From Comamonas koreensis (GTDB lineage Bacteria; Pseudomonadota; Gammaproteobacteria; Burkholderiales; Burkholderiaceae_C), in assembly GCF_014076495.1 (NCBI RefSeq), contig NZ_CP043575.1, positions 1,922,001 through 1,986,000 on the forward strand: 64,000 bases of DNA, written 5' to 3'. Positions 1 through 64,000 of the stretch are shown piece by piece. Under the pieces are notes generated by a model. The model saw nothing but the letters and a program-made list of their open reading frames with translations, was not told where the DNA came from and searched no databases. The stretch's first letter is position 1; each line of letters starts with the position of its first letter. The translations under genes and the position numbers were made by a program.

Positions 1-982
1 CGTTGCGCAAAATGGCCTCGGCCTGCTGCGCATGCACGATCAGACCCACGGCCATCGTGCGCGCGCCGGTGGCAGCCTGGATGGCCGAGGCCAGTTCGAC
101 CTGGTAGCCATAGCTGGCAGATTGGCCGCTGCGCAGCGGCGAGCCGGCAATGCCGCCCGAGGAGCAGTCGATCACATCGACACCCAGCGGCAGCAGGCGT
201 TTGACCAGCGCGATGCTGTCCTCCAGCGTCCAGCCCCCGGGCGCGCCGTCGGTGCAGGACAGGCGCACAAAGAGGGGCAGGGCTGCTGGCCACACGGCGC
301 GCACCGCATCGACGACGGTCAGCAGCAGCCGGCAGCGGTTGTCCAAGCTGCCGCCCCAGGCATCGCCGCGCTGGTTGGCCAGTGGTGACAAAAAGCTGTG
401 CAGTAGGTAGCCATGGCCGGCATGCAGCTCCAGCACCTGGTAGCCCGCCTGCGCGGCGCGGCGGGCCGCAGCGGCAAAGGCCTCCACCACCTGCTGGATC
501 TGCTGCAGCGACATGGGCAGCGGCGTTTCGAGGCCCTTGCCTGCGGGGATGGCGCTTGGGCCCATCGGCATCCAGGCATCCCAGTCGGCGATGTCCGGCT
601 GGTAGGGCAGGGGCCCCCGGCCCTGCGCGGGTGTCAGCTGCCGGGCCTTTCGGCCGGCATGCATCAGCTGGATGCCCGGCGTGGTGCCGCAGTCGCGCAT
701 CAGCTGCACGATGCGCTGCAAGGGCGCGACCATGTCGTCCTGCCACAGCCCTATATCGCCCAAGGTGCCGCAGCCGCGCCGCTCCACACCGGTGCCTTCC
801 TGGAACACCAGGCCGCTGCCGCCGGCGGCCAGGCGCCCCAGGTGCATCAGATGCCAGTCCTGCACCTGGCCGTGGCGGCCCTGGTACTGCCACATGGGGG
901 CGGCGACGATGCGGTTCTTGATCACCACATCGCGCAGCTGCAGTGGGCTGAAAAGCTGGTTCTGGGTTTCGCTGTGGGGCAT
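1..982 (-). CDS. NADH:flavin oxidoreductase, old yellow enzyme family (3' end cut by window edge)
   Basis: This is a flavin-dependent ene-reductase of the OYE/YqjM class, a cytoplasmic enzyme that reduces activated C=C bonds using FMN and NAD(P)H. Reading the minus strand from the ATG at 982 gives a start with SPLQLRDVVIKNRIVAAPM, the N-terminal FMN-barrel segment. Further in come QLMHAGRKA and the family hallmark HGYLLHSFLSPLANQRGD followed by WGGSLDNR. The frame is still open at base 1, so roughly 327 residues are visible and the C-terminus is missing. It starts 11 bases after the stop of the ABC receptor gene, so it is a distal member of the 8024-to-1 operon. In that context it may reduce an enone or dienoyl-CoA intermediate. 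The family is clear; the substrate is not. Confidence 0.88.
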   Translation of the reverse strand, partial: MPHSETQNQLFSPLQLRDVVIKNRIVAAPMWQYQGRHGQVQDWHLMHLGRLAAGGSGLVFQEGTGVERRGCGTLGDIGLWQDDMVAPLQRIVQLMRDCGTTPGIQLMHAGRKARQLTPAQGRGPLPYQPDIADWDAWMPMGPSAIPAGKGLETPLPMSLQQIQQVVEAFAAAARRAAQAGYQVLELHAGHGYLLHSFLSPLANQRGDAWGGSLDNRCRLLLTVVDAVRAVWPAALPLFVRLSCTDGAPGGWTLEDSIALVKRLLPLGVDVIDCSSGGIAGSPLRSGQSASYGYQVELASAIQAATGARTMAVGLIVHAQQAEAILRN

Positions 983-993
983 GTTGCTGCCGC

Positions 994-2226
994 CTACTTC
1001 TTGACCAGCGGGCAGGCCGATTCGGACAGCGGCAGGAAGGCCTTGTCGGCCGGCACCGTGCTGATGACCTTGTAGTAGTCCCAAGGTGCCTTGGACTCCT
1101 GCGGCGACTTGACCTGGAACAAGTACATGTCGTGCACCATCATGCCGTCCTCGCGCAGACGGCCGTTCTTGGTGAAGACATCGTTGATGGGCATCTCGCG
1201 CATCTTGGCCATCACCGCCTTGGCGTCCGTGCTGCCGGCCGCCTCCACGGCCTTCAGGTAGTGCTTGACCGAAGAGTAGGCGCCCATCTGGCTCATATTG
1301 GGCATGGCGTTGACCTTGGCGAAGTACTTCTTCGAGAACGCGCGCGTCTCGTCATTCATGTCCCAGTAGAAGGCCTCGGACAGCAGCATGCCCTGCGCAG
1401 TGCGCAGGCCCACCGAATGCACATCGTTGATGTACATCAGCAGCGAGGCGAGCTTTTGCTTGCTCTCGGGGGTGATGCCGAATTCGCGCGCAGCCTTGAT
1501 CGAGTTGACCAGGTCATTGCCGAAGTTGGCCAGGCCGATCACATCGGCCTTGCTGGCCTGGGCCTGCACCACGGCCGATGAAAAGTCCGAGCCATTTAGC
1601 GGGTGCCGGGTCTCGCCGATCACCTTGCCGCCCACGGTGGCAATGGCCTGGGTGGTGGCCTTGACGATGTCATAGCCGCCCGAGTAGTCGGCTGTCAGAA
1701 AGTACCACTGCTTGCCGATCTTCTCGGCCGCCGCCTTGCCCACGGTATTGGCCAGCGCGTACGAGTTGTAGGCCCAGTGCGCGACGGTGGGGCCACACAT
1801 GTCACCGGTGATGCGGTCGCTGGCCGGGCCGCTCATCACCAGCACCTTGCCTTTTTCCTTGGCGATGTTGAGCACCGCGAGCGCGGCCGCGGAGCCGCCC
1901 ACGTCCTGGATCGCGTCGACGCCGTTGTCATACCATTCGCGCGCCTTGGCCGCTGCCGAGTCGGCCTTGCTCTGGTGGTCAAAGGTCAGCAGCTCGACCT
2001 TGCGGCCCAGCACCTGGCCGCCGGCCTCATCGAGCGCCATCTGGGCAGCGGTGATGCTGCCCTTGCCGGTGATGGCCGAGTAGACGCCCGACTGGTCAAC
2101 GATCAGGCCGATGCGCACCGGCGGGCCCGATTGCGCGATGGCGCTCAATGATAGGCACAGCAGCGCTGCGGCCAGGCCCAGCGGTTTGACGGGTGCGCGC
2201 AGCGCGGGGAGGTGAGAAATACGCAT
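994..2226 (-). CDS. Branched-chain-amino-acid-type ABC transporter substrate-binding protein
   Basis: This 410-residue protein is a periplasmic binding protein of the LivJ/HAAT type (Peripla_BP_6). A Sec signal peptide spans about residues 1-31 and ends in LSAIAQS. The mature protein opens with VRIGLIVDQSGVYSAITGKG, the typical first strand of the family, and then shows AAQMALDEAGG and later GANFGND-like features. Related receptors in Burkholderiales bind aromatic acids and other carboxylates as often as amino acids. The gene lies between the Bug receptor (15-base gap) and the OYE gene (11-base gap). No ABC permease or ATPase is seen next to it; either these lie left of the window or the receptor uses components from elsewhere. 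The ligand is unknown and is presumably the substrate of the operon. Confidence 0.9.
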   Translation of the reverse strand: MRISHLPALRAPVKPLGLAAALLCLSLSAIAQSGPPVRIGLIVDQSGVYSAITGKGSITAAQMALDEAGGQVLGRKVELLTFDHQSKADSAAAKAREWYDNGVDAIQDVGGSAAALAVLNIAKEKGKVLVMSGPASDRITGDMCGPTVAHWAYNSYALANTVGKAAAEKIGKQWYFLTADYSGGYDIVKATTQAIATVGGKVIGETRHPLNGSDFSSAVVQAQASKADVIGLANFGNDLVNSIKAAREFGITPESKQKLASLLMYINDVHSVGLRTAQGMLLSEAFYWDMNDETRAFSKKYFAKVNAMPNMSQMGAYSSVKHYLKAVEAAGSTDAKAVMAKMREMPINDVFTKNGRLREDGMMVHDMYLFQVKSPQESKAPWDYYKVISTVPADKAFLPLSESACPLVKK

Positions 2227-2241
2227 GGTGGTGTCTCCTGT

Positions 2242-3267
2242 TCAGCTTGTTGTCAGTACCTGGGATTCGCGGATCATGTGCTGCCAGCGCAGGCGCTCGG
2301 CCTGCAAGAATTTTTCATAGGCCTCAGGGCCCTGGGCGGTGACCGAGACGCCTTGCTTTTCCAGCAGGTTCTTGAGCTCAGGCGCCTGCAGCTGGGCCAC
2401 GGTGGTGCGGCCCAGGCGCTCTACAACCTGGGCACTGGTCTTGCGCGGCACAAAAAAGCCGTTCCAGATCGGCGCGGCATAGCCGGGGTAGCCCAGCTCG
2501 GCGACGGTGGGGATCTCGGGCCAGGAAGCCATGCGCTGCGCGCTCAAGGTGGCCAGCACGCGCAGCTTGCCCGACTGCACCTGCGGCCGGGTAAAGAGCG
2601 CCGTCATCATGCCCATGTCCACGCGCTGCTGCAGCAGGTCCGGCAGGGCCGGGGCCTCGCCCTTGTAGGGCGCATGGATCATTTGCGCGCCACTGAGCTT
2701 GCCCAGGTACTCCATCGCCACATGCAGCGGGCCCAGCGGCCCGGTGGACATATAGCGCAGCTTGCCCGGTGTCTTCTTCGCATCGGCCAGCAGCTCGCCC
2801 AGGGTCTGGTAGGGGCTGTCTTGCGCCACCACGAGCACATAGTCCACATTGCAGATCGAGGCCACCGCCGCAAAGTCGCGCTGCGGCCGGTAGCCCAGGT
2901 CGGGCATCGTGTGCTCGAGCACGATATTGGTGCCCACGCCGCCCATCAGCACGTTGTAGCCATCGGGTTCGGCATGGGCCACCTGGGTCGCGCCGATGGC
3001 GCCGGCTGCGCCCACCTTGTTGTCGACCACCACCGGCTGGCCCAGGCCCGGCTCCAGCGCCTTGGCCAGCAGGCGGCCGAGCACATCGGTGGCGCCGCCG
3101 GCGGCAAAGGGCACGACCAACCGCACCGGGCGCGACGGGTAGGGGCTCTGCGCCCAGGCGTGCTGGCCGGCCAGCAGGCTGGCTGCGCCCCAGGCTGCAT
3201 TGCGCAGCAGCCAGCGTCGCCGGTCCCGGTTGGCGGGTGTTTGGGTTGGGGAAAGTTGGTCGTTCAT
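2242..3267 (-). CDS. Bug/TctC-family tripartite tricarboxylate transporter receptor
   Basis: This 341-residue periplasmic solute receptor belongs to the Bug (Bordetella uptake gene) family, which is expanded in Burkholderiales. The N-terminus has a basic stretch RDRRRWLL followed by a hydrophobic segment and cleavage after AWAQ (about residue 40), so export by Sec or possibly Tat is likely. The mature protein begins YPSRPVRLVVPFAAGGATD, the defining first strand and ligand loop of the family. Later come VDNKVGAAGAIG and PYKGEAPALPDL. TctA and TctB membrane subunits are not present in the window, which is usual for Bug genes. Its place inside the catabolic operon suggests it captures the carboxylated growth substrate or an intermediate. 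A 60-base gap separates it from the SDR gene upstream. Confidence 0.92.
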   Translation of the reverse strand: MNDQLSPTQTPANRDRRRWLLRNAAWGAASLLAGQHAWAQSPYPSRPVRLVVPFAAGGATDVLGRLLAKALEPGLGQPVVVDNKVGAAGAIGATQVAHAEPDGYNVLMGGVGTNIVLEHTMPDLGYRPQRDFAAVASICNVDYVLVVAQDSPYQTLGELLADAKKTPGKLRYMSTGPLGPLHVAMEYLGKLSGAQMIHAPYKGEAPALPDLLQQRVDMGMMTALFTRPQVQSGKLRVLATLSAQRMASWPEIPTVAELGYPGYAAPIWNGFFVPRKTSAQVVERLGRTTVAQLQAPELKNLLEKQGVSVTAQGPEAYEKFLQAERLRWQHMIRESQVLTTS

Positions 3268-3327
3268 GGCATTGTCTCCGTGTCCTTTTTGTGGTGTTGC
3301 CGTGTCCAGAGGCCCCTTTTGAGAAAG

Positions 3328-4065
3328 CTATAGCCGGGTTGCGCTGATCGTGAGCCCTCCGTCGATGTGCAAGGTCTGGCCGGTGATGTAGCCCGCCAGC
3401 GGGTGCAGCAAGAAGTCGATGGCATGGGCGATCTCCACCGGCTCGGACACCCGCTGTAGCGGCACGGCGGCGAGCAACGCCTCGGTCTGCGGCGCGCCGG
3501 GCGGACTGGCGGTCTTGAACAGCTCGGTGGCGACGGGCCCGGGGGCAATCACATTGACCGTTATCTGGTCCGGGGCCAGCTCCAGCGCCCAGGTGCGGCT
3601 CATGCCGATGACGGCGGCCTTGGTGGCGCTGTAGGCGGTGCGGTTGGGCTTGCCCAGCGCTGCGCGCGAGGAGATATTGACGACCCGGCCCGCGCGCGCC
3701 TGGCGCATGCCCGGCAGCAGCGCCTGCATGCAGACCAGGCAGGCGTTCACGTTCAGCGCCATGGCCTCGTTCATGTCGGCCACGCTGGTGTGCGCCAGGT
3801 CGGTGGTGTGGGCGAGCGCCGCGTTGTTGACCAGGCCATAGAAGGGCGCCTGCGCGGCCAGGTCGCTGACCAGCGCCCGCGTGCCTTCCAGGTCCATCAG
3901 GTCACAGGCGATGAACTGCTCATCGGGCCGCGCGTCGGCGGGGATGCTGCGGGCCAGGCCAATCGTCTGGTAGCCCTTGTCGGCGAGGTAGCGCATCGTG
4001 GCGCGGCCAATGCCCCGGCTGGCGCCGGTCACCAATACGCGGGGTTGGCGGGAGCTGTCTGTCAT
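3328..4065 (-). CDS. Short-chain dehydrogenase/reductase (SDR)
   Basis: This is a 245-residue classical SDR, an NAD(P)-dependent alcohol or ketone oxidoreductase. The cofactor motif TGASRGIG is at about residues 11-18. NNAA follows in the middle of the protein, then the catalytic Ser in NISSRAALG and the Tyr-x3-Lys pair in YSATKAAV. The PGPVATELF segment fits the nucleotide-binding loop after strand 6. The start chosen is the ATG at 4065, which overlaps the stop of the acyl-CoA dehydrogenase in an ATGA arrangement; the open frame extends 45 codons further upstream but without SDR features. In the operon it could act as a beta-hydroxyacyl-CoA or cyclic-alcohol dehydrogenase. Confidence 0.92.
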   Translation of the reverse strand: MTDSSRQPRVLVTGASRGIGRATMRYLADKGYQTIGLARSIPADARPDEQFIACDLMDLEGTRALVSDLAAQAPFYGLVNNAALAHTTDLAHTSVADMNEAMALNVNACLVCMQALLPGMRQARAGRVVNISSRAALGKPNRTAYSATKAAVIGMSRTWALELAPDQITVNVIAPGPVATELFKTASPPGAPQTEALLAAVPLQRVSEPVEIAHAIDFLLHPLAGYITGQTLHIDGGLTISATRL

Positions 4066-5237
4066 GCCTGGCCTTTCAATAGTTGTCGACCGATGATGGT
4101 CTTTTGCACTTCGGTCGCACCTTCGTAGATGCGCATAGGGCGCACTTCGCGGTAGAGGCGCTCGACCACGCTGCCGCAGGTGATGCCCATGCCGCCCCAC
4201 AGCTGCACGGCGGCATCGACCACCTGGAAGGCGGCCTCGGTGCCCTGCATCTTGGCCATCGCCGCCTCGGTGCTGATGCGGCGCTGGCGCACATCGCGCA
4301 GCCAGGCGGCCTTGTGCACCAGCAGGCGTGCGGCTTCCAGCTGGGTGGCCATATCGGCCAGCTTGTGCTGCACGGTCTGCATCTCGGCCATCGCCTGGCC
4401 ATAGAGCTGGCGCTGGCTGACCCGCGCCAGGGTCTCATCGAGCGCGCGCTGGCCCATGCCCAGCGCGGCGGCCCCCACCGAGCTGCGGAAGATATCGAGC
4501 ACGCCCATCGCCACCTTGAAGCCTTCGCCCGGCTGGCCAAGCAGGCGGCCCGCAGGCACCTTGCACGCGTCAAAATGGATCTCGGCGAGCGGGTGGGGCG
4601 CGATGATGTCGATGGCGCGGTGGATGTGGAGGCCCGGGGTGTCGGCATCGACCAGCAAGGCCGACAGGCCGCTCGCGCCCCTGGCCTCTTCGGTGCGGGC
4701 GATGACCACATAGAAGTCGGCGATGCCGCCGTTGGAGATATAGGACTTGGCGCCATCGAGCAGGTAGTGGTCGCCCTGCAGCACCGCCCGCGTCTTGGTG
4801 GCGGCCACGTCGGAGCCGCCATCGGGCTCGGTCAGCGCAAACGCTGCCACCTTGCGGCCCTGGCTGCAGGCCTGCACATAGGGCGCCACCAGCTGCGCAT
4901 CACCCTTTTGCCATAGCGCTGCACTGCCGATGCCCTGCATGCTGAAGACAAAATCGGCCAGCGGCGCGTAGTAGCCCAGGCATTCGCGCACCAGGCAGAT
5001 GGCGCGCAGGTCCACCGCTGGCGGCAGACCATCGGCCATTGCCGGCGCCGCATATTCGAGCAGGCCATGCTGGGCGAGGCTGTGCAGCCAGTGGGCGCAT
5101 TCGGCCTGCAGGTCCTGCGGGGTTTCATCGGCCAGGCGCGCACGGTTGTGGCTGATCCAGTCGTTGAGCCGGGCGATGACCTCGGCATGCCGGTCGTCAA
5201 AAAATGGCGTCTCGGCCAGGGTCCAGCTGTGCTTCAT
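4062..5237 (-). CDS. Acyl-CoA dehydrogenase
   Basis: This 391-residue FAD enzyme introduces an alpha,beta double bond into an acyl-CoA and passes electrons to ETF. Family signatures include FALTEPDGGSDVAATKT (flavin and substrate loop), YISNGGIADFYVV, the helical C-terminal domain with FQVVDAAVQLWGGMGI, and the catalytic-Glu region RIYEGATEVQ. The chosen ATG at 5237 overlaps the stop of the ligase gene by four bases, which implies translational coupling, and gives the usual family length. Upstream codons in the same frame lie within the ligase gene and look unlike protein. With the CoA ligase directly upstream, it probably acts on the CoA thioester that the ligase makes. Confidence 0.94.
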   Translation of the reverse strand: MKHSWTLAETPFFDDRHAEVIARLNDWISHNRARLADETPQDLQAECAHWLHSLAQHGLLEYAAPAMADGLPPAVDLRAICLVRECLGYYAPLADFVFSMQGIGSAALWQKGDAQLVAPYVQACSQGRKVAAFALTEPDGGSDVAATKTRAVLQGDHYLLDGAKSYISNGGIADFYVVIARTEEARGASGLSALLVDADTPGLHIHRAIDIIAPHPLAEIHFDACKVPAGRLLGQPGEGFKVAMGVLDIFRSSVGAAALGMGQRALDETLARVSQRQLYGQAMAEMQTVQHKLADMATQLEAARLLVHKAAWLRDVRQRRISTEAAMAKMQGTEAAFQVVDAAVQLWGGMGITCGSVVERLYREVRPMRIYEGATEVQKTIIGRQLLKGQA

Positions 5238-6931
5238 GCGCTGGCCTCCTGGGCGAGCAGGCTGTGGGCCAGGTCGCGCAGCTCGTTGCGTTTGACCTTC
5301 TTGCCATTGGGCCCCATGGTGTAGGGAAAGGTCTCGACCCGGAAGATGCGGATGGGCACCTTGTAGCGCGCAATCTGCTGCTGCAGCTGGGCCTTGATCG
5401 CCTCTTCGTCCCAGCGTTGGTCGGTGTTGTCCCGGGGCTCCAGCACAAAGGCCACCGGGCGCGAGCTGCCCGAGGCATTGACCGCGACCACCTGGCAGGC
5501 GCTCGCCCCGCAAAGCGCCATCACCGACTCCTCAATCTCGGCCGGGTTGACCAAAAAGCCGCCGATGCGCAGCACATCGCCCAGGCGCGAGATATGCGTG
5601 AAGCCGCCATCGCCATTGAGGTAGCCCAGATCGCCCGAGCGCAGGAAGCCGTCATCGGTAAAGGCCTGCTGCGTCGCCTGCGCGTCGTGCAGGTACTGCT
5701 GCATCAAGGTGGGGCTGTAGAACTCCAGCTCACCGGGCTCTTGCGCCTCGGCGATGGCGCCGGTCTCCAGATTGCGCACGCGCACCCGTGCCTGCGGGCA
5801 GACCGGAAAACCGCCGGACTGGGCGCGCCGGGGCAGAGGCGCCGCCGGGTCCTGGTGGGCAAACAGCGCAAAGGTCTCGCTCATGCCAAAGCAGCCGACC
5901 ATCGGTATGCCGTACTGCAAGGCACGGGCGGGCAGCGCATCGAGCCCGGGCACAAAATTGGCATGGCCAAAAAAGCGCAGCGCCTGCGGCTGCCAGCCCG
6001 AGGGCAGCTCGGCGATGAGTTTGTCGACCATGTCGTTGGTGCCAAACATATGGGTGATGGGCTCGCGCTGCAGGCAGGCCGCTGCACGTGCGGTATCGAA
6101 TACCTCGTGCAGCACCAGGCACGCGCCAGCTGCCAAGGTGGCCATCGCCGCCGTGTAGCCAAAGGCCCCGCACAGCGGCAGCGCCAGCAGGCTGCGGCAG
6201 CCGCTGTCGATGCCAAAGCCGGGTGCCACATCCTGTGCATGCTGGGCCACGCTGGCCTGGCGGTGCACGATCAGCTTGGGCTGGCTGGTGGTGCCCGAGG
6301 ACGACAGGATGATGCAGGTCTGCGCGCCCTGGCAGTTGCTGCTGTGCGGCGTTGTTGCGGCTGCGGCCATCAGCGCCTGCCAGGGCTGGATCTGCAGCAC
6401 GCCGCCACCGGCCTGCAGCGGGGCAGAGGCAGCGGTGGCCGGGCTCAGGCTGGCATCGATCAGGCACTGCAGGCTGCCGCCTTGCTGCGCCAGAATTTGC
6501 TCGAGGCTGTTGCCCGGAAGCAGGCTGGCTGCGCTGGCGGCAGCGCCATTCATCACGGCCAGCGCATTGGCGGTGGTGCGGTCAAAGGCCAGCGCCTTGC
6601 AGGCGGAGCGGTCGATAAATCGGCTGATCTCCTTGACGCCCAGCTTGAGGTTGAGGCTCAAGCTGGTGATACCCAGCTGGGCGCAGGCCAGGTGCAGCAG
6701 CAGCCAGTGCGGCGTGTTGGGCAGCCACAGGCCCAGCACATCGCCGGCCACCAGGCCTTGCTGGCGCAGGCCGTGGGCGCATTGCTGCACCTGGCTGCGC
6801 AGCTGGGCATAGCTGTGGGTGCTGGCGCCAAACTGCAGCGCGGGCGCATCGTCCGCGCCCAGCGCCAGCAGGCTGCGCACATCGTTTGCCCGCGCGCTGG
6901 GGGGCGCGCTGGCCATCGTTTGGGATGTCAT
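5234..6931 (-). CDS. AMP-dependent acyl-CoA synthetase/ligase
   Basis: This 565-residue adenylate-forming enzyme activates a carboxylic acid to its acyl-CoA through an acyl-AMP. The ATP-binding P-loop appears as LSSSGTTSQPKLIVHR. The later core motifs are SGDLGYLNGDGG, then RLGDVLRIGG with FLVNPAEIEE at the domain hinge, and PNGKKVKRNELRD carrying the invariant C-terminal Lys. The start is set at the ATG at 6931, 10 bases after the cyclase stop, although the frame stays open to 7342 inside the cyclase gene. The substrate cannot be told from sequence; the organisation matches fatty-acid, aryl or alicyclic acid CoA ligases. It is coupled by a four-base overlap to the acyl-CoA dehydrogenase, so the product is probably dehydrogenated next. 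Confidence 0.93.
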   Translation of the reverse strand: MTSQTMASAPPSARANDVRSLLALGADDAPALQFGASTHSYAQLRSQVQQCAHGLRQQGLVAGDVLGLWLPNTPHWLLLHLACAQLGITSLSLNLKLGVKEISRFIDRSACKALAFDRTTANALAVMNGAAASAASLLPGNSLEQILAQQGGSLQCLIDASLSPATAASAPLQAGGGVLQIQPWQALMAAAATTPHSSNCQGAQTCIILSSSGTTSQPKLIVHRQASVAQHAQDVAPGFGIDSGCRSLLALPLCGAFGYTAAMATLAAGACLVLHEVFDTARAAACLQREPITHMFGTNDMVDKLIAELPSGWQPQALRFFGHANFVPGLDALPARALQYGIPMVGCFGMSETFALFAHQDPAAPLPRRAQSGGFPVCPQARVRVRNLETGAIAEAQEPGELEFYSPTLMQQYLHDAQATQQAFTDDGFLRSGDLGYLNGDGGFTHISRLGDVLRIGGFLVNPAEIEESVMALCGASACQVVAVNASGSSRPVAFVLEPRDNTDQRWDEEAIKAQLQQQIARYKVPIRIFRVETFPYTMGPNGKKVKRNELRDLAHSLLAQEASA

Positions 6932-6941
6932 AGGTCGGCCT

Positions 6942-8024
6942 TTAGACGGTGGCCACGGGGGTGACAGGCGAGCCCACGGCGCCGGGCAGGCGCAGCGCAG
7001 GGGCCGTGAGCATGAAGCGGTAGCGGCCATGGGCCTGCAGCCACTGCGCCAGCGGGTGCAGGTACCACAGCTCGCCAAAGGGCATGCCGAGCTTGAACAG
7101 GCACAGCTCATGCAGTGGCAAAAAGGCGCAGCTGCCATCGACGGGCCGGCCGGGCACCGATTCGATGCCGTAGTTGTCGGCCACCAAGGTGGTGATGTGG
7201 CTGTCGATGATCCACTGCTGCAGCTCGGGATCACGCCCGTCGAGCACCGCGCCGACGGTCTCGGGCATATCGGACTTCGGCGGGCCATCGCAGGCGAGCA
7301 GCAACTCGCTAAAGCCGGTGTAGAGCGCGACGATGTCGCCACGGGTCACCTCGATGCCATCGGCCTTGAGCACCTCCTTGAGCATCTTGCCCGAGACGAG
7401 GGTGTGGCCGTCGCCAAAGTGGCGGCGCAGGTTGACCAGCACGCCCCGGCCCTGGATGGCCTGCTCGGCCAGGCGCTCCACCCCCAGCGCCTTGGCGCGG
7501 GACTGGCCACCCATGTCCGGCAGGTCATCGGGCGCCAGAATGTCGATACCGGCCTGGAAGCCGTTGTAGTAGACCAGCTCGTCGACGCCATCGCCGTTGA
7601 TGTCGAAATGGCTGCCCACGTGGGAGAGCGCATCCCACTGCGTCGAGTACTGCAGGTAAATCTCGGCATAGTCGTCGCTGACCACATCGGTGTAGTTCGG
7701 GTTCTCACGCGAGAGCGCAAAGTTCAGGCCTGGGCCCAGCGGGCGGCGCGAGGGCTTGATGATCGGCGGGTGGCGGCGCGGGTTGAGCGCATTGCCGCCG
7801 GGCTTGTCCAGCGGCAGGCTCAGGCAAAAGCGCTCGCCGGTCTGTATCTCCTGCGCCGCTTCCTTGACCTTGTCCGCCGTCAGGTAGTTCAGGCGGCCGA
7901 GCTGGTCATCGGGGCCAAAGTCGCCCCAGTTCGATTGCGCGGGGCGCTGGGTCCAGCGCGGCGAGCCGGCGCTGCCGACAACAGGGGCAAGGTGCGGGGC
8001 ATGTACAGGGCGGTAGGCGTTCAT
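6942..8024 (-). CDS. Cyclase-family (PF04199) metal-dependent hydrolase
   Basis: This 360-residue protein has the fold signature of the cyclase/kynurenine-formamidase superfamily, Mn- or Zn-dependent amidases and C-C or lactone hydrolases. The metal-site region reads SHVGSHFDINGDGVDELVYY, with His135, His139 and Asp141. The canonical motif is HxGTHxDxPxH; here the last position is Asp145 rather than His, so the metal shell may differ. A TLVADNYGIESVPGR segment and HELCLFKLGMPFGELW near the C-terminus match the longer bacterial subgroup of about 320-350 residues. It is the first gene of the operon and is divergent from the IclR regulator. It is not a clear kynurenine formamidase, being longer and having a changed motif. 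A role in opening a ring or cleaving a cyclic intermediate is inferred. Confidence 0.82.
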   Translation of the reverse strand: MNAYRPVHAPHLAPVVGSAGSPRWTQRPAQSNWGDFGPDDQLGRLNYLTADKVKEAAQEIQTGERFCLSLPLDKPGGNALNPRRHPPIIKPSRRPLGPGLNFALSRENPNYTDVVSDDYAEIYLQYSTQWDALSHVGSHFDINGDGVDELVYYNGFQAGIDILAPDDLPDMGGQSRAKALGVERLAEQAIQGRGVLVNLRRHFGDGHTLVSGKMLKEVLKADGIEVTRGDIVALYTGFSELLLACDGPPKSDMPETVGAVLDGRDPELQQWIIDSHITTLVADNYGIESVPGRPVDGSCAFLPLHELCLFKLGMPFGELWYLHPLAQWLQAHGRYRFMLTAPALRLPGAVGSPVTPVATV

Positions 8025-8127
8025 AGGGTTTTCCAGATAACGGGGGAGACAGCGCGCAGCGGCGATCTGCCGTAGCTTGTGCGCACCTCAAGAGGTACCG
8101 AGCAACTATGAGACGGGATGTGCCGGG
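8025..8127. promoter_or_regulatory. Divergent intergenic region between the catabolic operon and iclR
   Basis: These 103 bases separate two head-to-head genes and must hold the promoters of both the leftward operon and the IclR gene, plus the probable IclR operator. A Shine-Dalgarno-like GACGGGA precedes the ATG at 8128. No convincing long dyad was recognised by eye. Confidence 0.5.
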
Positions 8128-8952
8128 ATGGCAAAAGCTGGCAGCACGGATGTTCACGATATGAACTCAGGTTTTCCCGGGGCGCAAAGCCCTGCGCGCT
8201 TGGTCAAGGTGCTGCGGCTGCTCACGCGCCACCATGTGCAAGGCCTGTCGATTGCGGAGTTGACCGCGCAGTCGGGGCTGGACCGCTCGACCGCACGGCG
8301 CTTGCTGATGGTGCTGGCCCAGTCTGGCTATGCGGCCAAGGATGCAGTCACAGGCCGCTACCGCTTAGGCGTCGAAGCCATGCTGACGGGGCTGGCGGCG
8401 ATGGCCAAGCCGCCCATCTTCGAGGTCTGTCACCCGGTGATGGTCAGCGTGGCCCGGCGCAGCGGCGACACGGTGTTTCTGATCATCCGCGTGGGCGACT
8501 TTGCCCACTGCCTGCATGTGCAGCCGGGCAGCACGGTGCTGCATGCCCACAGCCTGATGACCGGGCAGATCCGCCTGCTGGGCCAGGGCACGGCCAGCCT
8601 GGCGCTGGCCGCCAGCCTGCGCGACGCCGAGCTGGAGCAGATCTACCAGCGCCGCCGGCTGGACTACGAGGCCGCCGGCATCAGCCAGGAGCGGCTGATG
8701 GACATGGTGCGCCAGACGCGCAAACGCGGCCATGCGCTCAGCGTCAACCTGCTCACCTCGGGCGCCACCGGCGTGGGGCTGGCGATCGAGTTCCAGACCG
8801 CCCATAGCGCGCACATGGCCGCCATCAGCGTGGCCAACCACGACGCGCAGATGGATGCGCTGCACCAGGCGCAGGCGCTGCAGGTGCTGCGCGAGGAGTT
8901 GGCCCAGGCGGGTATTGCGCAGGTGGGCGGCGGCGATCGCGTAGGACGGTAG
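8128..8952 (+). CDS. IclR-family transcriptional regulator
   Basis: This 274-residue regulator has an N-terminal winged helix and a C-terminal effector-binding domain. The HTH is seen in LVKVLRLLTRHHVQGLSIAE and SGLDRSTARRLLMVL. The effector domain carries GDTVFLIIRVGDFAHCLHV and ends in a VGLAIEF-type segment. The ATG at 8128 is preferred because GACGGGA lies just upstream; a TTG at 8077 and an ATG at 8161 are alternatives in the same frame. It is divergent from the cyclase-ligase operon, the normal arrangement for IclR proteins that control a neighbouring degradation operon in response to the substrate or a CoA or acid intermediate. Control of the left-hand operon is inferred from position only. 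Confidence 0.92.
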   Translation: MAKAGSTDVHDMNSGFPGAQSPARLVKVLRLLTRHHVQGLSIAELTAQSGLDRSTARRLLMVLAQSGYAAKDAVTGRYRLGVEAMLTGLAAMAKPPIFEVCHPVMVSVARRSGDTVFLIIRVGDFAHCLHVQPGSTVLHAHSLMTGQIRLLGQGTASLALAASLRDAELEQIYQRRRLDYEAAGISQERLMDMVRQTRKRGHALSVNLLTSGATGVGLAIEFQTAHSAHMAAISVANHDAQMDALHQAQALQVLREELAQAGIAQVGGGDRVGR

Positions 8953-9050
8953 CGCAGAGTGGCCGCTGGCAAGCCAGGGAGCGGAACCTGGGCCGTGCCC
9001 TGGGCTCCAAGTGCGTTCTTTTGTGCACTTTTAACGCGGAGCCCTGATAC

Positions 9051-10133
9051 ATGACGACTGAAGAAATTCGTGCCACTTTGACCCTGTGCCTGCTCGCCTC
9101 GTTCGCCGATGGCGAGAAGCACGAGCGCGAGCGCGAGCAGATCCGCCAGGTGGCCGAGGGCCTGGCGGCCGACCAGCAGATCAACCTGCCCCACCTCTAC
9201 CAGGATGTGCTGCTGCGCCGTGTGCAATTGGGCGATGTGCTGGCCCAACTGCAGACCACCGAGGCGCGCCAGCTCGCCTATGAGATGGCGCTGTGCGTCT
9301 GCGAAGCCGATGGCAGCACCAGCCCCAAGGAAGCGGCCTTTTTGGCGCAACTGCGCGAGGCTTTTGGTACGGCAGGGCAGGCGCCCACCGCGCCCGGTCC
9401 TACCGCAGCGCCTGCAGTGGCTGCCGCGACGGGGATGGCTGCAGCGGCAGCGTTGGCCACGCCGCCCGCGCAGGCGCTGGCCGGCAACCTGGTCGATGCG
9501 CCATTGAACGCCGCCTTGCCCGACACCCCGCTGGCGCTGACGGAGCCCGCGCCCCATCCGGCAGCGGCCGACCCGCTGGTGCCGGCGCAGGCCGAGCGCC
9601 GGCCCTCGAGCTTGTCGGTGGAGGCCATGGACCAGAAGATCCTCAAGGCCTCGATTCTCAACGGTGCGATCGAGCTGCTGCCCGAGAACCTCTCGACGCT
9701 GGCGATCATTCCGCTGCAGATGCGCCTGGTCTACCAGATCGGGCAGAACTATGGCTACGAGCTGGACAAGGGCCACATCAAGGACCTGCTGGGCGCGCTG
9801 GGTGTCGGCTTGACCTCGCAGTACCTGGAGCAGGCGGGGCGCAAGCTGCTGGGTGGGCTGCTGGGCAAGGCCGGCAAGGGCTTGCTCGGCGGCCTGGGCC
9901 GGCAGGCCGTCAGCAGCGGCATGAGCTTTGCCTCCACCTATGCGCTGGGCCATGTCGCCAACCAGTACTACGCCGGCGGGCGCCAGCTGTCGACTGACAT
10001 GCTGAAGAACGCCTACCAGCATGTGATGCAGGATGGCCGCCAGCTGCAGTCGCGCTACCAGGCGCAGATGCAGGAGACCGCGAGCGGCCTGAACACCGCC
10101 AAGATCCTGTCGATGGTGCGTGGCGGTCAGTAG
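9051..10133 (+). CDS. TerB-like domain fused to a DUF697-like C-terminal domain
   Basis: This is a 360-residue protein of unknown function in two parts. Residues 1-110 are alpha-helical and acidic, with TLCLLASFADGEKHERER and ALCVCEADGSTSPKE, the paired D-G-x motifs of TerB/tellurite-resistance-type domains. An Ala/Pro-rich linker covers about 110-190. Residues 200-360 begin with DQKILKASILNGAIELLP, continue IPLQMRLVYQIGQNYGYEL, and run into a Gly-rich amphipathic stretch (KLLGGLLGKAGKGLLGGLG). This resembles the DUF697/YcjF region attached to membrane-associated GTPases, but there is no GTPase here. A GCGGAG ribosome site precedes the ATG. It stands alone between iclR and the repeat proteins. 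A membrane-associated stress role is a guess. Confidence 0.75.
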   Translation: MTTEEIRATLTLCLLASFADGEKHEREREQIRQVAEGLAADQQINLPHLYQDVLLRRVQLGDVLAQLQTTEARQLAYEMALCVCEADGSTSPKEAAFLAQLREAFGTAGQAPTAPGPTAAPAVAAATGMAAAAALATPPAQALAGNLVDAPLNAALPDTPLALTEPAPHPAAADPLVPAQAERRPSSLSVEAMDQKILKASILNGAIELLPENLSTLAIIPLQMRLVYQIGQNYGYELDKGHIKDLLGALGVGLTSQYLEQAGRKLLGGLLGKAGKGLLGGLGRQAVSSGMSFASTYALGHVANQYYAGGRQLSTDMLKNAYQHVMQDGRQLQSRYQAQMQETASGLNTAKILSMVRGGQ

Positions 10134-10651
10134 CGATATTTCTAAATGTAACTATCGCTGTAGGTCAAATGCTTGAATAAATGCAGGACGACACCGGCAA
10201 GGTTGTCAAAATGCATGAATAGTCGCTTGGTGATTTTGCGATGGGGTTCTGCCCAGCCCGCCATTTTGGCGGGCTTTTTTGTCTGACGTCTGCGCGACAA
10301 AAAATCATACAAAAACGAGCACTTATCCTATATTTCTCCTCTGAGTTCTGGCGGAGAAAGACCCGAAGTGCACGGCATATTCTGTCGCTCAAGAGGGCGA
10401 GGGCGGTAACCCGCACAGGCGGTTTGACCCGCTGGCGCAGCCCGCTTTGGTTATAGACCAGAACTAGCTGCGCTTATAGATTCTTTCAATAAATTAATTT
10501 TAGATTTACCAAAGGTTCGCAGTACGGTTGCCCTTGTGAATCGTTGTGTTTGCATGAGTAATCAGCGGCACCTGTCCTCGACCGCCGGGGGGTATGGCCT
10601 GGGTTTATCCCACCCATCCTGGCGTCCTGGCTTGGTGCCCAAGGAGACGCT
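10134..10651. promoter_or_regulatory. 518-base gap: terminator plus conserved leader of the giant repeat protein
   Basis: No gene is seen here. From about 10145 to the ATG at 10652 the sequence aligns by eye with 18855-19361 upstream of the paralogue, at almost the same distance from each start. Shared blocks include ATGTAACnnnCGCTGTA, ATTTCTCCTCTG, TTACCAAAG-TTCGCAGTAC, an ATGAG-AATCAG-GGCACCTGTCCTCG-like block and AAGGAGACGCT before the ATG. The part from 10460 to 10515 is AT-rich and likely contains the promoter. A hairpin terminator lies at 10255-10280, inside the conserved block. Confidence 0.6.
10255..10280 (+). terminator. Rho-independent terminator (or leader attenuator)
   Basis: Perfect 8-bp stem AGCCCGCC/GGCGGGCT with an ATTTT loop, followed by a run of six T. 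It lies 121 bases after the TerB-DUF697 stop and 370 bases before the repeat-protein start. Confidence 0.85.
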
Positions 10652-13600
10652 ATGAACCCGATTGGTGCGCAGAGGACCCTCCGCCATCTGCTCTACGGGG
10701 GGCTCGCGAGCCTGGCCCTCATCTGCAGTTCCGCCGTCCAGGCGGCCTCGGCCGGATCCGGCCGGGCCTATGGCCTGCAGGTCACCGCCGATGTGGTGGG
10801 TGTGGGACTCGGTGTCCCGATTGCCGATACCGGCCAGAAAACGGCACCACCGGATTTCAATACCCCCACCTCGGTCGTCAGTGCGTCTGTCGCTGCAGGC
10901 GTAGGCAATTTGCTGACCGTGCGTACGGGCGTGCTCAACGCCGCCACGCAAAGCAAGCTGGCGCAAAACAGTGTGGTGTCTTCGTCCTCCGTCAACGGCT
11001 TGGCCCTCAAGCTCGCGGGGCTGGCGCTGGGGGCTGACACCATCAGTTCGCAAGCCAAGATGTCGTGCGACAACGGGGTGCCCAAACCAGAGGGCAGCGC
11101 ACAAATCCTCGGGGCGACGGGATCGCTCGTGGGGGTGAGTGTGGCGGCAAATACCCAAACCAATCTGACGATTGGCGTGCCCACGCTCGGAACCATGGTG
11201 GGGGTCGTCCTCCACACCAATGAGCAAATACTGAGCAACCAGGGCAAGACACTGAGCGTCAATGCGCTGCGTGTGGAGCTGGTCGCCTCTGCGCTGGGCG
11301 CGCGGTTGCTCGGTGCATCCGTCGTGGTAGGCAACTCCTCTGCAACCCTGTCCGATTGCGCGCCCACGGTCACGCTGGCGCCCTTGCCGTTGATTACCAC
11401 CAGCAACCAGGCGGCTATATCCGTTAGCGGAACCTGCAGCGCCGGCAGTGGCAATGTGGCCATCAGCTCTACGCCCACCGGCGTGAGCCAGTCGCTGCCT
11501 TGCTCTGCCACTGGCAGCTATTCCGGTTCGGTGGACACCACAGCGCTGGCCGATGGTCCCGTGACGCTCACGGCATCACAGAGCCCCGCAGGGCCGACCA
11601 GCTCGTCGAGCCAGTCCACCACCAAGAACACGGCCCCGGTCTTGCAACCGCCAGTCGTGACGGTCGTCTCTGCGCCGCCTATCACCGCAGCGAACCAGGC
11701 GTCCTACAGCGTCTCGGGCACCTGCTCGGCCAATGGTGCATCGGTCTCCATCCTGGTCGGGGTAGTGCCCGCATCGGCACAGTGCAGCGGCGGCCTCTGG
11801 TCCGCCTCCGGCCTGAATGTCACAGCCGTGCCCAATGGGGCGGTCACGGTCATGGCCTCGCAAACTGTCAGTGGTCTGCTCGGCTCGGGCAGCTTGACGA
11901 CCAGCAAGGACGCCGCAGGGGTTCTGCCCGTGGTGGTCGTTACGTCGGCACCGGCGATCACCGCAGCGAACCAGGCCTCCTATACCGTCTCGGGCACATG
12001 TTCGGTGAACGGCACCAACGTTTCCGTCGTCATCGACACTGTCAATGCCACGGTGCCCTGTACTGGCAATATCTGGGCCGCCGCAGGCCTGGATGTCACG
12101 GCCTTGCCCAATGGGGCTGTCACGGTCACTGCGTCGCAAACCGTTGGTAACCAAACGGGATCGGGCAGTCTGGGGACCACGAAGGACTCGGCCGGTGCTA
12201 TCCCCGTCGTGACCATCAGCCTGGCTCCCGCCATCACGCTGGCCAACCAGGCGGCCTATACGGTTTCGGGCAGCTGCTCGGTCAACGGCAGCAACGTGGC
12301 CGTGCTGGTGGGCTCGGTCGCTGCCTCTGCGCTGTGTGCGAATGGCAGCTGGTCCACGGCCGGCCTGGATGTCAGTGGCTTGCCCAATGGGGCCGTCACG
12401 GTCATGGCGTCGCAAACGTTGGGCGGCCAAACCGGATCGGCCAGCCTGGTGACCAGCAAGGACGTGACGGGCGCCGTGCCCGTGGTAGCGGTGACCTCGG
12501 CCCCCGCGATCACGGCAGTGAACCAGAGCTCTTACACGGTATCTGGTACCTGTTCGGCCAGCGGCACCAACGTGGCCGTGCTGATCGGCTCCATCTCGGC
12601 TGCGGCGCCTTGTAACGGCGGCATCTGGTCCACCGCAGCGGTGGATGTCGGTAGCCTGCTCGATGGCGCGGTCACGGTGACGGCGTCGCAGACGGTGGGC
12701 GGCCAGACGGGATCGGGCAGCCTGCAGACCAGCAAGAACACGGTGGTGGACGCCCCCGTGGTGACCATTAGCTCGGCACCCGCCATCACGGCGCTCAATG
12801 AGGGCGCCTATACCATCTCGGGCACCTGCTCGGCCAATGGCACGAATGTCGCTGTGCTGGTCGGCTCCGTGGCGGCTTCGGCGCCCTGTACGGGCAACAT
12901 CTGGTCCAGCTCAGGTCTCGATGTCAGCGGCTTGGCGGATGGGCCGGTGCTGGTCTCCGCCTCGCAAACGGTAGGCGCGCAAACGGGGTCGGGCACGCTG
13001 GTGACAGCCAAAGACACGGCGGGTGTCGCACCGGTGGTGACCATCAGCGCTGCACCCGCCATCACGGCGCTGAACGAGGCAGCCTATACCGTCTCGGGCA
13101 CTTGCTCGGTCAACGGGTCCAACGTCAACGTCCTGATCGGCTCCATCTCTGCATCGGCGACCTGCGATGCCGGCCTCTGGACCACCCCGGCGCTGAATGT
13201 CGCTGCTTTGCCGGATGGCGCGGTCACCGTGACCGCTTCGCAAACCGCCAATGGCCAAACCGGATCGGGCACGCTGGTGATCGCCAAGGACACGGCGGGA
13301 GTCGCTCCTTCCGTGGCCGTCACCTCGGCTCCCGCCATCACGGGTTCCAACCAGGCGTCCTATGTCGTTTCGGGCACCTGCTCGGCCAACGGCAGCAACG
13401 TGGCCGTTCTGGTCGGCTCCATCGCTGCCACGGCACTGTGCGACGGCGGTGTCTGGGCCACGGCAGGCCTGGATGTCAGTGGCTTGCCCGATGGCGCGGT
13501 CACGGTCACGGCCACGCAAACCGTCGGTGACCGAACGGGATCGGGCAGCCTGGTGACGAGCAAGAGTTCGGCCAGCATCGCTCCTGTGGTGAGCATCACC

Positions 13601-16600
13601 TCGGCGCCTGCGATCACGGCAGCGAACGAGTTGTCCTATACCGTCTCGGGCACCTGCTCGGTCAACGGCACGGGTGTTGATGTGCTGGTCGGCACCGTCG
13701 CTGGCTCGGCGCCCTGCAGTGGCGGCATCTGGTCCACCGCAGGCCTCAATGTCAGTGGCTTGCCCAATGGACCCGTCTCGGTCGTTGCCTCGCAGACGGT
13801 GGGCGGCCTGACGGGCTCGGGGAGTTTGGTGATTGGAAAGGACTCCGAGGGAATCGCCCCGGTGGTCACCATTACCTCGGCGCCCGCGATCACCGCGGCC
13901 AACCAGTCGGCCTATACCGTATCGGGCACCTGCTCGGAAAACGGCGTGGTGGTAACGGTGCATGTCGGTGACGTTGCAGCGGTGCCGCAGCCTGTGTGCA
14001 ACGGCGGCATCTGGTCGACCGCAGCGATGGATGTCAGCGCCTTGCCCGATGAGATGGTGCTGGTGACGGCTTCGCAGACGCTGAACGGCCAAACCGGATC
14101 GGGCAGCCTGGTGACCGCCAAGGACACGGCCGGCATCGCGCCGGTGGTGGCCATCAGCTCGGCACCGGCCATCACGGCTGCCAACCAGTCTGACTATACC
14201 GTCTCGGGTACCTGCACGGTGGATGGCAGCAACGTGGCGGTACTGGTCGGCTCGGTTGCGGCTTCGGCCCCATGCAGCGGCGGCAACTGGACCAGCGCAG
14301 GGCTGGATGTCAGTGGTTTGCCCGATGGATCAGTCACGGTGACGGCCTCGCAAACGGCCGGTGGTTTGACGGGATCGGGCAGTTTGGTGACCGCCAAGGA
14401 CACGGCAGGCGTTGCCCCGTCGGTGTCCATCACTTCGGCAGCGGCGATCACGGCGGCCAACCAGTCGGCCTATGTCGTATCGGGCACTTGCTCGGTCAAC
14501 GGCACGGATGTCTCCGTTCTGGTGGGCCAGGTCGCTGCAGCGGCGCCTTGCAGCAGCGGTACCTGGGTTACCGCTGGCATGGACGTGAGCGGCTTGCCCG
14601 CTGGCGCGGTCACGGTCATGGCATCGCAAACGGCGGGTAGCCAAACGGGATCGGTGAGCCTGGTGATCAACAAGGAGCCGGTGGGGATCGTGCCCGTGGT
14701 GGCCATCACCCTGCCACCTGACATTACCGTATCTAACCAGGCGGCCTACACCGTCTCGGGCACCTGCTCGGTGGCCGGTACCAACGTGGCGGTTCAGGTT
14801 GGATCCATCGCCGCATCGGTGGCATGCGACGGCAGCAGTTGGACCACGGCTCCGCTGGATGTCAGTGGCTTGCCGGATGGATTGGTGACGGTGACCGCCT
14901 CGCAGACCGTGAGTGGCGGCTCGGGATCGGCCAGTGTGGTGGTCAACAAGACTGCGGCCGCTACTGCGCCTGTGGTGACCATTGGCTCTGCTCCCGCCAT
15001 TACGCTGGCCAACCAGGCGTCCTACACGGTCTCGGGCACTTGCTCGGCGAGCGGCATCAGTGTCGCCGTCCAGGTCGGCAGTGTCCCAGCGTCTGCGACC
15101 TGTGACGCGGGAGCCTGGACTGCGTCGGGTCTGAATGTCAGTGCCTTGCCTGACGGGGTGGTCGTCGTGACCGCGGAGCAAATCGTTGGCGGCTTGTCCG
15201 GGTCGGACAGCGTGGAGACCACCAAGGCCACTGCAGCGATTGTTCCTGTGGTGGTCATCACCTCCGCACCTGCAATCACCGCCTTGAATGAGGCCGCCTA
15301 TACCGTCTCGGGCACCTGCTCGGTCAACGGTGAAGTGGTGACGGTACTCGTCGGCTCGATACCCGCATCGGCAACCTGCAGCGATGGCATCTGGGCCACC
15401 GAGCCCATCAATGTCAGTGGGCTGGCTGATGGACAGATTACGGTGCAGGCCTCGCAAGACGCCGGTGGCCAGACGGGAACAGTCAGCCTGGTGATCAGCA
15501 AGGACTCTGCCGGAGCTGCGCCCGCCGTGGGTGTGGTCTCGGCACCGCCGATCACGGCAGCGAACCAATCGGCTTACACCGTCTCGGGTACCTGCTCAGT
15601 CAATGGCGCAGCGGTGGCTGTTCAAATCGGCTCGGTTCCTGCATCGGCGCAGTGCAATGCCGGTATCTGGTCGAGCACGGCCGTGGACGTCAGTGCCTTG
15701 CCCGATGGCCCGGTCACCGTGACAGTTTCGCAAACGCTGGGCAACCAAACCGGCACGGGCAGCCTGGTGACCACCAAGGATGCGGCCGGAATCGTACCCG
15801 TGGTGAGCGTGACGTCGGCACCTGCGATCACGTTGGCGAACCAGGCAGCCTATACCGTCTCGGGCTCTTGCTCGGTGGGCGGCAGCAACGTGGCGGTCCT
15901 GGTCGGGTCGGTATCGGCGTCGGCAGTGTGCAATGCGGGCATCTGGTCCACAGCAGCTGTTGATGTCACTGCCTTGCCTGATGGAGCAGTCACCGTCATG
16001 GCCTCGCAAACTGCCAGTGGTCAAACGGGATCGGGCAGCTTGGTGACCAGCAAGGAGACGGCAGGCGCCGCCCCAGTGGTGACCGTCAGCTCGGCACCCG
16101 CCATTACCGCAGCCAACCAGGCGTCGTATACCGTCTCGGGCAACTGCTCGGCCGACGGCATCCCTGTCGCGGTTCAGGTCGGTTCGGGGGCTGCAAGCGC
16201 GCCATGCGCGGCTGGCAACTGGTCCGCCGCTGGTCTGGATGTCACTGGCCTGGCCGATGGACCGGTCACCGTAACTGCGGCGCAGACCGTCGGCAGTGTG
16301 CTGGGCTCGGGTAGCCTGGTGACCCTCAAGGACACCGCTGGTGTCGTCCCGGTGGTGACCGTTACTTCGGCTCCCGCCATCACGGCTGCCAACCAGGGCT
16401 CGTATGTCGTCTCGGGCAGCTGCTCGGTCAACAGTACGACGGTGGCTGTACAGATCGGCTCGGTGTCGTCATCGGCGCCATGCGCCGGAAACCTCTGGAC
16501 CATCCCCGCGGTGGATGTCAGTGGTCTGCCCGATGGATCGGTCACGGTGACCGTTGCGCAGACGGTTGGCGCCCTGCAGGGATCGGGCAGCCTGGTGACA

Positions 16601-18721
16601 AACAAGAGCACAGGTGGTGTCCAACCCGTGGTGACGATTACCTCGGCTGCGGACATCACGGCAGCCAACCAGTCGGCCTATAGCGTCTCGGGAACCTGCT
16701 CGGTCAACGGTACCAATGTGGATGTGCTGGTCGGCTCGGTGTCCGCATCGGTGCCCTGCACCAGCGGCAGTTGGATGACCGCAGCGTTGAATGTCAGTGG
16801 CTTGCAGGACGGCACGGTCACTGTGACGGCTCAGCAAACGGTGGGGGCCCTGGTGGGGTCGGCCAATGTGCAAGTCAACAAGGGCACTGGCGTAACTACA
16901 CCCGTGGTGACCATTACGTCGGCACCTGCCATCACGGCAGCCAACGCATCGGCGTACTCCGTCTCGGGCACTTGCTCGGTGGGCGGCAGCAATGTGGATG
17001 TGCAGGTCGGCTCGGTGTCTGCAACGGCGCCGTGCATGGGTGGCCTCTGGGCGACCGAGGGCATGGATGTCCGTGGTCTGCCCGATGGAGCAGTTGCCGT
17101 GACGGCATCGCAGACGGACCAAGCCGGCAACACGGGCAGCATCACCCGCGAAGTCTCGAAGTCGACGGGCTCTGGCGGCGAGCTGCCCGAGCCTCCCGTT
17201 GCCCGGATTGCGCCCCAGAACGGTACCTGGATCATCAGCGATGAGCTCAATGGCGAGCCAGGCCGCGGCATGGGTATCGACATCCAGGACGGCGTGCTGT
17301 TCATGCAGGTCTACAACTACCGCCAGTCGGGGGAGGCGACCTTTCACACGGCACTGGGCACCTTGCGCGACAACAAAGTGACCGCTCCGCTGTACTTCTA
17401 CGAAGGCGGGCGCTACTTTGGCAGCGAGCAACGCGATGGCCATGCGGCCGGCAGCCCTGGCAATGTGGTCATCACCTTCACCAGCCGCAGCACCGGTACG
17501 ATCCAGTTCCCGGGCGAGCCGGTAAAGGCCATGCACCGCTTTGACTATGAGGGCACGCCCGCTGGTGTCTTCTCCGATCCGGCCTTTGTCGACCGCTGGG
17601 CCATGGTCGAGCTCAACAGCAGCAACCAACCGGTGCGCAGCTGGTGGGCCGATATCGGCACGAGCGAGCAGGTCTCGATGAGCGAGGATTGGGCGGCAGC
17701 AGCGATGGGCTGGCCATACCCACCTACCGTGGCAACGGCGGTCCATGGCTTTGGCGGCACCTTGTCGGGCCATGTGGTGGCGCAATGCAGCTACGGCGGC
17801 CGGGGTCTGGTGTTCAACTGCTCGGGCAACCGTGCGGGGGCTAACGGTGCGCCGGTGATCGCGATGACGATGCAGCGTGGTGTTGACCAGCTCAGCGGCA
17901 CGGTGAAGGAGGGCGGTGGAGACACCCGGCGCCTGGTGGGCTTCCGCGTGGCCCGTGCTGCCTACTCCTGGCAGGACAACCAGAGCGTGCGCACCAGCTA
18001 CTACGCGCCAGGCTACCTGCCTGAGTCGGGCACCTGGGTCGTCAGTAGCGAGTTGCGGGGCCTGCCAGGTCGCGGTATTTCCATCGAGCTGCAAAAGCCG
18101 CTGAACCAGGAGGAGCATCTGTTGTTCATGTCGGTGTACGACTACCAGAGCGACGGCAAGGCGACGTTCCACAGTGTGCTTGGCGCGCATGACGCATCGA
18201 CCACACCAGAGCCCAACACCCCCGATCTGCCCACAGTGCAGTACCAGGGCGGGCGTTACTTTGGTGGCCCGGCTGCGAGTGCTCGCTTCAACGCGGATGC
18301 GGGACCGACCCGATCGATCCACTTCAGCGCGCCATCGGTGGGAACGCTGGCCTTCCCCGGCGAGCAGCCTTTGCAGATAGAGCGTTTCTACTATGGCGTC
18401 AACAAGGGCTCGGCCCAGTCGCTGCGCGGATCCTGGTCGGTGCTGTCTGCCACGGATGCGATGCCAAGCCGGATCTTCCGCTTCCAAAAGCGCGACGAGA
18501 ACTCGGTCATCGATACCGACTCGGGCTATGTCTGTGTCGCCGAAGTGCTGCGCCAGTACAACTTCCGCTGCACTGGCCCTGCGGGCACACCGGCCTTCCG
18601 TTTTGTTGCCGGATTCTATGGCGCCAGCTCCGGCATTGTGGGAGACGCCGAAGATGCCCCAGCCATCACCGTGATGCGGGTGACGGATCCGAACGGCGAG
18701 ATGGTGCAGGCAGGCGACTGA
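10652..18721 (+). CDS. Giant secreted Ig-like-repeat protein (2689 aa), putative surface adhesin
   Basis: An N-terminal Sec signal ends near VQAASA (about residue 33). A module at about 34-240 starts SGSGRAYGLQVTADVVG and resembles surface choice-of-anchor-type domains. One divergent and then 20 regular Ig-like units of about 92 residues fill about 240-2175. Each has the pattern APAITAANQ-x-YTVSGTCS, VLVGS, a second Cys before GG-x-W, GLPDGAVTVTASQT and a G-S-G-S-LVT-x-KD end. A C-terminal region of about 500 residues holds two related units, GTWIISDELNGEPGRG and GTWVVSSELRGLPGRG. There is no transmembrane anchor, LPXTG, RTX repeat or autotransporter barrel, so the export route and surface retention are unknown. 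AAGGAG lies 7 bases before the ATG. The paralogue at 19361 shares both ends. An adhesin or matrix role is inferred from architecture. Confidence 0.85.
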   Translation: MNPIGAQRTLRHLLYGGLASLALICSSAVQAASAGSGRAYGLQVTADVVGVGLGVPIADTGQKTAPPDFNTPTSVVSASVAAGVGNLLTVRTGVLNAATQSKLAQNSVVSSSSVNGLALKLAGLALGADTISSQAKMSCDNGVPKPEGSAQILGATGSLVGVSVAANTQTNLTIGVPTLGTMVGVVLHTNEQILSNQGKTLSVNALRVELVASALGARLLGASVVVGNSSATLSDCAPTVTLAPLPLITTSNQAAISVSGTCSAGSGNVAISSTPTGVSQSLPCSATGSYSGSVDTTALADGPVTLTASQSPAGPTSSSSQSTTKNTAPVLQPPVVTVVSAPPITAANQASYSVSGTCSANGASVSILVGVVPASAQCSGGLWSASGLNVTAVPNGAVTVMASQTVSGLLGSGSLTTSKDAAGVLPVVVVTSAPAITAANQASYTVSGTCSVNGTNVSVVIDTVNATVPCTGNIWAAAGLDVTALPNGAVTVTASQTVGNQTGSGSLGTTKDSAGAIPVVTISLAPAITLANQAAYTVSGSCSVNGSNVAVLVGSVAASALCANGSWSTAGLDVSGLPNGAVTVMASQTLGGQTGSASLVTSKDVTGAVPVVAVTSAPAITAVNQSSYTVSGTCSASGTNVAVLIGSISAAAPCNGGIWSTAAVDVGSLLDGAVTVTASQTVGGQTGSGSLQTSKNTVVDAPVVTISSAPAITALNEGAYTISGTCSANGTNVAVLVGSVAASAPCTGNIWSSSGLDVSGLADGPVLVSASQTVGAQTGSGTLVTAKDTAGVAPVVTISAAPAITALNEAAYTVSGTCSVNGSNVNVLIGSISASATCDAGLWTTPALNVAALPDGAVTVTASQTANGQTGSGTLVIAKDTAGVAPSVAVTSAPAITGSNQASYVVSGTCSANGSNVAVLVGSIAATALCDGGVWATAGLDVSGLPDGAVTVTATQTVGDRTGSGSLVTSKSSASIAPVVSITSAPAITAANELSYTVSGTCSVNGTGVDVLVGTVAGSAPCSGGIWSTAGLNVSGLPNGPVSVVASQTVGGLTGSGSLVIGKDSEGIAPVVTITSAPAITAANQSAYTVSGTCSENGVVVTVHVGDVAAVPQPVCNGGIWSTAAMDVSALPDEMVLVTASQTLNGQTGSGSLVTAKDTAGIAPVVAISSAPAITAANQSDYTVSGTCTVDGSNVAVLVGSVAASAPCSGGNWTSAGLDVSGLPDGSVTVTASQTAGGLTGSGSLVTAKDTAGVAPSVSITSAAAITAANQSAYVVSGTCSVNGTDVSVLVGQVAAAAPCSSGTWVTAGMDVSGLPAGAVTVMASQTAGSQTGSVSLVINKEPVGIVPVVAITLPPDITVSNQAAYTVSGTCSVAGTNVAVQVGSIAASVACDGSSWTTAPLDVSGLPDGLVTVTASQTVSGGSGSASVVVNKTAAATAPVVTIGSAPAITLANQASYTVSGTCSASGISVAVQVGSVPASATCDAGAWTASGLNVSALPDGVVVVTAEQIVGGLSGSDSVETTKATAAIVPVVVITSAPAITALNEAAYTVSGTCSVNGEVVTVLVGSIPASATCSDGIWATEPINVSGLADGQITVQASQDAGGQTGTVSLVISKDSAGAAPAVGVVSAPPITAANQSAYTVSGTCSVNGAAVAVQIGSVPASAQCNAGIWSSTAVDVSALPDGPVTVTVSQTLGNQTGTGSLVTTKDAAGIVPVVSVTSAPAITLANQAAYTVSGSCSVGGSNVAVLVGSVSASAVCNAGIWSTAAVDVTALPDGAVTVMASQTASGQTGSGSLVTSKETAGAAPVVTVSSAPAITAANQASYTVSGNCSADGIPVAVQVGSGAASAPCAAGNWSAAGLDVTGLADGPVTVTAAQTVGSVLGSGSLVTLKDTAGVVPVVTVTSAPAITAANQGSYVVSGSCSVNSTTVAVQIGSVSSSAPCAGNLWTIPAVDVSGLPDGSVTVTVAQTVGALQGSGSLVTNKSTGGVQPVVTITSAADITAANQSAYSVSGTCSVNGTNVDVLVGSVSASVPCTSGSWMTAALNVSGLQDGTVTVTAQQTVGALVGSANVQVNKGTGVTTPVVTITSAPAITAANASAYSVSGTCSVGGSNVDVQVGSVSATAPCMGGLWATEGMDVRGLPDGAVAVTASQTDQAGNTGSITREVSKSTGSGGELPEPPVARIAPQNGTWIISDELNGEPGRGMGIDIQDGVLFMQVYNYRQSGEATFHTALGTLRDNKVTAPLYFYEGGRYFGSEQRDGHAAGSPGNVVITFTSRSTGTIQFPGEPVKAMHRFDYEGTPAGVFSDPAFVDRWAMVELNSSNQPVRSWWADIGTSEQVSMSEDWAAAAMGWPYPPTVATAVHGFGGTLSGHVVAQCSYGGRGLVFNCSGNRAGANGAPVIAMTMQRGVDQLSGTVKEGGGDTRRLVGFRVARAAYSWQDNQSVRTSYYAPGYLPESGTWVVSSELRGLPGRGISIELQKPLNQEEHLLFMSVYDYQSDGKATFHSVLGAHDASTTPEPNTPDLPTVQYQGGRYFGGPAASARFNADAGPTRSIHFSAPSVGTLAFPGEQPLQIERFYYGVNKGSAQSLRGSWSVLSATDAMPSRIFRFQKRDENSVIDTDSGYVCVAEVLRQYNFRCTGPAGTPAFRFVAGFYGASSGIVGDAEDAPAITVMRVTDPNGEMVQAGD
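11654..17180 (+). repeat. Tandem array of 20 coding repeats, about 276 bp each
   Basis: Twenty successive in-frame units encode Ig-like domains; most are exactly 92 codons, with one unit around 13862 longer by two residues (AAVPQPVCNGG). The DNA is clearly related from unit to unit, especially around the codons for TVSGTCSVNG and GLPDGAVTV, but not identical, so the array is old or diversifying rather than freshly amplified. A divergent extra unit precedes it at about 11370-11650. Confidence 0.93.
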
Positions 18722-19360
18722 GGCCAAGGAGCCACCGCGGGCCGGCCAAGGCGCAGCGGTGGCAACTGAGCCGGGTTGCGGTCCAGATAAAGCATCTACT
18801 TGCGGGGTGAAGGCTATGGCGCTGTTGCCAAATCGGCATCGAATCTATGCCAGGATGTAACCGCCGCTGTAAGCCGAGGCCTTGATTTGACGGTAGAAGG
18901 CGCTGTCAGATATGTCAGACGGAGCAGAGTTGAGACGGCTCCCGGGGGCTATGTACCTCTCCGCCGCACCTGGCCCACCGTGATTGGGGGGCACTTTGGT
19001 GACTGCGAGGGCTGCGAGCGACCTTTGCAAAAAAATGCATTTATGCGCGATTTCTCCTCTGTAAATCCGCAGTGCAGTAGCAAGGGTGGGTCCGACATGG
19101 GCGGATTGGACAGGTCTGCTCCCCCTGTGCTGTGCGGCCCGTAAGAGCCGGGGCTGTTGTAACCAGCTATTGGGGGGAGATGGTTGTGCTTATAAGTGTG
19201 CTCAATAAAATAATTTACCGTTTACCAAAGATTCGCAGTACCTTTGCGCTTGTGAGTAGTTGTGTTTGTATGAGCAATCAGCAGCACCTGTCCTCGGCCG
19301 GTTGGTGGGGTCTGAGTGGATCACCCCAACGGGCGTTATGGCGGTGCAGAAGGAGACGCT
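18722..19360. promoter_or_regulatory. 639-base gap between the two repeat-protein genes
   Basis: No gene is supported here. The first 45 bases hold an imperfect hairpin (GCCACCGC at 18731-18738 pairing with GCGGTGGC at 18756-18763) without a T run, possibly the 3' end of the first transcript. From about 18855 the sequence is a second copy of the leader found upstream of 10652. The AT-rich stretch at 19190-19250 (TTATAA, CAATAAAATAATTT, TTACCAAAGATTCGCAGTAC) is the best promoter candidate. A GTCAGATATGTCAGAC near-repeat lies at about 18905. Confidence 0.55.
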
Positions 19361-22300
19361 ATGAACCCGATTGGTGCACAGAGAACTATCCGCCGTCTGC
19401 TGTACGGGGGGCTTGCAGGGCTGGCCTTCGTCTGCAGCACTTCCGCCCTGGCGGCATCCTCAGGATCCGGGCGGGCCTATGGCCTGCAGGTCACTGCCGA
19501 TGTGCTCGGGGCAGGGTTGGGAGTCCCATTTGCGGATACCGGCCAAAAAAGTGCACCACCGGATTTCAACACGCCTGTTTCTGTAGCGAGTGTGGGCGTG
19601 ACCGCCGGAGCCAATCTGCTGAGCGTGGGCACGGGTGTCATCAACTCCTCCACCCAAAGCAATCTGGCGCAGAACAACGTGGTATCCAACAGCTCCGTGG
19701 ACGGTTTGAACCTGACGCTGGCGGGGTTGTCTCTGGGTGCCAATACCATCAGCTCTCAAGCCCGTATGGCCTGCGTCAACGGCGTGCCGCAAGGCTCGGG
19801 CGATGCCCAGATACTCGGCGGAACCGGCGCGCTCAGCGGAGTCAGCGCAAGCCTCAATGGTCTTGTAAACCTGACGATCGGGGTGCCAACCATTGGCACG
19901 GAGGTGGGTGTCAAGCTCTACACCAATGAGCAAAGCCAAAGTGGCACCTCCATGAGCGTGACCGCGCTGCGCATTGAGTTGGTGGCCAAGGCCTTGACCC
20001 TGCCTTTGCTCAACGCCTCGGTGATCGTGGGCAACTCCACCGCATCCATGCCCGATTGCAAGCCCACGGTGACCCTGAATCCTCTGCCGCCGATCAACGC
20101 GGGCAACCAGGCGTCGGTGCCCATCAGCGGCAGTTGCAGTGCCGGCAGCGGCAATGTGGCCTTCAGCTCCAACCCAGCAGGCGTGAGCCAGTCGCTGCCC
20201 TGTGCAGCAGACGGCACCTATTCGGGCTCGGTCAATGCACAAGGCCTGCCCGATGGCACGGTGACGATCACCGCGACACAGACGGTGTCCGGACAGCCCC
20301 CTGGCTCGGCGAGCCAGTCGACCACCAAGAGCACGGGCGCGGTACCCCAGTTGCCGGTGGTGGCCGTCGTTGCGGCGCCCCAGATCACGGCAGCGAACCA
20401 GGCCTCGTACACGGTGTCGGGCACCTGTTCGGCCAATGGTGAGGCGGTGGCCGTCATGGTTGGATCGGTCCCGGCATCGGCGCTGTGCGGCGGCGGTGTC
20501 TGGTCGGCCTCGGGCATCAATGTGAGCGGTTTGCCTGATGGATCGGTCACGGTGACGGCCTCGCAAACGGTGGGCGGTCAGACCGGCTCGGGTAGCCTGG
20601 TGACCGGCAAGGACGCGACCGCCCCCGCGGTGGCGATTACCTCGGCACCGGTGATCAATGCGGCCAACCAGTCGTCGTATGGCGTGGCGGGCAGCTGCTC
20701 TGAAAACGGGGCGGCGGTCACGGTGCGCGTGGGGACCGTGGCTACTGTGCCGCAGCCTGTGTGCAACAGCGGTATCTGGTCTGCCTCGGGCATGGATGTC
20801 AGTGGCTTGCCTGCGGGCTCTGTCACGGTGACTGCCATGCAAACCGATGCCGCAGGCAATACCGGCAGTGCCAGCCGCGCAACCAGCAAGGAGAGCACGG
20901 CCGCTGCTGTGACCGTGGTTGTCGCGCCTCGCATCAACAGTGGCAATCAGGCCAGTTATGGCGGCGTCTCCGGTGCCTGCAGCGCCTCTGGCGGTGGGGT
21001 GACGGTGGCGATCGGTAGTGTCAGCAGCTCGGCGGCCTGCAATGCCGGCAACTGGGTGGTGAGCGGTGTCGACGTGCGCAGCCTGCCAGAGGGCACGGTG
21101 GTGGTGAAAGCCTCGCAGACGGTGGCAGGCACTGTCATCTCCGGCTCGCTCAACACGGTGAAGGACACGACGGCGCCGGCGGTCTCGATCAGCACCGCGC
21201 CGACCATCGACACCTCCAACCAGAATTCGTACAGCCCAGCGGGAACTTGCACCAGCGGCGATGGTGCGGTAACAGTGAGCGTCGGTGCGATCAAGGTGAC
21301 GGTGGCTTGCGTCAACGGTAACTGGACTGCACCCGGTATGCAGGTAGGGGCCTTGCCCAAGGGCTCGGTCACGGTGACGGCATCGCAGACCGATGACGCG
21401 GGCAATACCGGCAGCAGCACGCGACAGGTCTCGAAAACCTCCGACGCCACCGGCGAGTTGCCCACCACCCTGATTGCAGCCCAGAGTGGCACCTGGATCA
21501 TCAGCGATGAACTCAATGGCGAGCCAGGGCGTGGCATGGGCATCGACATCCAGGATGGCGTGCTGTTCATGCAGGTCTACAACTACCGCCAATCAGGTGC
21601 GCCGACCTTCCATACCGCACTCGGTATCTTGCACGACAATACGGTGACCGCTCCGCTGTACTTCTATGAAGGCGGGCGCTTCTTTGGCAGCGAGCAACGC
21701 GATGGCCATGAAGCGGGCAGCCCTGGTAATGTCGTGATCACGTTCACCAGCCGCAGCAGGGGCACGATCCAGTTCCCCGGCGAACCTGTCAAGGCCATGC
21801 AGCGCTACGACTATGAGGGCACGCCAGCCGGGGTCTTCTCCGACCCGGCCTTTGTGGATCGCTGGGCCATGGTCGAGTTCAACAGCAACAACCAGCCGGT
21901 GCGCAGCTGGTGGGCTGACATTGGCAGCAGCGAACAGGTCGCGATGAGCGAAGCGCTGACCACCGCCGCGGTCACCTGGCCCTATCCTCCAACCGCCGCG
22001 ACCACTGTGCACGGCTTTGGCGGTACCTTGAGCGGCCATGTGCTGGCGCAGTGCAGCTATGGTGGCTCGGGGGTGGTCTTCAACTGCTCTGGCAACCGAG
22101 CAGGGGGTGCGGGTAGCGGTGGCCCAGTGGCGCTGACCTTGCAGCGTGGTGTCGACCAACTGAGCGGAACCGTGCGCGAAGGCGGCGACGAGGCACGGCG
22201 CCTGGTAGGCTTCCGCGTGGCGCGCGCCGCCTACACCCGGCAGAACAACCAGAATGTGCGCACCAGCTACTACGCGCCAGGCTATGCGCCGGAATCGGGC

Positions 22301-22990
22301 ACCTGGATCGTCAGCAGCGAATTGCGCGGCCTGCCCGGACGGGGTATTTCGATTGAGCTGCAAAAGCCCATGAACGCTGAGGACCATATGCTGTTCATGT
22401 CGGTATACAACTACGAAAGCAATGGCCTGGCGACCTTCCACAGCCTGCTGGGCGCGCACGATGCCTCCACCACGCCAGAGCCCAACACCCCCGATCTGCC
22501 CACGGTGCAGTACCAGGGTGGGCGCTACTTTGGTGGCCCGGCAGCGGTGGCGCGCTTCAAGGCGGATGCGGGACTGACCAAGTCGATCCACTTCAGCGCG
22601 CCATCGGTGGGAACGCTGGTCTTCCCCGGTGAGCAAGCGGTACAGATCGAGCGCTTCTACTACGGTGTGAACAAGGCCTCGGCCCAGTCGCTGCGCGGAT
22701 CCTGGGTGCTGCTGTCGCAAACGGATGCGATAGCCAGCCGCAGCTTCCGCTTCCAGACACGCGATGCCAACTCGGTGATCGATGCGGCCTCGGGCTATGT
22801 CTGTGTCGCCGAAGTGCTGCGCCAGTTCAACTTCCGCTGCACCGGCCCATCAGGCTCCCCAGCCTTCCGCTTTGTGGCCGGCTTCTATGGCGCCAGCACC
22901 GGCATTGTGGGAGACGCCGAGGATGCGCCGGCCATCACCGTGGTGCGGGTGACCGACCCGAACGGCGAGATGGTGCAGGCGGGCGACTGA
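19361..22990 (+). CDS. Secreted Ig-like-repeat protein (1209 aa), short paralogue of the giant protein
   Basis: This gene has the same architecture as its upstream neighbour. A Sec signal ends at ALAASS, and the N-terminal module starts SGSGRAYGLQVTADVLG. One divergent plus four regular Ig-like units follow (about residues 240-698), against 21 in the neighbour. The C-terminal region carries GTWIISDELNGEPGRG, GTWIVSSELRGLPGRG and the identical tail DPNGEMVQAGD. The ends are strongly conserved and the middle is not, as expected after a duplication followed by gain or loss of repeats. Two of its units contain TDAAGNTGS or TDDAGNTGS, a motif typical of bacterial Ig-like adhesin domains. The ATG at 19361 has AAGGAG upstream; codons back to 19316 lie in the leader. 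Function is inferred to be surface or matrix attachment. Confidence 0.85.
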   Translation: MNPIGAQRTIRRLLYGGLAGLAFVCSTSALAASSGSGRAYGLQVTADVLGAGLGVPFADTGQKSAPPDFNTPVSVASVGVTAGANLLSVGTGVINSSTQSNLAQNNVVSNSSVDGLNLTLAGLSLGANTISSQARMACVNGVPQGSGDAQILGGTGALSGVSASLNGLVNLTIGVPTIGTEVGVKLYTNEQSQSGTSMSVTALRIELVAKALTLPLLNASVIVGNSTASMPDCKPTVTLNPLPPINAGNQASVPISGSCSAGSGNVAFSSNPAGVSQSLPCAADGTYSGSVNAQGLPDGTVTITATQTVSGQPPGSASQSTTKSTGAVPQLPVVAVVAAPQITAANQASYTVSGTCSANGEAVAVMVGSVPASALCGGGVWSASGINVSGLPDGSVTVTASQTVGGQTGSGSLVTGKDATAPAVAITSAPVINAANQSSYGVAGSCSENGAAVTVRVGTVATVPQPVCNSGIWSASGMDVSGLPAGSVTVTAMQTDAAGNTGSASRATSKESTAAAVTVVVAPRINSGNQASYGGVSGACSASGGGVTVAIGSVSSSAACNAGNWVVSGVDVRSLPEGTVVVKASQTVAGTVISGSLNTVKDTTAPAVSISTAPTIDTSNQNSYSPAGTCTSGDGAVTVSVGAIKVTVACVNGNWTAPGMQVGALPKGSVTVTASQTDDAGNTGSSTRQVSKTSDATGELPTTLIAAQSGTWIISDELNGEPGRGMGIDIQDGVLFMQVYNYRQSGAPTFHTALGILHDNTVTAPLYFYEGGRFFGSEQRDGHEAGSPGNVVITFTSRSRGTIQFPGEPVKAMQRYDYEGTPAGVFSDPAFVDRWAMVEFNSNNQPVRSWWADIGSSEQVAMSEALTTAAVTWPYPPTAATTVHGFGGTLSGHVLAQCSYGGSGVVFNCSGNRAGGAGSGGPVALTLQRGVDQLSGTVREGGDEARRLVGFRVARAAYTRQNNQNVRTSYYAPGYAPESGTWIVSSELRGLPGRGISIELQKPMNAEDHMLFMSVYNYESNGLATFHSLLGAHDASTTPEPNTPDLPTVQYQGGRYFGGPAAVARFKADAGLTKSIHFSAPSVGTLVFPGEQAVQIERFYYGVNKASAQSLRGSWVLLSQTDAIASRSFRFQTRDANSVIDAASGYVCVAEVLRQFNFRCTGPSGSPAFRFVAGFYGASTGIVGDAEDAPAITVVRVTDPNGEMVQAGD
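20357..21450 (+). repeat. Four tandem Ig-like coding repeats of the short paralogue
   Basis: Four units of about 270-280 bp encode the same fold as the 11654-17180 array but have diverged further from each other. Cys pairs are retained in each (SGTCS, AGSCS, SGACS, AGTCT with a later Cys before the G-x-W). Confidence 0.85.
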
Positions 22991-23133
22991 GGAGGGGACA
23001 CATCGCTGGCCCGGCCTTAGCCGGCCGGGCCGGACCTGGCCTCCCCAGGCCGGGCACAGCGGTGGCTACTGACCCTGCGGGACAGGTCCGGGGCCAGACC
23101 TGTTAAAATACCTGGGCGCCAAGCACTACTGAG

Positions 23134-23173
23134 CAACGGTTTCGCAGAAAACGCCTGCAAACCGTTGTTTTTT
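23134..23173 (+). terminator. Rho-independent terminator
   Basis: Stem CAACGGTTT-c-GCAG pairs with CTGC-AAACCGTTG (one bulged C), followed by six T. It probably ends transcription from the repeat-protein gene. Confidence 0.85.
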
Positions 23174-23276
23174 ATTGCCTGCGCCACAGGCGCTGGCCGG
23201 GCATTGCGAAGACATGCTGGCAGCGACGACGACCGTTTCGCATCCCCGGCCTGTGCTGTCTGGATGCGGCTCGCGA

Positions 23277-23302
23277 GCCAGCAGGCATCCTGCTGGCTTT
23301 TT
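23277..23302 (+). terminator. Rho-independent terminator
   Basis: Perfect 8-bp stem GCCAGCAG/CTGCTGGC with a GCATC loop and five T. It lies 104 bases after the previous terminator with no gene between them, which leaves room for a small RNA. Confidence 0.8.
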
Positions 23303-23508
23303 CTTCGTCTGTGGTCGACAAACCGGGCACAATGTCCGATATTGAAGATATTGCGCCGCTCGGGTGGGTGGCGCATGGAGAGTCGCCAACCTGGCCCCGC
23401 ATCGGTGGCTGTGCTGGCGCCTTGTGCAGAGCGATGCGGCGTGCCGTGTCATCAGGCGTGGGGTTGGCGAGCGCAAGCGGGCAGCCCCCATTTAGGAAGG
23501 TACAGAAC

Positions 23509-24147
23509 ATGCCCAGTTACAACCCACCCTTTGAGATCCATGTCCACGGACAAGTGCTGCTGCGCGCCGATGTCGGCTTTGACCAGCTGCAAGAGGCCTT
23601 GAAACCGCTGTGGGGCTATGCGGGCGCCAAGTCCCTGGTCGATGGCGCGGAGAGCGCTTACGAGGAAGAGCCCGGCATTCTGTTCGAGCCCAAGGACCAT
23701 ATGCTGCAGATGTGCTGGACGGTGCGCGGCGATGATGATTTTCGCCAGTCGCTCGACGACATGTGCATGAACCTCAATGAGCTGGCCGACCAGGGCGCGG
23801 CGATCGAGGTCACTTTCTATGACGCCGAGTTTGACGATGAGGAGCAGGACCGCAGCGCCGAGTCGCGCGATGACTTCATGATGCTGTTTGTGGGCCCGAC
23901 GCCTGCGGCCATCATGCAGGTGCAGCGCGACATGCTGGTGCAGGACGTGGTGAGCACGATGGAGCGCCACTTCGATGCCGGTGAACTCGTCGGTGTCGTC
24001 GGTGAGATCGACAAGCTGTTCAGCCAGCGCTTTGATGCGCTGGTCGATTCACTGGAGATCGGCAAGCCGCCTCGCGGCACGGGTGGCACCGGCGGCCCTG
24101 GTGGTGGCCACGGCGGCGGCGGTCGCCGCCCGCGCCACCTGCACTGA
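23509..24147 (+). CDS. Acidic hypothetical protein with Gly-rich tail
   Basis: This 212-residue protein has no recognised domain. It starts MPSYNPPFEIHVHGQVLLR and has a strongly acidic middle (EFDDEEQDRSAESRDD at about 125-140). After a helical stretch with VQRDMLVQDVVSTMERHFD it ends in a tail rich in Gly, then Arg and His (GGGHGGGGRRPRHLH). The ATG at 23509 is preceded by AGGAAGG at the right spacing, which rules out the upstream in-frame starts. There is no signal peptide or membrane segment, so it is cytoplasmic. It is followed by a terminator and the metallopeptidase gene. I recall similar conserved hypothetical proteins from Burkholderiales but cannot name a function. Confidence 0.75.
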   Translation: MPSYNPPFEIHVHGQVLLRADVGFDQLQEALKPLWGYAGAKSLVDGAESAYEEEPGILFEPKDHMLQMCWTVRGDDDFRQSLDDMCMNLNELADQGAAIEVTFYDAEFDDEEQDRSAESRDDFMMLFVGPTPAAIMQVQRDMLVQDVVSTMERHFDAGELVGVVGEIDKLFSQRFDALVDSLEIGKPPRGTGGTGGPGGGHGGGGRRPRHLH

Positions 24148-24193
24148 AAATAAGGCTGCGCGCGCCCCAAGCGCAGCGCATGTTGTTTATCCC

Positions 24194-24220
24194 AAGGCAG
24201 CCGCTGTGCTGCCTTTGTTG
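24194..24220 (+). terminator. Hairpin terminator with weak T run
   Basis: Stem AAGGCAGC/GCTGCCTT with a 6-base loop, followed by TGTTGTTT. It lies 46 bases after the preceding stop and 12 bases before the next ATG. Confidence 0.6.
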
Positions 24221-24232
24221 TTTGCTCGCGCC

Positions 24233-24781
24233 ATGTCCAGCCCTGTCCCGCTTCCCTATTTGCAGTCCTACCCCGCCAGCTTGCAGCAGCAGGCCGCAAG
24301 CCTGGTGCAATCGGGCCTGCTGGGTCAGTGGCTGCTGCAGCGCCATCCGCAGCCGCACCAGATGCGCTCGGACAAGGCCTTGCATGCCTATGTGATGGGC
24401 CTCAAGGGCGAGCACATGCGCAACAGCGCAGGCCTGGCCAAGGTGGTGTATGACAGCAAGCTGCAGCTGGTCTACCAGGCGCTGGGCATCCATGTGCGCA
24501 GCGGCAAAAACCATGGCGGCAAGACCCAGTCGCGCCACGAGATCCGCATTGGCAGCCTCTTCAAGCATGCGCCCGAGGCCTTTTTGCGCATGATTGCCGT
24601 GCATGAGCTCGCGCACCTGCGCGAGTCCGACCACAACAAGGCCTTCTACCAGCTGTGCGAATACATGGAGCCGTCCTACCACCAACTGGAGCTGGAGGTG
24701 CGCCTGTACCTGACCTGGCTGGACCAGGGCGGCCACCGGCTGTGGCAGCTGGGTGCTGAATCGGCGGACGGCGCCCGCTGA
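24233..24781 (+). CDS. YgjP-like (M48-type) metallopeptidase domain protein
   Basis: This 182-residue protein has a zinc-peptidase helix AVHELAHLRESDHNKAFY, with His124, Glu125 and His128 giving HExxH and a downstream D-H-N-K-x-F like that of the YgjP/DUF45 and SprT-like families. EIRIGSLFKHAPEAFLRMI before it and MEPSYHQLELEVRLYLTWL after it are typical of the short bacterial YgjP group. No signal peptide is present. The start at 24233 (MSSPVPLPYLQ) is chosen because the frame upstream lies within the previous gene and terminator. The gene is convergent with murI, and the two stops abut at 24781/24782. The substrate is unknown. Confidence 0.82.
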   Translation: MSSPVPLPYLQSYPASLQQQAASLVQSGLLGQWLLQRHPQPHQMRSDKALHAYVMGLKGEHMRNSAGLAKVVYDSKLQLVYQALGIHVRSGKNHGGKTQSRHEIRIGSLFKHAPEAFLRMIAVHELAHLRESDHNKAFYQLCEYMEPSYHQLELEVRLYLTWLDQGGHRLWQLGAESADGAR

Positions 24782-25651
24782 TCAGCCAGCGGCCTGGCAG
24801 CGCTGCGGCGGCAGCCCCAGCCACTGCGCGGCGGCGTATTGCAGCGCCGCCAGCTCGCCGGTGGTCACCAGGCTGCAGGCCTCGTCAAGGCTGGGCGCCT
24901 GCGCCGGCTTGCGCAGCATTCCGGTGGCGTGCAGCAGGCTGAAGGTGCGGCGGGCCACGGGCGTGGCCGTGTCGAGCAGTTGCACCTGCTCGCCCACCAG
25001 CGCGCGCAAGGTGTCGGTGGCAAAAATGTAATGGGTGCAGCCCAGCACCAAGGTGTCGATCTGGCCGGGCTGCGCGCCAAAGCGGCCCATGGCGGCCAGG
25101 TAGGTCTGGCACAGGTCCTGGATTTGCGCGGCATCGGCGGCTGCATCACGCCCGGGGCGGGTGCTGTCTTCAATCGCCCGTGCCAGCCCATTGCAGGCCT
25201 GCACCACAAAGCGGGTCTGGGCCGCATGCGCCGTCTGCAGGGCGGCAAAGCGGCTGCTGCTGACGGTGCCCTGGGTGGCGATCACGCCCACCACATGGGT
25301 CTGGCTGTGCTGGGCGGCGGGCTTGAGGGCAGGCTCCACCCCGATGATGGGCAGGCCCGGGTGCTGCTCGCGCAGGCCCTCAATCGCCGCTGCGGTGGCG
25401 GTGTTGCAGGCAATCACCAGCGCCTTGATGTCGTGGCGCTCGCGCATCTGCTGCGTGATGTGGGCGCAGCGCTGCTGCACAAAGGCGTCGCCACGCTCGC
25501 CATAAGGGGCATTGCCGCTGTCGGCCACATAGACGAACTGCTCATGGGGCAGCACATCGCGCAGCGCGCGCAGCACACTCAGGCCGCCGATACCGCTGTC
25601 AAAAACACCAATGGGGGAGAGAGGGTGGGGCATGGGGGCGAGCAAGGTCAA
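24782..25651 (-). CDS. murI: Glutamate racemase
   Basis: This 289-residue cytoplasmic enzyme converts L-glutamate to D-glutamate for peptidoglycan. The N-terminal IGVFDSGIGGLSVLRALR carries the catalytic Asp/Ser region. VADSGNAPYGER follows, then the first catalytic Cys in IACNTATAAA and the second in LVLGCTHYIF. All family landmarks are present and the length is normal. The start may be the ATG at 25651 or, six codons in, at 25633 (MPHPLSPIG); the second gives a more typical N-terminus. It is convergent with the metallopeptidase gene, and its tail includes a Cys close to the C-terminus. Confidence 0.95.
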   Translation of the reverse strand: MTLLAPMPHPLSPIGVFDSGIGGLSVLRALRDVLPHEQFVYVADSGNAPYGERGDAFVQQRCAHITQQMRERHDIKALVIACNTATAAAIEGLREQHPGLPIIGVEPALKPAAQHSQTHVVGVIATQGTVSSSRFAALQTAHAAQTRFVVQACNGLARAIEDSTRPGRDAAADAAQIQDLCQTYLAAMGRFGAQPGQIDTLVLGCTHYIFATDTLRALVGEQVQLLDTATPVARRTFSLLHATGMLRKPAQAPSLDEACSLVTTGELAALQYAAAQWLGLPPQRCQAAG

Positions 25652-25699
25652 GGCTGAGAAAAAGGCGCGGGCGCCGTGATTGTAGGCAGGCTGCAGCTT

Positions 25700-26074
25700 T
25701 TATGCATCGACCGCTGCGAGCAGCATCAGGCTGGTACAGACAATGCTGAGGAGCCAAACCCCGAGCACGACGCCCAGCACATGGGGCCAGCGCGACAGGC
25801 CCGGCCAGCAGCGCCGCAGCAGGCAGTGCAGCGGCGTGATCAGCAAAGCCTGCAAAAAGCTCGCCGAGATCAGGATGGGCCAGAGGCTGTCGCCATGGAT
25901 GGCCTGGAGCAGCGCGCCATCGCCCGCCCAGACAAAGAGCTGCTCGGCCGGCACGTAGCTGGCAAAGCCGGGTAGGCCCAGCAGTACCAAGGACAGCACG
26001 AGGCCGCCCAGGCTCCAGAGCAGGGGGGTGCGCTGGGCCTGGGTCCAACGCCAAAGTCGCTGCAGAACATGCAT
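25700..26074 (-). CDS. Small hypothetical membrane protein
   Basis: This 124-residue protein has three predicted transmembrane segments: LLWSLGGLVLSLVLLGLPGF near the N-terminus, LWPILISASFLQALLITPL in the middle and VLGVVLGVWLLSIVCTSLML at the C-terminus, the last followed by AAVDA. Short basic loops (LRRCWPGLSRWPH) separate the last two. The ATG at 26074 is chosen because the upstream part of the frame is Arg/Trp-rich without membrane character. No family is recognised. It lies 48 bases upstream of murI on the same strand and might be co-transcribed with it. Confidence 0.6.
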   Translation of the reverse strand: MHVLQRLWRWTQAQRTPLLWSLGGLVLSLVLLGLPGFASYVPAEQLFVWAGDGALLQAIHGDSLWPILISASFLQALLITPLHCLLRRCWPGLSRWPHVLGVVLGVWLLSIVCTSLMLLAAVDA

Positions 26075-26298
26075 GGCGGTATTGTGCCTTTGAACGGCAG
26101 GCGCAGCCCGTGCTGCGCCGTCGCCCCAGCGTCGCCTGGCCGCTGCGATGCCCCAGGTTTTTTGGCAAGAATTTCCCCTTATAGCCAGCACAGCCTTGGG
26201 CGGCAGTGTATAAATTTGCCCTGTCAATCTGGGCTTTGCCCGGCATTGTTGCCAGCAGCGACCGCTGCTGCCCAACCAACAACTAGGAAAACGCAGCC

Positions 26299-27003
26299 AT
26301 GGGCGCGCAATGGAAAGCAAAGGGCAAGGCGCTGGTCGCTGATGCCAAGGGAAAACTCTTTGGCAAACTGGTCAAGGAAATCACGGTCGCGGCGCGTTTA
26401 GGCGGGGGTGACCCGGCCAGCAATTCGCGCCTGCGCATGGCTGTGGAAGCGGCCCGCAAGGCCTCGATGCCCAAGGACACCTTGGAGCGCGCGATCAAGA
26501 AGGGCTCGGGCGCTGGCGCCGATGCCGTCAACTACTCGACCGTGTTGTTCGAAGGCTATGCACCCCACCGCGTGCCGGTGATGGTCGAGTGCCTGACCGA
26601 CAACCCCAACCGCACGGCGCCCAATATGCGCGTGTGCTTCCGCAAGGGCCAGCTCACGGCCGTGGCCTGGGATTTTGACCATGTGGGCATGGTCGAAGGC
26701 GAAGCGGAGAACGGCGCTGATGTGGAGCTGGCCGCGATCGAAGCGGGCGCGCAGGATTTCGAGCCCGCCGAAGAAGAGGGCGTGACCCTGTTCATCACCG
26801 AGCCCTCGGATTTGGATACCGTCAGCAAGGCCTTGCCCGACCAGGGCATCAAGGTGCTGTCGGCCAAGCTGGGCTACAAGGCCAAGAACCCCGTCAGCAT
26901 GGGCAGCCTGCCCGCCGAGGCGCAGGAAGAAGTGCAAGCCTTCCTGGCCGGCCTGGAAAACGATGACGACGTGCAGAACATCTATGTGGGCCTGGTGGAC
27001 TGA
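26299..27003 (+). CDS. YebC/PmpR-TACO1 family protein, YeeN-like subgroup
   Basis: This 234-residue protein belongs to the YebC family, long called DNA-binding regulators; members are now linked to translation of proline-rich stretches. The N-terminus [20 protein letters not shown] differs from the canonical MAGHSKW start and matches the shorter YeeN-like branch. [19 protein letters not shown] and [20 protein letters not shown] are the conserved central elements, followed by an acidic region ([16 protein letters not shown]). The start has GGAAAACGCAGCC upstream. A T-run terminator follows at 27030. A second, canonical YebC would be expected elsewhere in the genome. Confidence 0.92.
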
Positions 27004-27029
27004 TCGCAGTCCCTGCCAACCCTCTTGAG

Positions 27030-27052
27030 AACGGCCGCGCAGGCCGTTTTTT
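27030..27052 (+). terminator. Rho-independent terminator
   Basis: Stem AACGGCC/GGCCGTT with a GCGCA loop and a run of six T, 26 bases after the YebC-family stop. Confidence 0.9.
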
Positions 27053-27181
27053 CATGGGCGCTTGTGAGGCCGTCGTAGGCAGTTTGCGCTTCTTCATCAT
27101 CTGCCCATTGACAGGGCGGGCCAGATATGCAGAAATTCGCTTGCGCTGGTCGTCGGCGCAGTTTAGATAAGAGCCCATACC

Positions 27182-27460
27182 ATGAAAAAACTCATCGTCC
27201 TTGCCAGCATCGCGCTGGCATCCCAGTTTGCGCTGGCAGCCGACAAGACCCCCACGGCCCAGCAGCAGCTGATGGGTACGTGCAACACCGAGGCCAAGAC
27301 CAAGGAGCTCAAGGGCGATCAGCGCAAGGCGTTCATGTCCAGCTGCTTGTCTGATGGCCGCAAGCGCCAGCAAGAACGCATGAAGACCTGCAACGTCGAT
27401 GCCACTGGCAAGAAGGGCGACGAGCGCAAGGCCTTCATGAGCGAGTGCCTGAAGAAGTAA
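27182..27460 (+). CDS. psiF: PsiF-repeat secreted protein
   Basis: This 92-residue protein has a Sec signal (MKKLIVLASIALASQFALAA, cleaved near residue 20). The mature part holds two PsiF repeats. The first is MGTCNTEAKTKELKGDQRK followed by AFMSSCL; the second is MKTCNVDATGKKGDERKA followed by FMSECLKK. Each has two Cys, suggesting one disulfide per repeat in the periplasm. E. coli psiF is induced by phosphate starvation, but no obvious Pho box was identified by eye in the 128 bases upstream. Function of the family is unknown. A bidirectional terminator follows. Confidence 0.9.
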   Translation: MKKLIVLASIALASQFALAADKTPTAQQQLMGTCNTEAKTKELKGDQRKAFMSSCLSDGRKRQQERMKTCNVDATGKKGDERKAFMSECLKK

Positions 27461-27512
27461 ATACTTCTTTCGATCCGGCGCCAACGTGCTGGGTCTGCCG
27501 AACCGGCAGGAA

Positions 27513-27546
27513 AAAACGCCAAGCATGCACACATGCTTGGCGTTTT
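27513..27546. terminator. Bidirectional terminator between psiF and the porin gene
   Basis: Perfect 15-bp inverted repeat AAAACGCCAAGCATG/CATGCTTGGCGTTTT with a CACA loop. A and T runs on both sides suit both convergent genes. Confidence 0.92.
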
Positions 27547-27589
27547 GCGTGGTGGGCCCGAAGGCCGCACAGATCGCTACAGAAACCGT

Positions 27590-28612
27590 TTAGAAGCGGT
27601 GGCGCACGCCCACTCCAAAGCTGGTGCCGTTGCCGAAGTTCTTGACCTTGTCGTACATCACGATCGCGTAGCCATCGGTGCGCTTGGAGAAATCGTAGTT
27701 GTAGCCGACCGAGACGGTATCACGCTTGGAATCGCTGTCTTGCAGCTTGCTGTGGGCCCAGGCGGCGAGGATGCGGCTGGTGGCGCCCAGTGGCACGGTC
27801 GCGCCCAGGCTGGCGGTCTTGATCTTGAAGTCGGTGTCCTTGCCAGTGGTCTGGCCGTAGGTCGCGTAGGCCTTGGCAAAACCGGCGTCATAGCTGGTGC
27901 CCAGCATCCAGTTGCGGTGGTTCTCGGGCAGCACCACGGACACGGGGTTGCTCAGGTCCACGTCTTCGTAGAAGCCGGTGATGGCAAAGGGGCCGCTCGC
28001 GTAGGTGGCGTTCAGGCCGATGTTGTTCTTGCCGCCTTGGCCAGCCTGTTCACCAAACTGGTAGTGCAGGTTGCCGCTGAAGCCGCCGACCTTGGGCGTG
28101 CTGTAGATCACCTGGTTGCCCCAGCCGGTGTCGGAGGGGTTGCTGCTCTGCCAGCCGCTCTTGTTGAACAGCGACACGTTTTGGTGCAGCACCAGCGGCG
28201 AGAAGGTGAAGGAATCCCCAAAGGGGTTCATCGAGATCGTGGGCACAAAGTTGGGCGCCACGGTGCGGCCCAGGGTGACGGCGCCGAAATCGCCTGACAG
28301 CGACACCAGCGCATCGCGCGACCAGAAGATATCGCCGTTGAAGCGGCCGGGTGTGCCGGTGTCTGCGCGCATGAAGCTGGTCAGCACAAAGCTGGCCTTG
28401 AGGCCGCCGCCCAGGTCTTCCGTGCCCTTGAAGCCGAACCAGGAGGTGGTCATGCCACCGCTGCCCAGCGTGGAGGTGCGGCCATCATCGCCAGGAGCTT
28501 TCATCGAGCCGATATACATATCGACCAAGCCGGTGGCGGTCACCGACGATTGGGCCTGCGCCGCGGAGGCGCAGACGGCCATCACGGCCAGGGCGAGCAG
28601 TTTGTTGTTCAT
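27590..28612 (-). CDS. Gram-negative outer-membrane porin (Omp32-like)
   Basis: This 340-residue general porin of the betaproteobacterial trimeric type is a 16-strand barrel for small hydrophilic or anionic solutes. The signal peptide is MNNKLLALAVMAVCASAAQA. The mature protein starts QSSVTATGLVDMYIG, has SWFGFKGTEDLGGGLKASF and FSRDAL-type strands, and a long loop with DIFWSRDALVSLSGDFGAV and LGRTVAPNF. It ends in GVGVRHRF with the C-terminal Phe required by the BAM machinery. AAAGGAAT precedes the ATG. The long upstream gap (about 290 bases to the divergent Crp gene) suggests a regulated promoter with an extended leader. Confidence 0.95.
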   Translation of the reverse strand: MNNKLLALAVMAVCASAAQAQSSVTATGLVDMYIGSMKAPGDDGRTSTLGSGGMTTSWFGFKGTEDLGGGLKASFVLTSFMRADTGTPGRFNGDIFWSRDALVSLSGDFGAVTLGRTVAPNFVPTISMNPFGDSFTFSPLVLHQNVSLFNKSGWQSSNPSDTGWGNQVIYSTPKVGGFSGNLHYQFGEQAGQGGKNNIGLNATYASGPFAITGFYEDVDLSNPVSVVLPENHRNWMLGTSYDAGFAKAYATYGQTTGKDTDFKIKTASLGATVPLGATSRILAAWAHSKLQDSDSKRDTVSVGYNYDFSKRTDGYAIVMYDKVKNFGNGTSFGVGVRHRF

Positions 28613-28905
28613 GGCATTCCTTTGTTACAAGCGTGTGAATTTGTGATAGCGGTGAATTGTGAAGTCAGTGCCGACCGCTCTGAGCAATATGTGTGCCAAA
28701 AGCTAAAAAAACCGCTGGTAAAGACCCGAGGTGTGGCGTGTACGCCGCATATTGGGGGTATATGGTTTTTGCATGGACTTAGCCGCTGTTGCCAGATGAG
28801 CACGGTGGATCAGGGCTGAAAGCTGCCGTGGTGGCGGGGCTGATCGCTGGCAAGGATTGATGTAGCTCAATGTGCGCAGGCGTCAATCGGGGCAAAGTGC
28901 GGCCC
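28613..28905. promoter_or_regulatory. Divergent region between the porin and a Crp/Fnr regulator
   Basis: These 293 bases separate head-to-head genes. A run of seven A at 28706-28712 and palindrome-like GTGTACGCCGC lie in the porin leader. The segment AAAGACCCGAGGTG at about 28720 resembles AAAGACCCGAAGTG at about 10358 in the repeat-protein leader. An FNR-like box sits at 28857. Confidence 0.4.
28857..28870. promoter_or_regulatory. FNR/ANR-like binding site
   Basis: TTGATGTAGCTCAA matches the TTGAT-N4-ATCAA consensus with one mismatch. It sits 36 bases before the preferred start of the Crp/Fnr-family gene, so autoregulation is possible. It ends on the A of an upstream ATG, which argues against that ATG as the start. 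Confidence 0.5.
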
Positions 28906-29523
28906 ATGCCTGACTTACTCTGCCTGGATGAATTCGCCCCCCACAGCGCCGGCGCCGGTGCCTTGCTGCGCCAGCGCCACCAGCACTTGCTGGATGTGCT
29001 GTACCTGGAGCGGGGCTCGGTCGCCTTCGGGGTGCAGGAAGAGGGCCGCATGCGCCACCTCCTCGGGGTCATGGAGGGGCCCTGCTGGCTCGATGCCGCG
29101 CCGGCACTGGCCGAGCAGCCCTGTGCGGTGGACATGGTGGCGCGCACCGCCGTGCAATGGCGGGCGGTGCCCGTAGTGCAGCTGCGCAGTTACCTGCTGC
29201 AGTGGCCGGCCGAGGCCCAAGGCCTGGTGGCCAGCATGGCCCAGGGCTACTGCCAGCAGGCTGCGCTGGCAGTCAGCCGGGTGGCGCAGGACGCTGTGGC
29301 GCGCTGCGCCGAGTGGCTGCTGCAGCATGCCGAGCCCGGCGACCAGGGGCTGCGGGTGCAACTGGCACAATCGAAACGCCAGATTGCCGCGCACCTGGGC
29401 ATTGCGCCCGAGACGCTCTCGCGCGTGCTGCGCCAATTGCGCGACCAGGGCCTGCTTGACGGCCTGGGAAAGAACCTCTGGCTGCCGCAGCCCGAGTCGC
29501 TGCGCCAGCTCGCCAAGTCCTAG
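28906..29523 (+). CDS. Crp/Fnr-family transcriptional regulator
   Basis: This 205-residue regulator has a cyclic-nucleotide-type beta-roll followed by a Crp HTH. The sensor part contains VLYLERGSVAFGVQEEG with the family's roll signature but no N-terminal Cys cluster, so it is not a canonical [4Fe-4S] FNR. The dimerisation helix is at about 110-140. The HTH appears as QSKRQIAAHLGIAPETLSRV with LRQLRDQGLL, and E-x2-SR is the DNA-recognition pattern shared by FNR/DNR-type proteins. The ATG at 28906 is preferred over 28870 because the FNR-like box overlaps the latter. The inducing signal is unknown; low oxygen or nitric oxide are candidates by family. Confidence 0.85.
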   Translation: MPDLLCLDEFAPHSAGAGALLRQRHQHLLDVLYLERGSVAFGVQEEGRMRHLLGVMEGPCWLDAAPALAEQPCAVDMVARTAVQWRAVPVVQLRSYLLQWPAEAQGLVASMAQGYCQQAALAVSRVAQDAVARCAEWLLQHAEPGDQGLRVQLAQSKRQIAAHLGIAPETLSRVLRQLRDQGLLDGLGKNLWLPQPESLRQLAKS

Positions 29524-29740
29524 CCAACCCTATCGGGCCCTGCCCAGCATGGGCCAGCCCATCGGTGACCCGGGTTTTCTCCGTCCGGTCTTTTCCCGAT
29601 ACCGGCGCCGGACCTAAACAGCGAACATGTGCGCAGCTGAAAGGAGGCGCCGCATGCCAGAGTCTGTTATTTGCTATTGCCGGGCCGACTCGGGCGTTCG
29701 CTGCCGCAGGCCATGGGCCATGCAGGTCAGGTAGCGCGGC

Positions 29741-31807
29741 ATGGATGACAGGAAGGTGCATTGGCAGCCAGATCCCCCACCCCCGGTCGACGGCCTGCGC
29801 GATACGGCCGGGCCCTGGCTGTGGCGCCTGTGGGTGGTGGTGCCCTTGATGGTGCTGCTGGGCACGGCGCTGGTGCAGTGGCTGGCGATCCATGCCAGCC
29901 AGCAGACGGTGATCACCCAGCTGTCGGCCCAGCAGGCCGACGAGACCGAGATGCTGGCCAGGCTGATGGGCAGCAAGTTCGAGCAAAGCCAGAAGGTGCT
30001 GGGGGCCCTTGCCGAAGCGGCTGCGCCCTGGGTGCAAGGCCCCGCGTCCCAGCCGCCCCCGCTGCTGGAGCAGGGTCTGGCGGCCACGCGCTACTTTGAC
30101 AGCCTGGTGTTTGCGCGCGGCACCCAGGTCTTCAGGCGCCATGTGCGCGATGCGGGCGAGGGCGACGAGGCCGTCGAGCCAGCCGAGCGCGATGTGCTGC
30201 GCCGCGTGATGGTCGATGGCAAGCCCCTGGTGTCCGAACCTTTCAAAAGTGCGTCCGGCGGGCCCAGCATTGCGCTGGGCATTGCGCTACGCGACAAGCA
30301 AGGTGCAGTGCAAGGCGCCATGGCCGGGGTGCTGCGGCTGCAGTCCCAGAGCCTGTTGCCGGTATCGCTGGCAGCCACCCCGCCGGACAGCGGACAACTG
30401 GTGCTGATGACGGCAGCGGGCGTGCTGGTCTCCCACCCCGACCCGACGCGCATTCTGGGCACGACCGAAGATGACGCCTTGTTGGCCCCGGTGCTGCAAC
30501 GCTGGCAGGAGCGCGCTGCCCGTGGCGGCGCCCAGACCGCGCAGTCCTGGTGGCTGGCGCCCAACCTGGTGAGCGTCGCGCAGATGCCTGCGGCCCGCTG
30601 GCTGGTGGTGCGCGTCATGCCCCATGACCAGAGCCTGCAAAGCTGGGGGCGCCAGTGGCGCAGCTGGTGGTGGCTGCTGCTCATGCCTGTGGCCCTGGCA
30701 GCGCTGACCTGCCTGTGGCTGTGGGCGCACAGCCGGCGCTTCAAGCAATTGGTGGCGCAGACACCGCTGCCCGCTGCACCCACCCCGGTGCTGGCACTGG
30801 CCTCGGGGCCGGTCCAGGTGGCCGACCCTGCCAGCGGCCCGCCGCCCGACGAGATTGACCGCATGGGCATGCACCTGCAAGAGCTGGGCCAGCAGCGCGA
30901 ATCGCTGGCCGAGCAGTTGCGCCAACAGCAGCAACTGGCCGAGAGTGTGCTCGCGCATGCGCGTTTTTCCTTTTTGCTGCTGCAGCGCGATCAGATTCAA
31001 CAGGTCTCCCAGGCGCTGGCCCATTTGCTGGGCTACAGCCGCCAGGACCTGCAAGGCCAGCCGGTGCGCATGCTGGCGATGGCCGACCAGGACTTCGACC
31101 AGGCCTGGGAGCAACTGGCCCCGGATCTGGAGCGCCTGGGCAGCGCTGAGACCAGCGTGGTGCTGCGCCACCAGTCGGGCGCGCCGGTCATGGTCAGCCT
31201 GCACCTGGTGAACATTGCGCAGGCGGGGCCGGATCTGCGCTGGTGCTTTGTGCGCGCCGGCCAGGCCCGCGTGGCCGCGCAGTCGCCCAGCCGCATGGAC
31301 AAGCTCACCCTGCTGCCCAACTACGAGGCCTTGCTGCTGCACCTGACCGCCCTGCTGCAGGCTAGGCGCGAGGGGCTGGACCAGTCCTCGCCCAGCGCGC
31401 CGGTGCTGTTCTATGTGAATGTCGACAATATGTCGGCCATCAATGCACTGGCCGGCCATGCACAGGGCGATCTGGTGCTGCAGCATGTGGCGCGCCAGCT
31501 GCAGCTGCTGCAGCCTTTCCAGGGCTATGCGGCGCGGGTGGCGGGCGACAAGTTTGCGCTGGTGCTGCGCCAGTGCAGCCCGGAAAAGGCCCATGAGCTG
31601 GCTGCCCAGCTCTGCGACACCCTGCAGAACTGGCAGCCCCAGCTGCGCAGCAAGCATTTTGTGGTCACCGTCAGCATCGGTCTGCTTCAGATGGATGCCT
31701 CGTTTTCCGATGCGCTGCAGGTGGTGCGTGCCGCCGACATGGCCAGCTACAGCGCTAAGCGCCAGGGCGGCAACCGGGCCTGCTGGCGTGAGGCCAAGGT
31801 GGCCTGA
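29741..31807 (+). CDS. Membrane Cache-PAS-GGDEF protein with degenerate active site
   Basis: This 688-residue inner-membrane sensor has transmembrane segment 1 at about 27-50 (LWVVVPLMVLLGTALVQWLA) and a periplasmic dCache-like domain to about 305. Transmembrane segment 2 (WWWLLLMPVALAALTCLWLW) is at about 309-330, followed by a Pro/Ala linker. A coiled stretch rich in Gln and Leu leads into a PAS-like domain (about 395-505), and a GGDEF domain begins at MDKLTLLPNYEALL (about 518). The signature loop reads AGDKF at 601-605 instead of GG[DE]EF, so diguanylate cyclase activity is unlikely; it may bind GTP or act as an effector. The rest of the GGDEF fold (VNVDNMSAINALAGHAQGD, VTVSIG) is well kept. 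The 217-base upstream gap has no clear promoter. Confidence 0.88.
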   Translation: MDDRKVHWQPDPPPPVDGLRDTAGPWLWRLWVVVPLMVLLGTALVQWLAIHASQQTVITQLSAQQADETEMLARLMGSKFEQSQKVLGALAEAAAPWVQGPASQPPPLLEQGLAATRYFDSLVFARGTQVFRRHVRDAGEGDEAVEPAERDVLRRVMVDGKPLVSEPFKSASGGPSIALGIALRDKQGAVQGAMAGVLRLQSQSLLPVSLAATPPDSGQLVLMTAAGVLVSHPDPTRILGTTEDDALLAPVLQRWQERAARGGAQTAQSWWLAPNLVSVAQMPAARWLVVRVMPHDQSLQSWGRQWRSWWWLLLMPVALAALTCLWLWAHSRRFKQLVAQTPLPAAPTPVLALASGPVQVADPASGPPPDEIDRMGMHLQELGQQRESLAEQLRQQQQLAESVLAHARFSFLLLQRDQIQQVSQALAHLLGYSRQDLQGQPVRMLAMADQDFDQAWEQLAPDLERLGSAETSVVLRHQSGAPVMVSLHLVNIAQAGPDLRWCFVRAGQARVAAQSPSRMDKLTLLPNYEALLLHLTALLQARREGLDQSSPSAPVLFYVNVDNMSAINALAGHAQGDLVLQHVARQLQLLQPFQGYAARVAGDKFALVLRQCSPEKAHELAAQLCDTLQNWQPQLRSKHFVVTVSIGLLQMDASFSDALQVVRAADMASYSAKRQGGNRACWREAKVA

Positions 31808-31971
31808 AGGCCAGGGGCTGAGGGACATCCGCCACAGCTTGGGGTAACAACCGGGATAGGCTGCAGCCCCCGGCTGATAAGCTTGAATGTCCTCATTTTG
31901 AGAACGTATTTACGACTTCCTCACGCCGCGACAGTGTCTTTGCGGGATGGGATGCGAGGCGCAACACCGCA

Positions 31972-31990
31972 GCAATAGCTCAGCTATTGC
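31972..31990. repeat. Short palindromic element GCAATAGCT-C-AGCTATTGC
   Basis: Perfect 9-bp arms around a single C, flanked by the partly complementary GCGAGGCGCAACACCGCA and GAGGATTTGCAACGACGC. The form suggests an intergenic repeated palindrome, but only one copy was noticed in this window. Confidence 0.45.
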
Positions 31991-32087
31991 GAGGATTTGC
32001 AACGACGCAGACCGCCCCTGCCCGGGCGGCCCTAGCCGGGCGCCCCTTCCCGGGCAGCGCAAAGCCACTGTCCCTACGGGTTGGAGT

Positions 32088-32138
32088 GAAATCGGGCGAT
32101 TTCTTCGCGCTGGCCCTTGCTTGCACCCCGGTGCAAGC
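32088..32138. promoter_or_regulatory. Two dyads upstream of lysR, candidate operators
   Basis: GAAATCG-GG-CGATTTC at 32088-32103 and GCTTGCACC-CC-GGTGCAAGC at 32119-32138 are perfect dyads whose centres lie 33 bp apart, about three helical turns. They are 82-132 bases before the LysR start, in the range used for LysR-type autoregulation. Confidence 0.45.
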
Positions 32139-32219
32139 GGCGGACCATCGCTTCGAACTCATCCCGATTGCACTCCAACGCGGCTGTGTAGAGATCGTAA
32201 ACACGTTCTAAACACCCGC

Positions 32220-33167
32220 ATGCGCGACCAAGCCCTGTTTGACAAGATTGACCTGCACCTGATCCGGGTGCTGCACACGGTGCTGACCGAGCGCAGCGTC
32301 TCGCGGGCGGCCTTGCGCCTGGGCATGTACCAGCCGGCGGTGTCGGCCGCACTCAAGCGCCTGCGCGACCTGGTGGGCGACCCTTTGCTGGTGCGCTCGG
32401 GCGCGGCGATGATGCCCACCGACAAGGGCCAGCGCATGGTCGAGCCGGCCGCTGCCATCCTGCGCGCTGCCGAAGGCCTGTTCAGCGATGCCCGCGATTT
32501 TGACCCGCAGACGGCGACCCGCACTTTCCGCATTGCAGCGAGTGATTACTTCGATCCGCTGTTCCTGCCCGCGCTGGTCGCGCGCATCAAGTCCGAGGCG
32601 CCGCTGTGCGTGGTGGAGATCTACCCGCTGTCGTCCGAAACCCACTACCACGCCCAGCTCGCCCAGGGCGATATCGATGTGGTGGTGGGCAACTGGCTGC
32701 AGCCCACCGGTGACCTGCACATGACCAGCCTGATGAGCGATGAGGTGGTGAGCCTGGTCAGCCGCCGCCACCCGGCCGTGCGGCGGGGCTGGGATGTCGA
32801 GGCCTGGCTGCAGGCCGAGCATATTGCGCCCACTGCCACGCACCCGGGCGCGCGCGGCATCATCGACGCCCGGCTTGATGCACTGGGGGTGGAGCGGCGC
32901 ATCATGGCGCGCTGCGCCCACTTCAGTGCCATTCCTGCCATGGTGGCATCGAGCTTGCTTGTGCTGACCACGGGGCGCCAGTTCTGTGAGCGCTTTGTCG
33001 ACACGCATGCGCTGGCCATTTTGGACTGCCCGCTGGCGCTGCCGCCGCTCGATTACTACCTGCTGTGGCACGCCCGGACCCATGCCTCTGATGCGGCCAT
33101 CTGGCTGCGCAGCTGCCTGAAAAAAACCGCGCTCTCGCTGCGAAGCCCGGCGGGCTATTCGCCGTGA
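32220..33167 (+). CDS. LysR-family transcriptional regulator
   Basis: This 315-residue LTTR has its HTH in the first 60 residues: DLHLIRVLHTVLTERSVSRA, LGMYQPAVSAALKRLRD and GDPLLVRSG. This is the NodD/NahR/LeuO-like branch. The co-inducer domain starts TATRTFRIAASDYFDPLFLP and contains GDIDVVVGNW, with TLTTGRQF-type residues later. The ATG at 32220 (MRDQALFDKIDLHL) fits the family; the open frame further upstream is non-coding GC-rich DNA. It lies 62 bases upstream of the nucleoside ABC operon on the same strand, so it may control that operon or the purine genes beyond it, possibly sensing a purine. This is inferred from position. Confidence 0.92.
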   Translation: MRDQALFDKIDLHLIRVLHTVLTERSVSRAALRLGMYQPAVSAALKRLRDLVGDPLLVRSGAAMMPTDKGQRMVEPAAAILRAAEGLFSDARDFDPQTATRTFRIAASDYFDPLFLPALVARIKSEAPLCVVEIYPLSSETHYHAQLAQGDIDVVVGNWLQPTGDLHMTSLMSDEVVSLVSRRHPAVRRGWDVEAWLQAEHIAPTATHPGARGIIDARLDALGVERRIMARCAHFSAIPAMVASSLLVLTTGRQFCERFVDTHALAILDCPLALPPLDYYLLWHARTHASDAAIWLRSCLKKTALSLRSPAGYSP

Positions 33168-33229
33168 GTGAGCGCATCTTCGCGTTTTATCCCGCGCTCG
33201 GGTAACAATTTGAGGGACAATTGCCGCCC

Positions 33230-34822
33230 ATGAAAGAACAGACCCCGACACCGACGACCGATGGCGCGGCCGCGCCCCGGTTACAGCTGATCGGCATCAC
33301 CAAGCGCTACCCAGCGGTTGTAGCCAATAACAAAGTAGCGTTGACTGTACGCGCCGGGGAAATCCACGCCGTGCTGGGCGAGAACGGCGCGGGCAAGTCC
33401 ACGTTGATGAAGATCATCTACGGCTCGGTCAAACCCGATGAGGGACAGATCCTGGTCGACGGCCAGCCAGTGCAGATCCGCAACCCCCAGGAGGCACGCC
33501 AGCTGGGCATCAGCATGGTGTTCCAGCATTTCAGCCTGTTTGACACCTTGACGGTGGCCGAGAACGTCTGGCTGGGTCAGAACAAGCGGATGTCGCTCGC
33601 GGAAGTGACCGCCCGCATCACCGAGGTGGCCAGCGAGTATGGCCTGGACATCGATCCGCAGCGGCCGGTGCACAGCCTGTCGGTGGGCGAGATGCAGCGG
33701 GTGGAGATCATCCGCGGCCTGCTCACCCGCCCCCGCGTGCTGATCCTCGATGAGCCGACCTCGGTGCTCACGCCCCAGGCGGTGGAAAAGCTGTTTGTCG
33801 TGCTGCGCAAGCTGGCCGCCGAGGGCTGCAGCATTCTCTATATCAGCCACAAGCTCCATGAAATCCGCGCGCTGTGCACCGCCTGTACGGTGCTGCGTGG
33901 TGGCGAGGTGACCGGCGAGTGCGACCCGCGTGAGCAAAGCAATGCCTCTCTGTCGCGCATGATGATTGGCGCCGAGCCGCCGATGCTCAAGCTGCGCCCC
34001 AGCCAGGCAGGGGCCACGGTGCTGAGCGTGCAGCAGCTGCGCCTGGCCAAGCAGGACCCGTTTGGTGTGGACCTGGATGGCATTTCGCTGCAGGTGCGGG
34101 CCGGCGAGGTGGTGGGGATTGCCGGTGTCTCGGGCAATGGCCAAAAGGAGCTGCTCTATGCGCTCTCGGGCGAAGACATGCGCGCCGAGCCGCAGGCCGT
34201 GCTGATGGATGCCACGCCGATGGGGCGCATGGGCCCGGGCCAGCGCCGCGCGCTGGGCCTGCATTTTGTGCCCGAGGAACGCCTGGGCCGGGGCGCCGTG
34301 CCCAGCATGAGCCTGGCGCACAACCTGGTGCTGACGCGCAATGAGATGCTGGGCGCCGGCGGCTGGCTGCGCATGGGCCAGCTCGACCAGATGGCGCGGG
34401 GCATCATCGCGCGCTTTGGTGTCAAAGCTGGTGGCCCGCAGGCGAGTGCGCAGTCGCTCTCGGGCGGCAACCTGCAAAAGTTCATCGTGGGCCGGGAAAT
34501 CGATGCCCAGCCCCGCCTGCTGATCGTCTCGCAGCCCACCTGGGGGGTGGATGTGGGCGCGGCAGCGCAGATCCGCGGCGAGATCCTGGCGCTACGCGAT
34601 GCGGGCTGCGCCGTGCTGGTGCTCAGTGAGGAGTTGGAAGAATTGTTTGAAATCAGTGATCGCCTGCATGTGATTGCCAAGGGCCGCCTGTCGCCATCGG
34701 TGGCGCGGGCCGATGCCTCGGTGCAGTTGATCGGCGAATGGATGAGTGGCCTCTGGGAAGGCCGCAATGCCGCCCCGGCTGCCGCTGCTGCCGCTCTCGC
34801 CGAGGAGGGCCGCCATGCTTAA
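33230..34822 (+). CDS. Nucleoside/purine ABC importer ATP-binding protein (BMP-type, tandem ATPase)
   Basis: This 530-residue protein has two fused ATPase domains like RbsA or YufO/NupO. In domain 1, Walker A is GENGAGKST at residues 50-58, the Q-loop is MVFQHFSLF, the signature is LSVGEMQRVEI and Walker B is VLILDEPTSVL. Domain 2 has a degenerate P-loop (GIAGVSGNGQKEL), signature LSGGNLQKFIVGRE and a Walker B lacking the catalytic acidic pair (LLIVSQPTWGVD), as usual in this family. The ATG at 33230 has GAGGGA 12 bases upstream; a TTG three codons earlier is less likely. It overlaps the first permease by 8 bases and belongs to an operon with two permeases and BMP lipoproteins, pointing to nucleosides or purine bases as cargo. 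Confidence 0.94.
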   Translation: MKEQTPTPTTDGAAAPRLQLIGITKRYPAVVANNKVALTVRAGEIHAVLGENGAGKSTLMKIIYGSVKPDEGQILVDGQPVQIRNPQEARQLGISMVFQHFSLFDTLTVAENVWLGQNKRMSLAEVTARITEVASEYGLDIDPQRPVHSLSVGEMQRVEIIRGLLTRPRVLILDEPTSVLTPQAVEKLFVVLRKLAAEGCSILYISHKLHEIRALCTACTVLRGGEVTGECDPREQSNASLSRMMIGAEPPMLKLRPSQAGATVLSVQQLRLAKQDPFGVDLDGISLQVRAGEVVGIAGVSGNGQKELLYALSGEDMRAEPQAVLMDATPMGRMGPGQRRALGLHFVPEERLGRGAVPSMSLAHNLVLTRNEMLGAGGWLRMGQLDQMARGIIARFGVKAGGPQASAQSLSGGNLQKFIVGREIDAQPRLLIVSQPTWGVDVGAAAQIRGEILALRDAGCAVLVLSEELEELFEISDRLHVIAKGRLSPSVARADASVQLIGEWMSGLWEGRNAAPAAAAAALAEEGRHA

Positions 34823-35897
34823 GCTAGAGCAACGCCCCCAGGCCTCGCGCTTTTGGACTTTTGGCTCGCCGGTGCTGGCCTTGCTGATCACCGTGCTGAT
34901 CGGCGTGGGCCTGTTTGTGCTGCTGGGCAAGGACCCGGTCAAGGGCCTGCAGGCCTTTTTCTGGGAGCCGATCAAGTCTGGCTACGCGCTGGGCGAGCTG
35001 ACGATGAAGGCCACGCCGCTGCTGCTGATTGCACTGGGCCTGGCCGTCTGCTTTCGCTCCAATGTCTGGAACATTGGTGCCGAGGGCCAGTTTGTCATTG
35101 GCGCCGTGGCCGCGGGCGGTATGGCCTTGCTGGCTGACAAGAACACCGGGCCCTGGATCGTGCCCGTCATCCTGCTGGCTGGCATGCTCGGCGGCATGGT
35201 CTGGGCCGGCATCGTGGCCTGGCTGCGCGACCGCTTCAATGCCAACGAGATCCTCGTCAGCCTGATGCTGGTCTATGTCGCCACGCTGGTGCTGGGCTAC
35301 CTGGTCTACGGGCCCTGGAAAGACCCGATGGGCTACAACTTTCCGCAGACCAAGAGCTTCGAGAAAATCACGCAAATCCCCAAACTGGTGCAAGGCATGC
35401 GCATGAACATCGGCGTGCTGATTGCGCTGGCCGGTGCTGCGCTGCTGTGGGTCTACCTGTTCCGCACCCGCGCCGGGCTGGCCCAGCAGGTGGGGGGCCT
35501 GGCGCCCTCGGCGGCCCGCTATGCCGGCTTTTCGTCGCGCAAGGCCTTGTGGACGGCGCTGATGATCTCGGGCGCCACTGCCGGCCTGGCCGGCGCACTG
35601 GAAGTGGCCGGCCCCCTGGGCCAGCTCACCCCCTATGTGCCCGCCGGCTATGGCTTTGCGGCCATCATCGTCGCCTTTGTCGGTCGCCTGCACCCGGTGG
35701 GCATGGTTTTCTCCGCGATTCTTATGAGCATGTTCTATATCGGCGGAGAGCTGGCGCAGTCGCGCCTGGGCCTGCCCAAGGCCCTGACCGGCGTCTTCCA
35801 GGGGCTGCTGCTGTTCACCTTGCTGGCTTGCGACACCTTGGTGGTCTACCGCCTGCGTTGGGTGGCATCGCGCGCCGCAGTGAAAGGAGGCCTGTGA
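34815..35897 (+). CDS. ABC transporter permease, nucleoside/BMP type (NupP-like)
   Basis: This 360-residue inner-membrane permease has about nine to ten hydrophobic segments. Family markers are PLLLIALGLAVCFRSNVWNI followed by GAEGQF, the NANEILVSLMLVYVA segment, and GFAAIIVAFVGRLHPVGM near the C-terminus. The ATG at 34815 overlaps the ATPase stop by 8 bases, and the stop overlaps the next start in a TGATG arrangement, so all three are translationally coupled. It is the first of two non-identical permeases that form the channel. Confidence 0.94.
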   Translation: MLKLEQRPQASRFWTFGSPVLALLITVLIGVGLFVLLGKDPVKGLQAFFWEPIKSGYALGELTMKATPLLLIALGLAVCFRSNVWNIGAEGQFVIGAVAAGGMALLADKNTGPWIVPVILLAGMLGGMVWAGIVAWLRDRFNANEILVSLMLVYVATLVLGYLVYGPWKDPMGYNFPQTKSFEKITQIPKLVQGMRMNIGVLIALAGAALLWVYLFRTRAGLAQQVGGLAPSAARYAGFSSRKALWTALMISGATAGLAGALEVAGPLGQLTPYVPAGYGFAAIIVAFVGRLHPVGMVFSAILMSMFYIGGELAQSRLGLPKALTGVFQGLLLFTLLACDTLVVYRLRWVASRAAVKGGL

Positions 35898-36817
35898 TGG
35901 AATCCTATGCACTGCTGTTGGGCGCCACGCTGAGCGCTGGCACCGTGTTGGCGCTCGCCGCACTGGGCCTGCTGATCAACGAGAAGGCCGGCATCGTCAA
36001 CCTGGGCGCCGAGGGCATGATGCTGTGCGCAGCGATTGCCGGTTTTGCCACCGTCGTCCACACCGGCAGCACCTGGCTGGGCTTTGGCGCGGGCATGCTC
36101 GCTGGCGCCGTGTTGGCCGCCATCTTTGGCGTGCTGGTGATCTGGCTCAACACCAACCAGTACGCCACGGGCCTGGCACTGTCGCTGTTTGGCGCCGGTT
36201 TCTCGGCTTTTGTCGGCCTGTCCTACGTGCAGGCCAAGCTGCCCAGCCTGCCCAAGTACGCGATTCCGGGCCTGGCCGATATCCCGCTCTTGGGCCCGGC
36301 GCTCTTTAGCTTGCACCCGCTGGTATATGGCGCCATGGCGCTGGTGCTGGTGATGATGTGGTTCCTCTACCGCACGCGCGCAGGCCTCGTGCTGCGTGCC
36401 GTCGGTGAATCGCCCACATCTGCCCATGCGCTGGGCTACCCGGTGCGCCGCATCCGCCTGATGGCGGTGGTGTTCGGTGGCGCGATGTGTGGCCTGGCCG
36501 GTGCCTATATCTCGACCGTCTATACGCCGCTGTGGGTGGAGGGCATGGTCTCGGGCCGGGGCTGGATTGCGCTGGCGCTGACCACCTTTGCCACCTGGCG
36601 CCCCGCGCGGGTGCTGCTGGGCGCCTACCTGTTTGGCGGTGTGACCATGCTGCAGTTCCACCTGCAGGCCAGCGGCGTGCAGCTGGCCAGCCAGCTGCTG
36701 TCGATGCTGCCTTACCTGGCCACCATCGTGGTGCTGGTGCTGATCTCGCGCAATCCAACCTGGATTCGCGCCAATATGCCGGCCTCGTTGGGCAAGCCTT
36801 TCTATCCCGGGTCATAA
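35897..36817 (+). CDS. ABC transporter permease, nucleoside/BMP type (NupQ-like)
   Basis: This 306-residue second permease begins right at the previous stop, with GGAGG shortly upstream. Typical features are GLLINEKAGIVNLGAEGMML, ATGLALSLFGAGFSAFVG and the RTRAGLVLRAVGESPTSA loop that contacts the ATPase. A GRGWIALALTTFATWRPARV segment follows. About eight membrane helices are expected. In this family the two permeases form a heterodimer. A 78-base gap with AAGGA before the next ATG leads to the BMP receptors. Confidence 0.94.
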   Translation: MESYALLLGATLSAGTVLALAALGLLINEKAGIVNLGAEGMMLCAAIAGFATVVHTGSTWLGFGAGMLAGAVLAAIFGVLVIWLNTNQYATGLALSLFGAGFSAFVGLSYVQAKLPSLPKYAIPGLADIPLLGPALFSLHPLVYGAMALVLVMMWFLYRTRAGLVLRAVGESPTSAHALGYPVRRIRLMAVVFGGAMCGLAGAYISTVYTPLWVEGMVSGRGWIALALTTFATWRPARVLLGAYLFGGVTMLQFHLQASGVQLASQLLSMLPYLATIVVLVLISRNPTWIRANMPASLGKPFYPGS

Positions 36818-36895
36818 GCGCGTGTCAGCACGCGCCCATCACAATAACAGCGGCCCGCTTTTTGTCCGTTCTTTATAAAAACCAAGGATTCATCC

Positions 36896-38044
36896 ATGCA
36901 AACCATGCGCAAGCGCTCCGTGATCAAGTTGATCGGCCTGTCGGCCCTGTCGTTGGCGACCCTGGCCGCCTGCGGCAAGAAGGAAGAGCCCGCCGCCCCG
37001 GCAGCTCCTGCGCCGGCTGCCGCCGCCCCTGCTGCCGACAAGCTCAAGGTCAGCTTCATGTATGTGAGCCCGATTGGTGACGGCGGCTGGACCTTCCAGC
37101 ACGAGCTGGCACGCAAAGCGATTGCACAGAAGTTTGGCGACAAGATCGAGACCTCGATGGTCGAGAGCGTGCCCGAGTCGGCCGATGCCGAGCGCGTGCT
37201 GCGCGACATGGCAGGCCAGGGCAACAAGCTCATTTTTGCGACCAGCTTTGGCTACCAGGAATTTGTGCAAAAGGCCGCTGCCGACCTCAAGGATGTGAAG
37301 TTCGAGCACGCCACCGGCTACAAGCAGGCCGACAACGTGGCGGTCTACGACACCAAGACCTTTGAAGGCGCCTACCTCGCCGGTATCGTGGCCGGCTCGA
37401 TGACCAAGACCAAGACCGTCGGTGTGGTCGCCTCGGTGCCGATTCCGGAAGTGGTGCGCAACATCAACAGCTTTGTGCTGGGCGCGCAAAGTGTGGACCC
37501 CAGCATCCAGGCCAAGGTGGTCTGGGTGAACGAATGGTTTGCACCGCCCAAGGAGTCGGAAGCGGCCACCAGCCTGATCAACGGCGGCGTGGATGTGATG
37601 TACCAGAACACCAACTCGCCCGCCGTCCTCAAGACCGCCGAAGAGCGCGGCGTCTACGCCTTTGGCAAGGACGGCGACATGAGCGCTTTTGCACCCAAGG
37701 CCCACCTGGGCTCGGCCGTGATCGACTGGACGCCTTACTACAGCAAGGTGGTCGAAGACACCTTGGCCGGCCAATGGCAGTCGGGCAACTTCTGGTGGGG
37801 TGTGAAGGAAGGTGCGATGGACCTGGTCAAGATTGCCGACCAGGTGCCCCAGGACGCCAAGGACAAGGTCGAAAAGGCCAAGCAAGGCATGAAGGACGGC
37901 AGCTTCGCCGTCTGGACCGGCCCGATCGTGGACAACAAGGGCCAGGAAGTGCTGGCCAGCGGCACGGTGGGCGATGATGCCTTCCTGCGCGGCATCAACT
38001 TCTATGTCAAGGGCATCGAAGGCGCAGTGCCCGGCGCCAAGTAA
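36896..38044 (+). CDS. BMP-family nucleoside-binding lipoprotein (copy 1)
   Basis: This 382-residue BmpA/Med-type receptor lipoprotein has lipobox LATLAAC with Cys26 as the lipidated residue, then an Ala/Pro linker (about residues 30-48). The binding domain starts KVSFMYVSPIGDGGWTFQHE. Further markers are ADAERVLRDMA, GAYLAGIVAGSMTKT, VVWVNEWFAPPKE, INGGVDVMYQN and GSAVIDWTPYY. Receptors of this family bind purine nucleosides or related compounds such as guanosine, adenosine and autoinducer-like furanones. It is the last gene tied closely to the permeases. A near-duplicate lies 200 bases downstream. An ATG at codon 4 (36905) is an alternative start. Confidence 0.95.
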   Translation: MQTMRKRSVIKLIGLSALSLATLAACGKKEEPAAPAAPAPAAAAPAADKLKVSFMYVSPIGDGGWTFQHELARKAIAQKFGDKIETSMVESVPESADAERVLRDMAGQGNKLIFATSFGYQEFVQKAAADLKDVKFEHATGYKQADNVAVYDTKTFEGAYLAGIVAGSMTKTKTVGVVASVPIPEVVRNINSFVLGAQSVDPSIQAKVVWVNEWFAPPKESEAATSLINGGVDVMYQNTNSPAVLKTAEERGVYAFGKDGDMSAFAPKAHLGSAVIDWTPYYSKVVEDTLAGQWQSGNFWWGVKEGAMDLVKIADQVPQDAKDKVEKAKQGMKDGSFAVWTGPIVDNKGQEVLASGTVGDDAFLRGINFYVKGIEGAVPGAK

Positions 38045-38245
38045 GCCGGCTGCAGCGCCAGGTCGGGACTTGGGCGCCCGGCCGGGCCTGCTGGCAAACA
38101 AACAACAGTGCCGCGCGGCGGGCCGGGCGGCACTTGGAACCTGGCCCGATTTATGCATATATTGGCCGGGCGATGTTCTACCCGCTGCAGGCCGGCATGG
38201 TGGCTTGTAGAGCTCGGCATTCCAACAACATTCGAGGACACACAG

Positions 38246-39394
38246 ATGACTGATTTCCGTAAGCGTTCGCTGATCAAGGTGGCCGCGCTCTCCGCGCTGG
38301 CTGCTGCCGCCGTCGTGGGTTGCAGCAAGAAGGAAGAGGCGCCAGCGCCTGCACCCGCTGCTGCCCCGGCAGCCGCAGCCCCTGCGGCCGATCCGCTGAA
38401 GATCGCCTTTGCCTACGTGGGCCCGGTGGGCGACGGCGGCTGGACCTTTGCACATGACCAGGCGCGCAAGGCGCTGGAGAAGGAATTTGGCGACAAGATC
38501 CAGACCAGCTTTGTCGAAAGCGTGCCCGAAGGCGCGGACGCCGAGCGCGTGCTGCGTGACATGGCCACCCAGGGCAACAAGCTGGTGTTTGGCACCACCT
38601 TTGGCTATATGGACGTGATCCAGAAGCTGGCGCCCGAGTTTGCCGATGTGAAATGGGAACACGCCACCGGCTACAAGGTGGCCGGCAATGTCAGCACCTA
38701 TGACAGCCGCACCTACGAAGGCGCGTACCTGGCCGGTATCATCGCCGGCTCGATGACCAAGTCCAACACCTTGGGCGTGGTGGGCTCGGTGCCGATCCCC
38801 GAGGTGATCCGCAACATCAACAGCTTCACCCTGGGCGCGCAAAGCGTCAACCCCAAGATCAGCACCAAGGTGGTCTGGGTCAATGAATGGTTCAGCCCTC
38901 CGAAGGAAACCGAAGCGGCCACCAGCCTGATCAATGGCGGCGCGGACATTCTGTTCCAGAACACCGACTCGCCGGCCGTGCTCAAGACCGCTGAAGAAAA
39001 GGGCAAGCGCGCCTTTGGCTGGGATTCGGACATGACCGCCTACGGCCCCAAGGCCCACCTGGGCTCGGCCATCATCAACTGGGCGCCATACTACATCGAC
39101 ACCACCCGCAGCGCGCTGGAAGGCAAGTGGACCAGCCGCCAGACCTGGTGGGGCGTGAAGGAAGGCACCATTGATCTGGTGTCCATGGCTGACGATGTGC
39201 CGGCCGAGACCAAGGCCAAGGTCGAAGAAGTCAAGAAGGGCCTCAAGGACGGTACGTTCAGCATCTGGAAGGGCCCCATCCTGGGCCAGGACGGCAAGGA
39301 GATCCTGGCAGCCGACAAGGTCGCCGACGACGAGTTCCTCAAGGGCATCAGCTTCTACATCAAGGGCGTGGAAGGCCAGGTTCCTGGCAAGTGA
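38246..39394 (+). CDS. BMP-family nucleoside-binding lipoprotein (copy 2)
   Basis: This 382-residue receptor is a tandem paralogue of the preceding gene, the same length with the lipobox Cys again at 26 (AAAAVVGC). The binding domain starts KIAFAYVGPVGDGGWTFAHD and aligns throughout with copy 1, with substitutions in likely ligand-facing positions (YQNTNSPAV against FQNTDSPAV, DWTPYYSKV against NWAPYYIDT). The ATG at 38246 follows a GAGGACACACAG leader. The 200-base gap upstream contains TTTATGCATATATTGG at about 38150, a possible separate promoter, so the two receptors may be expressed under different conditions. A hairpin follows at 39495. Confidence 0.95.
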   Translation: MTDFRKRSLIKVAALSALAAAAVVGCSKKEEAPAPAPAAAPAAAAPAADPLKIAFAYVGPVGDGGWTFAHDQARKALEKEFGDKIQTSFVESVPEGADAERVLRDMATQGNKLVFGTTFGYMDVIQKLAPEFADVKWEHATGYKVAGNVSTYDSRTYEGAYLAGIIAGSMTKSNTLGVVGSVPIPEVIRNINSFTLGAQSVNPKISTKVVWVNEWFSPPKETEAATSLINGGADILFQNTDSPAVLKTAEEKGKRAFGWDSDMTAYGPKAHLGSAIINWAPYYIDTTRSALEGKWTSRQTWWGVKEGTIDLVSMADDVPAETKAKVEEVKKGLKDGTFSIWKGPILGQDGKEILAADKVADDEFLKGISFYIKGVEGQVPGK

Positions 39395-39494
39395 TGCGCG
39401 GGCGCTGCGCCGGTGCTCGACGCCCGGCGTTCGATGTCCGTTCTAAACGCGAGTGGCAGCGGTGCTTTTGGCTCCGGTGCTAACATTGCGACCA

Positions 39495-39516
39495 AAGGCT
39501 GCCCCAGGGCAGCCTT
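39495..39516 (+). terminator. Terminator-like hairpin between bmp copy 2 and the Rieske gene
   Basis: Stem AAGGCTGCC/GGCAGCCTT with a very short loop, followed by GTCATTTATA rather than a T run. It ends only 27 bases before the Rieske ATG, so it may cause partial termination rather than a full stop. Confidence 0.6.
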
Positions 39517-39543
39517 GTCATTTATACCAAGAGATTTCCCCCG

Positions 39544-41578
<2,035 letters not shown>

Positions 41579-41591
41579 ACTGAAACGCTAA

Positions 41592-41625
41592 AGCAAACAG
41601 GGCGCCGCGAGGCGCCCTGTTTGCT
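41592..41625. terminator. Bidirectional hairpin terminator
   Basis: Perfect 15-bp inverted repeat AGCAAACAGGGCGCC/GGCGCCCTGTTTGCT with a GCGA loop, placed between convergent deaminase and HIT genes. The T run is short. Confidence 0.88.
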
Positions 41626-41643
41626 GGCAGGTGAGCGGCGACG

Positions 41644-42114
41644 TTAAGCGGCGGCTGCTGCGGGCACCGACTCCGACAGCATGGCATTGCGCAGCTGCAG
41701 CGCATAGCCTTCGAGCACCGCGCCGCCAGGCTCCTTGCGCGGCCAGCTGAAGCTCACGCCGTCGTCGGCATGGCGCGGCACGACATGCAGGTGGAAGTGC
41801 GCGACGGTCTGACCGCCTTCGACGCCATTGGCCTGCAGCAACGTGAGGCCTGCGGGCTCGAAAGCGATCTTGGCGGCCAGTGCCACCTTGCGCGCCGTCT
41901 GCATCACCGCAGCCGATTCTTCGTCGGTGATCTCGAAAATATTGGCTGCGTGGCGCTTGGTTGCGACCAGCACATGGCCGGGGTTGACCTGGCCCAGGTC
42001 CATGAAGGCGATCGTCAGCGCATCTTCATACACCTTGGCCGAAGGGATTTCTCCTTGCACCAGTCGGCAGAAAATGCAGACACCGGCAGGGGACGGATCA
42101 ACAAAATGCGGCAT
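41644..42114 (-). CDS. HIT-family nucleotide-binding hydrolase
   Basis: This 156-residue histidine-triad protein hydrolyses nucleoside phosphoramidates or dinucleotides. The triad AHFHLHVVPRH has His106, His108 and His110. An N-terminal CIFC pair (Cys14 and Cys17) fits the zinc-binding HIT subgroup; VNPGHVLVATKRHA and LLQANGVEGGQTVAHF are family hallmarks. The ATG at 42114 is preceded by AAGGAGGAGG, so the 50 upstream codons in the frame are excluded. It is divergent from guanine deaminase, with 285 bases between them. The Ala-rich C-terminus is unremarkable. Confidence 0.94.
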   Translation of the reverse strand: MPHFVDPSPAGVCIFCRLVQGEIPSAKVYEDALTIAFMDLGQVNPGHVLVATKRHAANIFEITDEESAAVMQTARKVALAAKIAFEPAGLTLLQANGVEGGQTVAHFHLHVVPRHADDGVSFSWPRKEPGGAVLEGYALQLRNAMLSESVPAAAAA

Positions 42115-42399
42115 GGGCCAAGCCTCCTCCTTGGGCTTTGGCAGCGGCTGCTGTCTGTGCAGTGCCACTACCAGTGGATTTAACCAACAGGTAAAACAAA
42201 CACTATAGACCGCAGATATGACCCGCGTATACATCTGAGCCTGGGGTTTTCCCTGGTTAACCATCGCGCTGCTGTCAGCCTACAGCCCGAGTTGCAGCGC
42301 GGTCAGCAGCCGGCACTGCCGACAGCGCTGCTGCGGCGCATAGAAACTATTGCCAGGTCCATATAACGGCAGACCTTGGCAGACGCTAAGCTTGGCAGC
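42115..42399. promoter_or_regulatory. Divergent region between HIT gene and guaD
   Basis: These 285 bases hold the leftward AAGGAGGAGG ribosome site of the HIT gene at 42121-42136 and an AT-rich centre around 42175-42215 (TTTAACCAACAGGTAAAACAA, CACTATAGACC). No clear operator was recognised, and guaD has no strong Shine-Dalgarno sequence. Confidence 0.4.
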
Positions 42400-43701
42400 A
42401 TGCATATTTACCGATCCGCCCTGTTGCGCTTTGCCGATGACGGCCAGGCGCTGTATGAAGAAGATGGCCTGCTGGCCGTGGCCCCGGGCCCCGATGGCCG
42501 CGAGCGTGTGCTGGCCGCAGGCAGTTGGCAGGCGCTGTCGGCCCAGCTGCTGGCCCAGGCGGGGGCCGATGCCGTGGTCGAGCAACTGCCCGGCCGCATC
42601 ATCGCGCCGGGTTTTGTCGACATGCACATCCACTACCCGCAGACCGATGTGATCGGCTCGCCCGCCAGCGGCCTCCTGCCCTGGCTCAATGACTACACCT
42701 TTCCCCATGAGTCGCGCTTTGTCGATGCCGCCTACGCGGCAGAAGTGGCGCAATTCTTTGTCGATGAGCTGCTGCGCAATGGCGTGACCACGGCGTTGAC
42801 CTTTGCAACCTCGCACCCGGCATCGGCCGATGCGCTGTTTGCCCAGGCGCACAAGCGCCAGATGCGGCTGATCACCGGCAAGGTGCTGCAGGACCGCCAT
42901 TCGCCCGACGGCGTGCGCGATGAGACCGAGCAAAGCCTGGTCGACACCGAAGCGCTGATCCGCCGCTGGCATGGCGTGGACCGCCTGGGATACGCGATCA
43001 CTCCGCGCTTTGCGCCCACCAGCAGCGAGGCCCAACTGCGCGGCGCCGGCGAGCTGGCAGCGCGCTACAGCGATGTCTGGATCCAGTCGCATGTGGCTGA
43101 AAACCTCGACGAGATTGCCTGGGTGCGCGAGCTGTTTCCGGACAGCCGCAGCTACCTGCAGGTCTATGCCGACCGGGGGCTGATGCGTGAGCGTGCCGTC
43201 TATGCCCATTGCATCCACCTCGATGCACGTGACCGCGCGCTGATGCACGAAACCCGCACCGCCGCAGCGGTGAGCCCTACCAGCAACCTTTTTTTGGCCA
43301 GCGGCTTTTTTGACTATGCCCAGGCCGACGCCGCGCAGATGTTGTACGGCCTGGCCAGCGATGTGGGCGGCGGCACGAGTTTTAGCCCGTTTCGCACCAT
43401 GCTGGCGGCCTACTTTGTCGGTCGCGAGGGGCGCGACAAGCAGGGCCTGTCGCTCGCGCCCAGCCATCTGTGGTGGCAGCACACGGCCGGTGCGGCGCAG
43501 GCGCTGGGCCTGGCCGGGGTGGTCGGCAACCTGCAGCCGGGTTGCGAAGCCGACTTTGTCGTGCTCAACCCGCAGGCCACGCCGCTGATCGCCCGCAAGA
43601 CGGCGCAGGCCCGCAATCTGGAGGAGCTGCTGTTCAGCCTCATCGTGCTGGGCGATGACCGCCTGATCGAGCGCAGCCGGATTGCGCAGAAGCAGGGCTG
43701 A
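42400..43701 (+). CDS. guaD: Guanine deaminase
   Basis: This 433-residue cytoplasmic zinc amidohydrolase converts guanine to xanthine. The metal motif is FVDMHIHYPQTDVIGSPASG. Other landmarks are LLPWLNDYTFPHESRF, which is diagnostic for guanine deaminases, ATSHPASADALF, QSHVAENLDEI, YAHCIHLD and ASDVGGGTSFSPFRTM. The end matches the family (LEELLFSLIVLGDDR). The ATG at 42400 is preferred over a TTG eight codons upstream (42376), though neither has a strong ribosome site. Placed downstream of the BMP importer and adenine deaminase, it would supply xanthine, while adenine deaminase supplies hypoxanthine. Confidence 0.95.
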   Translation: MHIYRSALLRFADDGQALYEEDGLLAVAPGPDGRERVLAAGSWQALSAQLLAQAGADAVVEQLPGRIIAPGFVDMHIHYPQTDVIGSPASGLLPWLNDYTFPHESRFVDAAYAAEVAQFFVDELLRNGVTTALTFATSHPASADALFAQAHKRQMRLITGKVLQDRHSPDGVRDETEQSLVDTEALIRRWHGVDRLGYAITPRFAPTSSEAQLRGAGELAARYSDVWIQSHVAENLDEIAWVRELFPDSRSYLQVYADRGLMRERAVYAHCIHLDARDRALMHETRTAAAVSPTSNLFLASGFFDYAQADAAQMLYGLASDVGGGTSFSPFRTMLAAYFVGREGRDKQGLSLAPSHLWWQHTAGAAQALGLAGVVGNLQPGCEADFVVLNPQATPLIARKTAQARNLEELLFSLIVLGDDRLIERSRIAQKQG

Positions 43702-43707
43702 TCCTGG

Positions 43708-43737
43708 TGCAGCGGTAGTGCAGCGGTAGTGCAGGGG
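43708..43737 (+). repeat. 11-bp direct repeat in the guaD-dcd gap
   Basis: GTGCAGCGGTA occurs twice in tandem and begins a third, broken copy (GTGCAGGGG). It looks like a small slippage duplication, although it lies 80 bases upstream of dcd. Confidence 0.7.
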
Positions 43738-43816
43738 CAGGCCTCGGGACGGCTGCAGATGCCGCCCGCCGGGGCAATGCCTTTCGCTACAATGCCGCCT
43801 AGGAGTTATTTCAGAC

Positions 43817-44383
43817 ATGAGCATTCAAAGCGACAAGTGGATTCGCCGCATGGCGGAACAGCACGGCATGATCGAGCCCTTCGAGCCCGGTCAGGTGCGC
43901 CAGGTGGATGGCAAGAAAATCATCAGCTACGGCACCTCCAGCTATGGCTACGACATCCGCTGCGCCCGCGAATTCAAGGTGTTCACCAACATCCACAGCA
44001 CCGTGGTCGATCCCAAGAACTTCGATGAAAAAAGCTTTGTCGATTTTGAAGGCGACTACTGCATCATTCCGCCCAACAGCTTTGCGCTGGCCCGCACCGT
44101 CGAGTACTTCCGCATTCCGCGCGATGTGCTGACCGTCTGCCTGGGCAAGAGTACCTATGCGCGCTGCGGCATCATCGTCAATGTGACGCCGTTCGAGCCC
44201 GAGTGGGAAGGCTATGTAACCCTCGAGTTCTCCAACACCACGCCGCTGCCGGCCAAAATCTATGCGGGCGAGGGCTGCGCGCAGGTGCTGTTCCTGCGCG
44301 GTGATGAGCCCTGCGAGGTGAGCTACAAGGACCGCAACGGCAAGTACCAGGGCCAGCATGGCGTCACCTTGCCAAAGGCCTGA
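43817..44383 (+). CDS. dcd: dCTP deaminase
   Basis: This 188-residue homotrimeric enzyme deaminates dCTP to dUTP for thymidylate synthesis. It is clearly of the Dcd type: [59 protein letters not shown], and the catalytic Glu in [19 protein letters not shown], then GCAQVLF. Length and start agree with E. coli-type enzymes. The start follows AGGAGTTATTTCAGAC. It is followed by a good terminator at 44405, so it is probably a single-gene unit. Confidence 0.97.
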
Positions 44384-44404
44384 CAACGCCGCGCTGAGCC
44401 CCAC

Positions 44405-44433
44405 AGCCACTCCCGTTTTGGAGTGGCTTTTTT
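44405..44433 (+). terminator. Rho-independent terminator of dcd
   Basis: Stem AGCCACTCC/GGAGTGGCT with a CGTTTT loop and six T. Confidence 0.92.
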
Positions 44434-44606
44434 ACTGGAGGGTGGCAGCGTCGCCAGGGCCTTTGCAAATTTTCTTCAATGGGGGCGCTGCGGGCCCATT
44501 TTCTGCGCGCTCGGGAGCCGGTCTTACGCGCTGGGCCACCGCAAATGCGCTACTGTAGACGGATCAATAACAGAGGCAGTGCCAGGGCACTGCAAGGAGA
44601 GCGACC

Positions 44607-45485
44607 ATGAAATGGGAAGGCAACCGCGAATCGAGCAATGTGGAAGACCGCCGCGGCAGTGGTGGCGGGGGCGGTGGAGGCTTTGGCCTGGGCGGGCGCA
44701 GCATCGGCATTGGCACCGTGGTGCTGGCGCTGATTGGCTGGGGGGTGTTTGGCATCAACCCGCTCACCACCATCGGCGTGCTCTCGGGGGGGGGCTCGCC
44801 CGCGCCCACGCAGCAAGGCCCGGCCAAGGCGCCACCGGCCAATGACCAGGGGGCCAAGTTTGTCTCCACCGTGCTGGCCTCGACCGAAGATGTCTGGAGC
44901 GATATCTTCACCAAGGGTGGCGCCCAGTACCGCGCGCCTCGCCTGGTGCTGTTCACCGGCGTCACGCGCACCGCCTGCGGTACCGGCCAGTCGGCGATGG
45001 GTCCGTTCTACTGCCCCGGTGACCAGAAGGTGTACCTGGACATGGATTTCTTCAACACCATGAGCCGCCAGCTGGGCGCGCCCGGTGAGTTTGCGCGCGC
45101 TTATGTGGTGGCGCACGAGGTGGGCCACCATGTACAGAACCTGCTGGGTATCTCGGGCAAGGTCGATGCGATGCGTGGCCGCATCAGCGAGCGCGAGCAA
45201 AATGCGCTGTCGGTGCGGCTGGAGCTGCAGGCCGACTGCTATGCCGGCATCTGGGCCAACCATTCCCAGCAGGCCAAGAGCTGGCTGGAGCAGGGCGACA
45301 TTGAATCGGCCGTGAATGCCGCTCAGCAGATCGGTGATGACAAGCTGCAGCGCGAAGCCACCGGCACCGTGCGCCCCGACAGCTTCACCCACGGCTCCAG
45401 CGCCCAGCGCGTGCGCTGGTTCACGCAGGGCTACAAGACCGGCAGCGTCCAGTCTTGCGATACCTTCCAGGCCGGCAGCCTGTGA
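44607..45485 (+). CDS. YpfJ-like neutral zinc metallopeptidase (PF04228)
   Basis: This 292-residue membrane-anchored protein starts MKWEGNRESSNVEDRRGSG, the conserved start of this family. A run of Gly, one transmembrane segment (GIGTVVLALIGWGVFGINPL, about 33-55) and a Pro/Ala linker follow. The peptidase domain contains the zinc motif VVAHEVGHHVQNLLG with His170, Glu171 and His174, plus ELQADCYAGIWA with the third ligand. Two Cys pairs (TACGTG, FYCPGD) suggest disulfides and an extracytoplasmic location. The substrate is unknown across the family. GGAGAG precedes the ATG, and the gene stands alone after the dcd terminator. Confidence 0.93.
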   Translation: MKWEGNRESSNVEDRRGSGGGGGGGFGLGGRSIGIGTVVLALIGWGVFGINPLTTIGVLSGGGSPAPTQQGPAKAPPANDQGAKFVSTVLASTEDVWSDIFTKGGAQYRAPRLVLFTGVTRTACGTGQSAMGPFYCPGDQKVYLDMDFFNTMSRQLGAPGEFARAYVVAHEVGHHVQNLLGISGKVDAMRGRISEREQNALSVRLELQADCYAGIWANHSQQAKSWLEQGDIESAVNAAQQIGDDKLQREATGTVRPDSFTHGSSAQRVRWFTQGYKTGSVQSCDTFQAGSL

Positions 45486-45670
45486 TGCACTTGGCCCCGG
45501 CCGCTAAAAATCGGGCTGGGCCGATCCGCTGCGGCCTTCCGCTGCAGGCTGGCGGCGCCCGTTTCTACGCTGGCCAGCCAGGATTTTCAGGGGCCGCGTG
45601 CGAATCCGTAAGGCAAGACAGGGTTAAGCCAAGCGCCGATTTGTCTGCAGTGCGACAATAGGGGGCTTAC

Positions 45671-47122
45671 ATGACAAATTCTTTCTCCAACCTTCATCTG
45701 GCCGAGCCCCTGGCCAAAGCCATCTCCGAGATGGGCTACGCATCCATGACTCCCATTCAGGCACAGGCCATCCCTGTGGTGCTGACTGGGAAAGACGTCA
45801 TGGGTGCTGCACAAACTGGCACGGGCAAGACAGCTGCTTTCTCATTGCCGCTGCTCCAGCGGATGATGGTGCACGAAAACAGCTCGGCATCGCCCGCGCG
45901 CCATCCGGTGCGTGCGCTGGTGCTGCTGCCTACGCGTGAACTGGCCGACCAGGTCGCCCAGCAGATTGCCCAGTTCGCCAAACACACCAAGCTGCGCAGC
46001 ACCGTGGTGTTTGGCGGCATGGACATGAAACCGCAAACCCTGGAGCTTAAAAAGGGTGTGGAAATCCTGGTGGCGACCCCCGGTCGCCTGCTGGACCACA
46101 TCGAGGCCAAGAACGCGGTGCTCAACCAGGTGGAGTACGTGGTGCTGGACGAGGCCGACCGCATGCTCGACATTGGTTTTCTGCCCGATCTGCAGCGCAT
46201 CCTGTCCTTCCTGCCCAAAAAGCGCATCACCTTGCTGTTCTCGGCCACGTTCTCGCCCGAGATCAAGCGCCTGGCCGGCAGCTACCTGCAAGACCCGGTC
46301 ACGATCGAGGTTGCACGCCCCAACGAAACCGCGTCCACCGTCGAGCAGCGCTTCTACGCTGCCTCTGACGATGACAAGCGCCGTGTGCTGACCAAGGTGC
46401 TGCGCGAGCGCAAGATCCGCCAGGCCTTTGTGTTCGTCAACAGCAAGCTGGGTTGCTCGCGCCTGGCGCGTACGCTGGAGCGTGAGGGCCTGCGTGCCGC
46501 AGCGCTGCACGGCGACAAGAGCCAGGATGAACGCCTCAAGGCGCTCGAAGCCTTCAAGCAAGGCGAAGTCGATCTGCTCGTCTGCACCGATGTGGCCGCC
46601 CGTGGTCTGGACATCAAGGATGTGCCCGCCGTCTTCAACTTTGATGTGCCCTTCAATGCCGAAGACTATGTGCACCGCATTGGCCGCACCGGCCGTGCTG
46701 GCGCATCCGGTCTGGCCGTCACGCTGGTCTCCCATGCCGATGCCCGCCATGTGTCGGACATCGAGAAGCTGATCAAGAAGAAGATCGACGTCGAGAACTT
46801 TGCGCTGGACGAGCAGCCCCAGCGCGAGCGCTTCAACGATGGCAACCGCGAACGCCGTGAGCGTGAAGCTGGCCGTGAGCGCGACAGCTCGCGCAGCCGC
46901 GACCGCCGCGCGCCGCGCGAGGACGACGCGCAGGACCGCCGTGAGCGCTACCGCCCGGCACCCGTCTCGCGTGATCCGTTCTTTGACAAGCCGTACGAGC
47001 CCAAGGCCGCTGAGCCCGCTGCCTGGGATGCGAACGCCAAGCCGGCGCCAGCACGTGGCCCCGGCATCAAGCCACGCCGCAAGGTCGCTGCGCTGTTCAA
47101 GCCTTCGCCAGCATCTGAATAA
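45671..47122 (+). CDS. rhlE: DEAD-box ATP-dependent RNA helicase RhlE
   Basis: This 483-residue RNA helicase shows its motifs in order: Q motif (ASMTPIQAQAIP), AQTGTGKTAAF, PTRELADQV, TPGRLLDH, DEAD (VLDEADRMLD), SAT, then in domain 2 VFVNSKLGCSRLAR, HGDKSQDER, CTDVAARGLDI and HRIGRTGR. The final 110 residues are highly charged with alternating Arg, Glu and Asp (RERREREAGRERDSSRSRDR). They end in a Lys/Arg-rich tail (IKPRRKVAALFKP), a likely RNA-binding extension typical of RhlE. The gene has its own terminator at 47144, shared with convergent apaH. Confidence 0.95.
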   Translation: MTNSFSNLHLAEPLAKAISEMGYASMTPIQAQAIPVVLTGKDVMGAAQTGTGKTAAFSLPLLQRMMVHENSSASPARHPVRALVLLPTRELADQVAQQIAQFAKHTKLRSTVVFGGMDMKPQTLELKKGVEILVATPGRLLDHIEAKNAVLNQVEYVVLDEADRMLDIGFLPDLQRILSFLPKKRITLLFSATFSPEIKRLAGSYLQDPVTIEVARPNETASTVEQRFYAASDDDKRRVLTKVLRERKIRQAFVFVNSKLGCSRLARTLEREGLRAAALHGDKSQDERLKALEAFKQGEVDLLVCTDVAARGLDIKDVPAVFNFDVPFNAEDYVHRIGRTGRAGASGLAVTLVSHADARHVSDIEKLIKKKIDVENFALDEQPQRERFNDGNRERREREAGRERDSSRSRDRRAPREDDAQDRRERYRPAPVSRDPFFDKPYEPKAAEPAAWDANAKPAPARGPGIKPRRKVAALFKPSPASE

Positions 47123-47143
47123 TCTCGGTAACGACGATGGACC

Positions 47144-47175
47144 AAGGCCTCAGCTAACCGCTGAGGCCTTTTTTT
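47144..47175. terminator. Rho-independent terminator between rhlE and apaH
   Basis: Stem AAGGCCTCAGC/GCTGAGGCCTT with a 5-base loop and a T run; it ends 8 bases before the apaH stop. Confidence 0.92.
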
Positions 47176-47182
47176 GTCGCGC

Positions 47183-48025
47183 TCATCCCGGCTGCTGGGC
47201 CTGCTCGCAATCGACATGGATCAGCTCGCGCTCGGCCAGCGTATTGCCAAAGCGCATCGCGCTCAGGCAGCCACCCCAGACGCAGCCGGTATCGAGCGCC
47301 AGCAGATGGGGGCGCTGCAGATCGCCCAGGGTGGACCAGTGGCCAAAGGCAATGGTGGTGTTGGCAGTGGCGCGCCCGGGCAGGTCAAACCAGGCGGTCA
47401 GACCTTCGGGGGCATCGGCCAGGCTCTCGGTACTGTCAAAGTCCAGGCTGCCATCGGCATGGCAAAAGCGCATGCGCGTGAGCACGTTGGTGATCATGCG
47501 CAGACGCTCCATGCCCGTGAGCTCCGGATCCCATTGCGCAGGGATATTGCCGTACATGGCTTGCAAGAAGCTGGTCAGCTCTTCGCTGCGCAGCACCGCT
47601 TCCACCTCGGCCGCATAACGCAGCGTGTCGGCAGCATTCCAGCTGCGGTGCACGCCGGCATGCACCATCAGCAGTTTTTCACCCGCCACTGTGTGCGTAC
47701 GCGCCAGCGGCTGCTGGCGCAGCCATGCCAAGAGCTGTGCGGCATCGGGTGCCTGCAGCACTTCCAGCAAGGTGTCGCGCCGGGAGAACTTGCGCCGGCC
47801 ATGGGCAGCCGCCAGCAGGTGCAGGTCATGGTTGCCCAGAAGGGCCTGGATGCTGCCGTCCGCGTCTATGCAGCGGCGCAGGGTCTGGGCCGATTCGGGG
47901 CCCCGGTTGACCAGGTCGCCCAGCAGATAGACCGTGTCGCGGCTGGGGGAGAAGTCGATTTTGGCCAACAGACGGCCCAAAGCGCTATCGCAGCCTTGGA
48001 TATCGCCGATACAGTAAAGTGACAT
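47183..48025 (-). CDS. apaH: Symmetrical bis(5'-nucleosyl)-tetraphosphatase
   Basis: This 280-residue metallophosphatase cleaves Ap4A to two ADP and controls the alarmone or cap level. Motifs run in order: YCIGDIQGCDSALGRLL, VYLLGDLVNRGPESAQT, LLGNHDLHLLAAAHG, MVHAGVHRSWNA and IAFGHWSTLGD, with LDTGCVWGG near the C-terminus. Together these identify ApaH rather than a general phosphatase. It is divergent from the CNNM-like gene, with only 26 bases between starts. It has no ksgA, apaG or pdxA neighbours here, unlike the arrangement in E. coli. Confidence 0.96.
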   Translation of the reverse strand: MSLYCIGDIQGCDSALGRLLAKIDFSPSRDTVYLLGDLVNRGPESAQTLRRCIDADGSIQALLGNHDLHLLAAAHGRRKFSRRDTLLEVLQAPDAAQLLAWLRQQPLARTHTVAGEKLLMVHAGVHRSWNAADTLRYAAEVEAVLRSEELTSFLQAMYGNIPAQWDPELTGMERLRMITNVLTRMRFCHADGSLDFDSTESLADAPEGLTAWFDLPGRATANTTIAFGHWSTLGDLQRPHLLALDTGCVWGGCLSAMRFGNTLAERELIHVDCEQAQQPG

Positions 48026-48051
48026 GCTTGTTGAACTACCTGTGAACTATT

Positions 48052-49359
48052 TTGTTAGACGTACTCTTGATCGCGCTTTTGACCTTGCTCAACGGGGTCT
48101 TTGCCATGTCCGAGCTGGCGCTGGCCAGCAGCCGCAAGTCCCGTTTGCTGGCCATGGCCGAAAGTGGCGACAAGGGCGCCAAGGCGGCGCTGGATCTGCT
48201 GAGCAATCCTACCCAATTTCTGTCCTCGATTCAGGTGGGTATTACCTCGATCGGCATGCTCAACGGCATTTTTGGTGAAGCGGCCTTCAGCGACGGGCTG
48301 GCGCAATCGCTGATCACCTGGGGCATGCCGGCCTCGTTTGCGTCGGTGGTGGCCACCACCACGGTGATCATTGTCATTACCTTCATGACCATTGTGTTTG
48401 GCGAGCTGGTGCCCAAGCGCATTGGACAGATGTACCCCGAGGCGTCGTCGCGCCTCATTGCGCTGCCGCTCACCTGGGTGTCGCGCATCGCCAAGCCTTT
48501 TGTCTGGCTGCTGGCCATTTCTGCACAAGGCGTGCTGCGCCTTCTGCGCATCAAGGATGAATCGGACCGCACGGTGACCGAAGAGGAAATCGTCGCCAGC
48601 CTCGATGAAGGGCGAGACGCGGGCGTGATCGAGCACCACGAACACCAGATGGTGCAGAACGTGTTCCATCTGGATGACCGCCCACTGATCTCGATGATGG
48701 TGCCCCGGGGCGATGTGGAATGGCTCGATGCCAATCTGACCGTGGCCGAGGCCTTGCATGCGGTGCGTGCCTCCAGTGGCAAGGGGGCGCATTCCTGGTA
48801 TCCCGTCTGCCGCGAATCGCTGGACAACGTGGTGGGCCTGGTCAGCGTGGCACACCTGCTCGACGTCGTCGATACGCACAACACCGCGATTGCGAAGGTG
48901 GCCTTGGCGGCCAGCTACGTGCCCGAAACGCTCAGCGGCTTTGAACTGCTCGAGCAGTTCCGCGCGCGCGCGGGCCGCATGATTTTTGTTGTCGATGAAT
49001 ACGGGGTCGTGCAAGGCATCATCACGCCGCGTGACTTGCTCGAAGCGATTACCGGCGAGCTTAAACCCGGGGCCGCCAGCGAAGCCTGGGCGGTACAGAA
49101 CGACGATGGCTCCTGGTACCTTGATGGCCTGATGCCGGTATCCGAATTGAAGGCGCGTTTGGAAATCAAGGAGTTGCCCGATGAGGACAAGGGCCGCTAT
49201 AACACCTTGGCTGGCATGTTGATGGCCGAATCGGGCCATCTGCCGCCGTTGGGTGAAAAGATTTATTGCGCGGGTTGGGTATTTGAGGTTCTGGCGCTGG
49301 AAGGCAAGCGCGTCGACAAGGTAATCGCCAGGCTGGACGTGATGGCACTCGATTACTGA
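48052..49359 (+). CDS. CNNM/CorC-like hemolysin-family membrane protein (DUF21 + CBS pair)
   Basis: This 435-residue inner-membrane protein has an N-terminal DUF21 domain with four hydrophobic segments. It starts LDVLLIALLTLLNGVFAMSE, followed by ELALASSRKSRLLAMAESGD. A cytoplasmic CBS pair covers about 200-330 (SMMVPRGDVEWLDANL, VVDEYGVVQGIITPRDLLE), and a C-terminal CorC_HlyC domain covers about 345-430. Family members are implicated in Mg2+ or Co2+ efflux. The frame has a stop at 48043, so the only usable codon before the membrane segment is TTG at 48052; the first ATG is at codon 19. No Shine-Dalgarno sequence is visible, which suggests low translation. The hemolysin name is historical. 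Confidence 0.9.
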   Translation: MLDVLLIALLTLLNGVFAMSELALASSRKSRLLAMAESGDKGAKAALDLLSNPTQFLSSIQVGITSIGMLNGIFGEAAFSDGLAQSLITWGMPASFASVVATTTVIIVITFMTIVFGELVPKRIGQMYPEASSRLIALPLTWVSRIAKPFVWLLAISAQGVLRLLRIKDESDRTVTEEEIVASLDEGRDAGVIEHHEHQMVQNVFHLDDRPLISMMVPRGDVEWLDANLTVAEALHAVRASSGKGAHSWYPVCRESLDNVVGLVSVAHLLDVVDTHNTAIAKVALAASYVPETLSGFELLEQFRARAGRMIFVVDEYGVVQGIITPRDLLEAITGELKPGAASEAWAVQNDDGSWYLDGLMPVSELKARLEIKELPDEDKGRYNTLAGMLMAESGHLPPLGEKIYCAGWVFEVLALEGKRVDKVIARLDVMALDY

Positions 49360-49480
49360 AAGTTACAGGTAGGGGGATCCAGGTTTACCATTCCTTTAAA
49401 TAGAAAAATGTGTGGACTTACTTGGTTATTGCATTTTTAGGTATACTGCAAACGTTAACCGAATTGAATGGATATTAAAC

Positions 49481-49768
49481 ATGCCTACTTTGAAGGAAAT
49501 CGATGCCCAACTGGCAGCACTGCAACAACAGCGTGAAGAAGTTCGTCGCAACGAACTGAAGACCGCTGTCGACCAGGTGCGCAAGCTTGTGGCAGATTAC
49601 GGCCTGACCGAACAGGATGTATTCCCTCCTGCACGTGGCCGCTCGGCTTCCGCAGGCTCTAAAGTCGCTCCCAAGTACCGCGACCCAGCAACGGGCGCTA
49701 CCTGGACGGGCCGTGGCAAGGCGCCAAAGTGGATTGAAGGCCAGGATCGTGAAAAGTTCGCGATTTAA
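49481..49768 (+). CDS. H-NS-family nucleoid-associated protein
   Basis: This 95-residue small DNA-binding protein has an N-terminal coiled coil (LKEIDAQLAALQQQREEVRR). The C-terminal domain YRDPATGATWTGRGKAPKW has the GRGKAP-type AT-hook loop that binds the minor groove of AT-rich DNA. Such short H-NS paralogues are common in Burkholderiales. TATACT at 49442 is a plausible -10 in an AT-rich promoter. The ATG at 49481 gives the family N-terminus. It is followed directly by a strong terminator and then an AT-rich intergenic region that could be one of its own targets. Confidence 0.93.
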   Translation: MPTLKEIDAQLAALQQQREEVRRNELKTAVDQVRKLVADYGLTEQDVFPPARGRSASAGSKVAPKYRDPATGATWTGRGKAPKWIEGQDREKFAI

Positions 49769-49786
49769 GTGGGGCGTCCTTCAAAG

Positions 49787-49812
49787 AAAAAACCTGCTTC
49801 GGCAGGTTTTTT
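49787..49812 (+). terminator. Rho-independent terminator of the H-NS gene
   Basis: AAAAAACCTGC, TTCG loop, GCAGGTTTTTT, with further T; stable UUCG-type tetraloop hairpin. Confidence 0.95.
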
Positions 49813-50255
49813 TTCGTTGCGGGGTCGACTTGTCGGGCAGCTTTATAAAAATTCCTACATCTCTTCTTCATTTCTCCTATTTTTGTAGGAGTGGATTGTT
49901 GCTAACTATCCGTTGAGCGATCCATCATATCTGAGCGATGCTAAATGTATGCAATTGCTCATAGTGCCTTGCTATAATTGCATTTGCTAATCTATAGGCT
50001 TATTCATTTTTTTTACGATTTTGTAGATTTTATGGAGGCCTGGCAGCGGATTGGCAGTTTGCGGAGTGGGTCGCATTTCGATGCCCATGGTGTCCGGTAT
50101 GGATGGTTAATGGGAATGCGCAAATCGCATTGCGATCACTCCTGCGATTGCACCTGGGATTGCAGGGCTTAGCCTTTGGATGACATATGCAGGACCAGGC
50201 CCGGGAGTAGACTGTTTGCAGCGTTCCGTCTAATACGCGTAAAACAGGAGTCACG
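49813..50255. promoter_or_regulatory. 443-base AT-rich gap upstream of acnA
   Basis: No gene is supported. It is far richer in A+T than its surroundings from about 49840 to 50040. A consensus-like TATAAT at 49973-49978 with an upstream TG (extended -10) is the best promoter, which would give an acnA leader of roughly 270 bases. Between 50090 and 50170 are several GCGATTGC/GCAATCGC-like fragments. A 64-codon frame at 49978-50172 lacks a ribosome site and family resemblance. Confidence 0.5.
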
Positions 50256-53180
<2,925 letters not shown>

Positions 53181-53203
53181 GAGTTGACCTACACGCGACT
53201 GAC

Positions 53204-53229
53204 ACGGGCCTTGTTACGACGAGGCCCGT
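53204..53229 (+). terminator. Hairpin terminator of acnA
   Basis: ACGGGCCT/AGGCCCGT stem with a 10-base loop, then TTGCATTTGTT. Confidence 0.7.
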
Positions 53230-53298
53230 TTGCATTTGTTGACCGTTACTGGTCAAATAGATGGACGTTAGTTTACTTTTAATTACATTTAGCCAACT

Positions 53299-56196
53299 AT
53301 GGCCCATCCCTACACCCCCTTGTCGCTAGGCAGGCGCATGCACGAGATCCACACGCGGATCATGTGGTGTCTGCTCGCTGGCGGGGTGCTGTTGGCGGGG
53401 CTGGTGTCTACCGATGCGCAGGGCGTGGGCTTTGCCCGGGCGCTGCAGACCTGGATACAGGTGCTGCTGCTGCTCGCAGCTCTTGCCACCTTGGGTTGGG
53501 GCGGGCGCCTGTTGCTGCAGGGCACGGCCGGCAGTGCATTCATGGGCCGGCCGCTGTGGGTCTGCAGTGCCGTCGCGCTGGGCGGCTTTGCGGTGTTGCT
53601 GGCGCTGCCGCTGCGGCTGTCTGAACACGGCAGCCGGCCGGCCTTGTGGCTGGAGCTGGCGGTCAATATTTTGCTATCAATATGCCTATTGATAGTCTCC
53701 ATAGATTTATTGTCGTCTGCGCGGCGCAATAGCCCGGGCGCCGTGCCCCGAGCCAGCCATTGGTTGCACCTGCAAAGCAATGGCGCGGTGCTCACGGCGC
53801 TGGCGCTCTTGGTGGCGGTCACGGCAGGGGTAGCGCAGGGCCTGGTCGATCTGGAAGGCATGCGCCGCTATGTCTTGCCGCTGGGCATGCTGGCCTGCTG
53901 CGCCTGGGCTGCGCTGCAGAGCCGCCATTTTGCGGGCCAGTCCGGCCGCTGGACGGTGTTGAGACTCGCGGCCGCCTTGGCCGTGGGCGCAGCAGCCATC
54001 TTGCTGGGCGCGGGCAGCCACTGGGCCATGCTGCTGGAGCAGGCGGCTTGGTGCTATGCGTTGTCGGTGCTGGCCCTGGTGCTGGTCATGGCCTCGCTGC
54101 GCCACAGCCTGGTGGGCTGGGCCTCGGCCCATCCTGCGCGCCTGCAAGGTGAGGAGTGGCTGGAGCAGGCCCCCATTGGTGTCGTGCGGGTCGACGGCTC
54201 GGGCGCCATCGTCCATGCCAACCGCACCCAGCTCGACTGGCTGGGCGTGCCCAGCCTGGTGGACCAGCCCTGGACCGAAGCGCTGGCGCCTAGCCTGCGC
54301 AACCAGGCGCCCGATTGGCTCGCACGCTTGCGCGCGGGGCAGTCGCTCGCCTTTGAGCAAAGCATGGATACGCCCCAGGGCCTGCGCCACTTCCAGACCG
54401 ATATCTTGGTCGCCCCGCAAGGGCGCGATGCGCATGCCTTCATGCTGCTCTCGCACGATGTGTCGATGCAAAAACTGATGGTCGGCCGCGTGCAGGAGCA
54501 GCAGTCGCAACTGGTGTCGCTGGTCAGTGCCATCCCGGACCTGGTCGTGCTCAAGGGGGCCGATGGGCGCTTTTTGCACTGCAACCAGGCCTTTGAGCGC
54601 CTGGTGGGCCTGGCACACGCGCAGATCATCGGCCGCACGACCTCGGACCTGGGCCTGCAAGGGCGCATGCCCTCCGATTGGGAGACTGATCTGCGTGCGC
54701 GCAATGCCGACACGCCGGTGGTCTATGAAGAGACCTTGCAGTTTGCCGACAATGGCTACCAGGGCCGTTTCGAGATCACCAAATCGGCCATCCGTGCTGC
54801 CAATGGCGAGGTCACCGGACTGCTGTGCATCTGCCGCGATCTGGCCGAGCGCAGCCGCGCCCGCAAGGAAATCGAGCGCCTGGAGTTCTTCGATGTGCTC
54901 ACTGGCCTGCCCAACCGCCGCATGCTGATGGACCGGCTCGAATGGTCGATCATCGCCTGCAAGCAGCGCGGCACCTATGCGGCGCTGCTGTTCATCGATC
55001 TGGACAATTTCAAGGACCTCAATGATTCGCTGGGCCACCAAAAGGGTGACCGGCTGCTGTGCGAAGTGGGCAAGCGCCTGATTGCCAGCGTGCGCAGCGG
55101 CGATGTGGTGGCGCGCTTTGGCGGTGACGAGTTTGTCGTGCTGGTCGAGAACCTGGGCGCCGAGCGCGTGCAGGCTGAAGCCCATGTGCGCTCGGTGGTC
55201 GAGCATGTGATCACCCGTTTCAAGCAGCCCTTTGTGCTCGACGGCCAGTCCCACCACAGCACGCCCAGCATTGGCGTGACCGTGTTTGGCGACCAAGAAT
55301 CGCTGACGGTGCAGGAGCTGCTCAAGCGCGCCGACCTGGCGATGTACGAGGCGAAATCGGCCGGCCGCAACACGCAGCGCTTCTTTGATCCGCAGATGCA
55401 GGCCATCGTCAATGCACGCGCCAATCTGGAAAGCGACCTGCGCCAGGCCATCCACGACGGCGAGCTGCAGGTTTACTACCAGCCGGTGATGAATGGCAGC
55501 GGCAGCCTGGTGGGCGCGGAAGCCTTGGTGCGCTGGCGCCACCCGGCGCGTGGCCTGGTCATGCCGATCGAGTTCATCGACCTGGCCGAGCAGACCGGGC
55601 TGATTGTCGACCTGGGCAACTTCGTGATGCGCACCGCCTGCGAGCAGCTGGCGCTGTGGGCCGCCAGCCCCTCCACCCAGGCGCTGACCATGTCGGTCAA
55701 TGTGAGCCCCCGGCAGTTCCATAACCAGGGCTTTGTTGACGAGGTGCTGGGCATTGTCGCGCAGACGGGTGCCAACCCCGCACGCCTGAAGCTGGAGCTG
55801 ACCGAGAACCTGCTGCTGGGCGATGTCAATGAAACCGTCAACCGCATGCGCCAGCTCAAGGAGCGCGGCGTGGGCTTCTCGCTCGATGACTTTGGCGTCG
55901 GCTACTCGTCGCTGTCCTACCTCAAGCGCCTGCCGCTCGACCAGCTGAAGATCGACCGCAGCTTTGTCAGCGATGTGCTGAGCGACGTCAGCGACGCGGT
56001 GATTGTGCGCACCATCCTGGCGCTGGCCCACAGCCTGGAGCTCGAAGTGGTGGCCGAAGGCGTGGAGAACTCCGAGCAGGTGGATTTCCTCGTCAGCAAC
56101 GGCTGCAAGCGCTTCCAGGGCTTCCACTTTGGCCGCCCGGTGCCGATTGGCGAGTTCGAGCGCCTGCACGGCTTCGCCAGCTACCGGCCTGCTTGA
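53299..56196 (+). CDS. Membrane PAS-PAS-GGDEF-EAL protein (c-di-GMP metabolism)
   Basis: This 965-residue protein has an N-terminal membrane part (about 20-275) with seven to eight hydrophobic helices resembling an intramembrane sensor. PAS domains follow at about 284-395 and 405-515. The GGDEF domain begins LEFFDVLTGLPNRRMLMDRL (about 529) and has an intact RFGGDEFVV at about 606. The EAL domain has EALVRWRHP at about 741, ELTENLLLGD and DDFGVGYSSLSYL at about 863, and the late EVVAEGVEN. Both catalytic motifs look complete, so the protein could both make and degrade c-di-GMP; which activity dominates cannot be told. It follows the acnA terminator as a single gene and contrasts with the degenerate GGDEF protein at 29741. 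Confidence 0.93.
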   Translation: MAHPYTPLSLGRRMHEIHTRIMWCLLAGGVLLAGLVSTDAQGVGFARALQTWIQVLLLLAALATLGWGGRLLLQGTAGSAFMGRPLWVCSAVALGGFAVLLALPLRLSEHGSRPALWLELAVNILLSICLLIVSIDLLSSARRNSPGAVPRASHWLHLQSNGAVLTALALLVAVTAGVAQGLVDLEGMRRYVLPLGMLACCAWAALQSRHFAGQSGRWTVLRLAAALAVGAAAILLGAGSHWAMLLEQAAWCYALSVLALVLVMASLRHSLVGWASAHPARLQGEEWLEQAPIGVVRVDGSGAIVHANRTQLDWLGVPSLVDQPWTEALAPSLRNQAPDWLARLRAGQSLAFEQSMDTPQGLRHFQTDILVAPQGRDAHAFMLLSHDVSMQKLMVGRVQEQQSQLVSLVSAIPDLVVLKGADGRFLHCNQAFERLVGLAHAQIIGRTTSDLGLQGRMPSDWETDLRARNADTPVVYEETLQFADNGYQGRFEITKSAIRAANGEVTGLLCICRDLAERSRARKEIERLEFFDVLTGLPNRRMLMDRLEWSIIACKQRGTYAALLFIDLDNFKDLNDSLGHQKGDRLLCEVGKRLIASVRSGDVVARFGGDEFVVLVENLGAERVQAEAHVRSVVEHVITRFKQPFVLDGQSHHSTPSIGVTVFGDQESLTVQELLKRADLAMYEAKSAGRNTQRFFDPQMQAIVNARANLESDLRQAIHDGELQVYYQPVMNGSGSLVGAEALVRWRHPARGLVMPIEFIDLAEQTGLIVDLGNFVMRTACEQLALWAASPSTQALTMSVNVSPRQFHNQGFVDEVLGIVAQTGANPARLKLELTENLLLGDVNETVNRMRQLKERGVGFSLDDFGVGYSSLSYLKRLPLDQLKIDRSFVSDVLSDVSDAVIVRTILALAHSLELEVVAEGVENSEQVDFLVSNGCKRFQGFHFGRPVPIGEFERLHGFASYRPA

Positions 56197-56295
56197 GCCC
56201 CACGGCCGACACAGTTGTGTGGGCTGCTGCAGCCAGGCGCGGGGCAGTTGCGCTAGCGCACAAGGCAGGCCCTGCAATCTGGGCACAATGGCGGT

Positions 56296-57504
56296 ATGCA
56301 TGAACAGATTTTGATCGCCGGCGGCGGTATCGGCGGCCTGGCTGCTGCGCTGGCCGCCCTTCGCGCGGGCACTGAGGTGCGCCTGTTTGAGCGCGCTGCG
56401 CAGTTCAGCGAGGTGGGCGCCGGTGTGCAGCTGGGCCCCAACGTCGTGCGGCGCCTGCAGGCCTGGGGCCTGCAAAGGCCGCTGCAGGCGGTGGCAGCCT
56501 TTCCGCAGGCGCTGGTCTCGCGCAATGCCATCAGCGGCCAGGAGCTGGCCCGGCTGGACTTGGGTGCACACGCGGTGGCGCGCTACGGCGCAGCCTACGC
56601 CACCATCCACCGCGCCGACCTGCACCAGCTGCTGCTCGATGCGGTGCGGCCCAGCGCCGATCTGCACCTCAACCTGGACAACGCCGTGGACTACCACGAG
56701 GACAACGGCCGCGTCGTCACCCTCACCACCAAGCAGGGCAAGCAGATCGAGGGCGATGCGCTGGTGGGGGCCGATGGCATCTGGAGCCGCACGCGGCTGC
56801 GCCTGCTCCATGATGCGCCCCCGCGCGTGACCGGCCACCTGGCCTACCGGGCGCTGGTACGCCAGAGCGATCTGCCGGCGGCCCTGCGCACCGACGTGGT
56901 CAGCGCCTGGATGGGGCCGCGCTTTCATGCAGTGCAGTACCCCGTGCGCGGCGGCGACATGCAGAACCTGGTCATCATTGTCGAGGGCGCCGCGCCCGAT
57001 GACCTGGAGCACTGGGACCATGCCGGCAACGGCGCCGATCTGCTGCGGTGCCTGGCCGGTGCGCATCGCCAGTTGCTGGGGCTGGTGGAAGCGGTCAGTG
57101 CCACAGGCGCTGCCTGGCGCCTCTGGCCGCTGGCTGATCGCGCACCGATGACCGGCCCCCAGGAGATGGCGCAAGGCCTGGTCGCGCTGCTGGGCGATGC
57201 CGCCCACCCGATGCGGCCCTACCTGGCCCAGGGCGCCGGCATGGCGATTGAAGATGCAGCCGAGCTGCAGCGGGCCTTGACCATGCACGACCTGGAGATG
57301 CCACTGCGCCTGCGGCGCTATGCGCTCAACCGCTGGCAGCGCAATGCCCGGGTGCAGGCGCGGGCGATCCGCAATGGCGAGATTTTCCATGCACGCGGCC
57401 TGGTGGCCCTGGGGCGCGATACGGCGCTGCGCGCGCTGGGCGCCAAGCTGATGGATGTGCCCTGGCTGTACCGGGGCGATGGTTCATCGGCCTCGGTGCT
57501 GTAG
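56296..57504 (+). CDS. FAD-dependent monooxygenase (salicylate hydroxylase-like)
   Basis: This 402-residue class A flavoprotein hydroxylase has the FAD fingerprint ILIAGGGIGGLAAALAAL and FERAAQFSEVGAGVQLGPN. The DG motif is DALVGADGIWSRTR, and the GD motif is ALLGDAAHPMRPYLAQGAG followed by MAIEDAAEL. These place it with salicylate or 6-hydroxynicotinate/3-hydroxybenzoate hydroxylases. It has no ring-cleavage neighbours, so the substrate is open; it converges on an MFS gene at 57551. A second ATG at 56288 is out of frame. The family is clear; the physiological role is not. Confidence 0.88.
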   Translation: MHEQILIAGGGIGGLAAALAALRAGTEVRLFERAAQFSEVGAGVQLGPNVVRRLQAWGLQRPLQAVAAFPQALVSRNAISGQELARLDLGAHAVARYGAAYATIHRADLHQLLLDAVRPSADLHLNLDNAVDYHEDNGRVVTLTTKQGKQIEGDALVGADGIWSRTRLRLLHDAPPRVTGHLAYRALVRQSDLPAALRTDVVSAWMGPRFHAVQYPVRGGDMQNLVIIVEGAAPDDLEHWDHAGNGADLLRCLAGAHRQLLGLVEAVSATGAAWRLWPLADRAPMTGPQEMAQGLVALLGDAAHPMRPYLAQGAGMAIEDAAELQRALTMHDLEMPLRLRRYALNRWQRNARVQARAIRNGEIFHARGLVALGRDTALRALGAKLMDVPWLYRGDGSSASVL

Positions 57505-57550
57505 TGCGGGCTTGCCAAGCCGCGCAAACCGCGCAAGTCCCGATGGGGCC

Positions 57551-58885
57551 TTAACTGCGCGCCGACGCCTGCTGCGCCAGCAGCGGCGACTGCGGCAAAA
57601 AGCGGAAGGCCAGGCAGCCGAGCATCAGCATGCCCGCGACAAACAGCATCACATACTGGTAGATCTCGCCGCCGTGCTGCTGCGCGTACGACGCGACGAT
57701 GCCCGAGAGCCACTGCATCAGCGCCACACCCAGGAACATCGCCATCGTGTAGACCGACAGCGCGCGGCCGGTGGTCTCCTTGGGGTAGGAGGAGCGCACA
57801 TCGGCGTACTGCAGCACCGAGTAGCCCGAGGCCAGGCCCATGAACATGATCAGCGCCACGGTGGCCGCCGCATGGTGCACAAAGGCCAGCGCGCAGAAGG
57901 TGCAGGCCATCACCGCCGCCCCGGCGATGATGCGGCGCCGGCGCCGGGCCGGGCCCGGATCGAGCCGGCCAAAGACCGAGGGCGTGAACAGCGAGATCAT
58001 CGAGACGATCAGGGCCACGTTGCCAGTCGCCACCAGCGAGAAGCCATAGCGGTCGATCAGCATGGGGCTGAGCCAGAGCCCGCGCACCGTCAGAAACGAG
58101 GCATAGCCCACCATACCCATGATGGCGATCGCCCAGGTGTGCGGCACCAGCAGCAGGCCGCCAAAACCCTTGACGGCGGTGAGCCAGCTGGGCTTGGGCA
58201 GGTCATCGCTGGGCAGGTGCGGCTCGTGCACGCGCAAAAAGATCGCTATCCAGGACATCGCGCAGAGCACCGCCAGCAGGCCAAAGCCCCAGCGCCAGCC
58301 GTAGTGCTGCACCAGCCAGGCCAGCGGCGTGCCGGTAAACAGCAGGCCCAGGCCGCCCACGCCCATGCCGACGCCAGACATGAACGCAAAGCGGTCGCTC
58401 GGGAAATGGCGCGCAATGAACATCGTGCAGGCCAAAAACGCCGGCGAGCAGCCAATGCCGATCAGCAGCTGGCCCAGCATCAGCCCGTGGTAGCTGGGCG
58501 CAAGCGCCGAGATCAGCGAGCCGGCAATGGCCAGCGGGAAGGCGGTGAGCACGGTCTTGCGCAGGCCATACAGGTCCATGCCCACGCCCATGAACAGCTG
58601 CGTGACGCCAAACGACAGGCCGAACAGCCCGGCAAAGGCGCCCAGCGACTCGGCCGACAGCCCGAAATCGGTGCGCAGCCCATCGGCAATGATGGAGGTG
58701 ACGGTGCGGAAGGCCTGGCTCAGCGAGAAGGCCGACAGCAGGGTCAGCAGCATGGCCCAGAGCAGGGTGGACGAGGGTGCCGCGGGGCGCCCGGTGGGGG
58801 AGGGTGTAGGTGGAACCGGCATGGCTGAGAGTGAGCGAAACAAGCCAGGGCCAGAAGGTGCCGGTCCTATTGGAGTCGCTAACAT
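57551..58885 (-). CDS. MFS transporter
   Basis: This is a 444-residue major facilitator with 12 hydrophobic segments. MFS marks include GLRKTVLTAFPLAIAGS after helix 2 and GQLLIGIGCSPAFLACTMF. The central cytoplasmic loop has EPHLPSDDLPKPSW, and the second half opens GRLDPGPARRRRR. It resembles the nitrate/sugar-phosphate-like or CynX-type carriers more than drug exporters, but the cargo is unknown. The start is uncertain: ATG at 58885 has AAGGG only 2 bases away, and ATG at 58822 (MPVPPTPSP) has no ribosome site but a plausible short N-terminus. It converges with the FAD monooxygenase, with a 46-base gap. Confidence 0.85.
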   Translation of the reverse strand: MLATPIGPAPSGPGLFRSLSAMPVPPTPSPTGRPAAPSSTLLWAMLLTLLSAFSLSQAFRTVTSIIADGLRTDFGLSAESLGAFAGLFGLSFGVTQLFMGVGMDLYGLRKTVLTAFPLAIAGSLISALAPSYHGLMLGQLLIGIGCSPAFLACTMFIARHFPSDRFAFMSGVGMGVGGLGLLFTGTPLAWLVQHYGWRWGFGLLAVLCAMSWIAIFLRVHEPHLPSDDLPKPSWLTAVKGFGGLLLVPHTWAIAIMGMVGYASFLTVRGLWLSPMLIDRYGFSLVATGNVALIVSMISLFTPSVFGRLDPGPARRRRRIIAGAAVMACTFCALAFVHHAAATVALIMFMGLASGYSVLQYADVRSSYPKETTGRALSVYTMAMFLGVALMQWLSGIVASYAQQHGGEIYQYVMLFVAGMLMLGCLAFRFLPQSPLLAQQASARS

Positions 58886-59129
58886 AACCCTTGATACGCC
58901 GCTCTCAAGCTTTGCCGTACGTTTGTACTGTCTGCGGCTTGATGCCTCGTCTCAACCGCTAACCTTCGGTTTGCTGGGTGATGTAAGCGCCTCTTAATAT
59001 GCGCCATTGGCCAGCAGGGGGCTGGCGCGGCTTGTTATATGCGCCTGTCACTATAGAGGACTCTGGCCGGCTCTGCACGGCGCGGTGTCACTTGGGGCAA
59101 CCCTGGGTGGACTGGCGGGCCGCCGTGCC

Positions 59130-59990
59130 TCAGAGGTGGGTGCGCAGCGTCCAGATCTCGGGGAAGAGCACGACGTCGAGCATTTTCTTCAAGTAACTCA
59201 CGCCGCCGGTGCCGCCGGTGCCGCGCTTGAAGCCGATCACGCGCTCGACGGTGGTCAGGTGGCGGAAGCGCCAGAGCCGGAAGGCATCCTCGATATCGGT
59301 CAGCTTCTCGCCCAGCTGGTACAGATCCCAGTACTTGTGCGGATCGCGGTAGACGGTGATCCAGGCCTGCTGGACCCCTTCGCTCTCGGCGTAGGGCTGG
59401 GTCCAGTCGCGCTGCAGCGCCTCGGCCGGCACGGCAATGCCTTCGCGGGCCAGCAGCTGCAGCGCAATGTCGTAGAGCGAGGGCGACTCGTAAGCCGCCT
59501 GCACCTGGGCCAGCAGGTCTGCCCGGTGTGCATGGGGCTTGAGCATGGCGGCGTTCTTGTTGCCCAGCGAGAACTCGATGCTGCGGTACTGCGCGCTTTG
59601 GAAGCCGCTGGAGTTGGCCAGGTAGGGGCGCATGGCCGTGTACTCGGGCGGGGTCATTGTCGAGAGCACGGTCCAGGCATTGACCAGCTGCTCCATGATG
59701 CGCGAGACGCGCGCGAGCATCTTGAAGGCCTCGGGCTTGGTATTGTCTGCCGGATTGGCCATGGCCTGCATGGCGGCGCGCAGCTCATGGAGCATCAGCT
59801 TCATCCACAGCTCGCTGGTCTGGTGCTGCACGATGAACAGCATCTCGTCGTGCGCGGGCGACAGCGGGTGCTGGGCGTTGAGGATCTCGTCCAGGTGCAG
59901 GTAGTCGCCATAGCTCATGTCTTTGCTGAAATCGAGCTGGGCGCGCTCTTCATGCACAATGGATTCGGGCTTGCTGGGGGTGTCTCGCAT
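59130..59990 (-). CDS. kynA: Tryptophan 2,3-dioxygenase
   Basis: This 286-residue heme enzyme starts the kynurenine pathway by opening the indole ring of tryptophan to N-formylkynurenine. Diagnostic stretches are [36 protein letters not shown] with the distal His, [14 protein letters not shown], and [20 protein letters not shown] with the heme-ligating His. The start at 59990 is chosen by family alignment; upstream codons to 60122 overlap the ada start region and look non-coding. kynB (formamidase) and kynU are not in the window. The cyclase-family protein at 6942 is not an obvious substitute for KynB. The gene is divergent from ada. Confidence 0.97.
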
Positions 59991-60097
59991 AGTGTGTGGG
60001 GCAGTGCAAGCGGCGTCAATTGCAGCGCAAGAATGGCACTGCACAACCGGGCCGCAAGGCCTAAAGTGGCTGCATCGATTGTACTGAGGTGATTCGC

Positions 60098-61270
60098 ATG
60101 AAACCGTCTGTCCCATCCACACCCAGCGCCACTTCTGACACCCCTGCGGCGCGCGGTGCTGCCGCGTTAGCTGCCTCCCGCGCGCAGCAAACCCTGGCCG
60201 ATCCGCGCTGGGCCGATGTACAGGGCCGCCAGGCCGCAGCCGATGGCCGCTTTGTCTATGCGGTGCGCAGCACCGGCGTTTTTTGCCGGCCCTCCTGCAG
60301 CTCGCGCCTGGCCAAGCCCGAGAACGTCAGCTTTTTCGACACTGCAGCGCAGGCCCAGGCCGCCGGCTACCGCGCCTGCAAGCGCTGCCAGCCCGAAGCG
60401 GCGGCCAAGCCCGGCCATGCGGCGTTGATGGCCCAGCTCTGCGACTGGATCGCCAGCGCCGAAGACGAGCCCAGCCTGGCCGAGCTGGCCGAGCGCGCCG
60501 GCATGAGCCCCTTCCATCTGCAGCGCGTCTTCAAGGCGGCCGTCGGCGTATCGCCCAAGGCCTATGCCAAGGCCCAGCGCCGCCAGCGCCTGCAAACGGC
60601 GCTGGGCGATGCGCAAGAAGCGCCCCGCGTCATCGATGCGATCTTTGATGCCGGCTTTGCCAGCACCGCGCAGCTCTACCGCGACAGCCAGGCCGTGCTG
60701 GGCATGACCCCGCGCCAGTACCGCACAGGGGGCGCCGCGCAGCAGATCCGCTTTGGCGTGGCCGAATGCAGCCTCGGCCCCATCCTGGTGGCCGCCACCG
60801 CGCAGGGCATTTGCGCGATCTTGCTAGGCGACGATGCCGATGCGCTGGTGCAGGACCTGCAGCAGCGTTTTCCCAAAGCCCAGCTGGCCGGGGGCGACGC
60901 AGCCTTTGAGCGCTGGATGGCCCAGGTCATCGGCTTTGTCGATGAACCCACGCGCGGCCTGGCGCTGCCGCTGGATGTGCGCGGCACCGCGTTTCAGCAG
61001 CAGGTCTGGCAGGCGCTGCGACTGATTCCCGTCGGCAGCACCGTCAGCTACAGCGAGCTGGCGCGCAAGCTGGGCATGCCCCAGGCCAGCCGCGCCGTTG
61101 CTGGCGCCTGCGCGGCCAATGCGATTGCCGTGGCCATTCCCTGCCACCGCGTGGTGCGCAATGACGGCGGCCTCTCCGGCTACCGCTGGGGCGTGGACCG
61201 CAAGCGCGCGCTGCTGCAGCACGAGGCCGAGCTGGCACCGCAGGCGCCACGGGTGGCGCGCCATGGGTAA
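60098..61270 (+). CDS. ada: Bifunctional Ada: methylphosphotriester repair, AraC-type activator and O6-methylguanine methyltransferase
   Basis: This is a 390-residue three-part protein. The N-terminal Ada domain has the four zinc Cys at 63, 67, 94 and 97 ([20 protein letters not shown]); the first of these accepts methyl groups from DNA phosphotriesters. An AraC HTH (about 110-200) contains [20 protein letters not shown]. The C-terminal methyltransferase has [19 protein letters not shown] with acceptor Cys349. The ATG at 60098 is preceded by GAGGTG at 7 bases. It overlaps the next gene by 8 bases and leads an alkylation-repair operon it likely activates itself, as in E. coli. No Ada box was confirmed by eye. 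Confidence 0.96.
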
Positions 61271-62087
61271 GCGCACGGCCAGCGCTGCACAGGTTGCATT
61301 GCCGCTGGATGCCGAGGCCAGCGCGCCGCTGTTGCAGCCCACCGCCCCCGCAAAAGCCGACGCGGATGGCGCAGATGCAGCGGGTGAAGCCGCCCTGCAG
61401 CGCTATGACTGGGCCGCTGTGGGCAGTGAGCTGAACCGCCAGGGCTGGGGCCTGCTACCCGGTTTGCTGGATGCCGCGCAATGCCAGCAGATGGCCGCGA
61501 TGTATGGCGAAGCGGCGCATTTTCGCAGCCGCATCCAGATGCAGCGCCACGCCTTTGGCCGGGGCGAGTACCAGTACTTTGCCTACCCGCTGCCAGCGCT
61601 GCTGCAGGCTCTGCGCACGGCACTCTATGCCCGCTTGCAGCCCGTGGCGGAGCAATGGCGCGCGCAGCTCGCAGCCGCCGCGCCGCCTTGGCCTGCGCAG
61701 CATGCGGCCTTGCTGGCGCAGTGCCATGCAGCCGGCCAGCGGCGGCCCACACCGCTGCTGCTGCGCTATGGCGCGGGCGATTACAACTGCCTGCACCAGG
61801 ACCTGTATGGCGCGCTGGTGTTTCCGCTGCAGGTGATTGTGCTGCTGTCGCAGCCGGGCGAGGATTTTGACGGGGGCGAGCTGGTGCTGACCGAGCAGCG
61901 CCCCCGCATGCAGTCGCGCGTGCAGGTGCTGCCGCTGCAGCGCGGTGATGCGGCCATCATTGCGGTGCGCGAGCGGCCGGTACGAGGCACGCGCGGCAGC
62001 TACCGGGTGCAGCACCGGCATGGGGTGTCCACGGTACTGCGCGGGCAGCGCCACACGCTGGGCATCGTGTTCCACGATGCGGAGTAA
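61263..62087 (+). CDS. 2OG-Fe(II) oxygenase of the DNA-repair-associated group (PF09859-like)
   Basis: This 274-residue cupin-type oxygenase is assigned to the Oxygenase-NA (DUF2086) family, described as acting on alkylated DNA. The iron motif H-x-D is seen as NCLHQDLYG with His178 and Asp180. The distal His is probably His253 in QHRHGVST, followed by the Arg-containing VLRGQRHTLGIVFHDAE that would bind 2-oxoglutarate. YGAGDYNCLHQDLYGALVFP and PGEDFDGGELVLTEQRPR are characteristic. The start overlaps the ada stop, so both are translated together. It lies where alkB sits in other ada operons and is only distantly like AlkB in sequence. Confidence 0.88.
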   Translation: MGKRTASAAQVALPLDAEASAPLLQPTAPAKADADGADAAGEAALQRYDWAAVGSELNRQGWGLLPGLLDAAQCQQMAAMYGEAAHFRSRIQMQRHAFGRGEYQYFAYPLPALLQALRTALYARLQPVAEQWRAQLAAAAPPWPAQHAALLAQCHAAGQRRPTPLLLRYGAGDYNCLHQDLYGALVFPLQVIVLLSQPGEDFDGGELVLTEQRPRMQSRVQVLPLQRGDAAIIAVRERPVRGTRGSYRVQHRHGVSTVLRGQRHTLGIVFHDAE

Positions 62088-62174
62088 ACACTGAAACAGC
62101 CCTGACTTTATCGCCCGCAGTCCATCCTCTATAGTGGGGATCCACGGCAGCCGCCGCTTTCTACCGACCCCGCC

Positions 62175-63095
62175 ATGCCCCTGGTTCTGCGCACCCAAGT
62201 CGCCCTGCCTGCCAACTACCGCCCGCAGGACATGCTGGCCCTGCATGCCCGCGATGCCTTGCAGGCGTCCGAGAAGGTCGAAGGGTTGCGTGTCAGCAAG
62301 GGCTTGGTCTGGCAGGGGCAGCCTGCGCTGCTGCAGCTGGAGATGGTGGACGGCGCGTCCCGCGCGGTCGCCAGCTTGGCAGTCGATGGCACTGCGCCTA
62401 CTGGCAACGACCCCGCTGCACTCGATGCGATGCTGGCGCGCATGCTGGGCCTGGGTGATGGGGCGGACCAGCTGGCACTGCAGCATGGCCAGCACCCGGT
62501 GCTGGGCCCCTTGCTGCTGGGCCAGATGGGCTTGCGTGTGCCCGCCAGCAGTAGCCCGTTTGAGGCGCTGATCTGGGCCATCACCGGCCAGCAGATCAGC
62601 GTGGCAGCGGCCATTGCGCTGCGCAGGCGCCTGATTGCGGCAGCAGCGGTGCAGCACAGCAGTGGCATGCTCTGCCACCCCGATGCCGCCGCGCTGGCGG
62701 CGCTGACGCCCGAACAACTGCGCGCGGCGGGCTTTTCGGTCAGCAAGATCGCTACCCTGGAGCGCGTCTGCGCCGCTGTGCTGGATGGCAGCCTGCCACT
62801 CGATGCCTGGGCCGCCCAGCCCTTGCAGGCGCAAGATGCCCAGGCGATTGAAGATGCGCTTTTGGCGATCAAGGGCATTGGCCCCTGGACGGTGCACTAC
62901 GCCTTGCTGCGCGGCTTTGGCTGGCTGGATGGCAGCCTACATGGCGATGTGGCGGTGCGCAATGCGCTGGCCCGGCTGCTGGAGGTCCCCAGCGTCTCGC
63001 AGCGCGAGGCCGAGCAGTGGCTGGGTGCGTTTGCACCCTGGCGGGCGCTGGTGGCGGCCCACCTCTGGGCCAGCCTGTCGGCCAAAAGCTACTGA
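62175..63095 (+). CDS. AlkA-like DNA-3-methyladenine glycosylase II
   Basis: This 306-residue HhH-GPD base-excision glycosylase has FEALIWAITGQQISVAAAIA as the start of the core. The helix-hairpin-helix segment is LLAIKGIGPWTVHYALL, and the catalytic Asp258 is in SLHGDVAVRNALARLL. The first 130 residues match the AlkA N-terminal domain less closely. It removes alkylated purines and fits the ada-oxygenase operon, 87 bases after the oxygenase stop; a CTATAGTGGGG sequence in that gap could also be a secondary promoter. The stop overlaps that of the convergent MFS gene by 7 bases. The symbol alkA is likely but not used because clade assignment was not tested. Confidence 0.92.
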   Translation: MPLVLRTQVALPANYRPQDMLALHARDALQASEKVEGLRVSKGLVWQGQPALLQLEMVDGASRAVASLAVDGTAPTGNDPAALDAMLARMLGLGDGADQLALQHGQHPVLGPLLLGQMGLRVPASSSPFEALIWAITGQQISVAAAIALRRRLIAAAAVQHSSGMLCHPDAAALAALTPEQLRAAGFSVSKIATLERVCAAVLDGSLPLDAWAAQPLQAQDAQAIEDALLAIKGIGPWTVHYALLRGFGWLDGSLHGDVAVRNALARLLEVPSVSQREAEQWLGAFAPWRALVAAHLWASLSAKSY

Positions 63096-64000
63096 GGACT
63101 GGCCGCAGCCACCTGCAGCGCATCGCCACTGGCCGGGCGCAGCAGGCCCAAAACCACCAGGGCCGAGACCGTGGCTATCGCCGCCAGCACATACATAAGC
63201 TGTGCAAAGGCCTGGCCATAGGCCTTTTGCAAATCTGCTGCCGCACCCGGCTGGGCGGGCAACCGGGCCAGCGCCTGGCGCAGCTCGCCCATCGCCAGCT
63301 GCTGGGCGGCCGTTTGCAGGCTGGCCCCATCCAGCGCCGCGGGCAGATGCGGGCTGATCAAACCGGCCAGCAGGGCGGTCACCATCGCCAGCGCTATGCC
63401 TTCGCCGGCCACCCGCACGGTGCTGAAAATGCCGGTGGCCATGCCTGCGCGCTCCTGGGGCACCAAGCTCACCGACAGCCCATCCATCAGGCCCCAGGGC
63501 AGGCCCGCACCGCAGCCGATCAGCAAGAGCGGCAGCACCCGTGCCATGCCACCCGCATCCACAGGCACCTGCGCCAGCCACACCAGGCCGCCAGCCGCGA
63601 TCAGCAAGCCAGCGGCCGAAATAGGGCCGGCGTGGAACCAGCGCGTGAGCCAGGCTGCGGCCAGCGGCACCACCAGCATCGGGGCCGACAGCGCCAGCAT
63701 CCACCAGCCCGCCGCCACCTCGCTGTAGCCGGCAATGCCGATCAGCTGCAGCGGCAGCAGCACCAGCAGCACCACATAGCAGTAGCAGGTCGCAATGGGC
63801 AGCACCTGCACACCGATAAAGCGCGGGTAGCGGAACAGGCTCGGGTCCAGCATGGGCCGGGCCACGCGCCGCTCCACGGCGATAAAGAGCAGCAGCGCCG
63901 CGATGGATGCCAGCAGCAGTGCGATGACCTGCGGACTGCGCCAGCCCAGCGCGGCGGCCTGCACCATGCCCAGCGTCAGCAAGGCCAGCATGCTGGTGAA
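63089..64000 (-). CDS. MFS transporter, DHA2-like multidrug exporter (5' end cut by window edge)
   Basis: This is the C-terminal part of a major facilitator; the frame is open past base 64000 and at least 303 residues are visible. ALLLFIAVERRVARPMLDPS is the linker typical of 14-helix EmrB/QacA-type exporters, followed by LFRYPRFIGVQVLP and several membrane helices. The GAGLPWGLMDGLSVSLVPQE segment and AGMATGIFSTVRVAGEG correspond to the conserved second-half helices. The cargo is unknown. It converges on the alkA-like gene with a 7-base overlap. The true start lies to the right of the window. Confidence 0.85.
   Translation of the reverse strand, partial: FTSMLALLTLGMVQAAALGWRSPQVIALLLASIAALLLFIAVERRVARPMLDPSLFRYPRFIGVQVLPIATCYCYVVLLVLLPLQLIGIAGYSEVAAGWWMLALSAPMLVVPLAAAWLTRWFHAGPISAAGLLIAAGGLVWLAQVPVDAGGMARVLPLLLIGCGAGLPWGLMDGLSVSLVPQERAGMATGIFSTVRVAGEGIALAMVTALLAGLISPHLPAALDGASLQTAAQQLAMGELRQALARLPAQPGAAADLQKAYGQAFAQLMYVLAAIATVSALVVLGLLRPASGDALQVAAASPQ

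What the first reader, a model, noticed from the sequence alone, without database searches (positions are those of the whole stretch)
10652..22990. Paralogous secreted repeat proteins with 21 versus 5 Ig-like units
Two adjacent genes share signal peptide, N-terminal module and a long C-terminal region with an identical tail, yet differ by about 1480 residues because of Ig-like unit number (1+20 against 1+4). Conserved ends with a variable middle suggest a duplicated surface system in which length is tuned by repeat gain or loss, perhaps giving long and short forms of one adhesin. No secretion gene (type I, two-partner or autotransporter) lies nearby.
Basis: partly seen in the sequence, partly recalled or inferred. 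Interest (0 to 1): 0.72.

Follow-up and report, generated by a model that had tools for sequence, protein, structure and literature searches.

The report
Comamonas long/short Ig-rod secreted-protein pair
Two neighbouring Comamonas genes encode secreted-looking rod proteins with the same ends, a short form with a fixed number of domains and a long form whose domain number differs between strains through in-frame losses, which looks like a way to set how far a surface protein reaches.

Summary
Gene A (10652-18721, 2689 aa) has 1+20 Ig-like units. Gene B has 1+4 and really starts at ATG 19361 (1209 aa). N-modules are 70% and C-terminal regions 85% identical. In relatives A varies (19, 20, 26, 29, 30 or 31 tandem units in twelve distinct sequences) while B stays at 4. 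Some differences lie between near-identical alleles. The window's last unit is a chimera of two units of a 26-unit relative, joined at an 8-nt match: a net in-frame loss of six units. Trees make A one derived group among short forms. Units are only 61% (protein) and 69% (DNA) alike, so this is not the high-identity repeat switching of classical Periscope Proteins. All 265 tandem A units counted keep two cysteines 20-24 residues apart. Export probably runs Sec, then type II secretion (GspD/GspE encoded elsewhere); this is inferred. The C-terminus is two copies of a module without Pfam or NCBIfam hit, predicted as paired beta-barrels, also in eight other genes of this genome; it sits where some relatives end in a hydrophobic, sorting-like tail. 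Adhesion is plausible, not shown. New variant of a known kind.

The parts
10476..10651 (+). 5' leader of A, conserved with the leader of B
   Evidence: 85% mean column identity over 9 A and B leaders from six genomes; in the own genome the B leader finds itself and A, else only short matches with E 0.46 or more
10652..18721 (+). gene A, long form, 2689 aa
10652..10744 (+). A signal peptide (residues 1-31, cut by eye after VQA)
   Evidence: sequence; not run through a predictor
10745..11353 (+). A N-module, choice-of-anchor P (NF040603), 62.7 bits against cut-off 27
11360..11635 (+). A unit 1, divergent Ig-like unit
   Evidence: 50 bits
11642..17167 (+). A tandem array, 20 Ig-like units of about 92 residues, each with two Cys
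16892..17167 (+). A unit 21, chimera of relative's units 21 and 27 = scar of a net 6-unit in-frame deletion
17060..17067 (+). 8-nt stretch shared by both parental units at the crossover
   Evidence: recount
17210..18022 (+). A C-terminal module copy 1
   Evidence: fold from B counterpart
18023..18718 (+). A C-terminal module copy 2
19188..19360 (+). 5' leader of B
19361..22990 (+). gene B, short form, 1209 aa
19454..20053 (+). B N-module, choice-of-anchor P (NF040603), 56.2 bits (genome search) / 50.6 bits (protein scan)
   Evidence: model
20060..20335 (+). B unit 1, divergent Ig-like unit
20345..21445 (+). B units 2-5, four Ig-like units
   Evidence: fold of the first of them
21473..22288 (+). 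B C-terminal module copy 1, predicted as two consecutive runs of eight strands (barrels, my reading)
22289..22987 (+). B C-terminal module copy 2, predicted as two consecutive runs of eight strands (barrels, my reading)

Best explanation
A and B are a pair of Sec-exported, disulphide-stapled Ig-rod proteins of the Comamonas koreensis/squillarum group that work like a fixed and an adjustable reach. The short protein (1+4 units) is the older form. A tandem gene duplication gave A, whose array was enlarged with copies of mostly one unit type (the unit-2 type) while the first and last units were kept. Since then whole units have been lost in frame by recombination between diverged units, leaving chimeric junction units, so strains carry rods of 19 to 31 units beside a constant 4-unit protein. 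The shared leader suggests common control. The rod separates the N-module from the C-terminal duplicated barrel module, which sits where some relatives carry a hydrophobic tail and which also occurs alone; it most likely binds a surface or matrix ligand, or holds the protein to the envelope. Since folded disulphide units suit neither type I secretion nor an autotransporter, and no translocator barrel or canonical lipobox was found, the likely route is Sec, periplasmic folding, then type II secretion. Shown here: anatomy, paralogy, variation, deletion scar, purifying selection, conserved cysteines; the order of events is supported by trees. Inferred: disulphides, surface display, export route, adhesion, any benefit of length.
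Against: No experiment places either protein on the surface or shows binding. A GspD/GspE pair is common and does not name its substrates. A Cys at position 25, inside the signal region, is kept in all A and B orthologues that I listed; the residue before it is I or V, which does not fit a canonical lipobox (recalled rule), but lipidation is not excluded. The C-module's fold matches are weak: Foldseek found none at E <= 0.001, and the best VIA Z, 8.1, is about the stated background. Length differences could be neutral. The export argument rests partly on recalled knowledge that type I and type V passengers are cysteine-poor. In the N-module tree A is not nested in B. B also recombines (mosaic identity) yet its number stays fixed, which selection or lower unit similarity could each explain.
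Confidence: 0.6

Rival explanations
1. Secreted biofilm-matrix proteins rather than surface-anchored rods: A and B are released and cross-link matrix polysaccharide through the barrel modules; rod length sets mesh spacing.
For: No LPXTG or RTX nonapeptide in either protein and no anchor found; the same C-module occurs in eight further genes whose open frames (287-794 aa) are too short for a comparable array (three read in full); RbmA and Bap chains are among the fold matches of the Ig part, as many other Ig-like proteins are.
Against: No ligand known for the module; nothing here separates release from retention.
Confidence: 0.25
2. Length variation in A is a neutral by-product: a long array of similar units loses units by chance and no length is favoured.
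For: Events look like losses at different places; purifying selection acts on residues, not visibly on number.
Against: The short gene is constant although recombination touches it; arrays shorter than 19 units were not seen in twelve A sequences. Neither is strong.
Confidence: 0.35
3. A and B belong to the RTX/type I giant adhesins (LapA/MpAFP/SiiE-like).
For: NF033510 Ca_tandemer above cut-off; profile and fold matches to 6xi3, 4p99, 5irb. A profile of eight A units alone found no PDB sequence at E <= 0.01.
Against: N-terminal Sec signal by eye, no RTX nonapeptide, DxxGN only in the last A unit and B units 3 and 5, two Cys in every tandem unit, no type I genes among the 30 ORFs scanned nearby.
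Confidence: 0.05
4. The barrel module is a type XI (Slam) type cargo domain, so export runs through a Slam protein.
Against: Z lies in the range that the tool calls common background; no SlipAM (PF04575) match in the genome, though no control genome rang either.
Confidence: 0.05
5. The different unit counts are assembly artefacts.
For: Repeats are a known cause of wrong assemblies (PMC6868369, search listing and start of abstract only).
Against: Units are about 69% identical as DNA in the window's A and the longest exact repeat in the five A genes read as DNA (one of them cut at its 5' end) is 31-49 nt, so ordinary short reads should resolve them; G000, G017 and G031 are single contigs.
Confidence: 0.03

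Closest known systems
Periscope Proteins (SasG, Rib, Sgo_0707, CdrA)
   Same: Folded tandem domains form a stalk; domain number differs between close strains; loss by recombination inside the gene is the proposed cause.
   Different: The published screen required repeats over 50 residues with at least 80% identity and reports the most extreme variation at the highest identity (PMC8201768, passages read; review PMC9704523, passages read). Here mean unit identity is 61% (protein) and 69% (DNA), maximum 75% and 79% in the window, and the crossover had an 8-nt exact match. A constant short paralogue sits next door.
InvL of Acinetobacter baumannii
   Same: Ig-like adhesin that leaves the cell by type II secretion.
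   Different: Three predicted Ig-like domains, predicted lipoprotein, lectin-like tip (PMC9245377, passages read); no large variable array described in the passages seen; relation by sequence not tested.
RTX giant adhesins with Ca2+ extender repeats (MpAFP RII, Lap, SiiE)
   Same: Nearest solved structures for the Ig units.
   Different: Sec signal, two Cys per unit, no RTX repeats.
Choice-of-anchor P proteins P0180 (Ottowia sp. by source name) and P0181 (unnamed)
   Same: Same N-module and 1+4 Ig-like units.
   Different: They end in a short hydrophobic segment plus arginines, like a sorting tail; Comamonas ends in the duplicated barrel module instead.

Membership tests
Periscope Proteins | Stalk of tandem folded domains | tested here: met
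   (predicted fold of two units only)
Periscope Proteins | Repeat number differs between strains | tested here: met
   A: six counts in twelve distinct sequences; B: not variable
Periscope Proteins | Highly identical repeats (screen: >=80% identity over >50 residues) | tested here: not met
   window A units: mean 61%, max 75% protein identity; mean 69%, max 79% DNA. The closest pairs in other A genes reach 81-85% protein identity (KCTC 12005, G017, G007). Criterion from PMC8201768
Periscope Proteins | Attached to the cell surface | not testable with these tools
   no recognisable anchor found
RTX/type I giant adhesins | Ig-like extender repeats | tested here: met
RTX/type I giant adhesins | RTX nonapeptides | tested here: not met
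   0 GGxGxDxx in A and B
RTX/type I giant adhesins | C-terminal type I secretion signal | tested here: inconclusive
   the C-terminus is the barrel module; no model of the signal was run
Choice-of-anchor P family (NF040603) | N-module over the curated cut-off | tested here: met
   A 62.7 and B 56.2 bits against 27
Choice-of-anchor P family (NF040603) | A C-terminal sorting/anchor signal (not known to be required) | tested here: inconclusive
   none in A or B at E <= 0.1 in NCBIfam; hydrophobic tails by eye in P0180, P0181, P0076, of which only P0181 scored at all, below cut-off (TIGR02595 13.5 of 16, TIGR01167 13.6 of 15.9)
Inverse autotransporters (intimin/invasin) | Outer-membrane beta-barrel translocator | tested here: inconclusive
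   no such Pfam hit at E <= 0.1; the N-module model has long strands but its fold was not matched
Type II secretion substrates | Sec signal and GspD-dependent export | not testable with these tools
   signal seen by eye; GspD/GspE encoded; dependence needs a mutant
TbpB/fHbp-type barrel (type XI cargo) | Barrel fold shared with TbpB C-lobe | tested here: inconclusive

The most novel reading that the evidence does not exclude
A fixed-reach plus variable-reach protein pair under one shared leader: the short paralogue is held at four units as a reference length while the long one changes length by recombination between strongly diverged units. The duplicated double-barrel module is a new family of envelope- or polysaccharide-holding domain that has replaced a sortase-type tail, as one more 'choice of anchor'.
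Probability: 0.2. Interest if true: 0.75.

Novelty: new variant of a known kind. Interest (0 to 1): 0.5.

Why it matters
It gives a clean natural comparison: a length-variable and a length-constant copy of the same secreted protein in one cell, with a breakpoint readable at base level. It suggests that stalk-length change does not need near-identical repeats, so screens that demand 80% identity can miss such proteins. It also points to an uncurated secreted barrel module (10 genes in this genome) and to a conserved 5' leader, both easy to test.

Tried and rejected
Assembly artefact: rejected, longest exact repeat in the window's A is 34 nt and three genomes are single contigs. RTX/type I membership: rejected on RTX repeats, Cys and signal. 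Slam/type XI route: only background-level fold similarity and no SlipAM hit, with no control ringing. Exosortase: one match of 34.5 bits, over the family's cut-off of 25.7, in the genome, not followed further, so nothing is claimed about a sorting system. Leader as a known RNA: two hits up to E 1 over 10000-23500, both below their gathering scores and chance-like. The leader's consensus fold has one pair with changes on both sides out of 34 and an unfavourable covariation term, so no RNA structure is claimed. Foldseek on the C-module: 0 matches at E <= 0.001; PDB sequence search with its profile: 0 at E <= 1. N-module: the listed matches cover residues 232-419, so its fold is barely tested. 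Literature: 'Comamonas'+'adhesin'+'Ig-like' 0 papers; 'Comamonas'+'Ig-like domain' 3 papers, none on this by title and abstract start; 'choice-of-anchor P', 'anchor P family' or NF040603 0 papers; 'choice-of-anchor' 20 papers, 15 listed, none on this by title. These are the searches behind saying that I found nothing in print; only open-licence PMC papers are held. Two more searches gave the papers cited.

What was used of what: one search returned 43 proteins, 30 of them went into the C-module alignment A1 (36 rows) and 13 were scanned for modules. One search returned 118 proteins; I used the nine A orthologues P0046-P0054, of which some have no source name. One search returned 62; I scanned 21 of them (P0164-P0182, P0076, P0088). 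Cysteines were tallied in ten of the twelve A sequences, the other two. Trees left out KCTC_A because that locus was cut inside the N-module; its full protein P0051 was used. In one search unit matches below 62% were dropped by the threshold of the unit alignment. In one search a 270-nt 100% hit is my own overlap of the two query stretches and was ignored.
Full report
What is there. Gene A (10652-18721) encodes 2689 residues and gene B (19361-22990) 1209 residues. Both have a Sec-type signal peptide by eye, an N-module of the choice-of-anchor P family, Ig-like units of about 92 residues, and a C-terminal region of about 505 residues that is itself two copies of one module. A profile of A's units counts 21 in A and 5 in B; the first is divergent in both. 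N-modules are 69.7% and C-regions 85.3% identical.

Where it lives. Named relatives with close matches are Comamonas: C. koreensis KCTC 12005, Comamonas sp. B21-038, BIGb0152 and JUb58, and C. piscis and C. squillarum by source name. I did not determine the species of the window. The locus is syntenic between the TerB-domain gene (9051-10133) and the DUF6806 gene (23311-24147) in five of the six relatives read: G031, G017, G007, G019 and KCTC 12005 (5' side of the last). Around the single gene of G008 no other window gene was found in 20 kb. G007 has only A, and its 3' flank matches the flank of B genes, as if B had been lost by recombination between the two tails (inferred). G019 has only B.

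Does unit number vary? Twelve distinct A sequences have 20 (window), 19, 26 (four), 29 (three), 30 and 31 (two) tandem units. B-type genes have 4 in five genome copies and in six of six protein clusters; single-copy short forms have 5 (six clusters and G008) or 4 (three clusters).

How it varies. Units keep their order between genomes: the window's units 1-20 pair one to one with KCTC 12005 units 1-20. Its unit 21 begins as KCTC unit 21 and ends as KCTC unit 27. In DNA the switch falls in an 8-nt stretch identical in both parents (17060-17067), and a locus alignment shows 1650 nt more in KCTC at that point. KCTC 12005, P0046 and G031 all carry units there, so this is most simply a loss in the window. 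P0046 and P0053 lack the window's unit 19, with unit 18 carrying the tail of unit 19. P0053 also joins unit 20 to the 27-type end, but with the switch some residues later than in the window, so its tail loss is probably separate; one loss followed by conversion is not excluded. KCTC unit 22 looks like a fusion of P0046 units 21 and 22. Within A arrays mean unit identity is 56-61% for protein over five genomes, with single pairs up to 75% in the window and 85% in G007, and 68-69% for DNA in the two measured, window and G031. B units are less alike (61-62% DNA; longest exact run between units 14-17 nt against 34 and 31 in the window's and G031's A), which may be why B does not change.

Order of events. 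In both the N-module tree (34 rows) and the C-region tree (34 rows) the 13 A rows form one group, support 100/99. In the C tree A lies inside the B rows, with the single-copy short forms outside; in the N tree B is a weak group of its own (74/84). The root drawn is the midpoint. Most A middle units are nearest to B unit 2, some to unit 3, and in the four full-length arrays compared the last two are nearest to B units 4 and 5. So the short form is most likely older and A grew by multiplying mostly one unit type. Between the window and KCTC, A is 79-88% identical over its first half and 97-100% over most of the second (one 400-nt block 93.5%), against 87-94% in most of the flank blocks, and B is mosaic too: alleles recombine between lineages. 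dN/dS is 0.02-0.33 in all segments compared, so both genes are kept as proteins.

Choice of anchor. P0180 (Ottowia sp. by source name), P0181 and P0076 have a similar N-part and Ig units but end in a short hydrophobic stretch followed by basic residues. The N-module profile and NF040603 find the module in the first two and not in P0076. Only P0181 scored against sorting-signal models, below cut-off. So the Comamonas C-module stands in the place of what looks like a sorting tail. That it serves as an anchor is inference.

Leader. About 175 nt before each start are conserved between A and B in nine sequences (85% mean column identity); a whole-genome search with the B leader finds only itself, A and short matches with E 0.46 or more. 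Common regulation is likely; an RNA structure is not supported.

Mechanism and doubt. I take Sec export, periplasmic folding with disulphides and type II secretion as most likely, because a secretin and ATPase of that system are encoded and an Ig-like adhesin using it is known (PMC9245377, passages). A Cys at position 25 of the signal region is conserved in the 12 distinct A and 5 B sequences listed, without a canonical lipobox, so lipidation stays open. Surface display, adhesion and any advantage of length are not shown. Against the Periscope definition, the variable stalk is met and high repeat identity is not, so I file it as working like one, not as a member.

Noticed in passing
window 10476-10651 and 19188-19360: A 5' leader shared by A and B in the six genomes read and, apart from short chance-like matches, unique to them in the own genome; role unknown.
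   Followed up: partly
own genome C1: 461834, 515430, 2444083, 3750813, 3797041, 3816257, 4049314, 4054364: Eight further genes with the uncurated barrel module (three single, five double), two of them near each other at 4.05 Mb.
   Followed up: partly
L053 (G007) and L054 (G019): Relatives keep only A or only B at the same place; G007's A carries the 3' flank of B genes.
   Followed up: yes
window 10577-14576 against 14577-18976: Sharp identity switch inside A against C. koreensis KCTC 12005 (about 79-88% to mostly 97-100%), a sign of recombination between lineages.
   Followed up: yes
window 10724-10726 and 19433-19435 (codon 25 of A and B): A Cys inside the signal region kept in all 12 distinct A and 5 B sequences listed, though not in a canonical lipobox.
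   Followed up: no
   Followed up: no
window 29741-31807 and 53299-56196: A GGDEF gene and a GGDEF-EAL gene in the window (c-di-GMP signalling); no link to A or B tested.
   Followed up: no
own genome C1:4794245-4795555: A GspD-like secretin reading frame interrupted by a TAA.
   Followed up: no
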